DNA of 64,000 bases from Streptomyces sp. RPA4-2 (lineage in GTDB: Bacteria; Actinomycetota; Actinomycetes; Streptomycetales; Streptomycetaceae), in the NCBI RefSeq assembly GCF_012273515.2, contig NZ_CP050975.2, positions 6,324,001-6,388,000 of the forward strand, read 5' to 3'. Below are positions 1-64,000 of the stretch, one piece after another. The translations under genes and the position numbers were made by a program. Numbering within the stretch: position 1 is the first letter of the stretch; each line of letters begins with the position of its first letter. The notes beneath the pieces were generated by a model. That model did no database searches, had not been told where the DNA came from, and worked only from the letters and a program-made list of their open reading frames with translations.

Positions 1-1320
1 ATGGTCGGCGCCCGGGACATCGAGCTGAACGCCCGGCTCACCCTCGGCGGTCTCATGGTCGACGCGGGGGACATCGAGGCGGGCATCACGGAGATGTACG
101 AGGTCAAGGAGCAGATCCCGCCGCACGGCGCGTCCCTCGTCGCGGGACGCCTCCACATCAACCTGCCCTCCCACCTGGAGTCGGTCGGCCGCTCCCGCGA
201 AGCCGTCCCGATCCTGCGGCAGGGCACCGAACTCGCCCGGAGGAACGGCCTGCTGGACACCGAGGCCTGGGTGTGGGGCAACCTCGCCGAGTCGCTCAGC
301 TCACTCGGCCGGTGGGACGAAGCCGTCGAGGCGGCACGGAACGCCCTGGGCGTGGGAGCCAGCGGCAAACCGTCCGGCAGCGGCGCCATGCGCCTGGCGG
401 ACCTCGCCCTCGACCGCGGCGACCTCGCCGAGGCGGCACGTCGACTGGACGCCGCCCGCGCCCACTTCGGCACCCACGACCCCATGCCGCAGCACGCCCT
501 GCCGCTGGTGCGCAGCACGATCCGCGTCGCCGCGGGCGAGGGCCGCCTCCTCGACGCCCGCACCGCGCTGGAGCAGGCGCTGGACGCGGGCTTCCCGCCC
601 GGCACCCAACGCTACGGCTGGCCCCTGCTGCTCGCCGCCGCCACCGCGGAGGCCGACGCCCGCGGACTGCCCGCCGCCGAGGCGGGGCGCGACAAGGCCG
701 TGCGGTCCCTCCGGGAGGCCGCCAGGACGCTGGCCACCGGAGTGCCTCTCTGGCACGCGTACGAGCGGTGGGTGCGCGCCGAACTCCGACGGGCCGAGGG
801 CGTGTCCGACCCGCACGAGTGGGCCGAGGTGGTCTCGGCCTTCGAATGCCTGGAACGCCCCTACGACCTCGCCCGCGTCCGTCACCACCTGGCCGACTCC
901 CTGCTGACCGCGGGCGCCGACGAGGACGAGAGGGCACGCGCCACCGAGCTCCTGCGGCTGGCCGGGGCGGCGGCCGACCATCTGGGCGCCCGCCCCCTCG
1001 CCGACGCCGTGGCGCTGCTCGCCCAGCGGGCCCGCCTCGCCCTGGGCAGGGCCCCCGGGCCGTACGACCCGACCCCCGGCGATCCGGCCCAGGCCCTCGG
1101 CCTCACCAGCCGTGAGCGCGACGTGTTGCGTCTGGTCGCGGCCGGCCGCACCAACCGCCAGATCGCCGAGGAACTCTTCATCTCCCCGAAGACCGCCAGC
1201 GTCCACGTGTCGAACATCCTCGCCAAGCTCGACGTCTCGGGACGGGGAGAGGCGGCGGCACTGGCCCATCGGCTCCGGCTGTTCCCCCAGGAGACCCCCA
1301 CTGCCCCGACGGCGGGCTGA
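1..1320 (+). CDS. LuxR-family transcriptional regulator, C-terminal part (5' truncated by window)
   Basis: The frame is open from the first base, so the apparent ATG at 1 is probably internal. The 439 visible residues are mostly helical TPR-like repeats, and the last ~65 form a LuxR/FixJ helix-turn-helix that starts near the motif LTSRERDVLRLVAAG and contains NRQIAEELFISPKTASVHVSNIL. This matches the C-terminal half of the LAL class (about 900-1000 aa), whose N-terminal AAA ATPase half would lie left of the window. The complete gene at 14354-17359 is a paralogue with a very similar HTH and shows the expected full architecture. The ligand and target genes cannot be read from the sequence. The class assignment is firm; the true start is unknown. 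Confidence 0.85.
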   Translation: MVGARDIELNARLTLGGLMVDAGDIEAGITEMYEVKEQIPPHGASLVAGRLHINLPSHLESVGRSREAVPILRQGTELARRNGLLDTEAWVWGNLAESLSSLGRWDEAVEAARNALGVGASGKPSGSGAMRLADLALDRGDLAEAARRLDAARAHFGTHDPMPQHALPLVRSTIRVAAGEGRLLDARTALEQALDAGFPPGTQRYGWPLLLAAATAEADARGLPAAEAGRDKAVRSLREAARTLATGVPLWHAYERWVRAELRRAEGVSDPHEWAEVVSAFECLERPYDLARVRHHLADSLLTAGADEDERARATELLRLAGAAADHLGARPLADAVALLAQRARLALGRAPGPYDPTPGDPAQALGLTSRERDVLRLVAAGRTNRQIAEELFISPKTASVHVSNILAKLDVSGRGEAAALAHRLRLFPQETPTAPTAG

Positions 1321-1358
1321 GGCATACGCTGGCAGGGATCCGGGCCGAGGGAGGCGCC

Positions 1359-1598
1359 GTGTTCAACATGTTCGAGGAGATCTTCGCACCAGGCCGCAAG
1401 CACACCGACGACGAACGCAAACGGCTCGAACTGACCCGCGTGGACCTGAACGACGGTGATCCGGGCCGCGGCCCCATCGACCTGTCCTCGGGCAAGGTGG
1501 TCGTACGGCCGCCGGAGCGGGAACGCGAGGGGGCGGAACCGGCGCAGGAACCCGTGTCCGAGCCGGACGAACCCGTGTCCGAGCCGGACGAACCCTGA
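1359..1598 (+). CDS. Small acidic protein, probably DUF6191 family
   Basis: This encodes 79 residues from a GTG start, with the purine-rich stretch GAGGGAGG at about 1349-1354 just upstream. The N-terminus (MFNMFEEIFAPGRKHTDDE) and the central segment ending DLSSGKVVV resemble a short Streptomyces family I recall as DUF6191; this is from memory. No signal peptide or membrane helix is seen. The C-terminus is low-complexity and contains a perfect 21-base tandem duplication (EPVSEPD twice). It follows the LuxR gene by 38 bases on the same strand and could be cotranscribed with it. Function is unknown. Confidence 0.7.
   Translation: MFNMFEEIFAPGRKHTDDERKRLELTRVDLNDGDPGRGPIDLSSGKVVVRPPEREREGAEPAQEPVSEPDEPVSEPDEP
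1548..1589 (+). repeat. 21-base tandem duplication inside the small acidic gene
   Basis: Two perfect 21-base copies (1548-1568 and 1569-1589), each coding EPVSEPD, followed by six bases of a third copy before the stop codon. The unit keeps the reading frame, so copy number can vary without breaking the protein. Confidence 0.9.
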
Positions 1599-1609
1599 GG
1601 CCGCGGACC

Positions 1610-2775
1610 CTACTTCACCTCCAGCTCCAGAATCCGGTCGTCGCCCTTCCCGGGGCTGCCCCGTCCGTCCGTCTCACTGGTGACCAGCCAGAGCTTGTCA
1701 CCGCCCGCCGAGACCACCGTGCGCAGCCGCCCGTACCTGCCGTTCAGGAAGGACTGCGGAGCGGCGGCGGCCCGTGTGCCCTCCAGGGGGACCCGCCACA
1801 GCCGCTCGCCCTTCAGCCCCGCCATCCAGATCGAACCGTCGGCATAGGCGATGCCGCTGGGCGAGGCGTCGTCCGTGTGCCACTGGGCGACCGGGTTGTG
1901 GTACTTCGGGTCGTCGCTCCTGCCCTCGACCACCGGCCAGCCGTAGTTGTCGCCGGGCTTGATCTGGTTCAGTTCGTCCCAGGTGTCCTGCCCGAACTCG
2001 GAGGCCCACAGGCGCTGTCTGTCGTCCCAGGCGAGACCCTGTACGTTGCGGTGCCCGTACGAGTACACGACCGAGTCGCCGAAGGGGTTGCCCGGCGCCG
2101 GGTCCCCGTCCGGCGTCATGCGCAGGATCTTGCCGCCCAGCGCCTTCTTGTCCTGGGCCAGACCCCGGGAGCCCGTCTCGCCCGCTCCCGCGTACAGCAT
2201 CCCGTCCGGGCCGAAGGCGATCCGGCCGCCGTTGTGGATCACTCCCTTGGGGATGCCCTTGAAGATCGTGTCCGGCGCGCCCAGCTGCTCGCCGGGCGGC
2301 TTCTTCGCGTCGTACAACATACGGACGATCCGGTTGTCCGAAGCCGTCGTGAAGTACGCGTAGACCATGTGGTCCGAGGCGTAGGCGGGGGAGAGCGCGA
2401 TACCGAGCAGGCCGCCCTCCCCGGCGGGGGCCACCCCCGGCACCTGGCCCAGCTCCGTCGTCCGCCCGGTCTTCTCGTCCACCCGGGTGATCGTCCCCTC
2501 GTCCCGCGAGGACACCAGAAGACCGCCCTCCGGCAGCGGCGCCAGGCCCCAGGGCGACTTGAGGCCCTCGGCGACGGTGCGCACCACCTTCACCGAACCC
2601 TTGGCGGGCGCGGCCGTCTCGGTCGGCCGCCCCGAGGAGGCCGACCCCGTCACCCCACCGCCCGACGACGGGTTCAGGCCGACCGGCGATCCGCCCCCGA
2701 GCCGCCGGAGGAACAGTAAGCCGTCACCACCAGCGCTGCCGCGGCCAACGCGGCCTTCACCACTCGACGTTGCAC
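1610..2775 (-). CDS. PQQ-dependent glucose/sorbosone dehydrogenase-like lipoprotein with apparent frameshift near its N-terminus
   Basis: The frame open from 2653 encodes a six-bladed beta-propeller of the glucose/sorbosone dehydrogenase (Gdh/YliI) family. Recognisable segments are SPWGLAPLPEGGLLVSSRD, GGLLGIALSP, IHNGGRIAFGPDGMLYAGAGE, YSYGHRNVQGLAWD and DNYGWPVVEG. Such enzymes oxidise aldoses outside the membrane using PQQ. The expected export signal lies just upstream but in another frame. It starts at GTG 2775 behind AAGGGA and reads VQRRVVKAALAAAALVVTAYCSS. That frame stops at about 2674. Adding one C to the C5 run at 2694-2698 (+ strand) joins the two parts into a normal Gly/Ser-rich linker. 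The cysteine is preceded by Tyr, which is atypical for a lipobox. The domain call is firm; whether the frameshift is real is open. Confidence 0.75.
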
Positions 2776-2879
2776 GATCAGAGGTCCCTTCGACGTGGCG
2801 GTCCTACTGTTCATACACCGCTCGCGTCCCGCGGGTTCCCGATCAGGAACACCCGATGCGCGAGCAGCCGCGGGAGCCC

Positions 2880-3908
2880 TCAGTCCCACGACCCCTGCGC
2901 CCGGGGAAGCCCCGCCACCTCCGCCAGATCCTCCGCCGTCAGCGGCAGCCCGGCCGCCCCCGCGTTCTCCACCGCCCACCGCGCCCGCTTGGCCCCCGGC
3001 ACCGGAACCACGTGCCGGCCCTGGGACAGCACCCAGGCCAGCGCCACCTGCGCGGGAGTGACCCCGTCCCCGTGCCGTCGGGCGACGCGCCGCAACCCGG
3101 CGACGATCGGCTGGTTGGCGGCCATCATCTCGGCCGTGAAGCGGGGATGGCGGGCGCGTACGTCGTCGGGCTCGAAGCCCCCGCCGGGCGTCAGCGTGCC
3201 GGTCAGGAAACCGTTGCCGAGCGGCATCGCCGCCAGGAAACCCACGCCGCGCGCGGCGCACCACGGCAGCAGCGCGTCCAGCGCCTGCGTCGACCACACC
3301 GACAGCTCGGCCTCCACCGCGCTCACCGGGAAGACCTGCTGAACCCGCTCCAGCTGCCGGATCGTTCCGTCGTACAGCCGCCCTCCGTACAGCCGCCCGT
3401 CGTACGGGCGCGCCCCCGGGCGACGGGCGGAACGGGCGCCGACCGCGCACAGCCCGAGTGAACGCACCTTTCCGGCCGCCACCAGATCGGCCATCGCGCC
3501 CCAGGTCTCCTCGACCGGCACCTCGGGGTCCGCGCGGTGCAGCTGGTAGAGGTCGATCACGTCGGTCTGCAGCCGGCGCAGCGACGCGTCGCAGGCGCGC
3601 CGCACATAACGTGGACGCCCGTTGGCCACGATGTGCTGCTCGCCCACCAGCAGTCCCACCTTCGTCGACACGAAGGCCTCCGGACGCCGTTCGCGCAGCG
3701 CCCGGCCCACCAGCAGCTCATTGGTGAAGGGCCCGTACATGTCCGCCGTGTCGAGCAGCGTCGAGCCCAGGTCGAGGGCCGCGTGCACCGTGCGCAGCGA
3801 CTCCTCACCGCGCTGCCGCGAACCGGTGTACGCCCAGGTCATCGGCATGCACCCGAGCCCGATCGCCCCCACATCGAGCGTCGCCGCGCCGATCGTCCTG
3901 CGCTCCAC
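2880..3908 (-). CDS. Aldo/keto reductase
   Basis: This is an NADPH-dependent (beta/alpha)8 oxidoreductase of about 342 residues, normal for the family. The catalytic tetrad is visible: Asp and Tyr in LLDTADMYGP, Lys in FVSTKVGLL, His in YQLHRAD. Late motifs are ALAWVLSQG and VPVPGAKR. I chose GTG 3908, which has GGGAGGG ten bases upstream and gives the usual start VERRTIG. The frame stays open to 3986, but that would overlap the divergent neighbour. Between the catalytic His and the C-terminal half is an insertion of repeated YDGRLYGGRLYDG-like residues that looks like a local duplication. It is divergent from the dehydrogenase at 3985 and shares a 76-base promoter region. The substrate is unknown. 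Confidence 0.88.
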   Translation of the reverse strand: MERRTIGAATLDVGAIGLGCMPMTWAYTGSRQRGEESLRTVHAALDLGSTLLDTADMYGPFTNELLVGRALRERRPEAFVSTKVGLLVGEQHIVANGRPRYVRRACDASLRRLQTDVIDLYQLHRADPEVPVEETWGAMADLVAAGKVRSLGLCAVGARSARRPGARPYDGRLYGGRLYDGTIRQLERVQQVFPVSAVEAELSVWSTQALDALLPWCAARGVGFLAAMPLGNGFLTGTLTPGGGFEPDDVRARHPRFTAEMMAANQPIVAGLRRVARRHGDGVTPAQVALAWVLSQGRHVVPVPGAKRARWAVENAGAAGLPLTAEDLAEVAGLPRAQGSWD

Positions 3909-3984
3909 CTGGCCGTGACCCTCCCTCTCCTGCCACCCCAACCTAACCTCTGTAGGTCCCGCCGCCTGACATAGCCTCCTGAGC

Positions 3985-4926
3985 ATGACTTCCGATGTGT
4001 GGCTCCCCTTTCACGCCGACGAGATCAAGGGCCTGCCCGAGAGCCTCGACTACCGCTTCTGGGACGGTGGCCAGGAGTTTCCCGCGGACCCGGCCGACTG
4101 CGTGTTCTATGTCGTGCCGTACATGAAGCCGCCCGCCGTCGGCCGGCGGCCGATGGCCGAAATGACCTCCCTGCAGGCCGTGCAGACCCTCTCCGCCGGA
4201 GTCGACCACGTCCAGCCGGGCCTGAAGTCCCTGCGCCCGGGAGTGCAGTTGTGCAACGCCCGTGGGGTGCACGAGGCGAGCACCAGCGAACTCGCCCTCG
4301 CCCTGATCCTCGCCTCGCTGCGGGGCATCCCCGACTTCGTACGCGCCCAGGACAAGGGGGAGTGGCGCTCCGGGTTCCGTCCGGCGCTGGCCGACAAGTC
4401 CGTTCTGATCGTGGGGTACGGGTCGATCGGGTCCGCGATCGAGGACCGGCTCGTGGCCTTCGAGGTGGCGCGGGTGGCGCGCGTCGCGCGCTCTGAGCGC
4501 ACCACGGCGCGCGGTCCGGTGCACCCACTCACGGAACTGCCCGCGCTGCTCCCCGAGGCCGATGTCGTGGTGCTGTCCACGCCCCTCACCGACAGCACGC
4601 GCGGCCTGGTGGACGCGGACTTCCTGGCCCGTATGAAGGACGGCGCGCTCCTGGTCAACGTCGCCCGCGGCCCCGTCGTCGACACCAAGGCCCTGCTCGC
4701 CGAGCTGGACAGCGGACGCCTCACCGCGGCCCTCGACGTCACCGACCCCGAGCCGCTGCCCCTGGGGCACCCCTTGTGGCAGGCGCCCGGCGTGCTCATC
4801 AGCCCCCACGTCGGCGGCCCCACGTCGGCGTTCCTGCCGCGCGCCGAGCGGCTGCTGGTCAAGCAGTTGAATCGTTTCGTGAACCGGGAGCCGCTCGGCA
4901 ACGTGGTCCTCACCACGGGCACGTAA
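3985..4926 (+). CDS. D-isomer-specific 2-hydroxyacid dehydrogenase
   Basis: An NAD(P)-dependent oxidoreductase of 313 residues that reduces 2-keto acids to D-2-hydroxy acids. The nucleotide-binding motif GYGSIG lies near residue 147. The three catalytic residues of the family are present: Arg in LVNVARGPVVD, Glu in DPEPLPLGHPLW and His in SPHVGGPT. The catalytic domain is shorter than in phosphoglycerate dehydrogenase and there is no ACT domain, so it is not a second serA (the real one is at 12557). The ATG at 3985 is the only sensible start; the sequence upstream is poor in Shine-Dalgarno signal. A hairpin follows at 4967. The natural substrate cannot be inferred. Confidence 0.88.
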   Translation: MTSDVWLPFHADEIKGLPESLDYRFWDGGQEFPADPADCVFYVVPYMKPPAVGRRPMAEMTSLQAVQTLSAGVDHVQPGLKSLRPGVQLCNARGVHEASTSELALALILASLRGIPDFVRAQDKGEWRSGFRPALADKSVLIVGYGSIGSAIEDRLVAFEVARVARVARSERTTARGPVHPLTELPALLPEADVVVLSTPLTDSTRGLVDADFLARMKDGALLVNVARGPVVDTKALLAELDSGRLTAALDVTDPEPLPLGHPLWQAPGVLISPHVGGPTSAFLPRAERLLVKQLNRFVNREPLGNVVLTTGT

Positions 4927-4966
4927 CGCGCCGCCGTCCGCGGCCGCGCCCGGGCAGGGACACTCT

Positions 4967-4986
4967 CCGCATTCCCCCGAATGCGG
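4967..4986 (+). terminator. Hairpin after the hydroxyacid dehydrogenase
   Basis: A perfect 8-bp stem, CCGCATTC/GAATGCGG, with a CCCC loop, 40 bases after the stop codon. There is no T-run, as is common for GC-rich actinobacterial terminators. Confidence 0.45.
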
Positions 4987-5323
4987 GTCGTGTCCGCATC
5001 CCCGCTGGTCGTTACGGAGCGTAGAGGAACTATGTCCCTGAGTGACGAGACTGGTGTATCGTCCCGACAGGGGCTGCGCCGCGCACCGTTCGGCGCCGGG
5101 GATGGACATTCGGACTGCGAGGGGGGCGACGGGCGATGCACGGCCTATGGACGAACGATCCGACGCGGCGGGGCCGCCGACGACCCTGGCGCGCGGCCAC
5201 GCGCAGCCGAGCCCACGGCGGCCACGGCGGACATCATCACCGCAGGCACGGCGCCCGCAGGAGGCATGCGCACCCAGCGTGCCCGGAGCAGCGGGACCCC
5301 GCTGTGCGGACCGGGTGGGACCG

Positions 5324-8300
5324 GTGAGTTCCCCCGGAGCGCTGCTGACCCGCCGTCCGGTACTCGGCGGTGGGACGGGTATGGTCTCGCAGCTCGCGCT
5401 GGCCGTGGTCTGCGCGGGATACGCCGTCGGTTCCGCCCTCGGCTGGGGCTCGGCGAATCTGGCACTGATCATGGGCGACTTCGGGCTGAGCGCCGCCGCG
5501 GGCACCGCGGCCGTCTCCTGCTTCCTCTACGCCCACCACCGGCGCAGCCGCTTTCGACCCGCGTGGATGCTCTTCGCGGTCTCCTCCGCCATGGCCTCGC
5601 TGGGCAACGGCGTCTGGGGGTGGTACGAGATCGTCCTGGAGCGTCAGGTCCCGAGCCCCAGTTTCGCCGACATCTTCTTCCTGTGCTTCGCGCCGCCGGC
5701 CATCGTGGGACTGCTGGTGCTCGCCAAGAGGCCGGTGACCAAGGCCGGTTGGATCTGCCTGGCACTCGACTCCTGGCTCATCGGCGGTTCCCTGCTCACG
5801 CTGTCCTGGAGTCTCGCGCTCGCCCAGGCGGCGAAGTTCGACGGCCCGAGCGTCGCGCACACCGCGCTCTCCCTGGCGTACCCCCTGCTGGACATCGCCC
5901 TGGTCAGCATGGTGCTGGCGCTGCACTTCAGGCGTTCCTCCCTGAACCGCTCGGCGGTGAACACCGCGATCGGCGCACTCGCCCTGACCGTGATGTGCGA
6001 CGCCCTGTTCACCTCGCCCCTCCTGCACAACAACTACCACTCCGGGCAGCTTCTCGACGCGGGCTGGTTCGCCGGCTCGCTGCTCCTCGCGTACGCCCCC
6101 TGGGCCGGCACCCGGCAGGGACAGCCGGACGCCGGCGAACACGGCGGCAACGAACCGCGCGGGAACGGGCACGAACGGAGCGGGCACGAACGGAGCGGGT
6201 ACGAACGGAGCGGGCACGGAAGGGACGGCTACGGCGAGGACGGGCACGCGCGCGTGGTGCACGAACACATCCCGGACCGGCGGCCGGACGGCGGACACCC
6301 CGTGGGGCACCCCGTCCCGCAGGGCGCGGGCCACCACCGGTACGCGGCCCCCCGCCCGATCGCCGGATCACTGGGCGCGCTCACGCCCTACCTGGCCGCC
6401 GCGGTCTGCACGCTGGGGATTCTCTACAACGTGCTCAACGGCCGCAGCGTCGACCGCGTGGTACTCCTCACCGCGGGCCTGGTCGTGCTCGCCCTCGTGG
6501 TGCGCCAGGGCATCATGCTGCTCGACAACATCACCCTCACCCAGGAGCTGGCCCAGAAGGAGAACCACTTCCGCTCCCTGGTGCAGGGCTCCAGCGACGT
6601 CATCATGATCGCGGCGCCGAACGGCATCCTGAAGTACGTCAGCCCGGCAGCCGCCGGGGTCTACGGCCGCAGCGCGGAGGACCTCGTGGGCTCCGAGCTC
6701 GCCTCGCTCATCCACCCCGAGGACCTCGGCTGCGTGGTGCACGAGGTGCGCCGCTTCCTGGCCGCCAGTCACCTGCGGGAGCCCACCACGCGCATCGAGT
6801 GCCGCTTCAAGTCCGGCGGGGGCGGCTGGCTCAACGTGGAGTCCACCGTCAACCGGCACCACGGCGGCCTCATCTTCAACAGCCGTGACGTGACGGAGCG
6901 GGTGCGGCTGCAGGCACAACTGCAGCACAACGCCGAGCACGACCCGCTCACCGACCTGCCCAACCGCGCCCTGTTCACGCGGCGCGTCCAGCAGGCCCTG
7001 TCCGGCCGCCGCTCCACCGACCGTGGCACGGCCGTTCTCTTCATCGACCTCGACGGCTTCAAGGCGGTCAACGACACGATCGGGCACCAGGCCGGCGACG
7101 AGCTCCTCGTGCAGGCCGCCCGCAGACTCCAGGACTCGGTGCGGCACGGCGACACCGCCGCCCGGCTCGGCGGCGACGAGTTCGCGGCCCTGATCGTCGG
7201 CGACGGCAACCGCGACCGTGCCGCGCGTGAGCAACAGATCATGGAACTCGCCGACCGACTGCGGATCAAGCTCTCGCAGCCCTACGCCATCGACGGCAAC
7301 GATGTCCGGGTGGCCGCGTCCATCGGCGTCGGCTTCGCCGAACCGGGCCTTGGGGCAGGCGAGTTGCTGCGCAACGCCGACCTGGCCATGTACCGCGCCA
7401 AGGCGGCGGGCAAGGGGCGCGTCGAGCTGTACGCACCCCAGATGCAGCAGGATGTCGTACGCAAGGCGGAGCTGGCGACGCGGCTGCGCTCGGCTCTTCA
7501 GGACGGCGAGTTCGCGCTGCTGCACCAGCCCGTGGTCTGCCTGGAGAACGGCCGGATCGCGACGGTCACCGCCCAGGCCCGCTGGCGTTCCTCCCAAGGG
7601 GTGCTCTTCACCCCCGCCGAGTTCCTGCGCGTCGCCGAGGACAGCGACCGGACCGCCGAGCTGGGCCGCTGGATCCTCGAGGAGGCGGTCGAACAGGCGG
7701 CCGAGCGGGCAGCGGCGGGGGTCACGGTGCCCGTCGCCGTCCGGATGAGCGCCCGTCGCCTGCTGGACCGCTCGGCGCCCCTCGGCTCCGTGGAGGCCCT
7801 GCTGACCCGGCACGGGCTCTCCTCGGGTGCCCTGATCGTCGAGCTGTCCGACGCCGATCCACGGGTCGCCCTGGACGAGCTGGAGCGCCGGCTGAACGCG
7901 CTGCGGAGGGTCGGGGTCCGGATCGCCCTGGACGGCTTCGGGGGCGGCTGTGCCGCGATCACGGCACTCAGAAGGCTCCCCGTCGACGTCCTCAGGCTCG
8001 ACCGTGGCCTGGTCGAGGGCGTCGTCGAGTCCGCCCGGCTGCACAAGATCACCAGCGGACTGCTGAGGATCGCCACCGACCTGGGGCTGCAGTCCGTGGC
8101 CGACGGCGTGGATCTCCCCGAGCAGGTCGTGGCCCTGCGCGCGATGGGCTGTACGCACGGCCAGGGGATGGCTTTCTCCGGACCCCTCGACGAGTACCGG
8201 CTGCGCAGGGCGCTGTCCTCCGGCCACTACCCGGTCCCGCACGGGCCGGCCGAGCCCGCGTTCGCGGGAGGCGGCGCCGGGGTGTATACGAGTGGTGTGC

Positions 8301-8365
8301 CCGCTGTTCTCGGGGGCGGAACCGCCCTCCGCTCACATAATGAGACTCCCGTCCCACCTACTTGA
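5324..8365 (+). CDS. Membrane-bound PAS-GGDEF-EAL protein (c-di-GMP signalling), EAL domain degenerate
   Basis: From GTG 5324 the protein has 1013 residues. The order is: about eight hydrophobic segments (residues ~20-255), a hydrophilic loop with GHERSG repeats (~264-345), two more hydrophobic helices (~350-400), a PAS domain (~415-525), a GGDEF domain (~537-705) and an EAL domain (~725-962). The diguanylate cyclase signature is intact (RLGGDEFAAL near residue 616), with DLDGFKAVND upstream. The EAL half has lost its hallmark residues: AQARW replaces EALxRW, ELSDAD replaces EITES, and DGFGGG replaces DDFGTG. It should therefore make c-di-GMP, or only bind it, rather than degrade it. The start is uncertain: the frame is open from 5042 with an ATG at 5147, but third-position base use there looks non-coding. 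It precedes the ilvB leader. Confidence 0.88.
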   Translation: MSSPGALLTRRPVLGGGTGMVSQLALAVVCAGYAVGSALGWGSANLALIMGDFGLSAAAGTAAVSCFLYAHHRRSRFRPAWMLFAVSSAMASLGNGVWGWYEIVLERQVPSPSFADIFFLCFAPPAIVGLLVLAKRPVTKAGWICLALDSWLIGGSLLTLSWSLALAQAAKFDGPSVAHTALSLAYPLLDIALVSMVLALHFRRSSLNRSAVNTAIGALALTVMCDALFTSPLLHNNYHSGQLLDAGWFAGSLLLAYAPWAGTRQGQPDAGEHGGNEPRGNGHERSGHERSGYERSGHGRDGYGEDGHARVVHEHIPDRRPDGGHPVGHPVPQGAGHHRYAAPRPIAGSLGALTPYLAAAVCTLGILYNVLNGRSVDRVVLLTAGLVVLALVVRQGIMLLDNITLTQELAQKENHFRSLVQGSSDVIMIAAPNGILKYVSPAAAGVYGRSAEDLVGSELASLIHPEDLGCVVHEVRRFLAASHLREPTTRIECRFKSGGGGWLNVESTVNRHHGGLIFNSRDVTERVRLQAQLQHNAEHDPLTDLPNRALFTRRVQQALSGRRSTDRGTAVLFIDLDGFKAVNDTIGHQAGDELLVQAARRLQDSVRHGDTAARLGGDEFAALIVGDGNRDRAAREQQIMELADRLRIKLSQPYAIDGNDVRVAASIGVGFAEPGLGAGELLRNADLAMYRAKAAGKGRVELYAPQMQQDVVRKAELATRLRSALQDGEFALLHQPVVCLENGRIATVTAQARWRSSQGVLFTPAEFLRVAEDSDRTAELGRWILEEAVEQAAERAAAGVTVPVAVRMSARRLLDRSAPLGSVEALLTRHGLSSGALIVELSDADPRVALDELERRLNALRRVGVRIALDGFGGGCAAITALRRLPVDVLRLDRGLVEGVVESARLHKITSGLLRIATDLGLQSVADGVDLPEQVVALRAMGCTHGQGMAFSGPLDEYRLRRALSSGHYPVPHGPAEPAFAGGGAGVYTSGVPAVLGGGTALRSHNETPVPPT
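6167..6211 (+). repeat. Three 15-base tandem repeats in the GGDEF/EAL gene
   Basis: Units at 6167, 6182 and 6197 code GHERS, GHERS and GYERS, followed by a decayed fourth copy. They lie in the hydrophilic loop between the membrane blocks and keep the frame. Confidence 0.85.
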
Positions 8366-8398
8366 CAGTCGATGCGTGCCGGGGGGAGGGTCAATGCC

Positions 8399-8440
8399 AT
8401 GCGCACCCGAATTCTCGTACTTGGAAAGCGCGTCGGCTGA
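8399..8440 (+). CDS. ilvB attenuator leader peptide (MRTRILVLGKRVG)
   Basis: A 13-codon ORF preceded by a strong Shine-Dalgarno run (GGGGGGAGGG at about 8381-8390) at normal spacing. Its centre carries ATT CTC GTA CTT, that is Ile-Leu-Val-Leu, the three end products of the pathway. The rho-independent hairpin at 8495-8528 lies between it and ilvB. This is the classic layout for translation-coupled transcriptional attenuation: when charged Ile/Leu/Val tRNAs are scarce the ribosome stalls on these codons and terminator formation is prevented. Actinobacterial ilvB leaders of this type have been described. The ORF is too short for standard gene callers. Confidence 0.85.
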   Translation: MRTRILVLGKRVG

Positions 8441-8494
8441 AGCTGGTGATCACCGGACGGACCCGGAAGACCCAGCGACCGCACCCGGCGCGCT

Positions 8495-8528
8495 CCCCTC
8501 GCTTGCCTCACGGCACGAGGGGTTTTTT
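8495..8528 (+). terminator. Attenuator terminator upstream of ilvB
   Basis: The stem CCCCTCG (8495-8501) pairs with CGAGGGG (8516-8522), with an inner TGCC/GGCA extension, directly followed by six T residues at 8523-8528. It is one of the few hairpins in the window with a true T-run and lies 75 bases before ilvB, so it should gate transcription into ilvBN. Confidence 0.85.
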
Positions 8529-8602
8529 GTTGCACAGGTGACTGTCGACCAACAACCGCACATCGTACAAACCTCGCAAAAACCCTCAGCATCGAGAAGA
8601 GA

Positions 8603-10459
8603 ATGACGATGACCGAGCAGGCCACCGGGGCCCATCATCCGCAGCCGCGGCCCCGTTCCGGAGGACAGCAGTCCGCGCCCGAACAGGTGACGGGTGCCAA
8701 GTCCCTCATCCGTTCTCTCGAGGAGGTCGGGGCCGACACGGTATTCGGCATTCCCGGCGGCGCGATCCTTCCGGCCTACGACCCGCTGATGGACTCCCGG
8801 CGCGTGCGGCACGTGCTCGTCCGGCACGAGCAGGGCGCGGGTCACGCGGCCACCGGTTACGCGCAGGCCACCGGCCGGGTCGGGGTCTGCATGGCGACCA
8901 GCGGCCCGGGTGCCACCAACCTGGTGACGCCGATCGCCGACGCGCACATGGACTCGGTGCCGCTCGTGGCGATCACCGGGCAGGTCGCGTCCAAGGCGAT
9001 CGGCACGGACGCCTTCCAGGAGGCGGACATCGTCGGCATCACCATGCCGGTCACCAAGCACAACTTCCTGGTCACCAGGGCCGAGGACATCCCGAAGACG
9101 ATCGCGGAGGCCTTCCACATCGCCTCCACCGGCCGCCCCGGCCCGGTCCTCGTCGACATCGCCAAGGACGCCCTCCAGGCGCAGACCACCTTCCAGTGGC
9201 CGCCCGTCATGGACCTGCCCGGCTACCGCCCGGTGACCAAGCCGCACGCGAAGCAGATCCGCGAGGCCGCCAAGCTGATCACGCAGGCGAAGCGGCCCGT
9301 CCTCTACGTCGGCGGCGGTGTCCTCAAGGCCGGTGCCACCGCCGAGCTGAAGGTCCTCGCCGAACTCACCGGAGCGCCCGTCACCACCACCCTGATGGCG
9401 CTCGGCGCATTCCCCGACAGTCACCAACTGCACGTGGGAATGCCGGGCATGCACGGTGCGGTCACCGCCGTCACCGCGCTGCAGAAGGCCGACCTGATCG
9501 TCGCCCTCGGAGCCCGCTTCGACGACCGCGTCACCGGCAAGCTGGACAGCTTCGCCCCGTACGCCAAGATCGTCCACGCCGACATCGACCCGGCCGAGAT
9601 CGGGAAGAACCGCGCGGCCGACGTGCCGATCGTCGGGGACGCCCGCGAGGTCATCGCCGATCTGGTCCAGGCCGTGCAGAAGGAGCACAGCGAGGGACAC
9701 CGCGGCGACTACAGCGCCTGGTGGAAGGACCTCAACCGCTGGCGCGAGACGTACCCGCTGGGATACGAGCAGCCCGACAACGGCTCGCTGTCGCCGCAGC
9801 AGGTCATCGAGCGCATCGGACAGCTCGCGCCGGAGGGCACGATCTTCGCCGCGGGCGTCGGCCAGCACCAGATGTGGGCCGCGCACTACATCCAGTACGA
9901 GAACCCCGCGACCTGGCTGAACTCCGGCGGCGCCGGGACGATGGGCTACGCGGTGCCGGCCGCGATGGGCGCCAAGGCGGGGCAGCCGGACCGCACGGTC
10001 TGGGCGGTCGACGGCGACGGCTGCTTCCAGATGACCAACCAGGAACTCACCACCTGCGCCCTGAACAACATCCCGATCAAGGTCGCCATCATCAACAACG
10101 GCGCCCTCGGGATGGTCCGCCAGTGGCAGACCCTCTTCTACAACCAGCGCTACTCCAACACCGTGCTGCACAGCGGTCCGGACGCGGACGGCAAGCAGCC
10201 GAGCGCGGGCACCCGCGTCCCGGACTTCGTGAAGCTGTCGGAGGCGATGGGCTGCTACGCCATCCGCTGCGAGTCCCCGGACGACCTCGACAAGGTCATC
10301 GAAGAGGCGAACTCGATCAACGACCGCCCCGTCGTGGTCGACTTCATCGTCCACGAGGACGCCATGGTGTGGCCGATGGTCGCCGCCGGCACCTCGAACG
10401 ACGAGATCATGGCAGCCCGGGACGTCCGCCCCGACTTCGGCGACAACGAAGACGACTGA
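8603..10459 (+). CDS. ilvB: Acetolactate synthase large (catalytic) subunit
   Basis: AHAS condenses two pyruvates, or pyruvate with 2-ketobutyrate, in the first common step of valine/leucine and isoleucine synthesis. The 618-residue protein has the three ThDP-enzyme domains. The catalytic Glu lies in [19 protein letters not shown], the central FAD-binding region spans about residues 210-360, and the ThDP/Mg motif reads [14 protein letters not shown] and ends in IINN. The start is ATG 8603 behind GAGAAGAGA; an in-frame ATG lies two codons later. The ~45-residue N-terminal extension is typical of actinobacteria. It is followed 20 bases later by the regulatory subunit gene, so the two are surely cotranscribed, and it is controlled by the leader at 8399-8528. 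Confidence 0.97.
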
Positions 10460-10479
10460 GAGAGAGCCGAGTCCGAACC

Positions 10480-12124
<1,645 letters not shown>

Positions 12125-12138
12125 GCCGAACGGCCCAG

Positions 12139-12163
12139 GGGCCGGGGCGGACCGCTCCGGCCC
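12139..12163 (+). terminator. Terminator after ilvC
   Basis: GGGCCGGGGCGG pairs with CCGCTCCGGCCC (one G-U pair) over about 11-12 bp, 15 bases after the ilvC stop. A few pyrimidines follow, with no T-run. Confidence 0.65.
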
Positions 12164-12556
12164 TTCGGCCTGACCCTGGGTAATGCCCGTGCGCGCGACG
12201 TTGTACACACCGTCCAGCCACGGACGAGTGATCCTTCCACAGGGGCGCAAGAAGACCCCTGTCGCGGCACTACACTGCTGCACAACATACGCGTCAGGCC
12301 CACAGCGTCGTGCGTCTTCCACGCGGCTCGAGCGACCCCGAAGATCTGCAGGCACGCCCCCGCGCCGCCCGGCACGCACTCTCGCCGCACCGGTCACAGG
12401 CCCGAGTAGCTTCCGCTACGAGAGCCCCGTCCGGCAGACCGAGAGCACGCACCGGACGACGCGAGAACGCACCCGCACCTCGCCGAGGCCGCTGCATCCC
12501 TCCACTCGCCCGCGGCCGTCGGGACGGCCGTCCGCATTGGACTTGTGAGGACTCAC
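12164..12556 (+). promoter_or_regulatory. Long spacer upstream of serA, presumed promoter and leader
   Basis: About 390 bases without a credible gene. It contains the possible -10 hexamer TACACT near 12271-12276 and an 18-base palindrome (CGGCCGTC/GACGGCCG, 12513-12530) just before the serA ribosome site. The length suggests a long 5' untranslated leader. I could not identify a known riboswitch or a convincing leader peptide. Confidence 0.35.
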
Positions 12557-14146
12557 GTGAGCTCGAAACCTGTCGTACTCATCGCTGAAGAGCTGTCGCC
12601 CGCGACTGTTGACGCCCTGGGCCCGGACTTCGAGATCCGGCACTGCAACGGCGCGGACCGTGCCGAGCTGCTGCCGGCGATCGCCGACGTCGACGCGATC
12701 CTGATCCGTTCGGCCACCAAGGTCGACGCCGAGGCGGTCGCCGCCGCGAAGAAACTGAAGGTCGTCGCACGAGCCGGCGTCGGCCTGGACAACGTCGACG
12801 TCTCCGCCGCCACCAAGGCCGGCGTGATGGTCGTCAACGCCCCCACCTCGAACATCGTGACCGCCGCCGAGCTGGCCTGCGGTCTGCTGCTGGCCACCGC
12901 GCGGCACATCCCGCAGGCCAACTCGGCGCTGAAGAACGGCGAGTGGAAGCGCTCGAAGTACACCGGTGTCGAGCTGGCCGAGAAGACCCTCGGTGTCGTC
13001 GGTCTCGGCCGCATCGGCGCGCTGGTCGCCCAGCGGATGTCGGCGTTCGGCATGAAGGTCGTCGCCTACGACCCCTACGTCCAGCCTGCCAGGGCCGCGC
13101 AGATGGGCGTCAAGGTCCTGTCGCTGGACGAGCTGCTCGAGGTCGCGGACTTCATCACCGTGCACCTGCCCAAGACCCCCGAGACGGTCGGTCTCATCGG
13201 CGACGAGGCGCTGCACAAGGTCAAGCCGTCGGTGCGGATCGTCAACGCCGCGCGCGGCGGGATCGTCGACGAGGAGGCGCTGTACTCGGCGCTCAAGGAG
13301 GGCCGCGTCGCGGGCGCGGGCCTGGACGTGTACGCGAAGGAGCCCTGCACGGACTCCCCGCTCTTCGAGCTCGACGAGGTCGTCTGCACCCCGCACCTCG
13401 GCGCCTCCACGGACGAGGCGCAGGAGAAGGCCGGTGTCTCCGTCGCCCGTTCGGTGCGTCTGGCGCTCGCCGGTGAGCTGGTCCCGGACGCGGTGAACGT
13501 CCAGGGCGGTGTCATCGCCGAGGACGTCAAGCCGGGCCTGCCGCTCGCCGAGAAGCTCGGCCGCATCTTCACCGCGCTGGCGGGCGAGGTCGCGGTCCGC
13601 CTCGACGTCGAGGTGTACGGCGAGATCACCCAGCACGATGTGAAGGTGCTCGAACTCTCCGCGCTCAAGGGCGTGTTCGAGGACGTCGTCGCGGAGACGG
13701 TGTCGTACGTCAACGCCCCTCTCTTCGCGCAGGAGCGCGGTGTCGAGGTGCGCCTGACGACCAGCTCGGAGTCCCCGGACCACCGCAACGTCGTCACCGT
13801 GCGCGGCACGCTCGGCGACGGCCAGGAGGTCGCGGTCTCCGGCACGCTGGCCGGTCCGAAGCACCTGCAGAAGATCGTCGCCGTCGGCGAGTACGACGTG
13901 GACCTCGCCCTCGCCGACCACATGGTCGTGCTGCGCTACGAGGACCGGCCCGGTGTCGTCGGCACCGTCGGCCGTGTCTTCGGCGAGGCGGGCATCAACA
14001 TCGCGGGCATGCAGGTGGCCCGCGCGGCCGCGGGCGGCGAGGCCCTCGCGGTCCTCACCGTCGACGACACGGTCCCGCAGGGTGTCCTCAACGAGGTGGC
14101 CGACGAGATCGGCGCCACGTCGGCCCGGTCGGTGAACCTCGTCTGA
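12557..14146 (+). CDS. serA: D-3-phosphoglycerate dehydrogenase
   Basis: It catalyses the first step of serine synthesis, oxidising 3-phosphoglycerate with NAD+. The 529 residues match the long actinobacterial form: a catalytic plus NAD domain (GVVGLGRIGALVAQR), an intervening ASB domain (~residues 310-450) and a C-terminal ACT domain (VVLRYEDRPGVVGTVGRVFGEAGINIAGMQV) that mediates serine feedback. Catalytic residues are Arg in VNAARGGIVDE, Glu in AKEPCTDSPL and His in TPHLGAST. I chose GTG 12557, six bases after GAGG; a GTG four codons upstream is less likely. A hairpin follows at 14158 and the next gene is convergent. Confidence 0.97.
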   Translation: MSSKPVVLIAEELSPATVDALGPDFEIRHCNGADRAELLPAIADVDAILIRSATKVDAEAVAAAKKLKVVARAGVGLDNVDVSAATKAGVMVVNAPTSNIVTAAELACGLLLATARHIPQANSALKNGEWKRSKYTGVELAEKTLGVVGLGRIGALVAQRMSAFGMKVVAYDPYVQPARAAQMGVKVLSLDELLEVADFITVHLPKTPETVGLIGDEALHKVKPSVRIVNAARGGIVDEEALYSALKEGRVAGAGLDVYAKEPCTDSPLFELDEVVCTPHLGASTDEAQEKAGVSVARSVRLALAGELVPDAVNVQGGVIAEDVKPGLPLAEKLGRIFTALAGEVAVRLDVEVYGEITQHDVKVLELSALKGVFEDVVAETVSYVNAPLFAQERGVEVRLTTSSESPDHRNVVTVRGTLGDGQEVAVSGTLAGPKHLQKIVAVGEYDVDLALADHMVVLRYEDRPGVVGTVGRVFGEAGINIAGMQVARAAAGGEALAVLTVDDTVPQGVLNEVADEIGATSARSVNLV

Positions 14147-14157
14147 CGTACGCCTTC

Positions 14158-14190
14158 GAGGGCCGGGCCACCCACGGGGGCCCGGCCCTC
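14158..14190 (+). terminator. Terminator after serA
   Basis: A perfect 12-bp stem, GAGGGCCGGGCC/GGCCCGGCCCTC, with a nine-base loop, 11 bases after the serA stop. The 160 bases between it and the convergent LuxR gene hold nothing else I can recognise. Confidence 0.7.
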
Positions 14191-14353
14191 GGTCGTGCGC
14201 GCACACGGGAACGCGTCCGCCGGGACCCACGGGCAGACGGCGCAGGCTCCCCGGCGGCAGCGGGGGACCGGGGGTGGTGGACACGGCCGGCCCTCAACGG
14301 GGGACCGGCGGCTGCGGATCGGCGGTGGCCGACCCGTGGGCGCGGACGGGCGC

Positions 14354-17300
14354 TCAGGCGGACGCGGTGGGCTCCGGCTCGATCAGGCCCTCGCGGTACG
14401 CGATGGCCACCGCCTCCGTGCGGCCGGCGGCCCCCAACTTGGCGAGGATGTTGGAGACATGGACGCTCGCCGTCTTGCCGCTGATGAACAGCTCCTCGCC
14501 GATCTGGCGGTTGGTGCGGCCACGGGCGAGCAGCCGCAGGACGTCGCTCTCGCGGGCGGTCAGAGCCGCGATGCGGTCCGCGGCGGACGGTGAGCCGGCG
14601 AGCCGGCCGCGCCGGATCAGGGCGTCCACCTCGTCGCGCAACGGCACGGCACCGAGCCGGTCGGCGGTGTCACGGGCGGCGCCGGCCTGCCCGGCGGCCT
14701 CCTCGCGCCGGTCCGCGGCGAGCAACGCCTCGGCGAACCGCCTTCTGGAGCGCGCCAGTTCGTACGGATCGCCGTAGTCGAACGCGTTGACGGCCGTCTC
14801 CCACGCGGCGACGGCCCGCTCCCGCGCGGCGCCGTCCGTCCGCGGGCGCGCGCGCAGCCACTCCGCCTCGGCGCGGGCCAGCCAGGCGAGGCCTTCCGGG
14901 CCCTGCCGTGTCCCGTCCTCGCCCTTGGCGGCGGTGCTCCGGGCGACCTCAACCAGTTCGGAGGCGACGGCCGCCCAGCGGAGAGCCCCGGCCTCGTCGC
15001 CGCCCCGACGCAGCCGTACGGCCGCGTCGGCGACCGCGGAGAGCGCGAGCGCGGCGAGCCGTACACCGATGTCGGGCCGCTCGTTGCCGGAGCCGTCGCT
15101 GAGTGCGGCCAGGCTCTCGCGCATGGCCGTGACGGCGCCCTCCGCGTCCCCGTGCAGCGCCGCGGCGTCGGTCAGCACGATGCCCGCGACGAGTGAGGCC
15201 ATCCAGTCGAACGGCCCTGCGAGCAGGGCGCGGGCCCGCTCGACGGCCCCCTGTTCGCCACGCGCCAGGGCGACGCACAGCGCGGGACCGGTGGCGAACC
15301 CGCCCGCCGGCGGCAGCCGTTCGGCGTCGGCGGCGGCCCCCCGGGCGCACTCGTCCCAGCGGCCCAGGGTGTAGAGGATCAAGGACTGGAGGTAGCGCAG
15401 CTCCAGCGCGTACGGCGAGGACAGGAGTCCGGAGCGGCGCGCTCGCTCCAGTCCCTCGGAGAGCCAGGTCAGGCACTCGTCCAGCGCCCCGGACTCGTAG
15501 CACCCGATGGCCAGGTTGAAGAGCGCGCGCATCTCGACGGAGACGTTGCCCGCGTGCCGGGCCAGGTCGCGGGCGCGCCGCAGTCGCTCCCGGCCCCGCG
15601 GGGTCCGCCGGTTGCCGCCGTCCAGACCGACGAGGGAGATGATCAGGTCGGCCTGGGCGTCGGGCAGCCGGAGTTCCTCGGCGGTGCGCAGGGCCTGCCG
15701 GGCGACACGCTGGGCGTCCTCGTCGTGGCCCATGTACCGCGCGGCCATGACATGGGTGGCCGCGGCCCACACCCAGGTGTGCGAGGGGGGCTCGGCCGGG
15801 ATCATGGCCAGCGCCTCGCTGCTGTACGTGTAGGCGGCCTTCGTGCTGTCGACGCGTATCAGATTGCCCGCGAGGGTGTAGCGGACGCGGGCGGCGAGTT
15901 CCGAGTCGGCGTCCGAACCGGCCCGGGCGAGCGCGGCGCGGGTGAGGGAGACCGCCCGGTGGGCGTCGCCGGCGTGCGCGGCGGCCGCGGAGGCGCGCAG
16001 CGTGAGCGTCACCGGCCCGCACGTCGGCGGTCGCGCGGCGGGGTCCACCGCGGACCACAGTTCGAGCACGGCCTCCAGGTGGCGCAGCTCCTCGGCGGGC
16101 GCGCCGAGGACCTGGGCGTGGTCGGCGGCTTCCAGGGAGGCGGTCAGCGCGTCCGCCAGGTCGTGGCTCTCGCGCGAGTGGTGGGCGCGCTCGGCCGAAC
16201 GGGCCTGCCCGGTGAGGAGTCCGGCGAACGTGCCGTGCAGCCGGACCCGCTCGCCCGGCAGCAGATCGGCGTAGACGGCCTCGCGGGTCAGGGCGTGCCG
16301 GAAGGAGTACGTGCCGTCCTCGCCCGGGACCAGCAGCTGTCGTCCGACGGCCTCGCGCAGCGCCGACTCCAGGGCGTCCTGCGGCAGTTGTACCGCGTCG
16401 TGCAGCAGTTTGTGCTCGACGCGCCGCCCGGCGACCGCGGCCGTGCGCAGCACCTGCTGGGCGGTGTCGGACAGTTGCTCGATGCGGATGAGGAGTACGT
16501 CGGCGAGGCCGCTCGGCATGACGGGGGCGGCCGGGTCGACGTCACCGGGCAGCGCGGCGAGCAGCTCCTCGGCGTAGAAGGCGTTGCCCTCGGCGCGTTC
16601 GACGATACGGCGGACGGTGGTGTCGGAGAGGGCCTCCGCCCGCAGGGCGCGCACCAGGCGGGCCACCTCGGCGTCGGCCATCGGGCGCAGTTCGAGACGG
16701 TCCACGGAGGGCAGCCGGACCAGTTCGGCGAGCAGGGGGCGCAGGGGGTGGCGGCGGTGCAGGTCGTCCGCGCGGTAGGAGGCGAAGACGGCCAGCCGGT
16801 GGGCCGGGGCACCGGGCGCCGCGTTCTGCAGGAGGCCGCGGCTGAGGAGGAAGCGGAGGAGGTCGCGGGAGGACTGGTCGGCCCAGTGGAGGTCTTCGAG
16901 GACCAGGAGGAGGGGGGTGATGTCGGCGACGGCGGCCAGCAGGGCGGCCACCCCGTCGAAGAGACGCAGGCGGCTGCCGGTGTCCGTGGTGCCGTCGGGG
17001 GTGCCGGTGCCTGTTCCGTTGCCGGTGCCGAGCAGTCGGCCGACCGCCGGGTGGGCGGCGAACGCGGCCGCGAACCGTTCGTCCGCGGCGAGCATGCCGA
17101 GGATCTCCGTGAACGGGAGGTAGGGCAGGCCCACGTCGCCGAGGTCGACGCAGTGGCCTGTGAGCACCGTCATGTCCGTGCGGATGGCGTGGGCGGCGGC
17201 CTCCGTCAGGACGCGGGTCTTGCCGACGCCGGCGTCTCCGGAGACGAGTACGGCGCGGGGGGTGCCGTTCCTGGCTCGGTCCAGCACGTCGGTGAGCCGG

Positions 17301-17359
17301 GCGAGTTCGCTGCCGCGGCCGATGAATGGCGTGCCGAATGTCTGTGCCACAAACACCAT
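14354..17359 (-). CDS. Large ATP-binding LuxR-family (LAL-type) transcriptional regulator
   Basis: About 1001 residues. The N-terminal AAA/STAND ATPase has Walker A SGDAGVGKTRVL and Walker B LLLVLEDLHWAD. A long helical TPR-like middle follows. The C-terminal LuxR HTH (ALTARESDVLRLLARGRTNRQIGEELFISGKTASVHVSNIL) ends just before the stop. LAL proteins are ATP-dependent activators, often of catabolic or antibiotic genes. The start is taken at ATG 17359; GTG 17350 has a slightly better-placed AGGA and the frame is open to 17461, so the first ten residues are uncertain. The HTH is close to that of the gene at 1-1320. Upstream lies the palindromic repeat cluster at 17382-17590. Confidence 0.92.
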   Translation of the reverse strand: MVFVAQTFGTPFIGRGSELARLTDVLDRARNGTPRAVLVSGDAGVGKTRVLTEAAAHAIRTDMTVLTGHCVDLGDVGLPYLPFTEILGMLAADERFAAAFAAHPAVGRLLGTGNGTGTGTPDGTTDTGSRLRLFDGVAALLAAVADITPLLLVLEDLHWADQSSRDLLRFLLSRGLLQNAAPGAPAHRLAVFASYRADDLHRRHPLRPLLAELVRLPSVDRLELRPMADAEVARLVRALRAEALSDTTVRRIVERAEGNAFYAEELLAALPGDVDPAAPVMPSGLADVLLIRIEQLSDTAQQVLRTAAVAGRRVEHKLLHDAVQLPQDALESALREAVGRQLLVPGEDGTYSFRHALTREAVYADLLPGERVRLHGTFAGLLTGQARSAERAHHSRESHDLADALTASLEAADHAQVLGAPAEELRHLEAVLELWSAVDPAARPPTCGPVTLTLRASAAAAHAGDAHRAVSLTRAALARAGSDADSELAARVRYTLAGNLIRVDSTKAAYTYSSEALAMIPAEPPSHTWVWAAATHVMAARYMGHDEDAQRVARQALRTAEELRLPDAQADLIISLVGLDGGNRRTPRGRERLRRARDLARHAGNVSVEMRALFNLAIGCYESGALDECLTWLSEGLERARRSGLLSSPYALELRYLQSLILYTLGRWDECARGAAADAERLPPAGGFATGPALCVALARGEQGAVERARALLAGPFDWMASLVAGIVLTDAAALHGDAEGAVTAMRESLAALSDGSGNERPDIGVRLAALALSAVADAAVRLRRGGDEAGALRWAAVASELVEVARSTAAKGEDGTRQGPEGLAWLARAEAEWLRARPRTDGAARERAVAAWETAVNAFDYGDPYELARSRRRFAEALLAADRREEAAGQAGAARDTADRLGAVPLRDEVDALIRRGRLAGSPSAADRIAALTARESDVLRLLARGRTNRQIGEELFISGKTASVHVSNILAKLGAAGRTEAVAIAYREGLIEPEPTASA

Positions 17360-17381
17360 CCTGGCACGCCGTAGGAAGGTG

Positions 17382-17590
17382 CCCTCGCCCCCGCCGCCCC
17401 TACCCGTCCATCCCTGGGGCTCCGCCCCAGCCCCCGCATCGCCCGAGGAGCTCGTCCTCAAACGCCGGACGGGCTGGGTAGTCAGCCCGTCCGGCGTTTG
17501 AGGACAAGGCCCTTGAGGCCGACCGGGGGTCTGGGGGCGGAGCCCCCAGGTACGGGATGGGTCGGGTAGGGGCGGCGGGGGCGAAGAACC
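17382..17590. repeat. Composite inverted repeat (REP/BIME-like) between LuxR and MFS genes
   Basis: The two halves of this spacer are imperfect reverse complements over nearly 100 bases each. In order there is a CGCCCCCGCCGCCCCTACCCG block, then a GGGGCTCCGCCCC hairpin block, then the core arm; the right half repeats these in reverse (GGGGGCGGAGCCCCC, then CGGGTAGGGGCGGCGGGGGCG). The core is a perfect 23-bp inverted repeat with arms 17454-17476 and 17483-17505 and a six-base loop. From memory, arms containing CAGCCCGTCCGGCGTTTGAG and the GGGGCGGAGCCCC hairpin recur in many Streptomyces genomes as intergenic repeats. It probably also ends transcription from the MFS gene. Confidence 0.85.
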
Positions 17591-17596
17591 CCGGGG

Positions 17597-19159
17597 TCAG
17601 GACCGGACCAGCGGCTCCCGCTCGCCGTGCGGGACCCCGGCCACACCCTCCCGCACCCGCACCCGCCGAAGCGTCGCCGACGCGAGTACCGCCGCGCCCA
17701 GCAACAGCACCGCACCCGCGACCGCCGCCGCATGCATCCCGTCGGTGAAGGCCTCGCGCGCCGCCCGGACCAGGGTCCCGCCCGTGTCGCCGGGGAGTTC
17801 ACGGGCCACCGCCAGCGCGCCGCCCAGGGTCTCGCGGGCCGCGTCCGGGGCGTCGGACGGAATCCCGTGGCGATAGACCGCCGTGCCGATCGAGCCCAGG
17901 ACGGCCATGCCCAGCGCACCCCCGAACTCCGCGCCGGTCTCCAGCAGGGAGGAGGCGACGCCCGCGTTGGCGACGGGGACCGTGCTCAGCGCCAGGTCCA
18001 TCATCTGGGACATGACGACGACGATGCCGGCGGCGAGGACACCGGCTCCGGCGAGTGCCCACCACAGCGAGTCCGTGCCGGTGAGCGCCAGCAGTCCGTA
18101 GCCGCACGCGCCGAGGACGAACCCGCCGGAGACGACATGGGCGCGGTGCACGCCCTTCTGCACCAACTGCGCGGCCACCGGCGCGGCGACGCCGACCAGG
18201 ACCGTCGGGAGCAGCGCCCACAGGGCGGCCTCCATGGAGCTCTTGCCCAGCACCGATTGCAGGTACTGGGTGGTGAAGTACGCCGAACCCATCATCCCGA
18301 ACGAGGAGACGAGGTTGAGGACGACGGCGGGCGCGAAGCCGCGGCCGCGGAACAACTCGGGGGAGATCAGCGGGGATTCGGCGGTGCGTTGACGCCGGAC
18401 GAAGAGGGCGGTGAAGAGGAGGCCGACGAGGATCGAGAGGACGTACTCGAACTTCCAGCCCTCGGAGGGGATTTCCTTGATGCCGTAGATGACGGGCAGC
18501 ACGGCCGCCATCGACAGCGGGACGCTGGGCAGGTCGAAGCGGCCCGGCCGCGGGTTCCTGGACTCGGGGAGCAGGACCGGGCCGAGGACCAGCAACAGTG
18601 CCATGGCGGGCAGGTTGACCAGGAAGACGGAGCCCCACCAGAAGTACTGCACCAGGACTCCGCTCATCACCGAGCCGAGCGCGACGCCACCGGTCATGAC
18701 GCCGGACCACAGACCGATGGCCTTCGCGCGCTGGCCGGGGTCCGTGAACATCGTGCGGACGATCGCCATCGTCGACGGCATCAGGGTCGCGCCGCCGACG
18801 CCGAGGAGCGCGCGGGCCGCGATCAGTGTCTGCGCGCTGTCGGCGTAGGCGGCGAGGGCGGACGCCGCACCGAACGCGGCGGCGCCGAACAGAAGGAGCC
18901 GACGGCGGCCGATGCGGTCGCCGAGCGATCCCATCGTCATCAGCAGGCCGGCGAGCACGAACGCGTAGATGTCGAAGATCCACAGCTGCTGGGTGCCGCT
19001 CGGCTCGAGGTCCGCACTGATCGCGGGGATCGCGAAGTAGAGGACCGACACGTCCATGGAGACGAGGAGCAGCGGAAGCATCAGGACACCGAGGGCGGTC
19101 CATTCGCGGCGGCCGGCACGTGCGCCGGGTGCGGGAGTCGTGCGCGTCGGGTTCGTCAT
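17597..19159 (-). CDS. MFS multidrug exporter, DHA2 (14-helix) family
   Basis: About 520 residues with roughly 14 hydrophobic helices. Family motifs visible: MDVSVLYFAIP in helix 1, the motif A-like GSLGDRIGRRRLLLFGA loop, and the antiporter motif C region around GLWSGVMTGGVALG. It resembles SmvA/QacA-type proton-driven exporters of cationic drugs or dyes. The start is ATG 19159; GTG 19177 is also in frame and sits almost on the operator. No clear ribosome site precedes either, so translation may be leaderless. It is divergent from a TetR regulator with an inverted repeat between them, the usual QacA/QacR-like arrangement. The exported compound is unknown. Confidence 0.93.
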   Translation of the reverse strand: MTNPTRTTPAPGARAGRREWTALGVLMLPLLLVSMDVSVLYFAIPAISADLEPSGTQQLWIFDIYAFVLAGLLMTMGSLGDRIGRRRLLLFGAAAFGAASALAAYADSAQTLIAARALLGVGGATLMPSTMAIVRTMFTDPGQRAKAIGLWSGVMTGGVALGSVMSGVLVQYFWWGSVFLVNLPAMALLLVLGPVLLPESRNPRPGRFDLPSVPLSMAAVLPVIYGIKEIPSEGWKFEYVLSILVGLLFTALFVRRQRTAESPLISPELFRGRGFAPAVVLNLVSSFGMMGSAYFTTQYLQSVLGKSSMEAALWALLPTVLVGVAAPVAAQLVQKGVHRAHVVSGGFVLGACGYGLLALTGTDSLWWALAGAGVLAAGIVVVMSQMMDLALSTVPVANAGVASSLLETGAEFGGALGMAVLGSIGTAVYRHGIPSDAPDAARETLGGALAVARELPGDTGGTLVRAAREAFTDGMHAAAVAGAVLLLGAAVLASATLRRVRVREGVAGVPHGEREPLVRS

Positions 19160-19180
19160 GACAGGGACTGTACGCACGTC

Positions 19181-19209
19181 TTAAACGCTTGTCTAGAACG
19201 AGCGTTTAA
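19181..19209. promoter_or_regulatory. Probable TetR operator between exporter and regulator genes
   Basis: TTAAACGCT at 19181-19189 and AGCGTTTAA at 19201-19209 form perfect 9-bp arms separated by 11 bases, centred between the divergent MFS and TetR genes. The size and AT-rich arms fit a TetR dimer site. It begins four bases from the alternative MFS start GTG 19177, so bound repressor would cover the exporter promoter. Confidence 0.75.
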
Positions 19210-19269
19210 TACGTTCGTGTGTGACGCGTGTATCAGACGTTTGTATGGATCGGGGGTAGGGTGACCCGC

Positions 19270-19875
19270 ATGGGACACCGTGAGGATCTGCTCGAAGGCG
19301 CCAAGCGCTGCCTGCTGGAGAAGGGGTTCGTGCGCACGACCGCGCGCGACATCGTCAAGGAGTCGGGGACGAACCTGGCGTCCATCGGCTACCACTACGG
19401 GTCGAAGGACGCGTTGCTCACCCAGGCGTTCGTGGAGCTCGTGCAGGAGTGGGGCGAGAAGTCCGGCCATCATCCGGAGCAGGAGGACACGCCCGGGGGT
19501 TCCGTGGAGCGCTTCCACAGCGTGTGGGCGCGGATGCTGGATTCCTTCGAGGAGTACCGGCCCGTGTGGGCGGCCAGCATGGAGGTCGTGACCCAGGGGG
19601 AGCGGGTGCCGGAACTGCGCGGCCTGATGGCGCGGGCGCAGACCGAGGGGCGGGCCGGGCTCACCGCGATGCTGCTGGGCCTGGACGAGGAGACCCTTGA
19701 CGAACGGACCGTGAAGTCCGTCGGAGGCTTCTACCAGGCGCTCCTCAACGGGCTGATGGTGCAGTGGCTCTTCGACCCGGCGAGCGCGTCGACCGCGGAC
19801 GACCTGACGGAGGGGCTGCGCCGCGTGATCGAGGCGGCGGGGACCGCGCGACGGGACGGCGCGGTGTCTCCGTGA
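19270..19875 (+). CDS. TetR-family transcriptional repressor
   Basis: About 201 residues. The N-terminal TetR HTH covers residues ~5-50 (EDLLEGAKRCLLEKGFVRTTARDIV, then SIGYHYGSKDALLTQAF) and the remainder is an all-helical ligand-binding domain (DSFEEYRPVWAASMEVV, GGFYQALLNGLMVQWLFD). It most likely represses the divergent exporter and itself through the inverted repeat at 19181-19209, released by an exporter substrate. The start is ATG 19270, following AGGG; GTG 19261 and the ORF start at 19228 are alternatives, the latter leaving no room for a promoter. Confidence 0.9.
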   Translation: MGHREDLLEGAKRCLLEKGFVRTTARDIVKESGTNLASIGYHYGSKDALLTQAFVELVQEWGEKSGHHPEQEDTPGGSVERFHSVWARMLDSFEEYRPVWAASMEVVTQGERVPELRGLMARAQTEGRAGLTAMLLGLDEETLDERTVKSVGGFYQALLNGLMVQWLFDPASASTADDLTEGLRRVIEAAGTARRDGAVSP

Positions 19876-19945
19876 CCGTCCCCGGCGGCCCGTTCGCCCG
19901 TCCGGGCGACTCCGGCCGGACGCGGGAGCGAGTGCTCCGCGCTCC

Positions 19946-21210
19946 TCACAGCCGTGCCGCCTTGAGCGCCATGTGCAGCAGCAGACGGTCCTCGCCGTCG
20001 TCCAGGTCGAGGCCCGTCAGTTGCTCGACGCGGGAGAGGCGGTAGTAGAGCGTCTGCCGGTGGATGCCCAGCTCGGCGGCGGTGCGCCCGGCCTGGCCCG
20101 CGCAGTCGAGGAACACCTCCGCGGTGCGGGCGAGTTCGTGGTGCGCGGGGGAGAGAAGGGTGCGGACGGCGGGGTCCCTGGCGGCCTCCGGAGGGAGCGC
20201 GGTGAGGAGGCGGTACGGGCCGATCGACGACCACTCGGCGACCGGGCCGAGGCGGGGTTCGGCGAGGACCGCGCGGGCGGCGGCGGACGCCTCCTGCCAA
20301 TATAAGCCCCCAGCTCCGCGAGCCCCACCCGCGCCCCGGCGACCCCGGCCGCCGCCCGTGCTCCCGCGGCTCCGGTGCCTCCCGCGCGCTCCCCCTCCGC
20401 CTCCCGTACGAACCGGACGGCCGCCGTCAGCGCCGGGGTCAGCACCTCGGGCGAGCGGAGCCGGACCAGCAGCGCCAGGCTCCAGCCGGGCTCCGTCCCT
20501 TCGGCGACGGCGACGGAGGCACCGCCGCTCCACGGCACCGTGCACAGGGCGGTGGCACCCGGCACCGTACGGGCCGACGGTGCGTCGTCCGGGTCGGCCG
20601 AGGGCCAGGGCGCGACGCACACCAGCGTGTGCAGACCCGCACCGCGCGGGCCGAGCGCCGTGCGCAGTTCGGCCACGGCCATGTCCCGCTGCCAGCCCCG
20701 TTCGGCGGTGAGCACGGCCCGCAGTTCGCGGGTCAGGTCCGCGCCCGCCTGCGCCTCGTCCGCGAGCAGCGCGCCGATACGGGAGGCGACGCCCATGGCG
20801 GCGTCCAAACGCTCCTGCGCCGGCCCGGGGTCGTCGTCCAGGAGCCACACGTACCCCAGCACGACACCCCGATGGCGTACGGGCAGGCAGACGCGTCCCC
20901 GGTAGACCCCCGCCTCCGGGGTCGGCGGAATACGGACCGGGCCGGTGGCCCGGGCGATGCCGAAGCCCTCGAACCAGGCGCGGACCGCCGGAGTGGAGCG
21001 GCGGGTGAGGATCGAGCGGGTACGGACGGGGTCGAGGGCGGCCGCGTCGAAATCGTCGTCGCCGTCACTCCCGTACGCGGCGAAGGCGATCAGCTCGAAA
21101 TCCCGGTTCTCCAGGGTCGCGGGGGCGTCGAGCAGCGCCGAGATCTCGTCGACGAGCTCCTGGTACTCACCGCCGCCGGCCGTTCTGCCCGCCTTGAAAT
21201 CACCCGTCAC
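19946..21210 (-). pseudogene. PucR-type regulator with apparent +1 frameshift, next to proline catabolism genes
   Basis: Two overlapping frames together make one regulator of about 420 residues. The 5' frame (from GTG 21210, after GGGGGAG) gives a sensor-like region with [19 protein letters not shown] and [15 protein letters not shown], and runs to about 20300. The 3' frame continues with [12 protein letters not shown] and ends in the PucR-type HTH ([31 protein letters not shown]). Restoring one A in the AA at 20299-20300 (+ strand) joins them as GAYI-WQEA. As written, the protein loses its DNA-binding domain. It is divergent from proline dehydrogenase, so it is the likely proline-responsive regulator of that unit. 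The break could be a real mutation or a sequencing error. Confidence 0.8.
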
Positions 21211-21246
21211 ACGGGCATTCTCCCCCATCACCCGAGACCCTTCATA

Positions 21247-21256
21247 CAGATGTCTG
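21247..21256. promoter_or_regulatory. Short palindrome in the regulator/proline dehydrogenase spacer
   Basis: CAGATGTCTG, a perfect 10-base palindrome, lies in the spacer between the divergent PucR-type gene and proline dehydrogenase. It is a possible regulator site, but it is short enough to arise by chance. Confidence 0.3.
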
Positions 21257-21394
21257 AGATCCAGGGCACGGATGCGTGACAGCTGTCGATGGCCGAGGAT
21301 CGGGGGGATCCCTAGGTTTCACGGTGGTTCCCCGTGCCGTCCCCGCCTGTTGTGCGGGGGTTCGCGGCCGTCCGTACTTTCCGTGGAGGTGCCC

Positions 21395-22321
21395 GTGCTG
21401 GGTCCCGTGATTCTCGCCGCGTCGCGCAGCGACCGCATGCGCCGTTTCGTGTCGGCGGCCCCCGGCACCAAGCAGGTGGTCGCCCGCTTCATCGCCGGTG
21501 AGAGCGTCGACCAGGTCGTCCCGGTCGTCCAGGACGCCGTCGCCAAGGGGCTCTCGGTCACCCTGGACGTCGTCGGCGAGGACATCACCACGCGCGACCA
21601 GGCCTTCGCCGCCCGCGACGCCTACCTGGAGCTCATCGAGCACCTCGAGGAACTGGACCTCGGCACCCAGGCCGAGATGTCCGTCAAGCTCTCGATGTTC
21701 GGCCAGGCGCTGGACGGCGGCCACGAGCTGGCTCTCGCCAACGTCCGCCCGGTCGTCGAGGCCGCGGCCGCGATCGGCACCACGGTCACGCTGGACGCCG
21801 AGGACCACACCACCCTCGACTCGATGTTCGCCATCCACGAGGAGCTGCGCAAGGACTTCCCCGCGACTGGCTGCGTCATCCAGGCCTACCTGTTCCGCAC
21901 CGAGGCCGACGCCCGCCGCCTCGCCGCGAACGGCAGCCGCGTACGCCTCGTGAAGGGCGCCTACAAGGAGCCCGCCGAGGTCGCGTACCAGGACAAGGCC
22001 GAGACCGACAAGGCGTACGTCCGCATCCTGCGCATCCTGATGGAGGGCGAGGGCTACCCGATGATCGGGTCCCACGACCCGCGCCTGATCTCCATCGGCC
22101 AGGAGCTGGCCCGCAGGGCCGGCCGCAAACTCGACGAGTACGAGTTCCAGATGCTCTACGGCATCCGTGGCGAGGAGCACCTGCGGCTCGCCGCCGAGGG
22201 CCACCGCATGCGGGTCTACACCGCGTACGGCACCGACTGGTACGGCTACTTCATGCGCCGCCTCGCGGAGAAGCCGGCCAACCTGCTCTTCTTCGCGCGC
22301 TCGATCCTCACCAAGGGCTGA
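21395..22321 (+). CDS. Proline dehydrogenase (monofunctional)
   Basis: It oxidises L-proline to pyrroline-5-carboxylate with FAD and passes electrons to the respiratory chain at the membrane. The 308 residues fold as the PutA-type (beta/alpha)8 barrel. Late active-site sequence includes RLVKGAYKEP, IGSHDPRLI, EFQMLYGIR and the arginines of RMRVYTAYGTDWYGYFMRRLAEKP. I chose GTG 21395, five bases after GGAGG, giving MLGPVILAASRSDRMRRF; the frame extends back but runs over the promoter. It is followed 35 bases later by P5C dehydrogenase, so proline is converted to glutamate by two separate enzymes rather than a fused PutA. Confidence 0.93.
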   Translation: MLGPVILAASRSDRMRRFVSAAPGTKQVVARFIAGESVDQVVPVVQDAVAKGLSVTLDVVGEDITTRDQAFAARDAYLELIEHLEELDLGTQAEMSVKLSMFGQALDGGHELALANVRPVVEAAAAIGTTVTLDAEDHTTLDSMFAIHEELRKDFPATGCVIQAYLFRTEADARRLAANGSRVRLVKGAYKEPAEVAYQDKAETDKAYVRILRILMEGEGYPMIGSHDPRLISIGQELARRAGRKLDEYEFQMLYGIRGEEHLRLAAEGHRMRVYTAYGTDWYGYFMRRLAEKPANLLFFARSILTKG

Positions 22322-22356
22322 GTCCGAACCACCGCTCACTAAGGAGTACGGAACCC

Positions 22357-23988
22357 ATGGACGCTGTGACCCAGGTCCCCACCCCCGTCAACGAGCCGGT
22401 GCACGGCTACGCCCCCGGCTCGCCGGAGCGCGCCCGTCTGGAGGCCAAGCTCAAGGAGCTGGCCGAGAACCCGATCGAGCTGTCGATGACCATCGGCGGC
22501 GAGAAGCGGCTCGGTGGCGGTGAGCGCTTCGAGGTCGTGCAGCCGCACAACCACAAGGCCGTCATCGGCACCGGCGCGCACGCCACCCAGCAGGACGCGC
22601 AGGACGCCATCGACGCGGCCCTCGCGGCCGCGCCCGCCTGGCGCGCGATGTCCTTCGACGACCGCGCCGCGATCATCCTGCGCGCGGCCGAGCTGCTGGC
22701 CGGCCCCTGGCGCGAGACCCTCGCGGCCTCCACGATGCTCGGCCAGTCGAAGACGGCCCAGCAGGCCGAGATCGACTGCCCCTGCGAACTGGTCGACTTC
22801 TGGCGCTTCAACGTCGCCTACGCCCGGCAGATCCTCGCCGAGCAGCCCCCGGCCAACTCGCCGGGCGTCTGGAACCGCCTCGACCACCGCCCGCTCGAAG
22901 GCTTCGTCTACGCGATCACGCCCTTCAACTTCACGGCGATCGCCGGCAACCTGCCGACGGCTCCCGCGCTGATGGGCAACGTCGTCGTCTGGAAGCCGTC
23001 CCCGACCCAGACCCACGCCGCCGTGCTGCTGATGCAGCTCCTGGAGGAGGCCGGTCTGCCCAAGGGCGTCATCAACCTCGTCACCGGTGACGGCATCGAG
23101 GTCTCCGAGGTGGCGCTGGAGCACCGCGACCTCGCGGGCATCCACTTCACCGGGTCGACCAAGACCTTCCAGTACCTGTGGAAGACGGTCGGCGGCAACA
23201 TCGAGAAGTACCGCTCGTACCCGCGCCTGGTGGGTGAGACCGGCGGCAAGGACTTCGTGGTCGCCCACCCGTCGGCCGACCGCGCGATCCTCAAGACGGC
23301 CCTGACCCGCGGTGCCTTCGAGTACCAGGGCCAGAAGTGCTCCGCGACCTCCCGCGCCTACATCCCGGCGTCGATCTGGAACTCCGGGTTCAAGGAGGAG
23401 TTCGCGGCCGAGATCGACGGCCTGACCATGGGTGACGTCACCGACCTGGCGAACTTCATCGGCGCGGTCATCGACGAGCGGTCGTTCGCCAAGAACAAGG
23501 CGGCGATCGACCGGGCGAAGTCCGACCCGGCCTGCACGGTCGTCGCGGGCGGCTCGTACGACGACTCGGTCGGCTACTTCGTGCGTCCCACGGTCGTCGA
23601 GTGCTCGGACCCGGAGAACGAGGTCTTCAAGACGGAGTACTTCGGCCCGTTCCTCGCCGTGCACGTCTACGAGGACGACGCGTACGACGCGATGCTGACC
23701 CAGATGGAGTCGGCCTCCGACTACGCGCTGACCGGCTCGGTCGTCTCGGGCGACCGCGCGGCCGCCGCCTACACGATGGAGAAGCTCCGCTACGCCGCGG
23801 GCAACTTCTACATCAACGACAAGTCGACCGGCGCCGTCGTCGGCCAGCAGCCCTTCGGCGGCGGCCGTGCCTCCGGCACGAACGACAAGGCGGGCGCCCC
23901 GCAGAACCTGATGCGCTGGACGCTGACCCGCGCCATCAAGGAGACGCTGGTCCCGCCGACCGACTACACGTACCCCCACATGGGCTGA
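22357..23988 (+). CDS. pruA: L-glutamate gamma-semialdehyde (1-pyrroline-5-carboxylate) dehydrogenase
   Basis: An NAD+-dependent aldehyde dehydrogenase that completes proline catabolism to glutamate. The 543 residues match the PruA/ALDH4 length. Visible motifs are FNFTAIAGNLPTAPALMGN in the cofactor site, HFTGSTKTFQ, the Glu of ETGGKDFVV, and the catalytic Cys in EYQGQKCSATSRAY, with C-terminal PFGGGRASGTNDKAG. ATG 22357 follows AAGGAG by ten bases. It forms an operon with proline dehydrogenase and is followed by a large terminator at 24008. Confidence 0.95.
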   Translation: MDAVTQVPTPVNEPVHGYAPGSPERARLEAKLKELAENPIELSMTIGGEKRLGGGERFEVVQPHNHKAVIGTGAHATQQDAQDAIDAALAAAPAWRAMSFDDRAAIILRAAELLAGPWRETLAASTMLGQSKTAQQAEIDCPCELVDFWRFNVAYARQILAEQPPANSPGVWNRLDHRPLEGFVYAITPFNFTAIAGNLPTAPALMGNVVVWKPSPTQTHAAVLLMQLLEEAGLPKGVINLVTGDGIEVSEVALEHRDLAGIHFTGSTKTFQYLWKTVGGNIEKYRSYPRLVGETGGKDFVVAHPSADRAILKTALTRGAFEYQGQKCSATSRAYIPASIWNSGFKEEFAAEIDGLTMGDVTDLANFIGAVIDERSFAKNKAAIDRAKSDPACTVVAGGSYDDSVGYFVRPTVVECSDPENEVFKTEYFGPFLAVHVYEDDAYDAMLTQMESASDYALTGSVVSGDRAAAAYTMEKLRYAAGNFYINDKSTGAVVGQQPFGGGRASGTNDKAGAPQNLMRWTLTRAIKETLVPPTDYTYPHMG

Positions 23989-24007
23989 CGCCCACGGGCA
24001 GTCCTAC

Positions 24008-24049
24008 GCGGGCCGGGCGGCCGCCGATCAGGGCGGCCGTCCGGCCCGC
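24008..24049 (+). terminator. Terminator after the proline catabolic operon
   Basis: An 18-bp stem (24008-24025 with 24032-24049, one G-U pair) and a six-base loop begin 19 bases after the dehydrogenase stop. It is among the strongest hairpins in the window. Confidence 0.75.
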
Positions 24050-24160
24050 GCGCGTCTTCGCGGCCGGCGCCGTACCGGCCGCCCCGCGGTGCCCGCACCG
24101 GCCGCCGGCCCGGCGCGCGAGGCGATCGACGGCCACGGGGGGCGCCGGGATACTGGGCGG

Positions 24161-24727
24161 ATGGCCACCCGACTGCGGACCGCCCACACCGCGGACCTCG
24201 CGCCCGCCGAACTCCACGCGGTCCGCGCCTTCCTGGACGACGCCTTCGGCGGGGACTTCGGTGACGAGGACTGGGACCACGGCCTCGGCGGCATCCACGC
24301 CCTCGTGCACGACGACAAGGGCCTCGCGGGCCACGGCTCCGTGATCCAGCGCCGGGTGCTGCACCGCGGCCGCTCGCTGCGGGTCGGCTACGTGGAGGCC
24401 GTGGGCGTCCGGGCGGACGTACGCAGACGGGGGCTGGGCGGCCGGGTCATGGCGGCCCTGGAGCGGGTGATCGAGGGCTCGTACACATTGGGCGCGCTCT
24501 CCGCGAGCGAGGAGGGCGGCCCCCTGTACGCCGCCCGTGGCTGGCAGCGCTGGCCGGGCCGGATCTGCGCCCTGGGACCGGGAGGTGTGGTGCGCCTGCC
24601 GGAGGAGGAGGGCAGCACCTTCGTACGGCCCGTAGTCACCGCCGTCACCCCCGGCCGGCCCCTGCACGGCGCCCTCGACCCGGCCCACGAGCTGGTCTTC
24701 GACTGGCGGGAGGGGGACGTGCTCTGA
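24161..24727 (+). CDS. AAC(2')-I-like aminoglycoside N-acetyltransferase (GNAT)
   Basis: The 188-residue protein aligns by eye along its length with mycobacterial AAC(2')-Ic. Shared landmarks are FGGDFGDEDWDHGLGGIHAL, VIQRRVLHRGRSLRVGYVE, AVGVRADVRRRGLG (acetyl-CoA site), LGALSASEEGGPLYAARGW and the C-terminal ELVFDWREGDVL. AAC(2') enzymes acetylate the 2'-amino group of aminoglycosides such as gentamicin, although some chromosomal members may serve cell-wall or other metabolism. ATG 24161 gives the right N-terminus; only a weak GGGCGG precedes it. It stands alone after a terminator, with no sign of mobility. Whether it confers resistance here is not shown. Confidence 0.85.
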   Translation: MATRLRTAHTADLAPAELHAVRAFLDDAFGGDFGDEDWDHGLGGIHALVHDDKGLAGHGSVIQRRVLHRGRSLRVGYVEAVGVRADVRRRGLGGRVMAALERVIEGSYTLGALSASEEGGPLYAARGWQRWPGRICALGPGGVVRLPEEEGSTFVRPVVTAVTPGRPLHGALDPAHELVFDWREGDVL

Positions 24728-24813
24728 TCGCCACCCCGCTGCCCCCCCCGCAAGGCCCGGTCCCGTCCGGACCGTCGGCGCTGGTCAGGCTCGGGTGACC
24801 CGATCCGCCGTCT

Positions 24814-25040
24814 CAGATAGTAGGAAGTCCGAGTAATCATGGAGACAGATGCTCCGTCCTCCCTTACGTTTGTAGGAGCCGAACGTCTCGCTAGACCAAG
24901 CGAATGGCGGTCGTGAGCCGGAGCCCCTGGCAGGCAACCCCTGCGGCACCGCTCCCCGCCCCTTCCGGCGTCTCGTAATCCCTCACCGCACTTCCGGCCG
25001 CCCGTCCCGGGTCCTCCGGAGGCCAAGGAGTCGATTCATC
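24814..25040 (+). promoter_or_regulatory. Promoter and structured leader of the 42-aa gene, possible riboswitch-like element
   Basis: About 300 bases without a long gene. A lower-GC promoter-like stretch lies at 24814-24838. Further on is a nested stem-loop: outer GGAGC/GCTCC (24920-24924 with 24951-24955) and inner GCAGG/CCTGC (24930-24934 with 24940-24944) closing on CAACC. The CTGGCAGGCAACCCC run recalls conserved GGCAACC segments of actinobacterial SAM-type leaders, but I cannot fit the whole SAM-IV core. A good ribosome site (AAGGAG at about 25025-25030) ends the leader. Confidence 0.35.
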
Positions 25041-25169
25041 ATGGCCGAGACGACCGTCCGCCGAGTCCGTCACGTTTCCCGTTCGAGTGAGTCCGACCGC
25101 AAGAACGCGGCGGCCGCCCTCCAGCGAGCCCTGGACCGCAGGGACAACGGCGGTGAGACGGGCCACTGA
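25041..25169 (+). CDS. Conserved-looking 42-residue basic protein of unknown function
   Basis: ATG 25041 lies 10 bases after AAGGAG. The product starts MAETTVRRVRHVSRSSES and has a helical middle (DRKNAAAALQRALDRRD) before a polar tail. It is highly charged, with eight arginines, and has no signal peptide or membrane segment. Codon use is Streptomyces-like. Below the usual length cut-off, it is supported by its ribosome site, by the long leader that points to it, and by my recollection of similar short proteins in other Streptomyces. No function can be given. Confidence 0.6.
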   Translation: MAETTVRRVRHVSRSSESDRKNAAAALQRALDRRDNGGETGH

Positions 25170-25280
25170 GGCCCGCCGCCCCGCGTCCGTCCCCGTCAAG
25201 GTCCGTCCCCGTCAAGCCGCGCCCCGGCCCGCCGCCGGGTCCCGCGCGGTCCTGTGAGCAGTCCGTCCCCTGAGCCGGGA

Positions 25281-25303
25281 GCCGCACCCGAACGAGGTGC
25301 GGC
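25281..25303. terminator. Hairpin between convergent genes (42-aa gene and phosphatase)
   Basis: GCCGCACC and GGTGCGGC form an 8-bp stem with a seven-base loop, seven bases from the phosphatase stop. Next to it, GTCCGTCCCCGTCAAG is repeated twice in tandem (about 25185-25216). Confidence 0.55.
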
Positions 25304-25309
25304 GCGGGG

Positions 25310-26875
25310 TCACGCTCCGCGCCGCACCTCGAAGTAGTCGATCCGTTCGCCGTTCTGGGCGAGCGCCGACACCTTGAGCTTCGGCGTCGCGCCGGTCTCC
25401 GCCTCCACCGAGAGGAAGGAGTACCCGGTGTAGCGCACGCGCGACCACTCCACGGTGTCGTGCTGCTGCTGCCGCGACTCCGTCCAGTGGAAGGTCTGGA
25501 CGGGCTCGTGGCGAGTGGCCTTCCTCTCGTAGCTGTCCTTCACCCCCGCGGGGAACCGGTACAGGCTCTTGCCCGCCCCGCCCGCCGTGACGTACACGAT
25601 CCCGTCCCGGGTCGGATCGGTCGACGCGCCGACCGGCACCGGCCTGCCCACCCCGCCTTCCTTGACGGCGTCGGTGCGCTCGTACACGTGGTTGTGCCCG
25701 TTGATCACCAGGTCCACCTGGTGCTTGGCGAACAGCGGGAGCCAGGCGTCCCGCACGCCGCCGTCGGAGGCGTGCGTCGAGGTCGAGTAGGCACAGTGGT
25801 GGAAGAAGACCACCACGAAGTCGACGCTCCCGCGCAGCTCACCGAGGCGCCTGTCGAGCCAGGCCGTCTGCCGTCCGTCCGTGTAGCCCTTGTTGGCGGG
25901 GATCTCGTACGACACGTCGTTCGCGTCCAGCGCCACGATCCCGACGTTGCCGTACGTGAAGGAGTACACGCCCGGCGCGCGGCGGGCGTCGAAGCCGTTG
26001 TCCGGGAGGGACCAGCGTGCCGACTGGCCGCCGTACCCGTTCGGCGAGTACCAGGCCTCCATGTCGTGGTTGCCGGTCGTCACCATCCACGGCACCGACT
26101 TCGCCACCGGCTCGGTCTGCCTGAGGAACAGGTCCCACGCGCTGGGTTCGTAGACGTCGGACTTCGCGCCGAGGCCCACCGAGTCCGCGTAGCAGATGTC
26201 GCCCGCGTGCAGATGGAAGGCCGGGTGCCGGCCGAGCAGCACCTTGTCGTTGGCGAGCGCGTCGGGGGTGACGCCCTGGTCGCCGAAGGCGGTGAAGACG
26301 AACTTCTCCGGACGCGCGGGCGCGGTACGGAAGGAGCCGACCGTGGAGTGCCGCTCCCGGGACGCGGGGTCGAACCCCTCGTGGCCGACTCCGTAGTAGT
26401 ACGTCGTGCCGGGCCGCAGGCTGTCCAGCGCCGCGTGCAGGTAGTACTGGTCCAGCGCGAACCGCTGCCCGGTGAGGCCCGGCGTGTGCAGGTCACGGAC
26501 CTCCGCCTCGATCCTCCGGCTCAGCCCCCCGGGCGTCAGCCCCACCCGTACGTACGGTTTGCGTACCGCCAGGGGCACCTGCCAGGAGATCCGCATCTGG
26601 GTCTTCGGGTCCGCGCCGAAGGCGAGATGACGGCCGAAGGGAGTGACGGCGGAACCGTGCACCTGCCCGGTGGCGGAGCCCGTCCCCGGGGCCGACGCCC
26701 GCGGCGGGCTCTTCGGCCCCGACGCGCAGCCGGCCAGCAGCCCACCACCGGCGAAGGCGCTCGCCGCGGTCAGCGCGCGGCGCCGGGTGAGCTTCGTCCG
26801 CAGGTACTCGTGCTGCTCGGCCATGCTCATACGGCGCGCGAGCTGCTCGGGGATGCCTACGTCGGGAGTGTCCAT
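25310..26875 (-). CDS. Tat-exported purple acid phosphatase-like metallophosphoesterase
   Basis: About 521 residues. A twin-arginine lipoprotein signal ([11 protein letters not shown]... ending LLAGC) lies near residue 30-50 after a short cytoplasmic leader. Next comes a fibronectin-like N-terminal domain, then a calcineurin-type catalytic domain with the full metal-ligand series: [26 protein letters not shown] and GHNHVYERT. It should hydrolyse phosphomonoesters or diesters outside the membrane using a di-metal centre. ATG 26875 follows GGGAAG by nine bases; the frame extends to 26902. It is divergent from leuB across about 140 bases. No PHO box was clearly seen in that spacer. Confidence 0.9.
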
Positions 26876-27018
26876 GTTTGAGAACTTCCCAGCGAGTCTC
26901 AACGGGCGTCACACATACGGGTGAACGCAGGGTGACGGGTTGGAGTGCGGCGGCACCGGCTCGTCCGTATGGCGGACACGTCGTGTCATCCCATGGGACA
27001 GGGGAGTACGGTGCCTTC

Positions 27019-28062
27019 ATGTCTCGCAGCATCAATCTCGCAGTGATCCCCGGTGACGGCATCGGCCAGGAGGTCGTGGCCCAGGGGCTGAAGGTGCTCT
27101 CCGCCGTCCTTCCGCAGGATGTGAAGCTGGAGACCAAGGACTTCGACTTCGGCGCCCGGCGCTACCACGCCACCGGTGAGACCCTCACCGAGGCCGACCT
27201 CGACGCCCTGAAGCGGCACGACGCGATCCTGCTCGGCGCGATCGGCGACCCCTCGGTCCCGTCCGGCGTCCTGGAGCGGGGCTTCCTGCTCAAGCTGCGC
27301 TTCGCCTTCGACCACCACGTCAACCTGCGTCCCTCGAAGCTGCTCCCCGGGGTCGCCACCCCGCTGGCCGGCCAGCCCGAGATCGACTTCGTGGTGGTCC
27401 GCGAGGGCACCGAGGGCCCGTACACCGGCAACGGCGGCACCATCCGCAAGGGCACCGAGCACGAGGTCGCCACCGAGGTCTCCGTCAACACGGCCTTCGG
27501 TGTCGAGCGCGTCGTCCGGGACGCCTTCGCCCGCGCCCAGGCCCGCCCGCGCAAGAAGCTGGCGCTGATCCACAAGAACAACGTGCTGACCTTCGCCGGT
27601 CACCTGTGGACGAACGTCTTCAACAAGGTGGCCGAGGAGTTCCCCGAGGTCACCACCGAGTACATGCACGTGGACGCGGCGACGATCTACCTCGTCACGC
27701 AGCCCGAGCGCTTCGACGTGATCGTCACCGACAACCTCTTCGGCGACATCATCACCGACCTCGCCGCGGCCGTCTCCGGCGGCATCGGCGTCGCCGCCTC
27801 CGGCAACATCAACCCGAGCGGCGAGTTCCCCTCGATGTTCGAGCCCGTGCACGGCTCGGCGCCCGACATCGCGGGCCAGGGCAAGGCCGACCCCAGCGCC
27901 ACCGTCCTGTCCGTCGCCCTCCTGCTGCGCCACCTCGGCTACGAGCCCGAGGCCGCGCGCATCGAGGACGCCGTCGCCGCCGACCTCGCCGAGCGCGTCG
28001 GGCAGCCCGCCCGCAGCACCGAGGAGATCGGCGACGCGCTCGCCGTACGAGTAGCCGGCTGA
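27019..28062 (+). CDS. leuB: 3-isopropylmalate dehydrogenase
   Basis: It oxidatively decarboxylates 3-isopropylmalate to 2-ketoisocaproate in leucine synthesis. The 347 residues show the family landmarks [22 protein letters not shown] at the start, [33 protein letters not shown], the substrate Lys in [12 protein letters not shown], and the NAD-binding [19 protein letters not shown]. The start is ATG 27019, with GGGGAG 12 bases upstream; the frame back to 26878 overlaps the divergent phosphatase promoter. No leuA, leuC or leuD is in the window. A canonical terminator follows. Confidence 0.96.
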
Positions 28063-28088
28063 CCCCGCGCGCTCACCCCAACGAAGCA

Positions 28089-28121
28089 GCCGCCGGGTCG
28101 CAACCGCGCCCGGCGGCTTTT
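28089..28121 (+). terminator. Rho-independent terminator after leuB
   Basis: GCCGCCGGG/CCCGGCGGC, a 9-bp stem with an 11-base loop, followed directly by TTTTCTT. It lies 26 bases after the leuB stop. Confidence 0.85.
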
Positions 28122-28244
28122 CTTCTGCCCTCGCCGGGTGCCACCATCAACCCCTGGGCAACCCCATGGGCCGCATTCACCCCGTTTTCGTCCACGGCCC
28201 CGAGCGCGCGATACTCGCGCGATAATCGAACGCGGAGCCGCTGA

Positions 28245-28340
28245 ATGAGGGAATGCTCGGACGTCCTAGCACTGGCCACGGGCAGTACAGGCGTGAGCGC
28301 GGCCCGTCACACACAACCGGTGAAGGACAACCACTCATGA
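28245..28340 (+). CDS. Possible upstream ORF overlapping the ilvE start
   Basis: ATG 28245 opens a 31-codon frame ([18 protein letters not shown]...) whose TGA overlaps the ilvE start codon as ATGA. An Ile-free run with Val-Leu-Ala-Leu occurs early in the frame. Overlap of stop and start would couple ilvE translation to it. There is no good ribosome site (GGAGCCGCTGA precedes it), so it may not be translated. Confidence 0.25.
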
Positions 28341-29443
28341 CGACGCCCACGATCGAGCTCAAGCCCTCTTCGCAGCCCCGCTCGGATGCGGAGCGCGAGG
28401 CGCTTCTCACCAGCCCCGGGTTCGGCCGCCACTTCACCGACCACATGGTGACGATCAAGTGGACCGAGGGCCGCGGCTGGCACGACGGTCAGCTCGTTCC
28501 GTACGGCCCGCTCTCCCTCGACCCGGCGAACATGACCCTGCACTACGCGCAGGAGATCTTCGAGGGCCTCAAGGCCTACCGCCAGCCCGACGGCTCCGTC
28601 GCCACCTTCCGCCCGGACAAGAACGCCCGCCGCTTCCAGGCCTCGGCCCGTCGCCTCGGCATGCCGGAGCTCCCCGTGGAGACGTTCATCGAGGCCTGCG
28701 ACGTGCTGGTCCAGCAGGACAGGGCCTGGGTCCCGCGGCACGGCGGCGAGGAGTCCCTCTACCTCCGCCCGTTCATGATCGCGACCGAGGTCGGGCTCGG
28801 GGTGAAGCCCGCCAACGAGTACCTGTTCCTCGTCATCGCCTCCCCGGCCGGCGCCTACTTCCCGGGTGGGGTGAAGCCCGTGTCCATCTGGCTCTCCGAG
28901 GACCGCGTGCGCGCCGTCCCCGGCGGCATGGGCGACGCCAAGACCGGCGGCAACTACGCGGCCTCGCTGCTCGCGCAGGCCGAGGCCGCCGCCAAGGGCT
29001 GCGACCAGGTCTGCTACCTCGACGCGGTCGAGCACCAGTGGATCGAGGAGCTCGGCGGCATGAACCTGTACTTCGTGTACGGCGGCGCGTCCGGTGAGAA
29101 GCCGGTGATCGTCACCCCGTCGCTCACCGGTTCCATCCTGGAGGGCGTCACCCGCGACTCCCTGCTCACGGTGGCCCGCGACCTCGGCTACGAGTCCCGT
29201 GAGGGCCGCGTCTCCATCGACCAGTGGCAGCGCGACGCCGAGAACGGCACGCTGACCGAGGTCTTCGCCTGCGGCACCGCGGCGGTCATCACCCCCGTCG
29301 GCACGGTCAAGCGCACCGGCGCCGAGTGGAAGCAGTCCGGCGGCGAGCCCGGCGAGGTCACCATGAAGCTGCGCGAGGCACTCCTCGACATCCAGCGCGG
29401 CATCAGCGAGGACCAGCACGGCTGGATGCACCGGCTGGGCTAG
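28337..29443 (+). CDS. ilvE: Branched-chain amino acid aminotransferase
   Basis: A PLP-dependent class IV aminotransferase that makes valine, leucine and isoleucine from their keto acids with glutamate. The 368 residues belong to the long (BCAT2-like) form. Typical sequence includes [45 protein letters not shown], the PLP Lys in [15 protein letters not shown] (within [11 protein letters not shown]), and the cofactor segment [15 protein letters not shown] 28337 lies nine bases after GAAGGA. An in-frame ATG at 28253 would add 28 residues but lacks a ribosome site. It is monocistronic: a terminator lies on each side. Confidence 0.96.
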
Positions 29444-29528
29444 GGCCTGTCGTTCGGATCACGCGGCGGGACGCGGTGCGGGGCACGCGCGTCCGCGGCG
29501 TGGTCATCGGTCCGGCGATCCACGAGTC

Positions 29529-29571
29529 CCGCCGGTCCCGGTCCCCCCGACAGGAGTGCGGGGACCGGCGG
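29529..29571 (+). terminator. Terminator after ilvE
   Basis: CCGCCGGTCCC (29529-29539) pairs perfectly with GGGACCGGCGG (29561-29571) over 11 bp, followed by TTCGTTCG. It lies in a 230-base spacer otherwise without recognised features. Confidence 0.65.
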
Positions 29572-29672
29572 TTCGTTCGACGCGTAGCGGCTCCGCGACA
29601 CGGGTATCCACAGATTCCACGGGGGAGCGTGCCGCCCTCCCGTGCGCCCGTACGACCACGGAGGGAGCGCAG

Positions 29673-30743
29673 GTGAGCGCAGGGTCGCCGCTGCCACGAC
29701 TGCGTTGGCTGCTGCGCACCTTACGCACCCCGCGCCGTCCCCAGAGCCTCACGGTTCTCGTCCTGCTCGCCGGCGTCGCCGCGCTCCTCCTGTGGAGCAG
29801 CTCGCGGATGGACAACTACGAGGAGAACCTCACCCTCAACCTCGGCACGGACATCGTCGGCGTCGTCGTCACCGTCTTCGTGATCGGCCCGCTGATCAGC
29901 CGTGCCCAGGAGGGCCGGGTCCGCGAGCACACCCGACTGGACTACGAGTGGTTCAGCGCCCAGGTCTACGGCTCGACCTCGAACGTGAAGGTCCTCGACA
30001 CCTTCTCCCACGTGTTCGGCCCGCAGTTCTCCGAGCGGCTCTTCCGCGGCATCAAGGCGGCCACCGGGCACGGCGCCCGCGTGCAGATCCTCCTTCTCGA
30101 CCCCGATTCCCTCGCGGTCATCCTGCGCGGCCGTGAACTGGGCGAGCGGAGTGACGACATCCGCCGCGACATCCTGCGCAACCTGCGCACGCTGGACCGG
30201 TTCGCGCTCCGGCTCGACGAGACATCCCGGCAGCTCCTCGAAGTGCGCCTCTGCTCCACGTCCCCCGGCGTGACCCTCTACCGCTGGGACGAGCGCTCCC
30301 TGGTCTCCTTCCTCACCGTCGGGCGTCTGTCCGGCGAGGGAGTCCAGCTGGAGGTCGCCGTCCACTCACCGCTCGGTACCTTCGTCGAACAACGCTTCGA
30401 CGAACTGTGGCAGCAGAGCAAGCCGATGGAACGGTTCACCCATCTGCCGCTGACCCTGGTCGACGCGACCGACGGGCGCCGGGAGTTCAGTTGTCGCTTC
30501 GTCCACGTGGACGACTGCCCGTACGTCGCCGGGCACGACCTGGTGTCGTACCTGGCCCGCCACCGTCTCGACCAACTCTCCGCCTACAGCGAGGCCTTGA
30601 ACGCCTCCGGGGCGCACGAGCTGATGGTCGTGGACGACGAGAGCGAGCTGCACGGCCTGCTCATGCAGCGCTTCGCGGAGAAGTACGATGCGTCGGCGGG
30701 CGCCTTCGTCGAGTTGCGGCCGTTGATCCTGGTCAGGGAATAG
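29673..30743 (+). CDS. Membrane protein with two N-terminal helices and a PLD-like cytoplasmic domain, function unknown
   Basis: 356 residues from GTG 29673, which follows GAGGGAGCG. Two hydrophobic segments lie at about residues 22-42 (LTVLVLLAGVAALLLW) and 53-75 (DIVGVVVTVFVIGPLI), leaving a ~275-residue soluble domain. It has a phospholipase-D-superfamily feel: VKVLDTFSHVF, then GARVQILLLDPDSLAVILRGREL, and late HSPLGTFVEQRFDELWQQ. I see no complete HKD motif, so catalysis is doubtful. The same Arg-Val-Leu-Leu-Asp-Pro and Ser-Pro pattern occurs in poorly characterised actinobacterial regulatory proteins, from memory. It is followed 14 bases later by a KamA-like gene and may be cotranscribed with it. 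I cannot assign a role. Confidence 0.75.
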   Translation: MSAGSPLPRLRWLLRTLRTPRRPQSLTVLVLLAGVAALLLWSSSRMDNYEENLTLNLGTDIVGVVVTVFVIGPLISRAQEGRVREHTRLDYEWFSAQVYGSTSNVKVLDTFSHVFGPQFSERLFRGIKAATGHGARVQILLLDPDSLAVILRGRELGERSDDIRRDILRNLRTLDRFALRLDETSRQLLEVRLCSTSPGVTLYRWDERSLVSFLTVGRLSGEGVQLEVAVHSPLGTFVEQRFDELWQQSKPMERFTHLPLTLVDATDGRREFSCRFVHVDDCPYVAGHDLVSYLARHRLDQLSAYSEALNASGAHELMVVDDESELHGLLMQRFAEKYDASAGAFVELRPLILVRE

Positions 30744-30757
30744 AGGCCCCGGCACAC

Positions 30758-32098
30758 ATGAGTTCAGCGCTCCACCCCGCTCGGCCCGCGAGACCCGGCT
30801 CCGCGCACCCGAGCCCTCGCTTCCGCGCCTTCACGCCCCGTGACCTGGACGGCCTGCTGCGGCGCGTGTCCCTGTCGCCCGCCGAGCGACTGGACCTGCG
30901 CGCCGTGGCGGCCGTCCTGCCGTTCCGTACGAACAGTTACGTGGTCGACGAGTTGATCGACTGGGCGGCCGTGCCCGACGACCCGCTCTTCCGGCTGACG
31001 TTCCCGCAGGCCGAGATGCTGCCCGAGCCCGACCTCAAGCAGATGGCGGACCTGCTCGCGCAGGACGCCCCGAAGGCCGACGTGCTGCGCGCGGCCCACG
31101 AGATCCGGATGAGGCTCAACCCGCATCCCTCCGGCCAGCTCGACGCCAACGTCCCCGTCCACGAGGGGCGGCGTCTCACCGGCCTCCAGCACAAGTACCC
31201 GGAAACGGTGCTGATCTTCCCGCGCCAGGGCCAGACCTGCCACGCCTACTGCACGTACTGCTTCCGCTGGCCCCAGTTCGTCGGCGAGTCCGACCTGCGC
31301 ATCGCCACCGACGACATCGCCGCCACCTCCGCCTATCTGCGCGCCCACCCGGAGGTCACCAGCACGCTCATCACGGGCGGCGACCCGATGGTGATGAGCA
31401 CCGAGGTGCTGCGCCGCTACGTCGAGCCGCTGCTGGAGATCGAGTCCGTCCGGTCGATCCGGGTCGGCACCAAGTCGCTCGCCTTCTGGCCCCACCGCTT
31501 CCTCACCGACCGTGACGCCGACGACGTGCTGCGCCTGTTCGAGAAGGTGGTCGCGAGCGGCCGCCACCTCGCGCTGATGGCCCACTTCACCCATCCCCAG
31601 GAGCTGCGGCCCCCGGTGGTGCGGGAGGCGATGCGCCGGGTGCGGGACACGGGTGCCGTGATCCGCTGCCAGGGGCCACTGGTCAGGGGCATCAACGACA
31701 GCGCCGAGGCGTGGGCCGGGCTGTGGAACGAGACGACCGCGCTGGGGGCGGTGCCGTACTACCTGTTCGTGGAGCGGGACACCGGCCCCCAGGGCTACTT
31801 CGGGGTGCCGCTCGCCCGCGGTCACCAGATCTTCCGCGACGCCTACGCCCAGGTGTCCGGCCTCGCGCGGACCGTGCGCGGCCCGGTCATGTCGGCGATG
31901 CCGGGCAAGGTGTGCGTGGACGGGGTCACGGAGGTGGCCGGCGAGAAGGTCTTCGTGCTCCACCTCATCCAGGCCCGCGACCCGGACCTGGTGGGCCGCC
32001 CGTTCTTCGCCGCGTACGACGAGAACGCCACCTGGTTCAGCGACCTCAAGCCCGCCTTCGGCGCGAGCCGGTTCCTGCCCGGCCTGGATGCGGGCTGA
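30758..32098 (+). CDS. KamA-family radical SAM protein (lysine 2,3-aminomutase-like)
   Basis: 446 residues. The radical SAM cluster motif is CHAYCTYCFRW (CxxxCxxC) near residue 163, with GGDP downstream as in aminomutases. Family features include LIFPRQGQTCHAYC, RIGTK-like VRSIRVGTKSLAFWP and LMAHFTHPQEL. Lysine 2,3-aminomutase binds PLP through a Lys in a glycine-rich loop; here the corresponding region reads SAMPGKVCVDGV, a reduced version. The product could therefore be an aminomutase with another substrate. The start is ATG 30758 after GAGG. It directly follows the two-helix membrane protein, and its 3' end faces the permease gene across a hairpin. Confidence 0.82.
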   Translation: MSSALHPARPARPGSAHPSPRFRAFTPRDLDGLLRRVSLSPAERLDLRAVAAVLPFRTNSYVVDELIDWAAVPDDPLFRLTFPQAEMLPEPDLKQMADLLAQDAPKADVLRAAHEIRMRLNPHPSGQLDANVPVHEGRRLTGLQHKYPETVLIFPRQGQTCHAYCTYCFRWPQFVGESDLRIATDDIAATSAYLRAHPEVTSTLITGGDPMVMSTEVLRRYVEPLLEIESVRSIRVGTKSLAFWPHRFLTDRDADDVLRLFEKVVASGRHLALMAHFTHPQELRPPVVREAMRRVRDTGAVIRCQGPLVRGINDSAEAWAGLWNETTALGAVPYYLFVERDTGPQGYFGVPLARGHQIFRDAYAQVSGLARTVRGPVMSAMPGKVCVDGVTEVAGEKVFVLHLIQARDPDLVGRPFFAAYDENATWFSDLKPAFGASRFLPGLDAG

Positions 32099-32116
32099 GC
32101 CGAGGATCGCCTCGGC
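32099..32116. terminator. Hairpin between convergent KamA-like and permease genes
   Basis: GCCGAGG and CCTCGGC form a 7-bp stem with a four-base loop directly after the KamA-like stop, followed by CTTCTC. Confidence 0.6.
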
Positions 32117-32148
32117 CTTCTCACCCGGCGCCCAGGGCTCGCCGATGG

Positions 32149-33594
32149 TCAGCTCCGTGGGCCCGCTGCAACGCTGATCCCCTCCTGAGCGGACTCCGAG
32201 CCGCTCGTCCCGGAGGCCGGGCTCAGGGACAGCGCCAGGTACGCGACCCCACCGACCAGTCCCGACAGGACGAAGCTGCAGTCCACCCCGCCGGTGAGGG
32301 ACAGGAGTGGTCCCTCGTAGGAGGGCAGGGACACGGCGAGCAGGCCGACGGTGGCGCCGAGGACCCAGGAGACCGTCGCCCGGACGTTCCAGCCGGCGCG
32401 GTACCAGTAGATCCCGCCCCGGGAGCGGCGGTTGAAGACCTGGAGGGCGTCCGGGTCGTAGCTTCCGCGGCTGCGGGCGAAGCCGATGAGGGTGATGACC
32501 GCCCACGGGGTGCCGATGGCCGTCAGGAGAAGGACGAAGGACGTCATCGCGGACTGCGCGTTCCAGGCGTAGTGGCCGACGAAGACACAGACGGTGGCGA
32601 CGACGGCGACCGTGAGGGTGGCCCGGGCGCGTGAGGCCCGCGGCAGGATCGCGTCCAGGTCCAGGCCCATCGAGTACAGCATCAGTCCCGCGTTGCCGAC
32701 CGAGCCCGCGGAGGCGGCGAGCAGGAGCGGGACCAGGTACCAGGCGGGGGAGGCGGAGACCAGCGGTCCCGCGTAGTCGAGGGCGGCGCGGGCCGCGTAC
32801 GCCGTGAAGGTCCCGAAGAGCTGGGGGACGAGCAGGCCGGCGATCAGTCCCAGCCAGGTGGCGTGCAGGACCGTGCGCGAGGAGTGCCGGGACGGGGAGA
32901 TGTACCGGGTGTAGTCACCGAGCAGGGTGATGAACGCGATGGGCCCGGACAGCCCCGCCGCGACCGCCGCCAGCAGCCAGGTCGGCCAGAACGAGCCGAG
33001 CAGGTAGCCGCCCGCCTCGGGGAGCGCGGCGGTGGTGAAGTGCGGCGCGTACGCGAGGACGCCGAGGGCGAGCAGCGCGGTCATGCCCACCGCGAGGACA
33101 CGGGACATGGCGAGCAGCACCCGGTAGCCGTAGACCGCGCCCGCGACGGTGGCGGCGGCGAGGAGCGCGTACACGACGGCGTAGGCGAGGCCGTCCACCG
33201 GCAGTCCGAACAGCCGGTGCAGGACGCCGATCATCACATCGCCGCCGATCCACACGGTCAGCGCGGTGTAGCCGAGGGCGAGCAGCAGCCCGACGACCGA
33301 GCCGACCAGCCGCCCGCGCACCCCGAACTGGGCGCCGGAGGAGGTGGAGAGGTTGGTGGCCGTGCGCAGCGAGACCAGCGCCAGGGGAGCGGTGAGCGCC
33401 GTGCCGATCACCGTGCCGGCCACGATCGAGCTCACCGAGGACCACCAGTCGAGCCCGAAGGACGGCGGCAGCCAGCCGAAGATGATCACGCCGAGACAGA
33501 GGTTGGAGCCGAGCAGGATCGAGACGAGGTCGCGCGGACCGCTGGTCCGCTCCTCGTCGGGGATGGTGTCGACTCCGCGCTGTTCTATCGGCAT
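32149..33594 (-). CDS. NCS1-family permease (cytosine/purine/allantoin type)
   Basis: 481 residues with about 12 hydrophobic helices. The N-terminal NCS1 signature region reads SILLGSNLCLGVIIFGWLPPSFGLDWW and helix 6 region LLGDYTRYISPSR follows. NCS1 proteins import nitrogen-rich compounds such as cytosine, allantoin or hydantoins using Na+ or H+. I chose ATG 33594, which follows AAGGAG at proper spacing; the frame extends to 33642. It is divergent from ureAB and shares a spacer with two copies of an operator-like sequence, so it probably supplies substrate or precursor for the urease-like cluster. The substrate cannot be read from sequence. Confidence 0.88.
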   Translation of the reverse strand: MPIEQRGVDTIPDEERTSGPRDLVSILLGSNLCLGVIIFGWLPPSFGLDWWSSVSSIVAGTVIGTALTAPLALVSLRTATNLSTSSGAQFGVRGRLVGSVVGLLLALGYTALTVWIGGDVMIGVLHRLFGLPVDGLAYAVVYALLAAATVAGAVYGYRVLLAMSRVLAVGMTALLALGVLAYAPHFTTAALPEAGGYLLGSFWPTWLLAAVAAGLSGPIAFITLLGDYTRYISPSRHSSRTVLHATWLGLIAGLLVPQLFGTFTAYAARAALDYAGPLVSASPAWYLVPLLLAASAGSVGNAGLMLYSMGLDLDAILPRASRARATLTVAVVATVCVFVGHYAWNAQSAMTSFVLLLTAIGTPWAVITLIGFARSRGSYDPDALQVFNRRSRGGIYWYRAGWNVRATVSWVLGATVGLLAVSLPSYEGPLLSLTGGVDCSFVLSGLVGGVAYLALSLSPASGTSGSESAQEGISVAAGPRS

Positions 33595-33621
33595 GGCTGG
33601 TCTCCTTCGATCCGCCGCCCG

Positions 33622-33730
33622 GTTGTTTAGAGCGACGTTCAATGTGTCGCTTTCCAGGTGCGCCCGTCAATGCCCCACTGCCTGTCAATGTTTCCCTCTT
33701 GCCCATCCGTTGTTTAGAGTGATGTTCTAA
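33622..33730. promoter_or_regulatory. Two operator-like repeats between permease and ureAB
   Basis: GTTGTTTAGAGCGACGTTCAAT at 33622-33643 in abbreviated form GTTGTTTAGAGYGAYGTTC recurs at 33709-33730, 18 of 22 positions matching, 87 bases apart. The second copy contains TTAGA and TCTAA as inverted half-sites. One copy lies next to each divergent gene, which suggests one regulator acting on both. The TetR gene at 37345 is the obvious candidate. Confidence 0.6.
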
Positions 33731-33758
33731 CCAGTGGAAGGCAAGGAGGTGCCGCGTC

Positions 33759-34457
33759 GTGAGACTGACCCCCACGGAACGTGACCGGCTGCTGCTCTTC
33801 GGCGCGGCCGAGCTGGCCCGGGCCCGCCGGGCCCGTGGCCTGAGGCTCAACGTCCCCGAGGCGACCGCGCTCATCGCGGACACCGTGTGCGAGGCGGCCC
33901 GCGACGGGCGCCGGCTCGCGGAGGCCATCGAGGCGGCCCGCTCCGTGCTCGGCCCGGACGACGTGCTGCCGGGTGTCGCCGACATCGTCACCGAGGTGCA
34001 CGTCGAGGCCGTCTTCGACGACGGGTCCCGGCTCGCCGTGGTGAGCGACCCCCTCGGCGCGGGACTGGGGGAGGAGGGACCGGGCGCCCTGCTGCCGGGT
34101 CCCGCGCACACCGAGCCCGAGGCCGCCGTGCGGCTGACGGTCACCAACACCGCCACCGTGCCCGTCTCCGTCACCTCGCACTTCCACTTCTTCGAGGCCA
34201 ACCCGCGGCTCGACTTCCCCCGGGCGACGGCCTACGGGATGCGGCTCGCCGTCCCCGCCGGTTCGTCGGTCCGCTTCGGCCCCGGGGAGAGCGCCGAGGT
34301 CGGCCTGCGCCCGATCGGCGGAGCGCGGGTCGCGATCGGCTTCGCCGGACTCGTGGACGGTCCGCTGGACGCGCCCGGAGCCCGGGAGGAGGCCCTGCGC
34401 AGGGCAGCCGCCTGCGGGTACCTCGGCGCCGACGAAGCCGAAGGGGACGAACGATGA
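33759..34457 (+). CDS. ureAB: Urease gamma-beta fusion subunit
   Basis: 232 residues joining the two small urease subunits. The gamma part (~1-95) starts MRLTPTERDRLLLFGAAELA and includes GLRLNVPEATALIADTVCEAARDG. The beta part (~115-215) carries SHFHFFEANPRLDFPRA and GMRLAVPAGSSVRFGPGE. Such fusions are known in actinobacteria and Helicobacter. The start is GTG 33759, nine bases after AAGGAGG. Its stop overlaps the ureC start as ATGA, so translation is coupled. No accessory genes (ureD, E, F, G) occur in the window, so nickel loading must depend on genes elsewhere. Confidence 0.93.
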   Translation: MRLTPTERDRLLLFGAAELARARRARGLRLNVPEATALIADTVCEAARDGRRLAEAIEAARSVLGPDDVLPGVADIVTEVHVEAVFDDGSRLAVVSDPLGAGLGEEGPGALLPGPAHTEPEAAVRLTVTNTATVPVSVTSHFHFFEANPRLDFPRATAYGMRLAVPAGSSVRFGPGESAEVGLRPIGGARVAIGFAGLVDGPLDAPGAREEALRRAAACGYLGADEAEGDER

Positions 34458-36124
34458 ATCCGTACGAGTACGCCGCCACCCACGGCCCCCGCGCGGGCGA
34501 CCGCGTCCGCCTCGGCGACTCGGGGCTGACCATCCGCGTCGAGTCGGACTCCCAGCGACACGGCGACGAGTTCCTCGCCGGCTTCGGCAAGACCGCCCGC
34601 GACGGGCTGCACCTCAAGGCCGCCGCCGTCCGCGACACCTGCGACGTCGTGATCAGCAACGTGGTGGTGATCGACGCGGCGCAGGGCATCCGGAAGGTCT
34701 CCATCGGCATCCGCGAGGGGCGGATCTGCTCGATCGGCCGGGCCGGGAACCCCGACACCCTCGACGGGGTCGACGTCGTGGTGGGCACGGGCACGTCCAT
34801 CGTGTCCGGCGAGGGACTGATCGCCACCGCCGGAGCCGTCGACACCCACGTCCACCTGCTGTCGCCGCGCATCATGGAGGCCTCGCTCGCCTCCGGCGTC
34901 ACCACCGTCATCGGCCAGGAGTTCGGGCCGGTGTGGGGAGTCGGCGTCAACTCGCCCTGGGCGCTGCGCCACGCCTTCTCCGCGTTCGACGCGTGGCCGG
35001 TCAACATCGGCTTCCTGGGCCGGGGTTCGTCCTCGTCCGACGCGCCCCTGGTCGAGGCCCTCGCCGAGGGCGGCGCGAGCGGCTTCAAGGTCCACGAGGA
35101 CATGGGCGCCCACACCCGCGCCCTCGACACCGCGCTGCGCGTCGCCGAGGAGCACGACGTCCAGGTCGCCCTGCACAGCGACGGGCTGAACGAATGCCTC
35201 TCGGTCGAGGACACCCTGCGGGTGCTGGACGGCCGGACCATCCACGCCTTCCACATCGAGGGCTGCGGCGGCGGGCACGTCCCGAACGTCCTCAAGATGG
35301 CCGGCGTCCCGAACGTCATCGGCTCCTCCACCAACCCCACCCTGCCCTTCGGCCGGGACGCGGTCGCCGAGCACTACGGCATGATCGTCTCCGTCCACGA
35401 CCTCAAGACCGACCTGCCCGGCGACGCCGCCATGGCGCGCGACCGGATCCGCGCCGGGACCATGGGCGCCGAGGACGTGCTGCACGACCTGGGCGCGATC
35501 GGCATCACGTCGTCGGACGCGCAGGGCATGGGCCGCGCGGGCGAGACCGTACGCCGGACCTTCGCGATGGCCGGAAAGATGAAGACCGAGTTCGGCGCCC
35601 CGGAGGACCACGACAACGAACGCGTCCTGCGGTACATCGCCAAGCTCACCATCAACCCGGCCATCGCCCACGGGCTCGCGCACGAGGTCGGCTCCCTCGA
35701 GGTCGGCAAGCTCGCCGACATCGTGCTGTGGCGCCCCGAGTTCTTCGGCGCCAAGCCGCAACTGGTCCTGAAGTCCGGCTTCCCGGCCTACGGCGTCGTC
35801 GGCGACCCGAACGCCGCCACCGACACCTGCGAACCCCTCGTCCTGGGGCCGCAGTTCGGGGCGCACGGTGCGACGCCCGCCGAGATCTCGGTGGCCTTCG
35901 TCGCCCAGGCGGCCCTCGACCAGGGCAACGACCGGATGCCGACGCGCCGGCGCAGGGTCGCCGTGCGAGGCACGCGCGGGATCGGCCCCGCCGACCTGCG
36001 CCTCAACTCCCGTACGGGAGCCGTCGACGTCGACCAGCGCACCGGCCTGGTCACCCTGGACGGCGAGCCACTGCGCTCCGAGGCCGCCGACTCCGTATCC
36101 CTCAACCGCCTCTACTTCCTGTGA
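34454..36124 (+). CDS. ureC: Urease alpha-subunit homologue with altered active-site flap
   Basis: 556 residues, slightly short for UreC (about 570). All metal ligands expected from Klebsiella urease are visible: H132 and H134 (VDTHVHLLSP), the carbamylated K212 (GFKVHED), H241 (VALHSDGLNE), H267 (FHIEGCGGGH) and D355 (ITSSDAQGMGR), plus substrate His 214. The mobile flap differs. Instead of MVCHHL it reads SVHDL: the Cys is Val 314, the catalytic His is kept (315) and the next His is Asp 316. The Trp after the metal Lys is Met. It is therefore probably an active Ni hydrolase but possibly not a urea specialist. It is translationally coupled to ureAB and followed 11 bases later by agmatine deiminase. 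Confidence 0.9.
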   Translation: MNPYEYAATHGPRAGDRVRLGDSGLTIRVESDSQRHGDEFLAGFGKTARDGLHLKAAAVRDTCDVVISNVVVIDAAQGIRKVSIGIREGRICSIGRAGNPDTLDGVDVVVGTGTSIVSGEGLIATAGAVDTHVHLLSPRIMEASLASGVTTVIGQEFGPVWGVGVNSPWALRHAFSAFDAWPVNIGFLGRGSSSSDAPLVEALAEGGASGFKVHEDMGAHTRALDTALRVAEEHDVQVALHSDGLNECLSVEDTLRVLDGRTIHAFHIEGCGGGHVPNVLKMAGVPNVIGSSTNPTLPFGRDAVAEHYGMIVSVHDLKTDLPGDAAMARDRIRAGTMGAEDVLHDLGAIGITSSDAQGMGRAGETVRRTFAMAGKMKTEFGAPEDHDNERVLRYIAKLTINPAIAHGLAHEVGSLEVGKLADIVLWRPEFFGAKPQLVLKSGFPAYGVVGDPNAATDTCEPLVLGPQFGAHGATPAEISVAFVAQAALDQGNDRMPTRRRRVAVRGTRGIGPADLRLNSRTGAVDVDQRTGLVTLDGEPLRSEAADSVSLNRLYFL

Positions 36125-36135
36125 AGGTGCCCGCC

Positions 36136-37173
36136 ATGACCCCTGCCTCCGACGGTTTCCGGATGCCCGCCGAGTGGGACGCGCACGAGCGCACCTGGAT
36201 GGCGTGGCCGGGCCCGAACCCCACCTTCGACGACCCGGACGAGCTCGCGCGGGCGCGGGCCGCCTGGGCGTCGGTGGCGCGCGCGGTCCGCCGCTTCGAA
36301 CCGGTCACCGTCGTGTGCGGGCAGGGGCAGTCCCGGGAGGCCGCGGAGCTCCTCGGCCCCGGGGTCGACACCGTGGAACGGGAACTCGACGACGCCTGGA
36401 TGCGTGACATCGGCCCCACCTTCCTCACCGACGGCAAGGGTGGACTGGCCGCCGTGGACTGGACGTTCAACGGCTGGGGCGCCCAGGAGTGGGCTCGCTG
36501 GGAGCACGACGCCAAGATCGGCGCGTACGTCTCGGACCTCGCGGGCGCCAGGACGTACGCCTCGCGGCTGGTCAACGAGGGCGGCGCGATCCACGTGGAC
36601 GGCGAGGGGACCGTCCTGCTCACCGAGACCGTCCAACTGGGCCCGCAGCGCAACCCGGACTGGACGCGCGAGCGGGTCGAGTCGGAGATCCACGCCCACC
36701 TCGGCACCCGCAAGGCGATCTGGCTGCCGCGCGGACTGACCGGCGACTACCCCCCGTACGGCTTCGGCACGCTCGGGCACGTCGACATCGTGGCCGCCTT
36801 CGCCCGCCCCGGAGTCGTCGTCGCGCACCACCAGCCGGATCCCGCGCACCCCGACCACGAGGTGACGAAGGAGGTCATCGGGCTGCTGAGGGCGCAGACC
36901 GACGCGCGCGGGCGCCCCCTGGAGGTCGTCGAGGTCCCGGCACCGACGGTCCTGGAGGCCGACGGGCACTGGGCGGACTACTCCTACATCAACCACTACC
37001 TCTGCAACGGCGGTGTCGTGCTGTGCGGCTTCGACGACCCGCGTGACGACACCGCGGCCGGGATCTTCCGCGAACTGTTCCCCGAGCGGACGGTGACCCT
37101 GGTGGACGCCCGTACGATCTTCGCGGGCGGGGGCGGTATCCACTGCATCACCCAGCAGCAGCCGAAGGTCTGA
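36136..37173 (+). CDS. aguA: Agmatine deiminase (peptidylarginine-deiminase family)
   Basis: It converts agmatine to N-carbamoylputrescine and ammonia. The 345 residues show the PPAD-fold landmarks: MPAEWDAHERTWMAWP at the start, DDAWMRDIGPTFL, NEGGAIHVDG, FGTLGHVDIVAAF and the nucleophilic Cys in GGGGIHCITQQQP at the C-terminus. ATG 36136 lies eight bases after GAAGG; GTG 36121 overlaps the ureC stop. Its place in the ureAB-ureC transcript suggests both act on one pathway. AguA yields a ureido compound, and no carbamoylputrescine amidohydrolase (aguB) is seen in the window. A TetR gene follows. Confidence 0.92.
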   Translation: MTPASDGFRMPAEWDAHERTWMAWPGPNPTFDDPDELARARAAWASVARAVRRFEPVTVVCGQGQSREAAELLGPGVDTVERELDDAWMRDIGPTFLTDGKGGLAAVDWTFNGWGAQEWARWEHDAKIGAYVSDLAGARTYASRLVNEGGAIHVDGEGTVLLTETVQLGPQRNPDWTRERVESEIHAHLGTRKAIWLPRGLTGDYPPYGFGTLGHVDIVAAFARPGVVVAHHQPDPAHPDHEVTKEVIGLLRAQTDARGRPLEVVEVPAPTVLEADGHWADYSYINHYLCNGGVVLCGFDDPRDDTAAGIFRELFPERTVTLVDARTIFAGGGGIHCITQQQPKV

Positions 37174-37344
37174 GGCCAGGGGCCCGAGGTCCGGGGCCCG
37201 CCGACCCGCGCGAGCGGGGGTCGGGTAGAACGTACAGGTGAACGTACTGCTCTGTACCGTGTGCCGGCGCCGCCCTCGCCGGGCCGAGGTGACCACCGGG
37301 GCCGACCGGGCCCCGGGCGGTACGGAGACCGTGGAGGCCGCCCC

Positions 37345-37935
37345 GTGACCCGTCGCCGCAACACCGCACCGCCCCGCGAGGAGGTCCTCGGGGTGGCGAT
37401 GGGCATGATCGCCGAGCGCGGCCTGGAGAAGCTCACCATGGCGGCGCTCGGCCGCGAGGTCGGGATGAGCAGCGGCCACCTCCTCTACTACTTCCGCTCC
37501 AAGGACGAACTGCTGCTCCAGACGCTGGAGTGGAGCGAGGGCCGGCTCGGTGCCGAGCGCGGCCGGCTGCTCGCCGCGCGGGGCACCGCCCGCGGCCGCC
37601 TGGACGCGTACGTCGCCCTGTACGTCCCCGACGGCCACCGCGACCCCCACTGGACGCTCTGGCTGGAGGTCTGGAACCACTCGCAGAACGCCGGCGAGGA
37701 CGCCCGTGAGCGGCAGGTCGCCATCGAAGGGGCCTGGCACCGGGACCTGGTGGCGCTGATCGCCGAGGGTGTCTCGCGGGGCGAATTCCGGCAGGTCGAC
37801 CCGGACCGCTTCGCCGCGCGGCTGCGGGCCCTGCTCGACGGCTTCTCCATCCACGTGGCGATCGGGCTGCGCGGCACCGACCGGGAGCGGACCCTCGGCC
37901 ACGTGAAGGAGTTCCTGGACGCATCGCTCGGCTGA
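37345..37935 (+). CDS. TetR-family regulator (BetI-like) of the urease-like/agmatine cluster, probable
   Basis: 196 residues from GTG 37345, seven bases after GGAGG. The HTH (EEVLGVAMGMIAERGLEKLTMAALGREVGMSSGHLLYYFRS) fills residues ~12-55, and the helical domain contains LWLEVWNHSQN and RLRALLDGFSIHVAIG, as in BetI/AcnR-like regulators. It follows aguA by 171 bases; that spacer holds inverted GTACAG (37232) and CTGTAC (37252), 14 bases apart, which could be its own site. By position it may control ureAB-ureC-aguA and the divergent permease through the repeats at 33622-33730; this is inference. Confidence 0.88.
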   Translation: MTRRRNTAPPREEVLGVAMGMIAERGLEKLTMAALGREVGMSSGHLLYYFRSKDELLLQTLEWSEGRLGAERGRLLAARGTARGRLDAYVALYVPDGHRDPHWTLWLEVWNHSQNAGEDARERQVAIEGAWHRDLVALIAEGVSRGEFRQVDPDRFAARLRALLDGFSIHVAIGLRGTDRERTLGHVKEFLDASLG

Positions 37936-38079
37936 CCACGGGCGCCGCCCGGTCGCGGACGGGTGCGGACCCGTGCGGCCCGGGACGGCCATGGCCGGAA
38001 GCCGCCCTCGGAAACGGACGAACCGCTCGCATCCTGAGACGATCTGGGCCCGTGGGCGGCGCTGTGCCAGACTGCCCCC

Positions 38080-38210
38080 GTGCTCTCGTTCGCCATGATT
38101 ATGGGCAGCAGGCGCGCCGGTCCGCAGTGACCGCCACGTACCACCACGTACGGGCGGGCACCGTCGTCCTCGACCCGCGCGCAGACCTCTCGCACCCGCG
38201 AGAGGTTTTT
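38080..38210 (+). promoter_or_regulatory. Candidate attenuator leader upstream of cimA
   Basis: A terminator-type hairpin, CCTCTCG/CGAGAGG (38186-38192 with 38199-38205) followed by TTTTTCGTTTT, lies 110 bases before cimA and cannot serve the TetR gene 250 bases upstream. A short frame from GTG 38080 (or ATG 38095) to TGA 38130 could encode a leader peptide containing Met-Ile-Met, but it lacks a clear ribosome site and a run of Leu/Ile/Val codons. Attenuation of a branched-chain amino acid gene is plausible by analogy with the ilvB leader. Confidence 0.5.
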
Positions 38211-38319
38211 CGTTTTCCTGGCCCACCACAAGCCGGGAAGGGAGCGCGAGGGATCATTGGGGGACGGTGGAGCCGGTCATTCCGGTACAGACCGAGATCC
38301 AACACAGGAGCCAGACACC

Positions 38320-39924
38320 ATGACCGAAACCAGCGAGCTCGACGATTCGTTCCACGTCTTCGACACGACCCTGCGCGACGGCGCGCAGCGTGAGGGCATC
38401 AACCTCACCGTGGCGGACAAGCTGGCCATCGCACGGCACCTGGACGACTTCGGGGTGGGCTTCATCGAGGGCGGCTGGCCCGGCGCCAACCCGCGGGACA
38501 CCGAGTTCTTCGCCCGCGCCCGGCAGGAGATCGACTTCAAGCACGCCCAGCTCGTGGCCTTCGGCGCCACCCGCCGGGCGGGAGCGAAGGCGAGCGAGGA
38601 CCAGCAGGTCAAGGCGCTGCTGGACTCCGGTGCCCCGGTGATCACGCTGGTGGCCAAGTCCCACGACCGCCATGTCGAGCTCGCGCTGCGCACGACCCTG
38701 GACGAGAACCTGGAGATGGTCCGCGACACCGTCTCCTACCTGTGCTCGCAGGGCCGGCGCGTCTTCGTCGACTGCGAGCACTTCTTCGACGGCTACCGCG
38801 CGAACCCCGCGTACGCGAAGGCGGTCGTCCGGGCCGCCTCCGAGGCGGGCGCCGACGTGGTCGTGCTCTGCGACACCAACGGCGGCATGCTCCCGGCCCA
38901 GGTCCAGGCGGTCGTCGCCACCGTCCTCGCCGACACCGGGGCCCGGCTCGGCATGCACGCCCAGGACGACACGGGCTGCGCGGTGGCCAACACGCTGGCC
39001 GCCGTCGACGCGGGCGCGACGCACGTGCAGTGCACGGCGAACGGCTACGGCGAGCGGGTCGGCAACTCGAACCTGTTCCCGGTGGTGGCGGCCCTGGAGC
39101 TGAAGTACGGCAAGCGGGTGCTGCCCGAGGGCGCGCTGCGGGAGATGACGAGGATCTCGCACGCGATCGCGGAGGTGGTCAACCTGACGCCTTCGACGCA
39201 CCAGCCCTATGTGGGTGTTTCCGCGTTCGCGCACAAGGCCGGTCTGCACGCTTCGGCGATCAAGGTCGACCCGGACCTCTACCAGCACATCGACCCCGAG
39301 CAGGTCGGCAACACCATGCGGATGCTGGTCTCCGACATGGCGGGCCGCGCGTCGATCGAACTCAAGGGCAAGGAACTCGGCATCGACCTCGGTGGCGACC
39401 GCGAACTGGTGGGCCGGGTCGTCGAGCGGGTCAAGGAACGCGAGCTCAGGGGCTATACGTACGAGGCGGCCGACGCGTCCTTCGAGCTCCTGCTGCGCGC
39501 GGAGGCCGAGGGCAGGGCCCGCACGTACTTCGAGGTCGAGTCCTGGCGGGCCATCGTCGAGGACCGCCCCGACGGCACCCACGCCAACGAGGCCACGGTC
39601 AAGCTCTTCGCCAAGGGCGAGCGCATCGTCGCCACCGCCGAGGGCAACGGTCCCGTCAACGCCCTCGACCGCGCGCTGCGGGTCGCGCTCGAGAAGATCT
39701 ACCCCCAGCTCGCCACGCTGGAACTCGTCGACTACAAGGTGCGCATCCTGGAGGGCAAGCACGGCACGTCCTCCACGACCCGTGTGCTCATCTCCACCTC
39801 CGACGGCGCGGGCGAGTGGTCCACGGTCGGCGTCGGGGAGAACGTCATCGCCGCGTCCTGGCAGGCACTGGAGGACGCGTGCACCTACGGTCTGCTGCGG
39901 GCGGGTGTGGAACCGGCCGCGTAG
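38320..39924 (+). CDS. cimA: Citramalate synthase / 2-isopropylmalate synthase-like enzyme
   Basis: 534 residues of the DRE-TIM metallolyase family, which condenses a 2-keto acid with acetyl-CoA. Family motifs: DTTLRDGAQREGINLT at the start, HAQDDTGCAVANTLAAVDAGATHVQCTANGYGER, FAHKAGLHASAI, and a C-terminal LeuA allosteric dimer domain (~residues 400-520). The length and sequence style fit the CimA subgroup (pyruvate to citramalate, an alternative isoleucine route) rather than LeuA. ATG 38320 follows AGGAG by nine bases; a TTG at 38257 is in frame. A hairpin at 38186 may attenuate it. The exact substrate, pyruvate or another keto acid, needs assay. Confidence 0.88.
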   Translation: MTETSELDDSFHVFDTTLRDGAQREGINLTVADKLAIARHLDDFGVGFIEGGWPGANPRDTEFFARARQEIDFKHAQLVAFGATRRAGAKASEDQQVKALLDSGAPVITLVAKSHDRHVELALRTTLDENLEMVRDTVSYLCSQGRRVFVDCEHFFDGYRANPAYAKAVVRAASEAGADVVVLCDTNGGMLPAQVQAVVATVLADTGARLGMHAQDDTGCAVANTLAAVDAGATHVQCTANGYGERVGNSNLFPVVAALELKYGKRVLPEGALREMTRISHAIAEVVNLTPSTHQPYVGVSAFAHKAGLHASAIKVDPDLYQHIDPEQVGNTMRMLVSDMAGRASIELKGKELGIDLGGDRELVGRVVERVKERELRGYTYEAADASFELLLRAEAEGRARTYFEVESWRAIVEDRPDGTHANEATVKLFAKGERIVATAEGNGPVNALDRALRVALEKIYPQLATLELVDYKVRILEGKHGTSSTTRVLISTSDGAGEWSTVGVGENVIAASWQALEDACTYGLLRAGVEPAA

Positions 39925-39944
39925 CGCGAGCAGCCGGGCACGGG

Positions 39945-39974
39945 CCCCGGCGAGGTGTGAAGACCTCGCCGGGG
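39945..39974. terminator. Bidirectional terminator between cimA and the GH30 gene
   Basis: A perfect 12-bp stem (CCCCGGCGAGGT/ACCTCGCCGGGG) with a six-base loop lies between the convergent stops. Confidence 0.75.
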
Positions 39975-39996
39975 ACCCGCGCCGGACCTCCGTGGC

Positions 39997-41862
39997 CTAC
40001 TGCAGGTGCCACTTCTGGTTGGCCGCTCCCGTGCACGTCCAGATCTGCGCCCGTGCCCCGTTCGCCGAGGAGTTGTCGGTCACGTCGAGGCACTTGTTCG
40101 CCGCGGTGTTGACCACGTCACCCGTCGAGGCGTTGTACGACCACCGCTGGGCGCCGCTCCCGTTGCAGTCGTACAGCTGGACCTTGGCGCCGTTCGCGGT
40201 CGAGGCCGAGGTCACGTCCAGGCACTTGCCGAGCGTCTGCACCGAGCCGTCCGCCTGCACCGCCCACTTCTGGGCCGCGCTGCCGTTGCAGTCGTAGAGC
40301 TGCACCGCGGCGCCGTTGGCGCTCGAACCGCCCGCCACGTCCAGGCACTTGCCCGCGAGCCCGACGAAGGAGCCCGACTGGCCGCCGCCCCCGCCCGACT
40401 GCGTGCCGGACCAGGTGAAGGTGGCCGAGGTCTTGCCCGGCAACGAGTAGGTGGCGTGCTGCGAGCCCCAGTTGACAGTGATCGTCTTCGCGGCGGACGC
40501 GTCGTTGTACGCGATCAGCGCCTTCGACCCGTCCGGGTTGCGCCACGCCACGTTCGGCACCGACGTGGACGCCGTCGACGCGATCCGCTGGGCACCGGGC
40601 CGGACGAACTTCGTCAGGTGGCCCATCGTGTAGTACTCGACCGTGTAGTCGACGCTCCCGCTCGCCCCGTCGCCGTTGTGCACGGTGATCAGCCCGCTGC
40701 ACGTCCCGCAGCCGCCGTTGTGCGGCCCCCGGTTCTGGTCCACGGCCAGCGACCACTTCGTCACCGACTTCGCCCAGTTGCGCGTGTAGTCGACGATGTT
40801 GAGCATGTCCTCGCGCTGCTGGTTGGCGATCCAGGTGCCGCCCGAGTGCTCGGTCCCGAAGGCGTCCAGCCCCGGGTACTGGTTGTGCACACTCGTCTGC
40901 TTGTTGATGTCCCCGCCGTACCCGTGCCAGGCGATCCCGCCGAAGTTCGGGTGGGAGCGCACCGCCGCGTCGTCGACGGTCGGGGCGGCGTACGAGTCGT
41001 ACACGTCCCAGTTCCAGTCGTGGGCGAGGACCTTCGTGGACAGGCCCGCCGCCTGCAGCTTCGGCAGCAGCTCGCTCTTGGTGAAGTAGGCGAGCCCGGA
41101 GCCGTTCCAGCTCATCGAGGGGTACCCCGAGCAGCAGGTCGGCTCGTTCTGCGCGGTGACGTACGAGACCGGCACGCCCTGGTCCCGGTAGGCCTGGAGA
41201 TACTTCACGAAGTACGAGGCGTACGCCCCGTAGTCCTCGGACTTCAGCCAGCCGCCGTTGAGCTGCCCGCTGTCCTTCATCCAGGCCGGAGCCGTCCACG
41301 GCGAGGCCATCACCGTCAGCGACGGGTTCAGCTGGAGCGCCTGCTTCGTCAGCGGCACCACGTCCGCCAGGTCGTGCGCGATCGAGAACTGCGCCAGGTT
41401 CGGGTCGCTCTGCCCGGCCGGCACGTCGTCGTAGGTGTAGCCGAACCGCGCGAGGTCCGACGCGCCCATCGGATTGCGCAGGAAGGACAGCCCGATGCCG
41501 TCCGTCGGTGAGAACAGCTTGCGCATCGTGGCGTCCCGCGTCGACTGCGAGAGCGCGCCACTGCTGTTCATCAGCCAGGCGGCGGTGTCGGTGAAGGAGG
41601 CACCGCCGCCGGTGAAGGTCTGGTACCGGGTGTTCTCGTCGACGGTGATGTTCTCGCCGCTTCCGCCGCTGCCGGACTGGAAGGCGAACGGCGCCTGGGC
41701 CTGGAGCCCGCGTACGACATGACGGCCGCCGTCGTCATCGGTCGTGGTCAGCCAGGCGGTGACCTGTTCGCCCGCGGCGTGCGCGGGCGCGGCCGCCGTG
41801 AACCCGGCCGTGGTGAGCAGACCGGCGAGAAGCAGCCGGACCGCTCGAGTGGATCCCCTCAT
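39997..41862 (-). CDS. Secreted GH30 glycoside hydrolase with C-terminal ricin-type (CBM13) domain
   Basis: 621 residues. A Sec signal peptide (MRGSTRAVRLLLAGLLTTAG..., cut after AHA) precedes a GH30 (beta/alpha)8 barrel. The acid/base Glu lies in VTAQNEPTCCSGYP and the nucleophile Glu in DAFGTEHSGGTW, with TVMASPWTAPAWMKDSG upstream. A Gly-rich linker leads to a beta-trefoil with three repeats ending AAQKW, GAQRW and ANQKW, the QxW signature of CBM13. GH30 members cleave beta-1,6- or beta-1,3-glucans, xylans or glucosylceramide, so the substrate is open. ATG 41862 follows GAAGGG. It is divergent from a GH3 gene with a nearly identical promoter. Confidence 0.9.
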   Translation of the reverse strand: MRGSTRAVRLLLAGLLTTAGFTAAAPAHAAGEQVTAWLTTTDDDGGRHVVRGLQAQAPFAFQSGSGGSGENITVDENTRYQTFTGGGASFTDTAAWLMNSSGALSQSTRDATMRKLFSPTDGIGLSFLRNPMGASDLARFGYTYDDVPAGQSDPNLAQFSIAHDLADVVPLTKQALQLNPSLTVMASPWTAPAWMKDSGQLNGGWLKSEDYGAYASYFVKYLQAYRDQGVPVSYVTAQNEPTCCSGYPSMSWNGSGLAYFTKSELLPKLQAAGLSTKVLAHDWNWDVYDSYAAPTVDDAAVRSHPNFGGIAWHGYGGDINKQTSVHNQYPGLDAFGTEHSGGTWIANQQREDMLNIVDYTRNWAKSVTKWSLAVDQNRGPHNGGCGTCSGLITVHNGDGASGSVDYTVEYYTMGHLTKFVRPGAQRIASTASTSVPNVAWRNPDGSKALIAYNDASAAKTITVNWGSQHATYSLPGKTSATFTWSGTQSGGGGGQSGSFVGLAGKCLDVAGGSSANGAAVQLYDCNGSAAQKWAVQADGSVQTLGKCLDVTSASTANGAKVQLYDCNGSGAQRWSYNASTGDVVNTAANKCLDVTDNSSANGARAQIWTCTGAANQKWHLQ

Positions 41863-41910
41863 GGGGCGCCGCCCTTCTGGAGGTGGGGGTGGGGAGGCGT
41901 GCGAGGCGTG

Positions 41911-41939
41911 AGTAAATGACGGCTCGCGGGGCGCGTCAA
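41911..41939 (-). promoter_or_regulatory. Predicted promoter of the GH30 gene
   Basis: Reading on the minus strand, TTGACG (41939-41934), 17 bases, then TTTACT (41916-41911) followed by CACGCC. Both hexamers and spacing fit a housekeeping promoter and match the divergent one at 42022. Confidence 0.65.
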
Positions 41940-42021
41940 GGGGGTGCGCGTTCACACTTTGAAGGAACAACACCCCTGATCCGGCCGGGGGTTGAGTCTG
42001 TACCGGTTCTGACGTGAAGCC

Positions 42022-42050
42022 TTGACGGTCCCCCGTGGCATCAGTTAACT
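42022..42050 (+). promoter_or_regulatory. Predicted promoter of the GH3 gene
   Basis: TTGACG (42022-42027), a 17-base spacer, then TTAACT (42045-42050) followed by CACGCC, about 50 bases before the GH3 start. It is the mirror of the GH30 promoter. Confidence 0.65.
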
Positions 42051-42100
42051 CACGCCGTGATCTAAGCCGTAAGTGAACTACGAGAGCCGAGGGAAGGTCC

Positions 42101-45100
42101 ATGCGAAGAACCGCCCTGCTCGCCTCAGCCGCCCTGCTCGTCGGGCTGCTTCCGCTGGCCGCGGCCGGCACGGTCGCCGCGGCCGACGACCCAGCCCCCG
42201 TCCCGGTCGACCGCTTCGAGGGGGAAGTGCCCTTCGCGAGCCAGCCCGCCGACGGCATCTTCACCTGGGGTGGCGACGCCGACGACCCGCCCGCACTCGC
42301 CCTGACCGCACGGCCGGACGCTCCCGAGGGCGACAAGGTCCTCGGCGGCGACTACGACATCAGCGGCTATGGCGGCTTCACCCACGACTTCGCCGCCGGC
42401 CAGCCGGCCCACGACTGGTCCGCCCACCGGGGCATCCGCTTCTGGTGGGACGGCCAGAACAACGCGAAGAAGGTCAACTTCGAGATCAAGGACGGCGGCG
42501 CCCACGGCGAGGCCTCCGAGCTGTGGACGACCTCCTTCACGGACGACTTCACCGGCTGGAAACAGATCGAGATCCCCTTCGGCAACTTCACCTATCGCAC
42601 GGACTACCAGCCCGTCGGCGGAATCGACCAGGTTCTCGGCCTCACCCAGATGTGGGGGTACGCCGTCACGCTCCCGGTCGGCGTCAAGGGCCACTTCGCC
42701 ATGGACGACGTCGAGCTGTACGGCAAGGCGGACCAGTCCCTGCGGGCCTCCGTGAACGCCGACTCGGCCGTCTACCCGGTGAAGGAGGGCGGCTCGGCGA
42801 CGGTGAAGCTCTCCGTCGCCACCACCGGGTCCGCCCCGCTCGACGAACCCGTGACGGTCGCCTACGAGAGCGCGGGCGGCACCGCCGAGTCCGGCAAGGA
42901 CTACACACCGGTCAAGGGTGAGATCACCTTCCCGGCGGGCACCGCCTCCGGGGCCTCCCGCACGATCCGGGTGTCCACCCTGAAGGACCGGTCGGCCGAG
43001 GCCGCCGAGACGATCCCCCTCAAGCTGACGGTCACCGGCGCGAAGGCCCCCGCCGAGACCCCGCAGGTGGTCATCGACGCCCACGGGCTGCCGTACCTGG
43101 ACCCGAAGCTGTCCGTGCGCAAGCGGGTCGCCGACCTCGTCTCCCGGATGTCCCTGGAGGAGAAGGCCGGACAGATGACCCAGGCCGAGCGCGGCGCGAT
43201 CGGAGCGGGCGGCGACATCGCCTCGTACGACCTCGGCTCGCTGCTCTCCGGCGGCGGCTCCACGCCGACGCCGAACACCCCCGCGGCCTGGGCGAAGATG
43301 ATCGACGGCTACCAGCTCCGGACGCAGGCCACCCGGTTCCAGATCCCGCTGATCTACGGCGTGGACGCGGTGCACGGCCACAACAACCTCGCCGGCGCGA
43401 CGATCATGCCGCACAACATCGGCATCGGCGCGACCCGCGACCCGGGTCTGGCGGAGAAGGCGGGCTCGGTGACGGCCGCCGAGGTCCGCGCCACCGGCAT
43501 CCCGTGGGACTTCGCCCCCTGCCTGTGCGTGACCCGCGACGAACGGTGGGGCCGCTCGTACGAGTCCTTCGGTGAGGACCCGGCCCTCGTGAAGTCCATG
43601 GAGACGGTCATCCAGGGCCTCCAGGGCGCCCGCGACGGCAGCGACCTGAAGGACGACGACAAGGTGCTGGCGACCGCGAAGCACTTCGTGGGCGACGGCG
43701 GCACGGAGTACGGCTCCTCCACGACCGGCTCCTACACCATCGACCAGGGCGTCACGAAGGTCACCCGGCAGCAGCTGGAGGCCGTGCACCTGGCCCCGTA
43801 CCAGACGGCCGTCGACCGCGGCATCGGCACGGTCATGCCCTCGTACTCCTCGCTCGACATCCTGGGCGACGGTCAGGGCCCGGTGAAGATGCACGCCCGC
43901 GCGGACATGATCAACGGCGTGCTCAAGGGCCGGATGGGCTTCGACGGCTTCGTGATCAGTGACTGGAACGCCATCGACCAGCTCCCCGGCGACTACGCCT
44001 CCCACGTCCGCACCTCGGTCAACGCGGGCGTCGACATGATGATGGTGCCGTACTCCTACAAGGACTTCCGTACGACGCTCATCGACGAGACGAACGCCGG
44101 CCGCGTCACCGCGCAGCGGATCGACGACGCCGTGTCGCGGATCCTGACGCAGAAGTTCAAGCTCGGCCTCTTCGAGAAGCCGTACGCCGACACGAGCGGC
44201 GCGTCGCGGATCGGCTCGCCCGCGCACCGGGCGGTGGCCCGCGAGGCGGCGGCCGAGTCGCAGGTCCTGCTGAAGAACTCGGCGGGCGTGCTGCCCCTGA
44301 AGAAGTCCCAGAAGGTCTACGTCGCCGGTTCGAACGCCGACGACCTCGGCAACCAGACCGGCGGCTGGACCATCACCTGGCAGGGCTCCTCCGGAAAGAA
44401 CACGGACGGCACCACGATCCTGGAGGGGATGAAGCGCGCGGGCGGTGACGTCACCTACTCGAAGGATGCCTCCGCGCCCACCGGCGGTTACGACGTGGGG
44501 GTGGTCGTCGTCGGCGAGACCCCGTACGCCGAGGGCGTCGGCGATGTCGGCAACGGCAACGACCTGGAGCTGACGGCCGCCGACAAGGCCGCCGTGGACA
44601 AGGTGTGCGCCGCCATGAAGTGCGCGGTCCTGATCGTCTCCGGCCGCCCGCAGCTCATCGGCGACCGCCTCGGTGACATCGACGCGCTCGTCGCCTCCTG
44701 GCTGCCCGGCACCGAGGGCGACGGTGTCGCGGACGTCCTCTACGGCAGGCGGCCCTTCACCGGACAGCTCCCCGTCACCTGGCCGAAGTCGGAGGCCCAG
44801 CTGCCGATCAACGTCGGTGACACGGCCTACGATCCCCAGTTCCCCTACGGCTGGGGGCTGACCACGCTCAGCAAGGTCCCCGAGGGCGGTTCCGCGACCC
44901 TCAGGGCCCTCGCCCTGGTGGCCGCTGGCGCGGACCGGGCGGGCGCCGACGCGCTGGGCCGCGCCGTCGTCTCCAAGGCCCGCCTGCTGGTCCAGCAGAA
45001 ACTGTCCTCGGCCCTCACGCCGGCCACCAGCAAACCCTTCGCCGACGCCGATCACCTCCTCCTGACGGGCCACTACGCCGAGGCGGTGAGCAAGCTGACG

Positions 45101-45121
45101 GAGGCGTACCGCGCCGCGTGA
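42101..45121 (+). CDS. Secreted multidomain GH3 beta-glucosidase
   Basis: 1006 residues. Domains in order: a Sec signal (MRRTALLASAALLVGLLPLAAAGTVAAAD); a carbohydrate-binding jelly-roll (~35-215, CBM11-like: GIRFWWDGQNNAKKVNFEI, WKQIEIPFGNFTY); a Calx-beta domain (~220-325, TAESGKDYTPVKGEITFPAGT); then GH3 N- and C-domains (~330-930). The catalytic Asp lies in FDGFVISDWNAIDQ, and substrate residues in YGVDAVHGHNNLAGATIMPHNIGIG and KHFVGDGGTEYG. A ~65-residue helical tail follows. ATG 42101 follows GGGAAGG. It probably trims oligosaccharides released by the divergent GH30 enzyme. The CBM11/Calx-beta/GH3 order is unusual. Confidence 0.92.
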   Translation: MRRTALLASAALLVGLLPLAAAGTVAAADDPAPVPVDRFEGEVPFASQPADGIFTWGGDADDPPALALTARPDAPEGDKVLGGDYDISGYGGFTHDFAAGQPAHDWSAHRGIRFWWDGQNNAKKVNFEIKDGGAHGEASELWTTSFTDDFTGWKQIEIPFGNFTYRTDYQPVGGIDQVLGLTQMWGYAVTLPVGVKGHFAMDDVELYGKADQSLRASVNADSAVYPVKEGGSATVKLSVATTGSAPLDEPVTVAYESAGGTAESGKDYTPVKGEITFPAGTASGASRTIRVSTLKDRSAEAAETIPLKLTVTGAKAPAETPQVVIDAHGLPYLDPKLSVRKRVADLVSRMSLEEKAGQMTQAERGAIGAGGDIASYDLGSLLSGGGSTPTPNTPAAWAKMIDGYQLRTQATRFQIPLIYGVDAVHGHNNLAGATIMPHNIGIGATRDPGLAEKAGSVTAAEVRATGIPWDFAPCLCVTRDERWGRSYESFGEDPALVKSMETVIQGLQGARDGSDLKDDDKVLATAKHFVGDGGTEYGSSTTGSYTIDQGVTKVTRQQLEAVHLAPYQTAVDRGIGTVMPSYSSLDILGDGQGPVKMHARADMINGVLKGRMGFDGFVISDWNAIDQLPGDYASHVRTSVNAGVDMMMVPYSYKDFRTTLIDETNAGRVTAQRIDDAVSRILTQKFKLGLFEKPYADTSGASRIGSPAHRAVAREAAAESQVLLKNSAGVLPLKKSQKVYVAGSNADDLGNQTGGWTITWQGSSGKNTDGTTILEGMKRAGGDVTYSKDASAPTGGYDVGVVVVGETPYAEGVGDVGNGNDLELTAADKAAVDKVCAAMKCAVLIVSGRPQLIGDRLGDIDALVASWLPGTEGDGVADVLYGRRPFTGQLPVTWPKSEAQLPINVGDTAYDPQFPYGWGLTTLSKVPEGGSATLRALALVAAGADRAGADALGRAVVSKARLLVQQKLSSALTPATSKPFADADHLLLTGHYAEAVSKLTEAYRAA

Positions 45122-45147
45122 CGTCCACCTCGTAGCCCGCGAGCACG

Positions 45148-45215
45148 GTGCGGGTGGGAGCGGGTGGGGCGGGTGGGGCTGGGGTTACCCCTGGCCACCT
45201 CTGTCCCACCCGCAC
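45148..45215 (+). terminator. Long hairpin after the GH3 gene
   Basis: GTGCGGGTGGG (45148-45158) pairs with CCCACCCGCAC (45205-45215), enclosing a smaller GGGG/CCCC hairpin. It starts 27 bases after the GH3 stop. Confidence 0.5.
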
Positions 45216-45267
45216 CCGATGCTCCGTTCAGCGCACGTTCGCGCAGGTTTCGGGTAGCTTCGGAGAT

Positions 45268-46650
45268 ATGAAGGCCGCACTGATCCGGGGGCTCCCCGGA
45301 CTGCTGATCGCGCTGCTCCTCGCCGCTCTCGCGGCCCTCTCTCCCGGCGCGTACCCCGCGCACGCGGCCACCGCCACCGCCACCGACGTCGGCACGGTGG
45401 CGGCGGCCCTTCGCAGGAGCCCGGTCTACGTCGACCCCGCGGCCTCCGCCCAGTTGTCCGCGGCGGACGCCCGCGCCCTCGCCGCGAAGATCAAGAAGGC
45501 GGACAAGCCCGTCTTCGTGGCGGTTCTCCCCGACGGCTTCCCCACCCAGAACCTCTTCCAGAACCTCCGCACGGACACCGGCGTCACCGGCCTGTACGCC
45601 ATCAGGCTCGGCACCCGCTTCGACGCCCGCGCGGACTCCGCCGTGCTGGCCCGCACCGGCGTGCAGAACCTCGTCACCAGCGTCCAGGGCGAACCCGCCA
45701 AGACCCAGCTGAACGACTTCACGGACCGCGCGCTCAACAGCGTCAAGGGCTCGGCCCCGAGCAGTTGGGGGTCCCACGCGGGCGGCGGGGACGGCGGCGT
45801 CTCCACGACCGCGCTGATCGCCGTCGGCGCCGTGGTCGTGGCCGGCGGCGCGGGCGCGTACACACTCGTACGCCGCAACCGGCGCCGCAGGTCGCAGGAG
45901 CAGCGGGCCGCGCTGGACAAGCTCCGCGTCGTGGTGGACGAGGACATCACCGCCTTCGGCGAGGAACTCGACCGGCTGGACTTCCACCCCGCGGAGGTCG
46001 GCGCGGACGACGCGATGCGCGCCGACTACGAACGCGCGCTCGACGCGTACGAACAGGCGAAGTCGTCGATGACGGCCGCCCGCCGCCCGGAGGACGTACG
46101 CGCCGTCACCGAGGCGCTGGAGGACGGCCGCTTCTCCCTCGCGCTGCTGGCCGCCCGCCGGGAGGGCCGCCCGCTGCCGGAGCGCCGCGCACCCTGCTTC
46201 TTCGACCCGCGGCACGGTCCCTCGGTCGCGGACGCGACCTGGACGCCGGCCGGCGGCGCGGCCCGCGAGGTCCCCGTCTGCGCGGCGGACCGGGCCCGGC
46301 TGGCCGACGGCGACGACCCGGCGGTCCGCGAGGTCGACACCGAGTACGGCCGCCGCCCCTACTGGGACGCGGGACCGGCCTACGGCCCCTGGGCGGGCGG
46401 CTACTTCGGCGGCGGCATCCTCCCCGGCCTCCTCGTCGGCACCCTGCTCGGCGGCGCGATGGCCACCCCCTCCTACGCGGCCGACTACGGCACCGGTTAC
46501 GGGGACTTCGGCGGCTACGACGGCGGCGACGTCTCGGGTGCCTCCTTCGACCCCGGCGACTTCGGCGGCGGATTCGGGGACGGCGGGGGCGGAGGGGACG
46601 GCGGGGGCGGCGACTTCGGCGGCGGAGGAGATTTCGGCGGCGGCTTCTGA
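45268..46650 (+). CDS. Exported single-pass membrane protein with Gly-rich C-terminus, function unknown
   Basis: 460 residues. An N-terminal signal (MKAALIRGLPGLLIALLLAALAALSPGAYPAHA) precedes an extracytoplasmic domain (~35-165) that recalls TPM/DUF-type domains (PVYVDPAASAQLSAADARAL, KPVFVAVLPDGF). A membrane helix follows (TTALIAVGAVVVAGGAGAYTLV) with an RRNRRRR stop-transfer. The cytoplasmic part has a coiled segment (~215-270) and the tail is almost only Gly, Asp and Phe. ATG 45268 has GGAG very close upstream. It is convergent with a GNAT gene. Similar proteins are common in Streptomyces but I know no function. Confidence 0.78.
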   Translation: MKAALIRGLPGLLIALLLAALAALSPGAYPAHAATATATDVGTVAAALRRSPVYVDPAASAQLSAADARALAAKIKKADKPVFVAVLPDGFPTQNLFQNLRTDTGVTGLYAIRLGTRFDARADSAVLARTGVQNLVTSVQGEPAKTQLNDFTDRALNSVKGSAPSSWGSHAGGGDGGVSTTALIAVGAVVVAGGAGAYTLVRRNRRRRSQEQRAALDKLRVVVDEDITAFGEELDRLDFHPAEVGADDAMRADYERALDAYEQAKSSMTAARRPEDVRAVTEALEDGRFSLALLAARREGRPLPERRAPCFFDPRHGPSVADATWTPAGGAAREVPVCAADRARLADGDDPAVREVDTEYGRRPYWDAGPAYGPWAGGYFGGGILPGLLVGTLLGGAMATPSYAADYGTGYGDFGGYDGGDVSGASFDPGDFGGGFGDGGGGGDGGGGDFGGGGDFGGGF

Positions 46651-46670
46651 GCGACGGCGCCCCGAGCCAC

Positions 46671-46735
46671 GGCGTCGCGAGGCCCGGCGTCGCGAGGCCC
46701 GGCGTCGCGAGGCCCGGCGTCGCGAGGCCCGGCGT
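46671..46735. repeat. 15-base tandem repeats between convergent genes
   Basis: Four perfect copies of GGCGTCGCGAGGCCC (46671-46730) plus five bases of a fifth, starting 21 bases after the membrane protein stop. Units are directly adjacent, without spacers, so this is a minisatellite and not a CRISPR array. Confidence 0.92.
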
Positions 46736-46846
46736 GGGCACGGGCGAGGAGGTCCGGCAGGGCCGCCGCCGGACGCGGTACCTCGCACTCGGTCCCGCTC
46801 GGCGTCCGGAGTGGCCGCGGCCTGACATCGGGCCCGGCCATGCTTC

Positions 46847-47356
46847 TCAGGCGTCGGCGTCGGCGTCCGCGTCGGGCAGGGCGAGCCACTCCCGCCACGA
46901 CAGATCACGGCCGATGAACCGAGGCCGTTCGAAGGGCCAGTCCTCGGCGATCCACCGGGGCACCAGCGAGGCAAGCTCACGCTCCAGTCCGGTGCCGGCC
47001 CTGTCGTCCGTCACCCACCAGGAGATCTCGGCGTCGGCCCCGGCCTTCTCCGGCGGGTCGATGTAGACACACCCGGACTCGACGGTCCCGGTCCCGTCGA
47101 GCAGAACGTAGTTGAACGACTCATGGGCGGCGATCTCGGCCTCGTGCCGCTCCAGATCCCTCTGGTTCGCCTCGTACGTCATGGTCTCGGCGGGCCAGCC
47201 CCAGGCCTCCCCGAAGAGGGACCAGAGCCGCTCGCGCGAGCCCATGACCACGGGATAGTCCATGGCCGCGTCGGCACCCGTGATGGGCCTGAGGTGATGC
47301 CCCCCGGACAGTTCGACACGGAGGGGGTGCGCGAAGTCGGCAGGCAACCAGGTCAT
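46847..47356 (-). CDS. GNAT-fold N-acetyltransferase
   Basis: 169 residues. Features include an N-terminal LRPITGADAAMDYPVVMGSR stretch, the strand SGCVYIDPPEKAGADAEISWWVTD and the late EDWPFERPRFIGRDLSWREWL segment. The canonical acetyl-CoA loop (RxxGxG/A) is weakly conserved here (DRAGTGLERELASL), so catalysis is likely but not certain. The last residues are an Asp-Ala repeat. ATG 47356 gives a normal N-terminus. It is monocistronic, with a perfect 16-base palindrome about 75 bases upstream. The substrate is unknown. Confidence 0.75.
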   Translation of the reverse strand: MTWLPADFAHPLRVELSGGHHLRPITGADAAMDYPVVMGSRERLWSLFGEAWGWPAETMTYEANQRDLERHEAEIAAHESFNYVLLDGTGTVESGCVYIDPPEKAGADAEISWWVTDDRAGTGLERELASLVPRWIAEDWPFERPRFIGRDLSWREWLALPDADADADA

Positions 47357-47430
47357 GCCCGGAGGCTAGCCGCCGGACGACGGCCACCGCACCGGGATAT
47401 CGCCCGCCCTCGGCGGACGCCCGTCACGGG

Positions 47431-47446
47431 CCTGCACCGGTGCAGG
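47431..47446. promoter_or_regulatory. Perfect 16-base palindrome upstream of the GNAT gene
   Basis: CCTGCACCGGTGCAGG is self-complementary over its full length without a loop, as expected for an operator rather than a terminator. It lies between the GNAT start and the yceI terminator. The binding protein is unknown. Confidence 0.45.
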
Positions 47447-47473
47447 GGGTGACCTGTACGCGGACACGCCGGA

Positions 47474-47514
47474 GCGCCCGCCCTCCCGGTACGGGGGGAG
47501 TAGAGGACGGGCGC
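47474..47514 (-). terminator. Terminator after the YceI gene
   Basis: GCGCCCG (47474-47480) and CGGGCGC (47508-47514) pair, with inner CTCCC/GGGAG, 24 bases beyond the yceI stop on the minus strand. Confidence 0.5.
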
Positions 47515-47537
47515 GCTCAGGGTGCCGTGAGGGCGGG

Positions 47538-48149
47538 TCAGACGTTCTTGATCGCCGAAATGTCGAAGTTCAGCTTGATCTTGTCGGAGACGAGGACGCC
47601 ACCGGTCTCCAGGGCCGCGTTCCAGGTGAGGCCCCACTCGGAGCGCAGGATCTCGGCCTTGCCCTCGAAGCCGACGCGCTCGTTGCCGAACGGGTCCTTC
47701 GCCGAGCCGTTGAACTCCAGGTCGATGGTGAGCGGCTTCGTGGTGCCGAGGATCGACAGCTCACCGGTGATCCGGTAGTCGTCTCCGCCCAGGGCCTCCG
47801 CCTTGGTGGAGCGGAAGGTCATCGCCGGGAACTCGTCGGTCTTGAAGAAGTCCGAGCTCTTGAGGTGGGTGTCGCGGTCCGCGGAGCCCGTCTCGATGCT
47901 GTCCATCTTGACGTCGATCGTGGCGGTGGACCGGGACGGGTCGGCGCCGTCCAGGTGCAGCGCGCCCTCGAAGTCCTGGAAGGAGCCCTTGACGTTCGTG
48001 ACCATGGCGTGACGGGCGACGAAGCCGATCGTCGAGTGCGCCGGGTCGATCGTGTACTCGCCGGTGAGCGCCGCGAGGTCGGGGTTCACGGCGGCGGCTG
48101 CCGCGCCGGCGGTGGGGGTGTCGGTGGTCTTACGGCCGAAGATGCCCAT
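47538..48149 (-). CDS. YceI-family polyisoprenoid-binding protein
   Basis: 203 residues. The YceI lipocalin-like barrel begins at residue ~28 (GEYTIDPAHSTIGFVARHAMVTNVKGSF) and continues with DGADPSRSTATIDVKMDSIETG, RDTHLKSSDFFKTDEFPAMTF and LTIDLEFNGSAKDPFGN. The family binds isoprenoid lipids in an extended cavity. Unlike the E. coli protein, no signal peptide is seen; the first 27 residues are polar with an Ala run, so it is probably cytoplasmic. ATG 48149 follows AGGAG. Two MarR-like inverted repeats lie upstream; no MarR gene is in the window. Confidence 0.93.
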   Translation of the reverse strand: MGIFGRKTTDTPTAGAAAAAVNPDLAALTGEYTIDPAHSTIGFVARHAMVTNVKGSFQDFEGALHLDGADPSRSTATIDVKMDSIETGSADRDTHLKSSDFFKTDEFPAMTFRSTKAEALGGDDYRITGELSILGTTKPLTIDLEFNGSAKDPFGNERVGFEGKAEILRSEWGLTWNAALETGGVLVSDKIKLNFDISAIKNV

Positions 48150-48211
48150 GACGTGCTCCTAAGGGGGGACGGGGTCGCGGATCGGGGAAGCGGAACCGCG
48201 AGGATCATTTT

Positions 48212-48271
48212 GTTAAACATTCAACGAGGTGAACAGGACTGACGGTAGACCTATTCCATTCAACTTTCAAC
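48212..48271 (-). promoter_or_regulatory. Two MarR-like operator sites upstream of yceI
   Basis: GTTAAACATTCAAC (48212-48225) is a near-palindrome of the GTTnAA...TTnAAC type, and TTCAACTTTCAAC recurs at 48259-48271, so ATTCAAC occurs twice 40 bases apart. AT-rich sites of this shape are typical of MarR-family dimers. They sit 60-120 bases before yceI, where its promoter should be. Confidence 0.5.
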
Positions 48272-48771
48272 ATCATCCGCTGTGTGTTGCCGACGTTACT
48301 GTGCGTTCCGGCGAGGCGCTCCCCGTCGCGCACTCCCGGCCGGTCGAACCGGTGCGCATCACCGCTGGTGGGAGCTCTGTCGGCGGTTGTCGCCGGGGCA
48401 CGGGCGTGTCCACGGCGCGGGGGCGCTCCGTTAACCTTTTCGCGGAGGGGCCGCACCCAGGGGAGTCCCCGGGCGAGTGTCCGGGCCCGGCCGGTGCGGC
48501 AGGTGCGGCCGGGTGGGCGCGGCGGCCGAAGTGCGCGGCGCAGGCCGCCGTTCGAGGGGCCATGTCACTCTGGGGATGGTATGCCTCACCCATGAATGTG
48601 AGGTGACTCTCAGCTGACGGCTTTGTGTGACCTCTACAAGCCGCATGCCCCCTGAGCAGTCAGATCGCCTGCATCCGGTCGAGGTTCTGTTCAGGGGTAC
48701 CAGGAAAACAGGCTGGAGACTGTACGGAGTCGACGGCTCGCTTTTCTTGTTCGACTTCGTAAGGTCGCTAC
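48272..48771 (+). promoter_or_regulatory. Gene-free 500-base region with accB promoter
   Basis: I see no credible gene; the open frames here are GC-driven. GC content drops markedly after 48600. TAAGGT at 48760-48765 could be a -10 hexamer, which would place the transcript start on the accB ATG (leaderless), or its AAGG could instead serve as a ribosome site seven bases before ATG 48772. Confidence 0.35.
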
Positions 48772-50361
48772 ATGACCGTTTTGGACGAGGCCGCACCCTC
48801 AGGCGAACCCACGGACGCACGCGGGCGCGTGGCCGAACTGCACGCGATTCGTGCGGAGGCACTGCGCGGCCCCAGCGAGAAGGCGACCGAGGCCCAGCAC
48901 GCCAAGGGCAAGCTGACCGCCCGGGAGCGGATCGAGCTGCTCCTCGACCCCGGGTCCTTCCAGGAGGTCGAGCAGCTGCGCCGGCACCGGGCGACCGGGT
49001 TCGGCCTGGAGGCCAAGAAGCCGTACACGGACGGTGTGATCACCGGCTGGGGCACGGTGGAGGGCCGTACGGTCTTCGTCTACGCGCACGACTTCCGTAT
49101 CTTCGGCGGCGCGCTCGGCGAGGCCCACGCCACGAAGATCCACAAGATCATGGACATGGCCATCGCGGCCGGTGCGCCGCTGGTCTCCCTCAACGACGGT
49201 GCGGGCGCCCGGATCCAGGAGGGTGTCTCCGCGCTGGCCGGCTACGGCGGCATCTTCCAGCGCAACACCAAGGCCTCCGGTGTCATCCCGCAGATCTCCG
49301 TGATGCTCGGCCCGTGCGCGGGCGGCGCGGCCTACAGCCCGGCCCTGACGGACTTCGTGTTCATGGTCCGTGAGACCTCGCAGATGTTCATCACCGGCCC
49401 GGACGTGGTCAAGGCCGTCACCGGTGAGGAGATCAGCCAGAACGGGCTCGGCGGCGCCGACGTGCACGCCGAGACCAGCGGGGTCTGTCACTTCGCCTAC
49501 GACGACGAGGAGACCTGCATCGCGGAGGTCCGCTACCTCCTGTCGATGCTCCCGCAGAACAACCGCGAGAACCCCCCGCGTGTCGCCTCGGAGGACCCCG
49601 TGGACCGGCGCGGCGATGTCCTCCTCGACCTGGTGCCGGCCGACGGCAACCGGCCCTACGACATGACGAAGGTCATCGAGGAACTCGTCGACGACGGCGA
49701 CTACCTCGAGGTCCACGAGCGCTGGGCCCGCAACATCATCTGCGCGCTGGCCCGCCTGGACGGCCAGGTGGTGGGCATCGTCGCCAACCAGCCGCAGACC
49801 CTCGCCGGCGTCCTGGACATCGAGGCCTCGGAAAAAGCTGCGCGCTTTGTCCAGATGTGTGACGCTTTTAACGTTCCGATCATCACCCTCCTGGACGTTC
49901 CGGGGTTCCTGCCCGGTGTGGACCAGGAGCACGGTGGGATCATCCGGCACGGCGCGAAGCTCCTGTACGCGTACTGCAACGCGACGGTGCCGAGGATCTC
50001 GCTGATCCTGCGCAAGGCGTACGGCGGTGCCTACATCGTGATGGACAGCCAGTCCATCGGCGCGGACCTCACGTACGCGTGGCCCACGAACGAGATCGCC
50101 GTGATGGGCGCCGAGGGCGCCGCCAACGTCATCTTCCGCCGTCAGATCGCCGACGCCGCCGATCCTGAGGGCATGCGTGTGCGCATGGTCAAGGAGTACA
50201 AGGCCGAGCTCATGCACCCCTACTACGCCGCTGAGCGCGGTCTGGTCGACGACGTCATTGACCCCGCCGAGACCCGCGAGGTCCTCATCCGCTCGCTGGC
50301 GATGCTGCACACGAAGCACGCGGACCTGCCCTCCCGCAAGCACGGCAACCCCCCGCAGTAA
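48772..50361 (+). CDS. accB: Acyl-CoA carboxylase carboxyltransferase (beta) subunit
   Basis: 529 residues of the PccB/AccD5-type carboxyltransferase. It transfers the carboxyl group from biotin to acetyl- or propionyl-CoA, giving malonyl- or methylmalonyl-CoA for fatty acid and polyketide synthesis. Two crotonase-fold domains are evident, with CoA and biotin oxyanion regions GPCAGGAAYSPALTDF and RKAYGGAYIVMDSQSIGAD, and VPGFLPGVDQEHGGIIRHGAKLLYAY between them. The biotin-carrying alpha subunit is encoded elsewhere. It is followed 57 bases later by accE, the small epsilon subunit found only in actinobacterial complexes, matching the S. coelicolor accB-accE pair. Confidence 0.95.
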   Translation: MTVLDEAAPSGEPTDARGRVAELHAIRAEALRGPSEKATEAQHAKGKLTARERIELLLDPGSFQEVEQLRRHRATGFGLEAKKPYTDGVITGWGTVEGRTVFVYAHDFRIFGGALGEAHATKIHKIMDMAIAAGAPLVSLNDGAGARIQEGVSALAGYGGIFQRNTKASGVIPQISVMLGPCAGGAAYSPALTDFVFMVRETSQMFITGPDVVKAVTGEEISQNGLGGADVHAETSGVCHFAYDDEETCIAEVRYLLSMLPQNNRENPPRVASEDPVDRRGDVLLDLVPADGNRPYDMTKVIEELVDDGDYLEVHERWARNIICALARLDGQVVGIVANQPQTLAGVLDIEASEKAARFVQMCDAFNVPIITLLDVPGFLPGVDQEHGGIIRHGAKLLYAYCNATVPRISLILRKAYGGAYIVMDSQSIGADLTYAWPTNEIAVMGAEGAANVIFRRQIADAADPEGMRVRMVKEYKAELMHPYYAAERGLVDDVIDPAETREVLIRSLAMLHTKHADLPSRKHGNPPQ

Positions 50362-50418
50362 CCCTGCGGCTCCTCCGCGGCAGCGCCGCGGAAACCTCTC
50401 TCACGGAGACTGACACCT

Positions 50419-50613
50419 ATGAACGACCCCGAGATCCGCGTCGAGAAGGGCCACGCCGAGCCCGAGGAGGTCGCCGCCATCACGGCCATCCTCCTGGCCC
50501 GGGCCGCCGCCCAGCCGGACACCACCCCCACCCACCGAGGCCGTACGAAGGCCGGCTGGCGCCGTCTGGAGCGCGAGCCCGGCTTCCGTGCCCCGCACAG
50601 CTGGCACGGTTAG
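50419..50613 (+). CDS. accE: Acyl-CoA carboxylase epsilon subunit
   Basis: 64 residues with the expected shape: an acidic N-terminus (MNDPEIRVEKGHAEPEEVAAITAIL), a helix, and a basic aromatic tail (GRTKAGWRRLEREPGFRAPHSW). Epsilon subunits bind and activate the cognate carboxyltransferase in Streptomyces and mycobacteria. ATG 50419 follows CACGGAG. It is cotranscribed with accB and ended by a strong terminator. Confidence 0.92.
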   Translation: MNDPEIRVEKGHAEPEEVAAITAILLARAAAQPDTTPTHRGRTKAGWRRLEREPGFRAPHSWHG

Positions 50614-50636
50614 CCCGCGGCGCTTGTACGTGACGA

Positions 50637-50666
50637 GGGGCCCGCTCCGTATCCGGAGCGGGCCCC
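50637..50666 (+). terminator. Terminator after accE
   Basis: A perfect 13-bp stem (GGGGCCCGCTCCG/CGGAGCGGGCCCC) with a TATC loop, 23 bases after the accE stop. Confidence 0.85.
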
Positions 50667-50808
50667 TTCGCCGTGCCCGTGCCGGTGGAAAGTGTGGGCG
50701 GGGGAGGAAACGTGGCCGGGGCGGAGCGCCCGCCGGAGGGAAGCACCCTGGCCGGAAGTTCCGGCGGGGCGGAGGCGCCGGTGGACGGGAAGGGCGGGGA
50801 GAACGGCC

Positions 50809-50844
50809 GAGGGCGGCTTCTCCCCGCGGGGAGAAGCCGCCCTC
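50809..50844. terminator. Large palindrome at the end of conservon 2
   Basis: Perfect 17-bp arms (50809-50825 and 50828-50844) with only GC at the centre. It lies 25 bases beyond the cvnD stop on the minus strand and probably terminates that operon. The preceding ~140 bases hold no gene. Confidence 0.75.
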
Positions 50845-50869
50845 TGTTGGCGTCCGTCGCGCGGAGCGG

Positions 50870-51451
50870 CTACCGCAGGCGGGCCATGAGCGCGTGCTCG
50901 ACCAGGGTGATGAGCGCGCTCTTCGCGTCCGCGCGGTGCCGGGCGTCCGTCGTGATGATCGGAGCGTCCGGGCCGATCTGCAGCGCCTCGCGCACCTCGT
51001 CCGGGTTGTACGGCTGATTGCCGTCGAAGCCGTTGAGGGCGATGACGAAGGGGAGACCACTGTTCTCGAAGTAGTCGACCGCGGGGAAGCAGTCGGCGAG
51101 GCGGCGGGTGTCGACGAGGACGATCGCGCCGATGGCGCCGCGGACCAGGTCGTCCCACATGAACCAGAAGCGGTCCTGACCAGGGGTGCCGAAGAGGTAC
51201 AGGATCAGGTCCTGGTCCAGGGTGATGCGGCCGAAGTCCATGGCGACGGTGGTGGTCGTCTTGTCTCCGGTGTGCGTGAGGTCGTCGATGCCCGCGGATG
51301 CGGACGTCATGACGGCCTCGGTGCGCAGCGGGTTGATCTCCGAGACGGCGCCGACGAACGTGGTCTTGCCCACGCCGAAGCCGCCCGCCACCACGATCTT
51401 CGCGGACGTGGTGGAGCGGGAAGGCCCTCCGCTAGAGCTTGCGAAGTCCAC
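50870..51451 (-). CDS. cvnD2: Conservon small GTPase CvnD (cvn2-like)
   Basis: 193 residues of the Ras-like MglA-type conservon GTPases. The G motifs are clear: G1 VVAGGFGVGKTTFVGAVSE, switch/DFG VAMDFGRITLD, G3-like LFGTPGQDRFWFMWDDL and G4-like ALNGFDGNQPY. It is thought to receive GTP and interact with CvnB/CvnC beneath the membrane sensor CvnA, like a eukaryotic G-protein module. It overlaps cvnC by 20 bases. Its nucleotide sequence is almost identical to the copy at 56131-56706, much closer than other genes of the two conservons. Copy numbering follows S. coelicolor order from memory. Confidence 0.94.
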   Translation of the reverse strand: MDFASSSGGPSRSTTSAKIVVAGGFGVGKTTFVGAVSEINPLRTEAVMTSASAGIDDLTHTGDKTTTTVAMDFGRITLDQDLILYLFGTPGQDRFWFMWDDLVRGAIGAIVLVDTRRLADCFPAVDYFENSGLPFVIALNGFDGNQPYNPDEVREALQIGPDAPIITTDARHRADAKSALITLVEHALMARLR

Positions 51452-52022
51452 TGAGCACCCTTTCGAGCAATGTCACGGCTGGCTGGCCGCCGGCGCTCTC
51501 GTCGCCGCCCGGCTGATGAATGGCGACCAGGCCCGCCTCCGCCAAGTCGGCGACGAGAATCCTGGCCACGCCGAGAGGGATGGTCAGCAGGGCCGAGATC
51601 TCGGCCACCGACTTGATCTCCCGGCAGAGATTGCAGATCCGCTGATGCTCGGGCAACTGGCCCTGCATCTGGTGCGGTTGTGCGGTGGTGTGCACCAGCG
51701 CCTCGATGGCGAGCTGGTAACGGGGCCTGGTGCGGCCGCCCGTCATGGCGTACGGGCGCACCAGAGGGTTGTTCGACGAACCCGCGGGCGCCGCCTCCGG
51801 TGTGCGCCGTTGCGGCTGCACCGGCTGGATGCGCGGCGCCGGGGGCTGGTCGTACGGCGAGGGGCCGGGGCCCTGCGGCGTGTACGGCTGCTGGCGTCGG
51901 TGGCTTGGCGCGGAGGGGAAGTTGTAACGGTTCGGGTTCTGCGAACCATCGCCCTGGCCCTGCCCCTGTCCGGGGCCGTACGACCAGTTGCCCGAAGACG
52001 AACCGCCTGGGGGTGTTGCCAC
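51432..52022 (-). CDS. cvnC2: Conservon DUF742 protein CvnC (cvn2-like)
   Basis: 196 residues. The N-terminal ~85 are Pro/Gln/Tyr-rich and disordered (GPGQGQGQGDG; QQPYTPQGPG). The C-terminal DUF742 winged-helix-like domain begins NPLVRPYAMTGGRTRPRYQLAIEAL and contains PEHQRICNLCREIKSVAEISALL and VARILVADLAEAGLVAIHQPG. DUF742 partners the GTPase in conservons. The N-terminal extension is absent from the copy at 56687. The last 20 bases overlap cvnD, so translation is coupled. Confidence 0.93.
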   Translation of the reverse strand: MATPPGGSSSGNWSYGPGQGQGQGDGSQNPNRYNFPSAPSHRRQQPYTPQGPGPSPYDQPPAPRIQPVQPQRRTPEAAPAGSSNNPLVRPYAMTGGRTRPRYQLAIEALVHTTAQPHQMQGQLPEHQRICNLCREIKSVAEISALLTIPLGVARILVADLAEAGLVAIHQPGGDESAGGQPAVTLLERVLSGLRKL

Positions 52023-52116
52023 TTTCTCCTCCTCCGACTGTGCCGGGCACCCATCAGTGTGGGACCGCGTCCCGAAACCTTACGGCCCCGGGACGCCAAA
52101 ACGCACGGTCTGACTG

Positions 52117-52539
52117 TTAGTTGAGAAGGCTCCCTTGGAGCTCCGCTCGTAGATCCGGTGTCAGGACCGTACCCGCACGGTCCACCAGAAGGGCCATCTC
52201 GTACCCGATGAGACCGATGTCCGCTTCGGGATGTGCAAGGACCGCGAGCGATGAACCATCGGAAACGGACATGATGAAGAGGAATCCTCGCTCCATCTCC
52301 ACAACTGTCTGGTTCACGCTGCCGCCCTCGAAGATGCGGGACGCGCCCGCGGTCAGCGAGGTCAGACCGGACGCGACAGCCGCGAGCTGGTCGGCGCGGT
52401 CACGGGGAAAGCCTTCGGACATCGCCAGAAGGAGTCCGTCGGCGGAGACCACCACGGTGTGGGACACCCCGGGGGTGTTGTCCACGAAGTTGGTGATCAA
52501 CCAGTTCAGGTTCTGCGCCGCCTGGCTCATCGGGCTCAC
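52117..52539 (-). CDS. cvnB2: Conservon roadblock/LC7 protein CvnB (cvn2-like)
   Basis: 140 residues from GTG 52539, or 137 from ATG 52530. The roadblock domain reads NLNWLITNFVDNTPGVSHTVVVSADGLLLAMSEG, SGLTSLTAGASRIFEGG and VEMERGFLFIMSVSDGSSLAVLAHPE. Roadblock proteins act as GTPase regulators or scaffolds. GTG 52539 is one base after the cvnA stop and six bases after AGGAG, so I prefer it, although the ATG is the classic annotation. It sits between cvnA and cvnC. Confidence 0.93.
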   Translation of the reverse strand: MSPMSQAAQNLNWLITNFVDNTPGVSHTVVVSADGLLLAMSEGFPRDRADQLAAVASGLTSLTAGASRIFEGGSVNQTVVEMERGFLFIMSVSDGSSLAVLAHPEADIGLIGYEMALLVDRAGTVLTPDLRAELQGSLLN

Positions 52540-52540
52540 A

Positions 52541-55500
52541 CTAACGCTCCTGGTTGTAGGTGCTGTCAGAACCGAAGCCCTGACCGTTCGTGTCACTACT
52601 GGCATTGCGCCCCTGCTGCACGCCGCGGCGCAGGTTGCTGAGCCTGCCCCGGATGTCCTCGGGTGCCCGGGAGACCTGGGGGCCGCCCTGCGGGGTCGAT
52701 TCCGCGGTTCCCTCGACCAGGTTGGCCTTGGGGACCCGACGCGGCAGTCCGGACGAGGTGACCCCGCCCGCCTTGGGCTTCTTGAGCTGCTCGGCACGCT
52801 GCCAGCGGTCGTCGTTGTTCGAACGCCAGTCGTCGGTGCCGTTGCCCTCGCCGTTGCTCGCGGCGGCCGCGGGCGGTGTCTGGATCCCCTGGGCACCCGA
52901 GTCGGCAGGGCGCCGACCGTTCGCCCCGCTCGCGGCGGATCCGCGGCGCGGCAGCCCGGCGTCGGTCATCTGGTGAGCGGACGAGGGGGCGGGGCCCGGA
53001 CGGCCGAAGCCTACGCGGTCCTGCTCACCCGCGTCAGCGACCTGCGCGGATTCCCCCTTCGGAGCGTACCCGGACCGGACGTCGTTCTGGTACGCGTCCC
53101 GTTGCGGCCAGTCGTCCTGGTAGGACGGCTCCTCGAACGCGGAGAAGGTCTCCGGGGCGGCGCCGCGGGCCTCCACGGGCTCTTCCCGGGACCGCTCCGG
53201 GTACCCGGGTTCCGGGTAGCCGCCGTTCGTCGGGAAGTACGTCTCGTCGTACGTCGGCTGCTGCGGTGCCTCGTACGCCGACTGCTGGTCGTACGTCGCC
53301 GGCTGCTCCTCGTACGCGCTCTGTCCGTTGCCGTACGGGGGCTGTGCGCCCTCGAAGGACGGCTGAGCGCCGTCGTAGCCGGGCTGGGGCGCGTTGAAGT
53401 CCTCCGGGTACTGCCCGGCTTCCAGGGCGTCCGGCTGACCCGTCGTCTGGGCCTCCAGGGCCGCGCGGCGCTCCTCGCGGATCAGGGAGCGGCCGACCGG
53501 ATCCAACTCGCGGATGTCATCCGGGACTTCGGTGTAGCGGCTGTCGTCGAAGCCGAGCTCCGCGGCGGTGCGTGCCGACTCCACCTGGAAGGACTCCGCC
53601 TGGAAGTTCTGCTGCTCCGGGATGATCTGCGAGACGGTGAACTCGTCGCGCTGCACCTGCTGTTCGCCTCCACCACCGTGGGTGATCGCGTCGGGGAGCA
53701 TGACCAGCGAGGTCGTTCCCGCCTGCTCGCCCGAGGGACGCAGCTGGACGCGGATGCCGTGCCGGTCGGACAGCCGGCCGACCACGAACAGGCCCATGCG
53801 CTGGGAGATCGCGGCGTCCACGGTCGGCGGGTTGGCCAGTTTGTGGTTGATGTCCGCGAAGTCCTCGGCGGTGAGGCCGATGCCCTTGTCGTGGATCTCG
53901 ACCATGACGCGGCCGTCCGGGAGACGGGTCGCGGTGACGCGGACCTTGGTCTGCGGGGAGGAGAACGTGGTGGCGTTCTCCAGCAGCTCGGCGAGCAGGT
54001 GCACGAGGTCGGTCACGGCGCGGCCGTGGATCTCGGCCTCGGGGACGCCGGAGAGCTCGACGCGCTCGTACTGCTCCACCTCGGAGGAGGCGGCGCGCAG
54101 GACGTCCACGAGAGGCACCGGCTGGTCCCAGCGGCGGCCGGGCTCCTCGCCGGCGAGGACGAGGAGGTTCTCGCCGTTGCGGCGCATACGGGTCGCGAGG
54201 TGGTCCAGGCGGAAGAGGTTCTCCAGCTGGTCCGGGTCGGCCTCGTTGTTCTCCAGGTCGGTGATCAGGGTCAGCTGGCCCTCGATCAGCGACTGGTTGC
54301 GGCGCGACAGGTTGGTGAAGATCGCGTTGATGTTGCCTCGCAGGAGAGCCTGCTCGGCGGCGAGTCGGACGGCCTCGCGGTGGACCTGGTCGAAGGCGCG
54401 GGCGACCTCGCCGATCTCGTCCGTGGTGGTGATCGGGATGGGCTGGACGCGGGTGTCGACGCGGCCGGGATCGGTGCGCGAGAGCTGGTCGACCAGCATC
54501 GGCAGACGCTGTTCGGCGACGCTGAAGGCCGCGTTGCGCAGCTGGCGCATCGCGCGGCTCATCTGGCGGGCCACCATGCCGGCCAGGATGAACGCGAAGA
54601 GCAGGGCGAGCACGACGGCGCCACCGGTGATGAAGGCGTCGGTCTTGGCGTTGTCGGCGATGTCGGCGGCCTCGGCCACCGCCTTGTCGGCGAGGTCCGA
54701 CTCGATCTGCCGGTAGCCGTTGTACTTGGCGGTGTTCACCGCCCACCAGTTCTGCGGGGTGACGCCGCCCGCGGCCAGCTCGGCGCGGTCGGAGTCGAGC
54801 GGCGACTTCAGGCCGACGACCTGCGCGACCATGTCGGCCGGCGGGGGGACGTACTTCTCGCCCTGGGCCGCAGCGGCCGTCGCGGCCTGTGTGCCCTGGC
54901 TCTTGAGCTCGGCCGTGATCTGCTTCGTGATCGCGTCGAGCTTGGCGGCGTCGGACTGGGTGCCACCGCCGAGGTACTCCTCGACGGCGATGCGCTCCAG
55001 GTAGGCGTACGAGGAGAGGGCGGTGCGCTGGGTGGTGAGAGCGCTCAGGCCCGGGCCCGGCTTGACCAGGAGGTGCATGCCGATGGACCGCTCGAGGGAC
55101 AGCGCGGCCTTGGAGAGCGAGATCGCGTAGACCGTACGGCCGTAGCTGGTGATGTTTCCGGTACCCAGGCCGAGCTCGTTGGCGAACTCCATCAGCGGGT
55201 GCTGGATCTGGAGGTAGCCCTCTTCGGTGTCCACGTTCTTGGTCTTGTAGGCGACCTTGCGCAGGTTGCCGAGACCGGGCTCCACCTTGCGGAAGATGGC
55301 GAGCCGGCGCTCCAGGCCCGGCGTCCTCGGCATGTTCTGGGCCGCCCGGTCGAACGCGGCCGCGGCCTGGTCCGTGTCCTTGTAGGCCTTGACGACCGTG
55401 GGGTCGGCGGCGCCCTTGCCGTTCTTGTTCTCCAGCAGCGGCTGGGCGGTGACGTCACGCTCGACGAAGAGCTTGTCGCCGTAGGCCAGCGCGGCCTGTA

Positions 55501-55780
55501 CCAGACGGGCCGTCTTCTCCGCGTCCTGGGCCTGTTGCCAGGTGTTGATCGAACTCTTCACCTGGAAGCCGCCCATGACCAGGCCGACGACCACGGGTAT
55601 GAGCAGGATCGCGTTCAGCCTGGTGGGTACACGCCAGTTGCGGGGGGACAGACGACCGCCGCTCGGCGCGGGCGCCGGCACGGGCTCCGGAACAGGCACC
55701 TGTGCGGGCGCCGCTCCGCGCGGCGGCGGGGTGAAGTTGCCCCGTGCCGACGGCTCGGGACCGTTCTTGCTTCGCCTCAC
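52541..55780 (-). CDS. cvnA2: Conservon membrane sensor with histidine-kinase-like ATPase domain, CvnA (cvn2-like)
   Basis: 1079 residues from GTG 55780. After a Pro-rich start comes a first membrane helix (LNAILLIPVVVGLVMGGFQV), a ~320-residue extracytoplasmic nitrate-sensor-like helical domain, and a second helix (ITGGAVVLALLFAFILAGMVARQM). A HAMP region follows, then a coiled dimerisation segment (LLRGNINAIFTNLSRRNQSLIEGQLTLI) and an HATPase_c domain (LLAELLENATTFSSP; VEIHDKGIGL). The His phosphorylation box of ordinary kinases is not evident. The last ~330 residues are low-complexity Gln/Tyr/Pro. It heads the operon cvnA-B-C-D. Confidence 0.94.
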   Translation of the reverse strand: MRRSKNGPEPSARGNFTPPPRGAAPAQVPVPEPVPAPAPSGGRLSPRNWRVPTRLNAILLIPVVVGLVMGGFQVKSSINTWQQAQDAEKTARLVQAALAYGDKLFVERDVTAQPLLENKNGKGAADPTVVKAYKDTDQAAAAFDRAAQNMPRTPGLERRLAIFRKVEPGLGNLRKVAYKTKNVDTEEGYLQIQHPLMEFANELGLGTGNITSYGRTVYAISLSKAALSLERSIGMHLLVKPGPGLSALTTQRTALSSYAYLERIAVEEYLGGGTQSDAAKLDAITKQITAELKSQGTQAATAAAAQGEKYVPPPADMVAQVVGLKSPLDSDRAELAAGGVTPQNWWAVNTAKYNGYRQIESDLADKAVAEAADIADNAKTDAFITGGAVVLALLFAFILAGMVARQMSRAMRQLRNAAFSVAEQRLPMLVDQLSRTDPGRVDTRVQPIPITTTDEIGEVARAFDQVHREAVRLAAEQALLRGNINAIFTNLSRRNQSLIEGQLTLITDLENNEADPDQLENLFRLDHLATRMRRNGENLLVLAGEEPGRRWDQPVPLVDVLRAASSEVEQYERVELSGVPEAEIHGRAVTDLVHLLAELLENATTFSSPQTKVRVTATRLPDGRVMVEIHDKGIGLTAEDFADINHKLANPPTVDAAISQRMGLFVVGRLSDRHGIRVQLRPSGEQAGTTSLVMLPDAITHGGGGEQQVQRDEFTVSQIIPEQQNFQAESFQVESARTAAELGFDDSRYTEVPDDIRELDPVGRSLIREERRAALEAQTTGQPDALEAGQYPEDFNAPQPGYDGAQPSFEGAQPPYGNGQSAYEEQPATYDQQSAYEAPQQPTYDETYFPTNGGYPEPGYPERSREEPVEARGAAPETFSAFEEPSYQDDWPQRDAYQNDVRSGYAPKGESAQVADAGEQDRVGFGRPGPAPSSAHQMTDAGLPRRGSAASGANGRRPADSGAQGIQTPPAAAASNGEGNGTDDWRSNNDDRWQRAEQLKKPKAGGVTSSGLPRRVPKANLVEGTAESTPQGGPQVSRAPEDIRGRLSNLRRGVQQGRNASSDTNGQGFGSDSTYNQER

Positions 55781-55892
55781 TCGACCAACAACCTCTCGGC
55801 GTCGGCACCTACGTTGTGCCGCGGTGTCTCCAGCGCCCTTGACTACTGGGCAGTTCAGCGCATTCCAGCACGTCAGGCAGCGCCCTTCCAAA

Positions 55893-55917
55893 CACTCGGA
55901 ACCGATGGTTCCGAGTG
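55893..55917. promoter_or_regulatory. Perfect inverted repeat upstream of cvnA2
   Basis: CACTCGGAACC and GGTTCCGAGTG, 11-bp arms separated by GAT, centred about 125 bases before cvnA2. No T-run follows on either strand within six bases, so it reads better as an operator than a terminator. No equivalent was found before cvnA1. Confidence 0.55.
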
Positions 55918-55952
55918 ATGCATCCCCCAGATAAAACGGTCATAAAGAACGA

Positions 55953-55972
55953 GCCCCGTCAAAAGACGGGGC
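55953..55972. terminator. Terminator hairpin between the two conservons
   Basis: GCCCCGTC/GACGGGGC with an AAAA loop, followed by TTTTATG on the plus strand and by GCTCGTTCTTT on the minus strand. It can end the minus-strand conservon 1 transcript. The ~150 bases between it and cvnD1 hold no gene. Confidence 0.75.
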
Positions 55973-56130
55973 TTTTATGAGCGCAGCGGCACCGGGTGAC
56001 CGCGATGCGTGTTGGTGCCCATCGAATTCCATGTCGAAACGTTATGAACACTGTGGCCGGCCGTGTCAAACGACACAGCCGGCTCCAATGCGTCTACGAC
56101 AACTTCCTTATGGACCTGTCGACTTGGCTG

Positions 56131-56706
56131 CTAGCGCAGACGTGCCATGAGCGCGTGCTCGACCAGGGTGATGAGCGCGCTCTTCGCGTCCGCGCGGTGC
56201 CGGGCGTCCGTCGTGATGATCGGAGCGTCCGGGCCGATCTGCAGCGCCTCGCGCACCTCTTCGGGGTTGTAGGGCTGGTGTCCGTCGAAGCCGTTGAGGG
56301 CGATGACGAAGGGCAGGCCGGAGTTCTCGAAGTAGTCGACCGCGGGGAAGCAGTCGGCGAGGCGGCGGGTGTCCACCAGGACCACGGCACCGATGGCTCC
56401 GCGGACCAGGTCGTCCCACATGAACCAGAAGCGGTCCTGACCCGGCGTACCGAAGAGGTACAGGATCAGGTCCTGGTCCAGGGTGATGCGGCCGAAGTCC
56501 ATGGCGACGGTGGTGGTCGTCTTGTCTCCGGTGTGCGTGAGGTCGTCGATGCCCGCGGACGCGGACGTCATGACGGCCTCGGTGCGCAGCGGGTTGATCT
56601 CCGAGACGGCGCCGACGAACGTGGTCTTGCCCACGCCGAAGCCGCCCGCCACCACGATCTTCGCGGAGGTGGTCGCCCGACCTCCGTCAGAGCTTGCGAA
56701 GTCCAC
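56131..56706 (-). CDS. cvnD1: Conservon small GTPase CvnD (cvn1-like)
   Basis: 191 residues with the same G motifs as the neighbour at 50870 (GGFGVGKTTFVG, LFGTPGQDRFWFMWDDL, ALNGFDGHQPY). After the first ~12 residues the two proteins differ at only a few positions (GAIGAV/GAIGAI, GHQ/GNQ, PEE/PDE), and long stretches of DNA are identical including silent sites. It overlaps cvnC by 20 bases. This similarity, compared with the lower match of the other subunits, suggests recent gene conversion. Confidence 0.94.
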   Translation of the reverse strand: MDFASSDGGRATTSAKIVVAGGFGVGKTTFVGAVSEINPLRTEAVMTSASAGIDDLTHTGDKTTTTVAMDFGRITLDQDLILYLFGTPGQDRFWFMWDDLVRGAIGAVVLVDTRRLADCFPAVDYFENSGLPFVIALNGFDGHQPYNPEEVREALQIGPDAPIITTDARHRADAKSALITLVEHALMARLR

Positions 56707-57085
56707 TGAGCACCCTTTCGAGCAAAGTCACGGCCGGCACGCCGCCGTTGTTCTCATCGCCGCCAGGCTGGTGGATGGCGACGAGTCCGGCCTCCGCGAG
56801 GTCCGCGACGAGGATCCTGGCCACGCCGAGCGGCATGGACAGGAGGGCCGACACCTCGGCCACCGACTTGACCTCACGGCACAGGTGGCAGATCCGCTGG
56901 TGCTCCGGGAGCAGCCCCATCAACTGCGTGGGGTCGGCCGTGGTGCTGATCAGCGCCTCGATGGCGAGTTGGTACCGCGGCCGGGTCCGGCCGCCGGTCA
57001 TCGCGTACGGACGTACCAGCGGCTGGTCGCCCTCGTCCCCGTACGGCTCAGCGTACGGATCATGAGAGGCGGTGGGCGGGGTCAT
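56687..57085 (-). CDS. cvnC1: Conservon DUF742 protein CvnC (cvn1-like)
   Basis: 132 residues, almost only the DUF742 domain (QPLVRPYAMTGGRTRPRYQLAIEAL; PEHQRICHLCREVKSVAEVSALL; VARILVADLAEAGLVAIHQPG) with a short acidic/Tyr N-terminus. This is the usual compact form, whereas the neighbour at 51432 has a long disordered extension. The C-terminus overlaps cvnD. Confidence 0.93.
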   Translation of the reverse strand: MTPPTASHDPYAEPYGDEGDQPLVRPYAMTGGRTRPRYQLAIEALISTTADPTQLMGLLPEHQRICHLCREVKSVAEVSALLSMPLGVARILVADLAEAGLVAIHQPGGDENNGGVPAVTLLERVLSGLRKL

Positions 57086-57196
57086 GAATCCTCCGGGCGG
57101 GACAGCAGGTCGGTCAGTCGTGCCGTCTGTTGGGGCCGGTGGGGGGATTGTGGCGGCCGGACGGTGATTTCGTGCAGTCGGTAGAACCAGGAGCCG

Positions 57197-57619
57197 TCAG
57201 TGGAGCAGACTTCCCTGTAGTTCGGCGCGCAGGTCCGGAGTGAGTACGGCGCCCGCCCGGTCGACGAGCAGCGCCATCTCGTAGCCGACAAGGCCGATGT
57301 CGCACTCCGGGTGGGAGAGGACCGCCAGGGACGATCCGTCCGAGACGGACATGAGGAAGAGAAAACCGCGCTCCATCTCGACGACCGTCTGGGCCACCGT
57401 GCCGCCCTCGAAGATCCGGGATGCCCCGGCGGTCAGTGAGGTCAGCCCGGAGGCGACGGCCGCGAGCTGGTCGGCGCGATCGCGCGGGAATCCTTCGGAC
57501 ATCGCCAGAAGGAGCCCGTCGGCGGACACGACGACGGTGTGGGACACCCCAGGGGTGTTGTCCACGAAGTTGGTGATCAACCAGTTCAGATTCTGTGCGG
57601 CCTGGCTCATCGGGCTCAA
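57197..57619 (-). CDS. cvnB1: Conservon roadblock/LC7 protein CvnB (cvn1-like)
   Basis: 140 residues if TTG 57619 is the start, 137 from ATG 57610. The core is nearly identical to CvnB2 (NFVDNTPGVSHTVVVSADGLLLAMSEG; SRIFEGGTVAQTVVEMERGFLFLMSVSDG). AGGAG lies six bases before the TTG and 16 before the ATG, as in the other copy where the codon is GTG, which favours the upstream start in both. It follows directly after the cvnA stop; a 111-base gap separates it from cvnC. Confidence 0.92.
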   Translation of the reverse strand: MSPMSQAAQNLNWLITNFVDNTPGVSHTVVVSADGLLLAMSEGFPRDRADQLAAVASGLTSLTAGASRIFEGGTVAQTVVEMERGFLFLMSVSDGSSLAVLSHPECDIGLVGYEMALLVDRAGAVLTPDLRAELQGSLLH

Positions 57620-60600
57620 CTAACGCTCCTGCTGGTGAGTGGGGCTGGGGAAGCTGCCGGTCTGGCCGGTACCGGCCTGGCGACCCTGCTGAATGCCCCT
57701 ACGGAGATTGGTCAGCCGGCCGCGTACGTCATCGGGCGCACGGGAGACCTGCGGACCTGTTTGGTGCTGTTGCTGCTGTGCCGTGCCCGCGACGAGGTTG
57801 GCTCGCGGGACCCGGCGCGGCAGGCCGGAGGTGGTGACCCCGCCTGCCGACGGTTGACGGACGCGCTCGGCCTGACGGACGAGGTCGTCGTTCGGGGACG
57901 TCCGCCAGGAGGCGGAGGCCTGAGGAGTGGCGGCCCGCTGGGGGGCGACGGGAGCCTGGGGCTGCTGCTGGGGAGGCTGCGAGCCGTTCATGTGGGCACC
58001 GTTCTGAACGCCGCTCTGGGCGCCGTTCTGAACGTTGTTCTGAGCGTTGTCGTGCGCTCCGTTCTGGGAGCCGTTCGCCTGACCGTGGAACCAGTTGGTC
58101 TCCAGCGTGTCGTACAGCGGCGTACGTCCGTCACCGGGGCCGGAGGCCGGCGGCAGCGCCTCCGGCTCCTGAGCACGCGCGGGCCGCTGCTGCGGCCGCT
58201 CGTACTGACCGGTGGACGAGGGATCCTGGCCGTTGCCGTAACCCGGGTTGGCGAACTGGCCGGTGGACGAAGGGTCCTGACCGTTGCCGTACCCGGGCCG
58301 CGCGAACTGGCCGGTGGACGAGGGGTCCTGCGGGTTGCCGTAGCCCGGGTTGGCGAACTGGCCGGTGGACGAAGGGTGCTGGCCGTTGCCGTACCCCGGG
58401 TTCGCGAACTGGCCCGTGGAGGACGGATTCGTGGTCGCGGTGCCGAAGACGTCCGGGCGCACGAACTGGCCGGTGTTCTGGCCGTGGTTCTGCCCGTTGT
58501 TCTGCGGCGCGCCCATACCGGGGCGGGGGCCGTCGAAGTCGGGGCGGGCGAACTCGGAGGTGGCGGCGGGACCGTGACGGTCGTCGATGCGCGGCATCTC
58601 CGAGGTCGAGGCCGGGCCCTGCCGGTCGTCGACGCGCGGCATGCGCGAGGTGGTGTCGGGCTCCTCGTGACCGCGCGGGGAGTCCAGCGAGGCGCGCGGC
58701 ACGGGCGGCTGGGCGTTCTCGTCGCTCCAGCTCGGCCGGGACTGCTGCGCGCTGCCGCCGGGCAGCTCGGCACGCGGACCACCGCGTCCCGGCAGCTGCG
58801 GCCGGCGACGGCCGCCGCCCTTGTTGCCCGCGGGCTGCTGCTGCGGGGGCGTCGCCGCGGGGGCGCTGTCACCGAAGTTGAAGCCCTGGCGGTTGCCGGG
58901 TCCGTCACCGAAGCCCTGGGGCGTGCCGGCTCCGGTGGCCTGCAGGCCCTGCGAGGCACCCGGCGCGTTCTGTCCGAAGACACTCGCACCGGCACCGGCC
59001 GGGGCCGGCCTGCCCTGCTGCGGGTTGCCCGGACCCTGGGGTCCGCGCGCGCCACCCGGAGCACCCGGGTGACCGCCCTGGCCGCTGCCGGGAAGCGCGG
59101 CCCGCGGGCCCTGTCCGGCGCCGACCTGGCCGCGCTGCGGCGCACCGCCGAGGAGACCGCCGCCGCCGGCGGGCGCGCCCGCTCCGAGGGACGGACCGCC
59201 CTGGCCGCCTCCGCGGCGGGCCGCGGCCACACCGGCCGAGGCCTGCGCGGCGGCCGGGCCGCCGGAGGAGGGAGCGCCCTGGCCCGGCTTGCCCGGAGCC
59301 TTCTTGCCGCCCTGGGCGACATCGACGGGGAGCATGACGAGCGCGGTGGTGCCGCCGGAGTCCGACGGACGCAGCTGGATACGGATGCCGTGACGCTGCG
59401 ACAGACGACCGACCACGAAGAGGCCCATGCGCCGGGAGACGGAGACATCCACGGTGGGCGGCGCGGCGAGGCGCTCGTTGATCGCGGCGAGGTCCTCGGG
59501 GGACAGGCCGATACCGGTGTCGTGGATCTCGATCAGCACCCGGCCGTCGGGCAGCGCGTGACCGGTGACCTTGACCTTGGTCTGCGGGGAGGAGAACGAG
59601 GTGGCGTTCTCGAGGAGCTCGGCGAGCAGGTGCACGAGGTCGTTGACCACCCGGCCGGCGACCTGCGTCGTCGGCACCGAGGCCAGCTCGATGCGCTCGT
59701 ACTGCTCCACCTCGGAGGCCGCGGCGCGGAGCACGTCGACCAGCGGGACCGGGCGGGTCCAGCGGCGGCCGGGCTCTTCACCGGCGAGAACGAGGAGGTT
59801 CTCACCGTTACGGCGCATGCGGGTCGCGAGGTGGTCGAGCTTGAAGAGGGAGGACAGCTGGTCCGGGTCGGCCTCGCGGGACTCCAGTTCGGAGATGAGC
59901 GAGAGCTGACGCTGGATGAGGCCCTGGGAACGGCGCGAGAGGTTGGTGAACATCGCGTTGACGTTGCCTCGCAGGAGGGCCTGCTCGGCGGCGAGGCGGA
60001 CGGCCTCGCGGTGCACGTCGTCGAAGGCCGCGGCCACCTTGCCGATCTCGTCCCGGGAGTGCACACCGACCGACTCGACGGAGGTGTCGACGTCCTGCGG
60101 GTCCGACTCCGAGAGCTGCTTGACCAGCTCGGGCAGACGGTCCTGGGCGACCCTGGTCGCGGTGTCCTGCAGCCGGCGCAGCGAGCGGATCATGGACCGG
60201 GCCACGACGAAGGCGCCGACGAGGGAGACGCCGAGGACGAGGAGGATCAGCGCACCGGAGATGATCGCTTCCTGCTGGGAGGCGTTCTTCAGCTCACGGG
60301 ACTTCTGCGTCATCTCGCCGAGCAGCGTGATCTCGATCTTCGACATCGTGTCGATCTTGGTGGTGTCGGCGTCGAACCAGTCCTTGGAGGACTTCTTGTC
60401 CTGGGTGCTCAGACCGCCCGCCGAGTCCAGTACGCGCTTGGCGTACTGGTCGGCCGCCTGGATGGTCGGGTTGCCCTGGTCGATCGTCTCGGTGAGCTTC
60501 TCGGCGCCGGCGCCGTAGATGCTCGCGAAGCTGGTGCGCTCGGAGGCCTCGCTGTCCTGGGCCGAGGTCGCGTACAGCCGGTCGTTCTCGGAGAGCTTGC

Positions 60601-61432
60601 CGAAGCGGTCGGGCTTCGCCGGCAGCGCGGCGGCGATGATCGCGCGCTGGATGGAGGCGTACTCCTTGGCCGAGGAGAAGGCCGACAGGGCGCGGGTGCG
60701 CTGGATCATCTCCGGGTTGCTGGTCGCCTCCGCCATGTCCTGCGAGAGGTTGATCAGCTCGGTGATGAGGCGGTGATACCCGTCGACCGTCTGCGAGGCG
60801 TTCTGCGGGTCGCTGTAGGCCGCGTTGCGGATGGTGCCGAGCTTGTTCAGCTCGCCCGCGATGGCGACGAGGCTGTCACGGACACCGGAGAGCTGTCCGC
60901 TCGCACTGGCGTCGTCGATCTCCTGGGTGCCGGCGAGGAAGTGCGTCTTGGCGCGGTCCGTCGCGTCGCGGACCGACGTGACCTCGTACTTGTCGGGCTT
61001 GATGCCCTGCGACAGCGGACCCGCCGACCCGTCTCGCTCCTGCTGGAGCGCCACGGCGAGCTCGGTCGCCTGCTTGGTCATGTCGGTCAGCAGCTTCATG
61101 TTGTCGAGCTGCTGGATGTCGTCCATGGACTGGTTGATGCGCAGCGCGCCCAGCGTGGTCGCGGCGACCACGGGGAGCGCGAGCAGCGACACCAGTCGCG
61201 TGGAGATGCGCCAGTTGCGCAGGGCCACGCGGGGGCCGGGACCCGGAGGGGCCTTCGGCTTCACGGGCGGCGTGTCGGGAGCCGTAGCGCCGGAGCGCGC
61301 GGAGCGCTCACCACCGCCGAGCTCTGATTGTCCCGGGTTCTGGGCGTGCTGGGGCGAGGAACCGCGGTCGGTCCCGCCGTGCGGCTCCGGCTCCGCCGAA
61401 GCGCTGCCATCCCTCTTGAAACGTCCCTGCAC
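57620..61432 (-). CDS. cvnA1: Conservon membrane sensor with histidine-kinase-like ATPase domain, CvnA (cvn1-like)
   Basis: 1270 residues from GTG 61432 (MQGRFKRDGSASAEPEP when initiated with Met). It has two membrane helices (LVSLLALPVVAATTLGAL; IISGALILLVLGVSLVGAFVV) flanking an extracytoplasmic sensor domain of nitrate/indirect-sensing type, a HAMP region, a coiled segment (LLRGNVNAMFTNLSRRSQGLIQRQ) and an HATPase_c domain (LLAELLENATSFSSP; IEIHDTGIGLSPEDL). The C-terminal ~500 residues are disordered and rich in Gly, Gln, Pro and Asn, with 17-residue repeats. It shares the kinase half with CvnA2 but not the sensor half. The last residues (TSGLPRRVPRANLV...DVRGRLTNLRRGIQQGR) are conserved between the two and may bind CvnB-D. 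Confidence 0.94.
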   Translation of the reverse strand: MQGRFKRDGSASAEPEPHGGTDRGSSPQHAQNPGQSELGGGERSARSGATAPDTPPVKPKAPPGPGPRVALRNWRISTRLVSLLALPVVAATTLGALRINQSMDDIQQLDNMKLLTDMTKQATELAVALQQERDGSAGPLSQGIKPDKYEVTSVRDATDRAKTHFLAGTQEIDDASASGQLSGVRDSLVAIAGELNKLGTIRNAAYSDPQNASQTVDGYHRLITELINLSQDMAEATSNPEMIQRTRALSAFSSAKEYASIQRAIIAAALPAKPDRFGKLSENDRLYATSAQDSEASERTSFASIYGAGAEKLTETIDQGNPTIQAADQYAKRVLDSAGGLSTQDKKSSKDWFDADTTKIDTMSKIEITLLGEMTQKSRELKNASQQEAIISGALILLVLGVSLVGAFVVARSMIRSLRRLQDTATRVAQDRLPELVKQLSESDPQDVDTSVESVGVHSRDEIGKVAAAFDDVHREAVRLAAEQALLRGNVNAMFTNLSRRSQGLIQRQLSLISELESREADPDQLSSLFKLDHLATRMRRNGENLLVLAGEEPGRRWTRPVPLVDVLRAAASEVEQYERIELASVPTTQVAGRVVNDLVHLLAELLENATSFSSPQTKVKVTGHALPDGRVLIEIHDTGIGLSPEDLAAINERLAAPPTVDVSVSRRMGLFVVGRLSQRHGIRIQLRPSDSGGTTALVMLPVDVAQGGKKAPGKPGQGAPSSGGPAAAQASAGVAAARRGGGQGGPSLGAGAPAGGGGLLGGAPQRGQVGAGQGPRAALPGSGQGGHPGAPGGARGPQGPGNPQQGRPAPAGAGASVFGQNAPGASQGLQATGAGTPQGFGDGPGNRQGFNFGDSAPAATPPQQQPAGNKGGGRRRPQLPGRGGPRAELPGGSAQQSRPSWSDENAQPPVPRASLDSPRGHEEPDTTSRMPRVDDRQGPASTSEMPRIDDRHGPAATSEFARPDFDGPRPGMGAPQNNGQNHGQNTGQFVRPDVFGTATTNPSSTGQFANPGYGNGQHPSSTGQFANPGYGNPQDPSSTGQFARPGYGNGQDPSSTGQFANPGYGNGQDPSSTGQYERPQQRPARAQEPEALPPASGPGDGRTPLYDTLETNWFHGQANGSQNGAHDNAQNNVQNGAQSGVQNGAHMNGSQPPQQQPQAPVAPQRAATPQASASWRTSPNDDLVRQAERVRQPSAGGVTTSGLPRRVPRANLVAGTAQQQQHQTGPQVSRAPDDVRGRLTNLRRGIQQGRQAGTGQTGSFPSPTHQQER
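58208..58425 (-). repeat. 51-base tandem repeats in cvnA1
   Basis: About four and a half copies, with equivalent positions at 58211, 58262, 58313, 58364 and 58415, each coding PSSTGQFANPGYGNGQD or a close variant. They lie in the disordered cytoplasmic tail. Farther upstream in the gene are three MPRxDDRxGPAxTSE-type repeats (about 58550-58660). Confidence 0.9.
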
Positions 61433-61792
61433 TAGCGTCGCAACCTCTGGACCAGGCGCCCCTCCGCGCAAACGGCGGGACGGTGTCGGCGTCGTTCAGG
61501 GGCGCAGACGCGCCCCCTGGTGTGGTCGTGAGTGACCGGCGCTGCTCCCCCTCCCCGCCGCCACTCGGCGCTGAGTCGCGCCTCCTGCGCGCCGGTTCGA
61601 TCCCGCGGCGGTTCGTGGAATTCCAGCACAGTGCAGGATCTCCAACAAGGCCCGTGTACCAGGCTGTGACCACCGTGACAGCTTGTGAGGGCAAGGTCAC
61701 GACACGTAGAAAGTGATCTCGTACATTCCGGTCTTATCCCTACGATCCAGCGGGGTGCACGGGGTGTCCCAGTCGCCATGATCAGGAGCGGA
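61433..61792 (-). promoter_or_regulatory. Upstream region of conservon 1
   Basis: About 360 bases without a gene. The motif ATTCCAGCAC (GTGCTGGAAT on the conservon strand) at about 61620-61630 is also present upstream of cvnA2 at about 55862-55871, at similar distance (80-190 bases), so it could be a shared promoter or activator element. Confidence 0.35.
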
Positions 61793-61846
61793 ATGATGGG
61801 TTCAGTGGAGCAATGTCCGTTTCGCCGGGGAGGGTTGGCGGCCTGA
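61793..61846 (+). CDS. Possible 17-codon small ORF
   Basis: ATGATG at 61793-61798 follows AGGAG by four and seven bases and opens a frame ending at TGA 61846 (MMGSVEQCPFRRGGLAA). The good ribosome site is its only support. Downstream lies GTGAGCAAACTCAC (61871-61884), an inverted repeat. Confidence 0.25.
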   Translation: MMGSVEQCPFRRGGLAA

Positions 61847-62030
61847 ATTGACCGGTTTGCCAGCCCCCTAGTGAGCAAACTCACACGCCGATCATGAGGT
61901 CTTCACGGCTTCCACCGGGAATCGCATGTTTAGCCTGGCGCTTTACAGGGATGGCAAATCCGACAACCTGCGCCGACGCGGGGGCTCTTGAGCCCACCCG
62001 GCGCCCGCTCTGACGAGGTCGAAGACAACA

Positions 62031-62219
62031 GTGAAGACGACGATGATGTTCCGCAACATAGCCAACCCGCGACGCACCACGCTGGCGCACCTCGAGGACG
62101 CCGACGCGATGCAGGCGCAGGAGCAGCCGGAGCACTCGGTCGACCTCCCCACCCAGACCGCCAACCCGCGGCGCACCATCCTCATGGAAGCCCCGGTCGC
62201 GGCCTCCGTCGCCGACTAG
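62031..62219 (+). CDS. Small protein with duplicated ANPRRTxL motif, function unknown
   Basis: 62 residues from GTG 62031; ATG 62043 or 62046 are alternatives. The octad A-N-P-R-R-T-x-L occurs at residues 11-18 (ANPRRTTL) and again at 44-51 (ANPRRTIL), separated by an acidic, Gln-rich stretch (HLEDADAMQAQEQPEHSVDL). No Cys, signal peptide or membrane helix. It is divergent from conservon 1 and precedes the fumarylacetoacetase-family gene. I recall a similar small ORF at this position in other Streptomyces. The repeated basic motif looks like a docking or phosphorylation site. Confidence 0.7.
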   Translation: MKTTMMFRNIANPRRTTLAHLEDADAMQAQEQPEHSVDLPTQTANPRRTILMEAPVAASVAD

Positions 62220-62339
62220 TACGCGCGCCGGCCGCCGCCCGCTCACCGCGCCGACGGATATGCGCGGGGCGCCGACCCCTCTCCGCGTTAGCCTGGAGCG
62301 TCAGACTCCAGCCAGCTCAGTGAGGGGCGCAAGGATCCC

Positions 62340-63128
62340 GTGCGCATCGCCAGGTTCTCCATCGACGGCAACGTCGCGTTCGGCGCGGTCGAGGGCGACA
62401 AGCCGGACGAACTCGTCCTCGACATCATCAAGGGCATCCCGTTCGCGGACTTCGAGCTCTCCGGCACGAAGGTCCCCCTCGGCAAGGTCCGGCTCCTGCC
62501 GCCGGTGCTCCCGAACAAGGTCGTGGCCTTCGGCCGCAACTACGCGGAGCACGCGAAGGAGCTGGGCAACGAGGTGCCCGACGCCCCGTTCGCCTTCTTC
62601 AAGCCGTCGACCTCGGTGATCGGCCCCGGCGACGACATCCAGTACCCCTCCTTCTCTAACGAGCTGCACCACGAGGCCGAACTCGCCGTGGTGATCGGCC
62701 GGATGTGCCGCGAGGTCCCCCGCGAGCGGGTGAAGGACGTCATCCTCGGCTACACCTGCGCCAACGACGTCACCGCGCGCGACGTCCAGAAGCGTGAGAA
62801 GCAGTGGGCGCGGGCCAAGGGCTTCGACAGCTCCTGCCCGCTCGGCCCCTGGGTGGAGACGGACCTGGACCTCGCCGCGGTCTCCGAGGGCATCACCATC
62901 CAGTGCACGGTCAACGGGCAGCAGCGCCAGCTCGGCCGCACCAGCGAGATGACCCACTCCGTCGAGGACCTGATCGTCAACATCACCGAGGCCATGACGC
63001 TGCTCCCCGGCGACGTGATCCTCACCGGCACCCCCGCTGGGGTAGGCCCCCTGAACGTCGGCGACGAGGTCGCCGTCACCATCGAAGGCATCGGCACTCT
63101 CACCAACAAGGTGATCAAGCGTGGCTAA
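62340..63128 (+). CDS. Fumarylacetoacetate hydrolase-family protein
   Basis: 262 residues from GTG 62340, which follows AAGGA. It has an N-terminal cap ([20 protein letters not shown]) and the FAH catalytic barrel with [30 protein letters not shown], the metal-binding [30 protein letters not shown] and the late [18 protein letters not shown]. Members cleave or decarboxylate acylpyruvates or oxaloacetate; many act in aromatic catabolism. The possible -10 TAGCCT lies near 62290. Its last eight bases overlap gltX, so both are cotranscribed. The exact substrate is unknown. Confidence 0.92.
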
Positions 63129-64000
63129 CGCGTCCGTCCGCGTACGTTTCTGTCCGTCCCCGACCGGCAACCCCCATGTGGGCCTGGTCCGTACGGCCCT
63201 GTTCAACTGGGCGTTCGCCCGGCACAACGAAGGCACCCTGGTCTTCCGCATCGAGGACACCGACGCGGCCCGCGACTCCGAGGAGTCGTACGGCCAGCTG
63301 CTCGACGCGATGCGCTGGCTGGGCTTCGACTGGGACGAGGGCCCCGAGGTCGGCGGCCCGCACGCGCCCTACCGCCAGTCGCAGCGGATGGACCTCTACA
63401 AGGACGTCGCCCAGAAGCTGCTGGACGCCGGCCACGCGTACCCCTGCTACTGCTCCACCGAGGAGCTGGACGCCCGCCGCGACGCCGCCCGCGCCGCCGG
63501 CAAGCCCTCCGGCTACGACGGCCACTGCCGCGACCTCTCCGCCGAGCGGAAGGCCGCGTACGAGGCGGAGGGCCGCACGCCGATCGTCCGCTTCCGGATG
63601 CCCGACGAGACGATCACCTTCACGGACCTGGTCCGCGGCGAGATCACATACCTCCCGGAGAACGTGCCGGACTTCGGCATCGTACGAGCCAACGGCGCGC
63701 CCCTGTACACGCTGGTCAACCCGGTCGACGACGCCCTGATGGAGATCACCCACGTCCTGCGCGGCGAGGACCTGCTCTCCTCCACCCCCCGGCAGATCGC
63801 CCTCTACAAGGCGCTGACCGAGCTGGGCATCGCCAAGGAGACCCCGGCCTTCGGCCACCTCCCGTACGTCATGGGCGAGGGCAACAAGAAGCTCTCCAAG
63901 CGCGACCCGGAGTCCTCGCTCAACCTCTACAGGGAGCGCGGGTTCCTCCCCGAGGGGCTGCTGAACTACCTCTCCCTGCTCGGCTGGTCGCTCTCGGCGG
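63121..64000 (+). CDS. gltX: Glutamyl-tRNA synthetase, N-terminal part (3' end beyond window)
   Basis: 293 codons are visible, with no stop before the window edge. The class I synthetase HIGH region reads [28 protein letters not shown], followed by [16 protein letters not shown], a Cys-rich zinc-like loop ([14 protein letters not shown]) and the KMSKS equivalent [14 protein letters not shown]. It charges tRNA-Glu (and possibly tRNA-Gln, as most actinobacteria lack a glutaminyl enzyme). GTG 63121 overlaps the end of the previous gene by eight bases, with AAGGTGA upstream. A protein of about 490 residues is expected. Confidence 0.96.

Follow-up and report, generated by a model that had tools for sequence, protein, structure and literature searches.

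The window is a 64,000-nucleotide stretch of the genome of Streptomyces sp. RPA4-2. At its centre, genes for a fused urease subunit (ureAB), a urease-alpha homologue (ureC2), a protein of the agmatine-deiminase family (PPAD) and a TetR-type regulator follow one another on one strand, and an NCS1-family permease gene is divergent from them (Table 1). The ureAB and ureC2 reading frames overlap by four bases (ATGA), and the PPAD gene begins just past the ureC2 stop codon. An intact UreC homologue had been described here in the initial annotation, and the uninterrupted reading frame, with all urease ligands and the carbamylated Lys, confirms this.

Table 1. Features of the ureC2 locus, with positions in the window
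Feature	Position	Strand	Basis
ureC2, urease-alpha homologue, 556 aa	34454..36124	+	ORF, Pfam Urease_alpha and Amidohydro_1, NCBIfam, tree
ureAB, fused urease gamma-beta subunit	33759..34457	+	PF00547 and PF00699; PRK13192 over cut-off
PPAD, agmatine-deiminase-family protein, 345 aa	36136..37173	+	PF04371, 362.7 bits; catalytic Cys motif GGGxIHCITQQQP
TetR/BetI-like regulator	37261..37935	+	PF00440, PF13977; alternative start possible at 37345
NCS1-family permease, candidate importer	32149..33642	-	PF02133, 343 bits; divergent from ureAB operon
Inverted repeat TTAGAGTGATGTTCTAA, candidate TetR operator	33714..33730	+	Palindrome search of upstream regions
Shortened active-site loop GQEFGPVWGVG, codons 154-164, marker Q155/W161	34913..34945	+	UreC alignment
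VSVHDL flap, codons 312-317, catalytic His retained	35387..35404	+	UreC alignment
Gly358-Met359, equal to canonical Ala363-Met364, urea pocket Ala to Gly	35525..35530	+	UreC alignment

The window UreC has the urease fold, comprising the Urease_alpha N-domain and an amidohydrolase barrel (HxH, carbamylated K, H, H, D). Both urease proteins exceed the cut-offs of PRK13207 (urease alpha) and PRK13192 (bifunctional gamma/beta), which are subfamily names only, and UreC lies below the urease alpha equivalog TIGR01792 that identifies canonical ureases (632.1 versus 680). After exclusion of 16 duplicate or fragment loci, 184 UreC sequences were aligned, and a tree of 99 of them, with near-duplicates and many Streptomyces left out, places the window protein in an actinobacterial clade, termed UreC2 (61 tree rows, SH-aLRT 99). 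Clade members are about 46-50% identical to canonical UreC. The clade is present in 88 of 150 sampled genomes of the genus, and no viral copies were confirmed.

The alignment consists of 126 UreC2, 50 canonical and 8 other lone UreC sequences. All 184 retain both His residues of HxH, the carbamylated Lys with the following His and Asp, two further His ligands, the ligand Asp, and the flap His and Arg, and within UreC2 the catalytic residues are unchanged down to ~52% identity. The flap itself is altered, as the initial annotation had noticed: canonical MVCHHL corresponds without gaps to VSVHDL in the window protein, so that Cys is replaced by Val and the second His by Asp, while the catalytic His is kept. 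The accompanying suggestion that this flap defines a clade is not borne out. The Cys position is variable within UreC2 (V92, A19, S7, C6, T2; Cys replaced in 120 of 126) and is Val in 3 of 50 canonical and all 8 other lone UreC proteins, so loss of the flap Cys was rejected as a marker.

Other positions are more nearly fixed. The second flap His is replaced, and C271 is present, in every UreC2 sequence, and Q155 and W161 occur in 126/126 UreC2 versus 0/50 canonical proteins. A segment of the active-site loop is 15 residues long in all UreC2 and 19 in 45 of 50 canonical sequences, a four-residue gap that is seen against a solved urease too. Ala363 is Gly in 122/126 UreC2 versus 2/50 canonical proteins; the numbering is that of the K. 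aerogenes enzyme, in which Ala363 is part of the urea pocket. In place of the canonical flap Cys-His-His and pocket Ala363, the window protein has V-H-D and Gly. The shorter loop, Cys271 and the Ala363 to Gly change are the markers of the clade. Compared with canonical nickel urease (UreABC plus UreDEFG), UreC2 shares the fold, subunits, ligands, carbamylated Lys, and flap His and Arg, but it differs in these pocket positions, in its frequent deiminase link, and in the distribution of chaperone genes.

A family search for UreD and UreG found neither gene in the window. The initial annotation had reported that ureDEFG are missing here, which agrees with this result for ureD and ureG at the locus, but the genome does carry a single UreG over cut-off and a single UreD match (contig C1, 1.633-1.634 Mb) inside a canonical urease operon. 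Because canonical urease with UreG is present in this genome and in six of seven f89 genomes, maturation of UreC2 in trans is possible in these organisms. Among 22 genomes with divergent UreC2, both UreG and UreD, the families searched, are absent from 20; G441 has neither and G171 only weak remnants. This suggests that UreC2 in such genomes works without the canonical nickel chaperones. By gene presence, most divergent clade members would lack the dependence on UreD and UreG that typifies canonical nickel urease, and the earlier assumption of nickel and nickel chaperones for UreC2 has become doubtful.

A possible parallel is UreA2B2 of Helicobacter mustelae, which we take to be PDB chain 3qga ('Urease subunit beta 2'). 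It is not specially close to UreC2 (503.6 bits, versus 531.2 for the best urease), and we know of no deiminase link for it. It is a second urease that is said to need no accessory proteins (PMC6737895), as the gene distribution suggests for UreC2 in the divergent genomes, and it is described as containing iron (PMC3919588, PMC11541087).

PPAD genes are located within 3 kb of ureC2 in 74 of 104 loci versus 0 of 36 control loci, although close relatives are counted among the 104, some genomes contribute two copies, 14 loci have less than 3 kb on one side, and the counts are not phylogenetically independent. The PPAD gene is on the ureC2 strand in 71 cases, and restriction to loci with at least 3 kb on each side leaves it in 66 of 90. 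Across the 150 genomes of the genus, PPAD is found in all 88 that bear UreC2 versus 19 of the other 62. These data support the proposed link between UreC and a deiminase, but the link is not universal. The proportion of 74 in 104 is driven by Streptomycetaceae and Streptosporangiaceae, and among the 39 loci below 83% identity, 10 have PPAD, 17 have an Amidohydro_3 gene, and 12 have neither. Overall, 13 of the 104 loci have neither gene nearby (for example, L063 and L065), and in L063 genes for a 2-oxoacid dehydrogenase come next.

A PPAD tree with 44 rows, drawn from the window and 34 selected loci, shows three or more PPAD clades with a link to UreC2. The window-type clade extends from Streptomycetaceae to one Acidimicrobiaceae metagenome-assembled genome and two f103 genomes. 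Bona fide AguA proteins, which exceed the AguA equivalog cut-off, occur beside UreC2 in three loci (L069, L070, L072), and a divergent PPAD set occurs in five (L093, L098, L157, L162, L171). The window PPAD is the sole PF04371 match in its genome. Its fold and catalytic Cys motif are those of AguA, and it aligns with solved agmatine deiminases. The neighbour had been called an agmatine deiminase, and its family membership stands, but its identity as AguA is not established, because it falls below both NCBIfam AguA cut-offs (308.6 versus 381.8 for TIGR03380, and 311.2 versus 483) and because it differs from the three bona fide AguA proteins compared at 25 nearly fixed positions and is without a loop of ~18 residues. 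N-carbamoylputrescine is thus just one of several candidate products in RPA4-2.

AguB, a nitrilase-family amidase, is the usual processing enzyme for N-carbamoylputrescine, and the statement that the window contains no aguB can be extended to the whole genome, where no match exceeds the TIGR03381 cut-off (best 258.7 versus 410.25). The two best AguB-like genes (258.7 and 256.6 bits) adjoin genes for a dihydropyrimidinase (over cut-off), an F420 oxidoreductase and an aminotransferase. This setting suggests beta-ureidopropionases, and they were rejected as AguB. Six genomes contain AguA over cut-off, and in three of these (G662, G709 and G418) it is 0.5-2.1 kb from UreC2. Neither AguB (best 75.7, 62.7 and 245.6, respectively; cut-off 410) nor putrescine carbamoyltransferase (PTC; 237-269, cut-off 500) is over cut-off in these three, so the absence of both holds, by profile scores, where bona fide AguA adjoins UreC2. 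Because these AguA genes are on the strand opposite ureC2, and two genes intervene in L070 and L072, bona fide AguA and UreC2 do not form one operon. As for the remaining three genomes, AguA and UreC2 are both at contig ends in G724, and G218 has no UreC of the UreC2 clade. G431 was set aside as support for an N-carbamoylputrescine substrate because its AguA, on a separate contig from UreC2, adjoins a PTC-like gene (459 bits).

Of the 30 UreC2 loci without PPAD, 17 have an Amidohydro_3 gene in the vicinity, and in several lineages it occupies the slot just upstream of ureAB. Among the divergent genomes, it lies within 0.8 kb of ureC2 in 7 of 7 without a PPAD match versus 2 of 15 with one (5 of 15 at 5 kb). 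PotABCD-like polyamine transporter genes adjoin several Amidohydro_3-linked loci (the family was checked in L074). The only solved structures that match the Amidohydro_3 partner are two uncharacterised hydrolases, and none matches the NCS1 permease, which is far below the NCBIfam NCS1 cut-off (49.8 bits). The permease gene adjoins ureAB in many, not all, Streptomyces loci and is absent from the other UreC2 groups compared. In many Streptomyces loci a TetR/BetI-like gene is found 3' of PPAD, and a strict TTAGA-N(5-9)-TCTAA palindrome is present in 40 of 74 upstream regions, ~30-80 bases before ureAB. The window copy, TTAGAGTGATGTTCTAA, is a candidate operator to which the local TetR protein may bind. 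An Rfam search of window positions 28000-40000 gave no match, and the same search of seven related loci gave just three tRNAs, all in L085; a riboswitch link was therefore rejected.

UreC2 is retained in many genomes that lack the chaperones, often beside a guanidine deiminase, which makes a substituted urea a more probable substrate than urea itself. Specifically, we propose, at slightly better than even odds (about 0.52), that UreAB-UreC2 is a chaperone-independent, urease-fold binuclear metallohydrolase of a mono-substituted urea made by the adjacent PPAD-family deiminase. The deiminase would convert a guanidino compound to a ureido compound, and UreAB-UreC2, its metal centre assembled without UreDEFG, would convert R-NH-CO-NH2 to R-NH2, CO2 and NH3. 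The genes might thereby constitute a two-step catabolic operon, from guanidino through ureido compound to amine, controlled by the local TetR repressor, and in the window's Streptomyces type the NCS1 permease perhaps imports the substrate. N-carbamoylputrescine would be the most likely substrate in lineages with bona fide AguA next to UreC2, and in the window's type the substrate may be this or a related ureido compound. The AguA-AguB and AguA-PTC pathways similarly begin with a deiminase whose ureido product then needs cleavage, as outlined in PMC9397018, but their second step is performed by AguB or PTC instead of a urease-fold enzyme.

Related genes in other organisms have been described. 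Going by the gene order published for ure(AB)C, we assume that SCO5525-SCO5526 of S. coelicolor are the UreABC2 orthologues and, likewise, that SCO5527 is PPAD. The tag 'SCO5526' is also applied to nrdABS in PMC4991794, apparently through a misprint. SCO5525-5527 showed no response to arginine or to ArgR (PMC3293853), which counts against the proposed function. A 2008 tree places ure(AB)C of S. coelicolor with P. syringae and Bradyrhizobium genes that lie in chaperone-bearing ureEF(AB)CGD clusters (PMC2492869), a grouping that would also count against the proposal.

Alternatively, UreABC2 might be a genuine urease whose maturation needs no chaperones, with PPAD yielding urea from free guanidine or some other compound. 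All urease catalytic residues are retained, and guanidine deimination should, from its chemistry, give urea directly. However, the residues that we believe hold urea in the pocket are altered throughout the clade, bona fide AguA neighbours would produce a substituted urea, polyamine-type transporter genes occur at some Amidohydro_3-linked loci, and no known guanidine riboswitch appears in the regions searched. Even with UreA2B2 as the precedent for a urease free of accessory proteins (PMC6737895), this explanation is unlikely. It is rather improbable that UreABC2 is simply another urease whose flap is drifting, a nickel enzyme matured in trans by canonical UreDFG. The canonical operon of RPA4-2 could supply UreG and UreD, and Streptomyces ure(AB)C is counted among urease genes in PMC5489568 and PMC3293853, but the chaperone-free genomes, G441 included, speak against this explanation, and the fixed Q155, W161 and C271 are unlike drift.

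At long odds, the link to the deiminase may be genuine while the substrate of UreABC2 is a ureide that arises later or is cyclic, resembling hydantoin or allantoin. The divergent NCS1 permease and the Amidohydro_3 partners also fit such a substrate, and dihydropyrimidinases have the amidohydrolase fold. However, PPAD enzymes produce open-chain ureas, and no gene of a cyclic-ureide pathway was found among the subset of neighbours scanned. A catalytically dead, structural or regulatory UreABC2 is very improbable: the accessible portions of PMC2492869, PMC3293853 and PMC5489568 do not mention its activity, but the ligands and catalytic residues are invariant even among distant members of the clade.

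In its broadest form, the substituted-urea proposal is put forward tentatively, at somewhat less than even odds. UreABC2 would be a new enzyme type built on the scaffold of urease: a 'ureidase' for N-substituted ureas that matures by itself and possibly uses a metal other than nickel. It would be paired repeatedly in Actinobacteria with guanidine-opening enzymes (window-type PPAD, AguA, the divergent PPAD set and Amidohydro_3), would allow conversion of guanidino compounds to amines without AguB, and would also have been recruited into a non-ribosomal peptide cluster. No proposal of a substituted-urea substrate for this clade was found in the literature searched, which covered subscription papers only in part, so such a proposal may exist. 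Urease is usually regarded as having a single substrate and as depending strictly on nickel chaperones. If the proposal is correct, the urease scaffold has evolved new substrates and perhaps new metals, and, in organisms without AguB, UreABC2 provides the otherwise missing second step of agmatine-type catabolism. The 'urease' annotation in 88 of the 150 genus genomes would then need correcting, as would predictions of ureolysis made from it.

In a 99-row tree, 61 rows of UreC2, urease-alpha homologues of actinobacteria, form one clade (SH-aLRT 99) separate from 30 canonical rows (99), and the rows nearest to the window protein come from its own genus, Streptomyces. Among the best 80 of 591 matches, UreC2 is found in Streptomyces, Kitasatospora, Streptacidiphilus, Nonomuraea, Thermoactinospora, Thermocatellispora and Microtetraspora, and in MAGs of Nanopelagicales, Acidimicrobiaceae and other actinobacteria; the 14 of these loci from outside the actinobacteria are all canonical and have UreG close by. 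The window genome, a single contig (C1) of 9.86 Mb, also carries, at C1 1.632-1.637 Mb, an ordinary urease operon that encodes UreG, UreD, a UreC of the MVCHHL type and a UreF assigned by eye.

Features of the ureC2 locus (window coordinates)
Feature	Position	Strand	Remark
NCS1 permease	33642-32149	-	divergent from ureAB
Candidate regulatory palindrome TTAGAGTGATGTTCTAA	33714-33730		
ureAB, fused gamma-beta	33759-34457	+	
ureC2	34454-36124	+	ATGA overlap with ureAB
PPAD/agmatine-deiminase-family gene	36136-37173	+	
TetR/BetI-like regulator	37261-37935	+	

The strict form of the palindrome is present in 40/74 upstream regions, and looser versions were seen by eye in several more. With the local regulator, the natural reading is a TetR-controlled catabolic operon.

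The ure(AB)C genes themselves are already known. In the available text of the sources, clusters consisting only of ure(AB)C are described in S. coelicolor (SCO5526) and S. avermitilis (PMC2492869), and ure(AB)C is tallied as urease genes (PMC5489568). Likewise, the accessible portion of PMC3293853 classes SCO5525-5526 as urea-utilising and SCO5527 among the homologues of arginine decarboxylase pathway genes; it reports no response of SCO5525-5527 to arginine or ArgR, which counts against an arginine link. Gene order suggests that SCO5525-5527 are orthologues of the window genes. Our literature search found no prior account of the chaperone-free distribution, the deiminase linkage or the substrate hypothesis.

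The metal ligands, carbamylated Lys, flap His and flap Arg are invariant in an alignment of 126 UreC2, 50 canonical and 8 other UreC proteins. The initial annotation correctly observed that the window protein keeps the ligands, Lys and flap His and has Val for the flap Cys. Its SVHDL flap does not serve as a clade marker, because the flap Cys position varies within UreC2 (V 92, A 19, S 7, C 6, T 2; n=126). Better separated are Q155, W161 and C271 (126/126 UreC2 versus 0/50 canonical), a pocket loop of 15 residues in 126/126 UreC2 versus 19 in 45/50 canonical proteins, and the second flap His (0/126 versus 48/50). Canonical Ala363 is replaced by Gly in 122/126 UreC2 and in 2/50 canonical proteins. 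Because Ala363 and residues of the loop shortened in UreC2 hold the urea amide in urease, the substrate site seems to have been rebuilt around an intact metal centre.

The four UreC2 lacking this Gly are plasmid loci L103-L106 (NZ_CP108786.1, NZ_CP109047.1, NZ_CP109401.1, NZ_CP109408.1), all of which keep Ser and Ala where the other 122 have Ala and Gly. Their UreAB plus UreC2 (UreABC2), 66-68% identical, sits within an NRPS cluster. In L104, domain checks found an NRPS, a lone condensation domain, a phosphotransferase and a 2OG-Fe oxygenase, and the cluster also encodes a 528-residue protein with a weak B12-binding match; the annotation of L103 and L105 is similar, and L106 is unannotated. 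Two more clades of lone UreC, L039/L101/L102 (f15) and L109/L118/L121, likewise have Val in place of the flap Cys and are possibly other non-canonical ureases; UreG is absent from genomes G022 and G127 and from the L109, L118 and L121 stretches.

Agmatine-deiminase-family proteins (PPAD), detected by three reference sequences, are encoded within 3 kb of UreC2 in 74/104 loci, on the same strand in 71 (66/90 where full 3-kb flanks exist). Control loci had none (0/16 canonical; 0/20 in a further set of 17 canonical and 3 of another lone class), and other lone-class loci had PPAD in 1/4 (L099). Across 150 genomes of the genus, UreC2 occurs in 88 and PPAD in 107, including 88/88 with UreC2 versus 19/62 without (Fisher P = 6e-23, relatedness ignored). 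The deiminase-UreC link of the initial annotation holds against the 36 controls. Below 83% identity it drops to 10/39 loci, which makes near-constant pairing a trait of the Streptomycetaceae and Streptosporangiaceae. The PPAD tree has distinct linked clades: the window type (24 rows; 99), a bona fide agmatine deiminase (AguA) clade at L069, L070 and L072 (100), and a divergent set at L093, L098, L157, L162 and L171, with oligopeptide-type ABC transporter domains confirmed at L093 and L098. That recruitment has recurred in this way weighs more than any of the counts taken singly. At the five loci of the divergent set, UreC2 is surrounded by two to four such PPAD genes, and L098:10776-13433 is one 885-codon open frame in which a PPAD domain precedes an SBP_bac_5 solute-binding domain, either a fusion or a frame artefact.

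The rest of the 39 low-identity loci have Amidohydro_3 (17) or neither gene (12); over all 104 loci, Amidohydro_3 lies within 5 kb in 17, and 13 have neither. PPAD (TIGR03380, E <= 0.001) is absent from 7/22 divergent UreC2 genomes. Amidohydro_3 lies within 0.8 kb of ureC2 in 7/7 of these versus 2/15 PPAD-bearing genomes (P = 0.0002), or 5/15 at 5 kb (P = 0.005), relatedness ignored in both. In 6/7 it is directly upstream of ureAB, the slot that PPAD occupies in L083/L084. Several such loci carry PotB/PotD-like genes, which in L074 score as polyamine ABC transporter components, the binding protein matching solved polyamine-binding proteins. These findings suggest that Amidohydro_3 may stand in for PPAD in opening the guanidine group. 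Unlike L074 and similar loci, where it lies upstream of ureAB, L131 and L134 (Nonomuraea) and L064 have an Amidohydro_3-like gene immediately 3' of UreC2. In L079 and L080, from 1.6-1.8 Mb genomes, UreC2 is followed by a C45 acyltransferase, an FAD-dependent oxidoreductase (identities checked in L079) and PotB/PotD-like genes.

Profile searches for UreG (TIGR00101) and UreD (PF01774) covered 40 genomes, including 22 with a divergent UreC2 (about 52-74% identity); 20 of these 22 have neither. Both are present only in G622, which also has a second UreC. G646 lacks UreD and has an incomplete UreG at the edge of a contig, and a G418 UreG match (46 bits, cut-off 204) was not counted. UreC2 is the sole UreC (E <= 1e-100) in 21/22. 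G441 (f89, 99% complete) likewise has UreC2 alone without UreG or UreD, and in G171 the canonical UreC is fragmented and the matches to UreG and UreD are no more than weak. Most of the divergent assemblies are drafts, of estimated completeness 93-100%, and it is unlikely that 20 of them would all miss these same two genes by chance. Searches with window-genome queries (tblastn, E <= 1e-10) found no UreD, UreF or UreG in the available stretches of 104 UreC2 loci, versus a match in 16/16 canonical loci. Because UreD and UreG are absent from most divergent genomes, UreC2 cannot in general depend on them, and independence from chaperones is quite probable. The H. mustelae iron urease UreA2B2 offers a precedent for accessory-free maturation (PMC6737895). 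A cation-diffusion-facilitator transporter, a possible metal link, and a thioredoxin-TPR protein are encoded near UreC2 in L070, L072 and L073 (domains checked in L070), separating it from AguA in L070 and L072.

Three genomes, G662, G709 and G418, have AguA over cut-off (552, 543 and 517.5 bits) at 2.07, 2.06 and 0.53 kb from UreC2 on the opposite strand. AguB (75.7, 62.7 and 245.6 versus 410) and putrescine carbamoyltransferase (PTC; 237, 253 and 269 versus 500, the level of most other genomes searched) fall below cut-off, so for the missing second step there UreABC2 is the strongest candidate. AguA is over cut-off in three more genomes. In G724 both AguA and UreC2 lie at contig ends. G431 is a counter-example, its AguA adjoining a PTC-like gene (459 bits) away from UreC2, and G218 has no UreC2-clade UreC. 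The window PPAD scores below the AguA cut-off (308.6 versus 381.8), shows 25 near-fixed differences from the three bona fide AguA proteins and is missing a loop ahead of the SYxN motif; its guanidino substrate may therefore not be agmatine. Elsewhere in the window genome, L207 (C1:7140000-7158000) resembles a reductive pyrimidine catabolism cluster, with dihydropyrimidinase, F420 oxidoreductase and two AguB-like nitrilases that look like beta-ureidopropionases.

The initial annotation was thus right in the direction of its substituted-urea interpretation and too specific on the flap, on nickel, given the 20/22 genomes without UreG and UreD, and on agmatine, given the divergent window PPAD. That N-carbamoylputrescine is the UreABC2 substrate in the window organism is doubtful. 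We put the probability that UreC2 acts on a substituted urea at roughly 55%.
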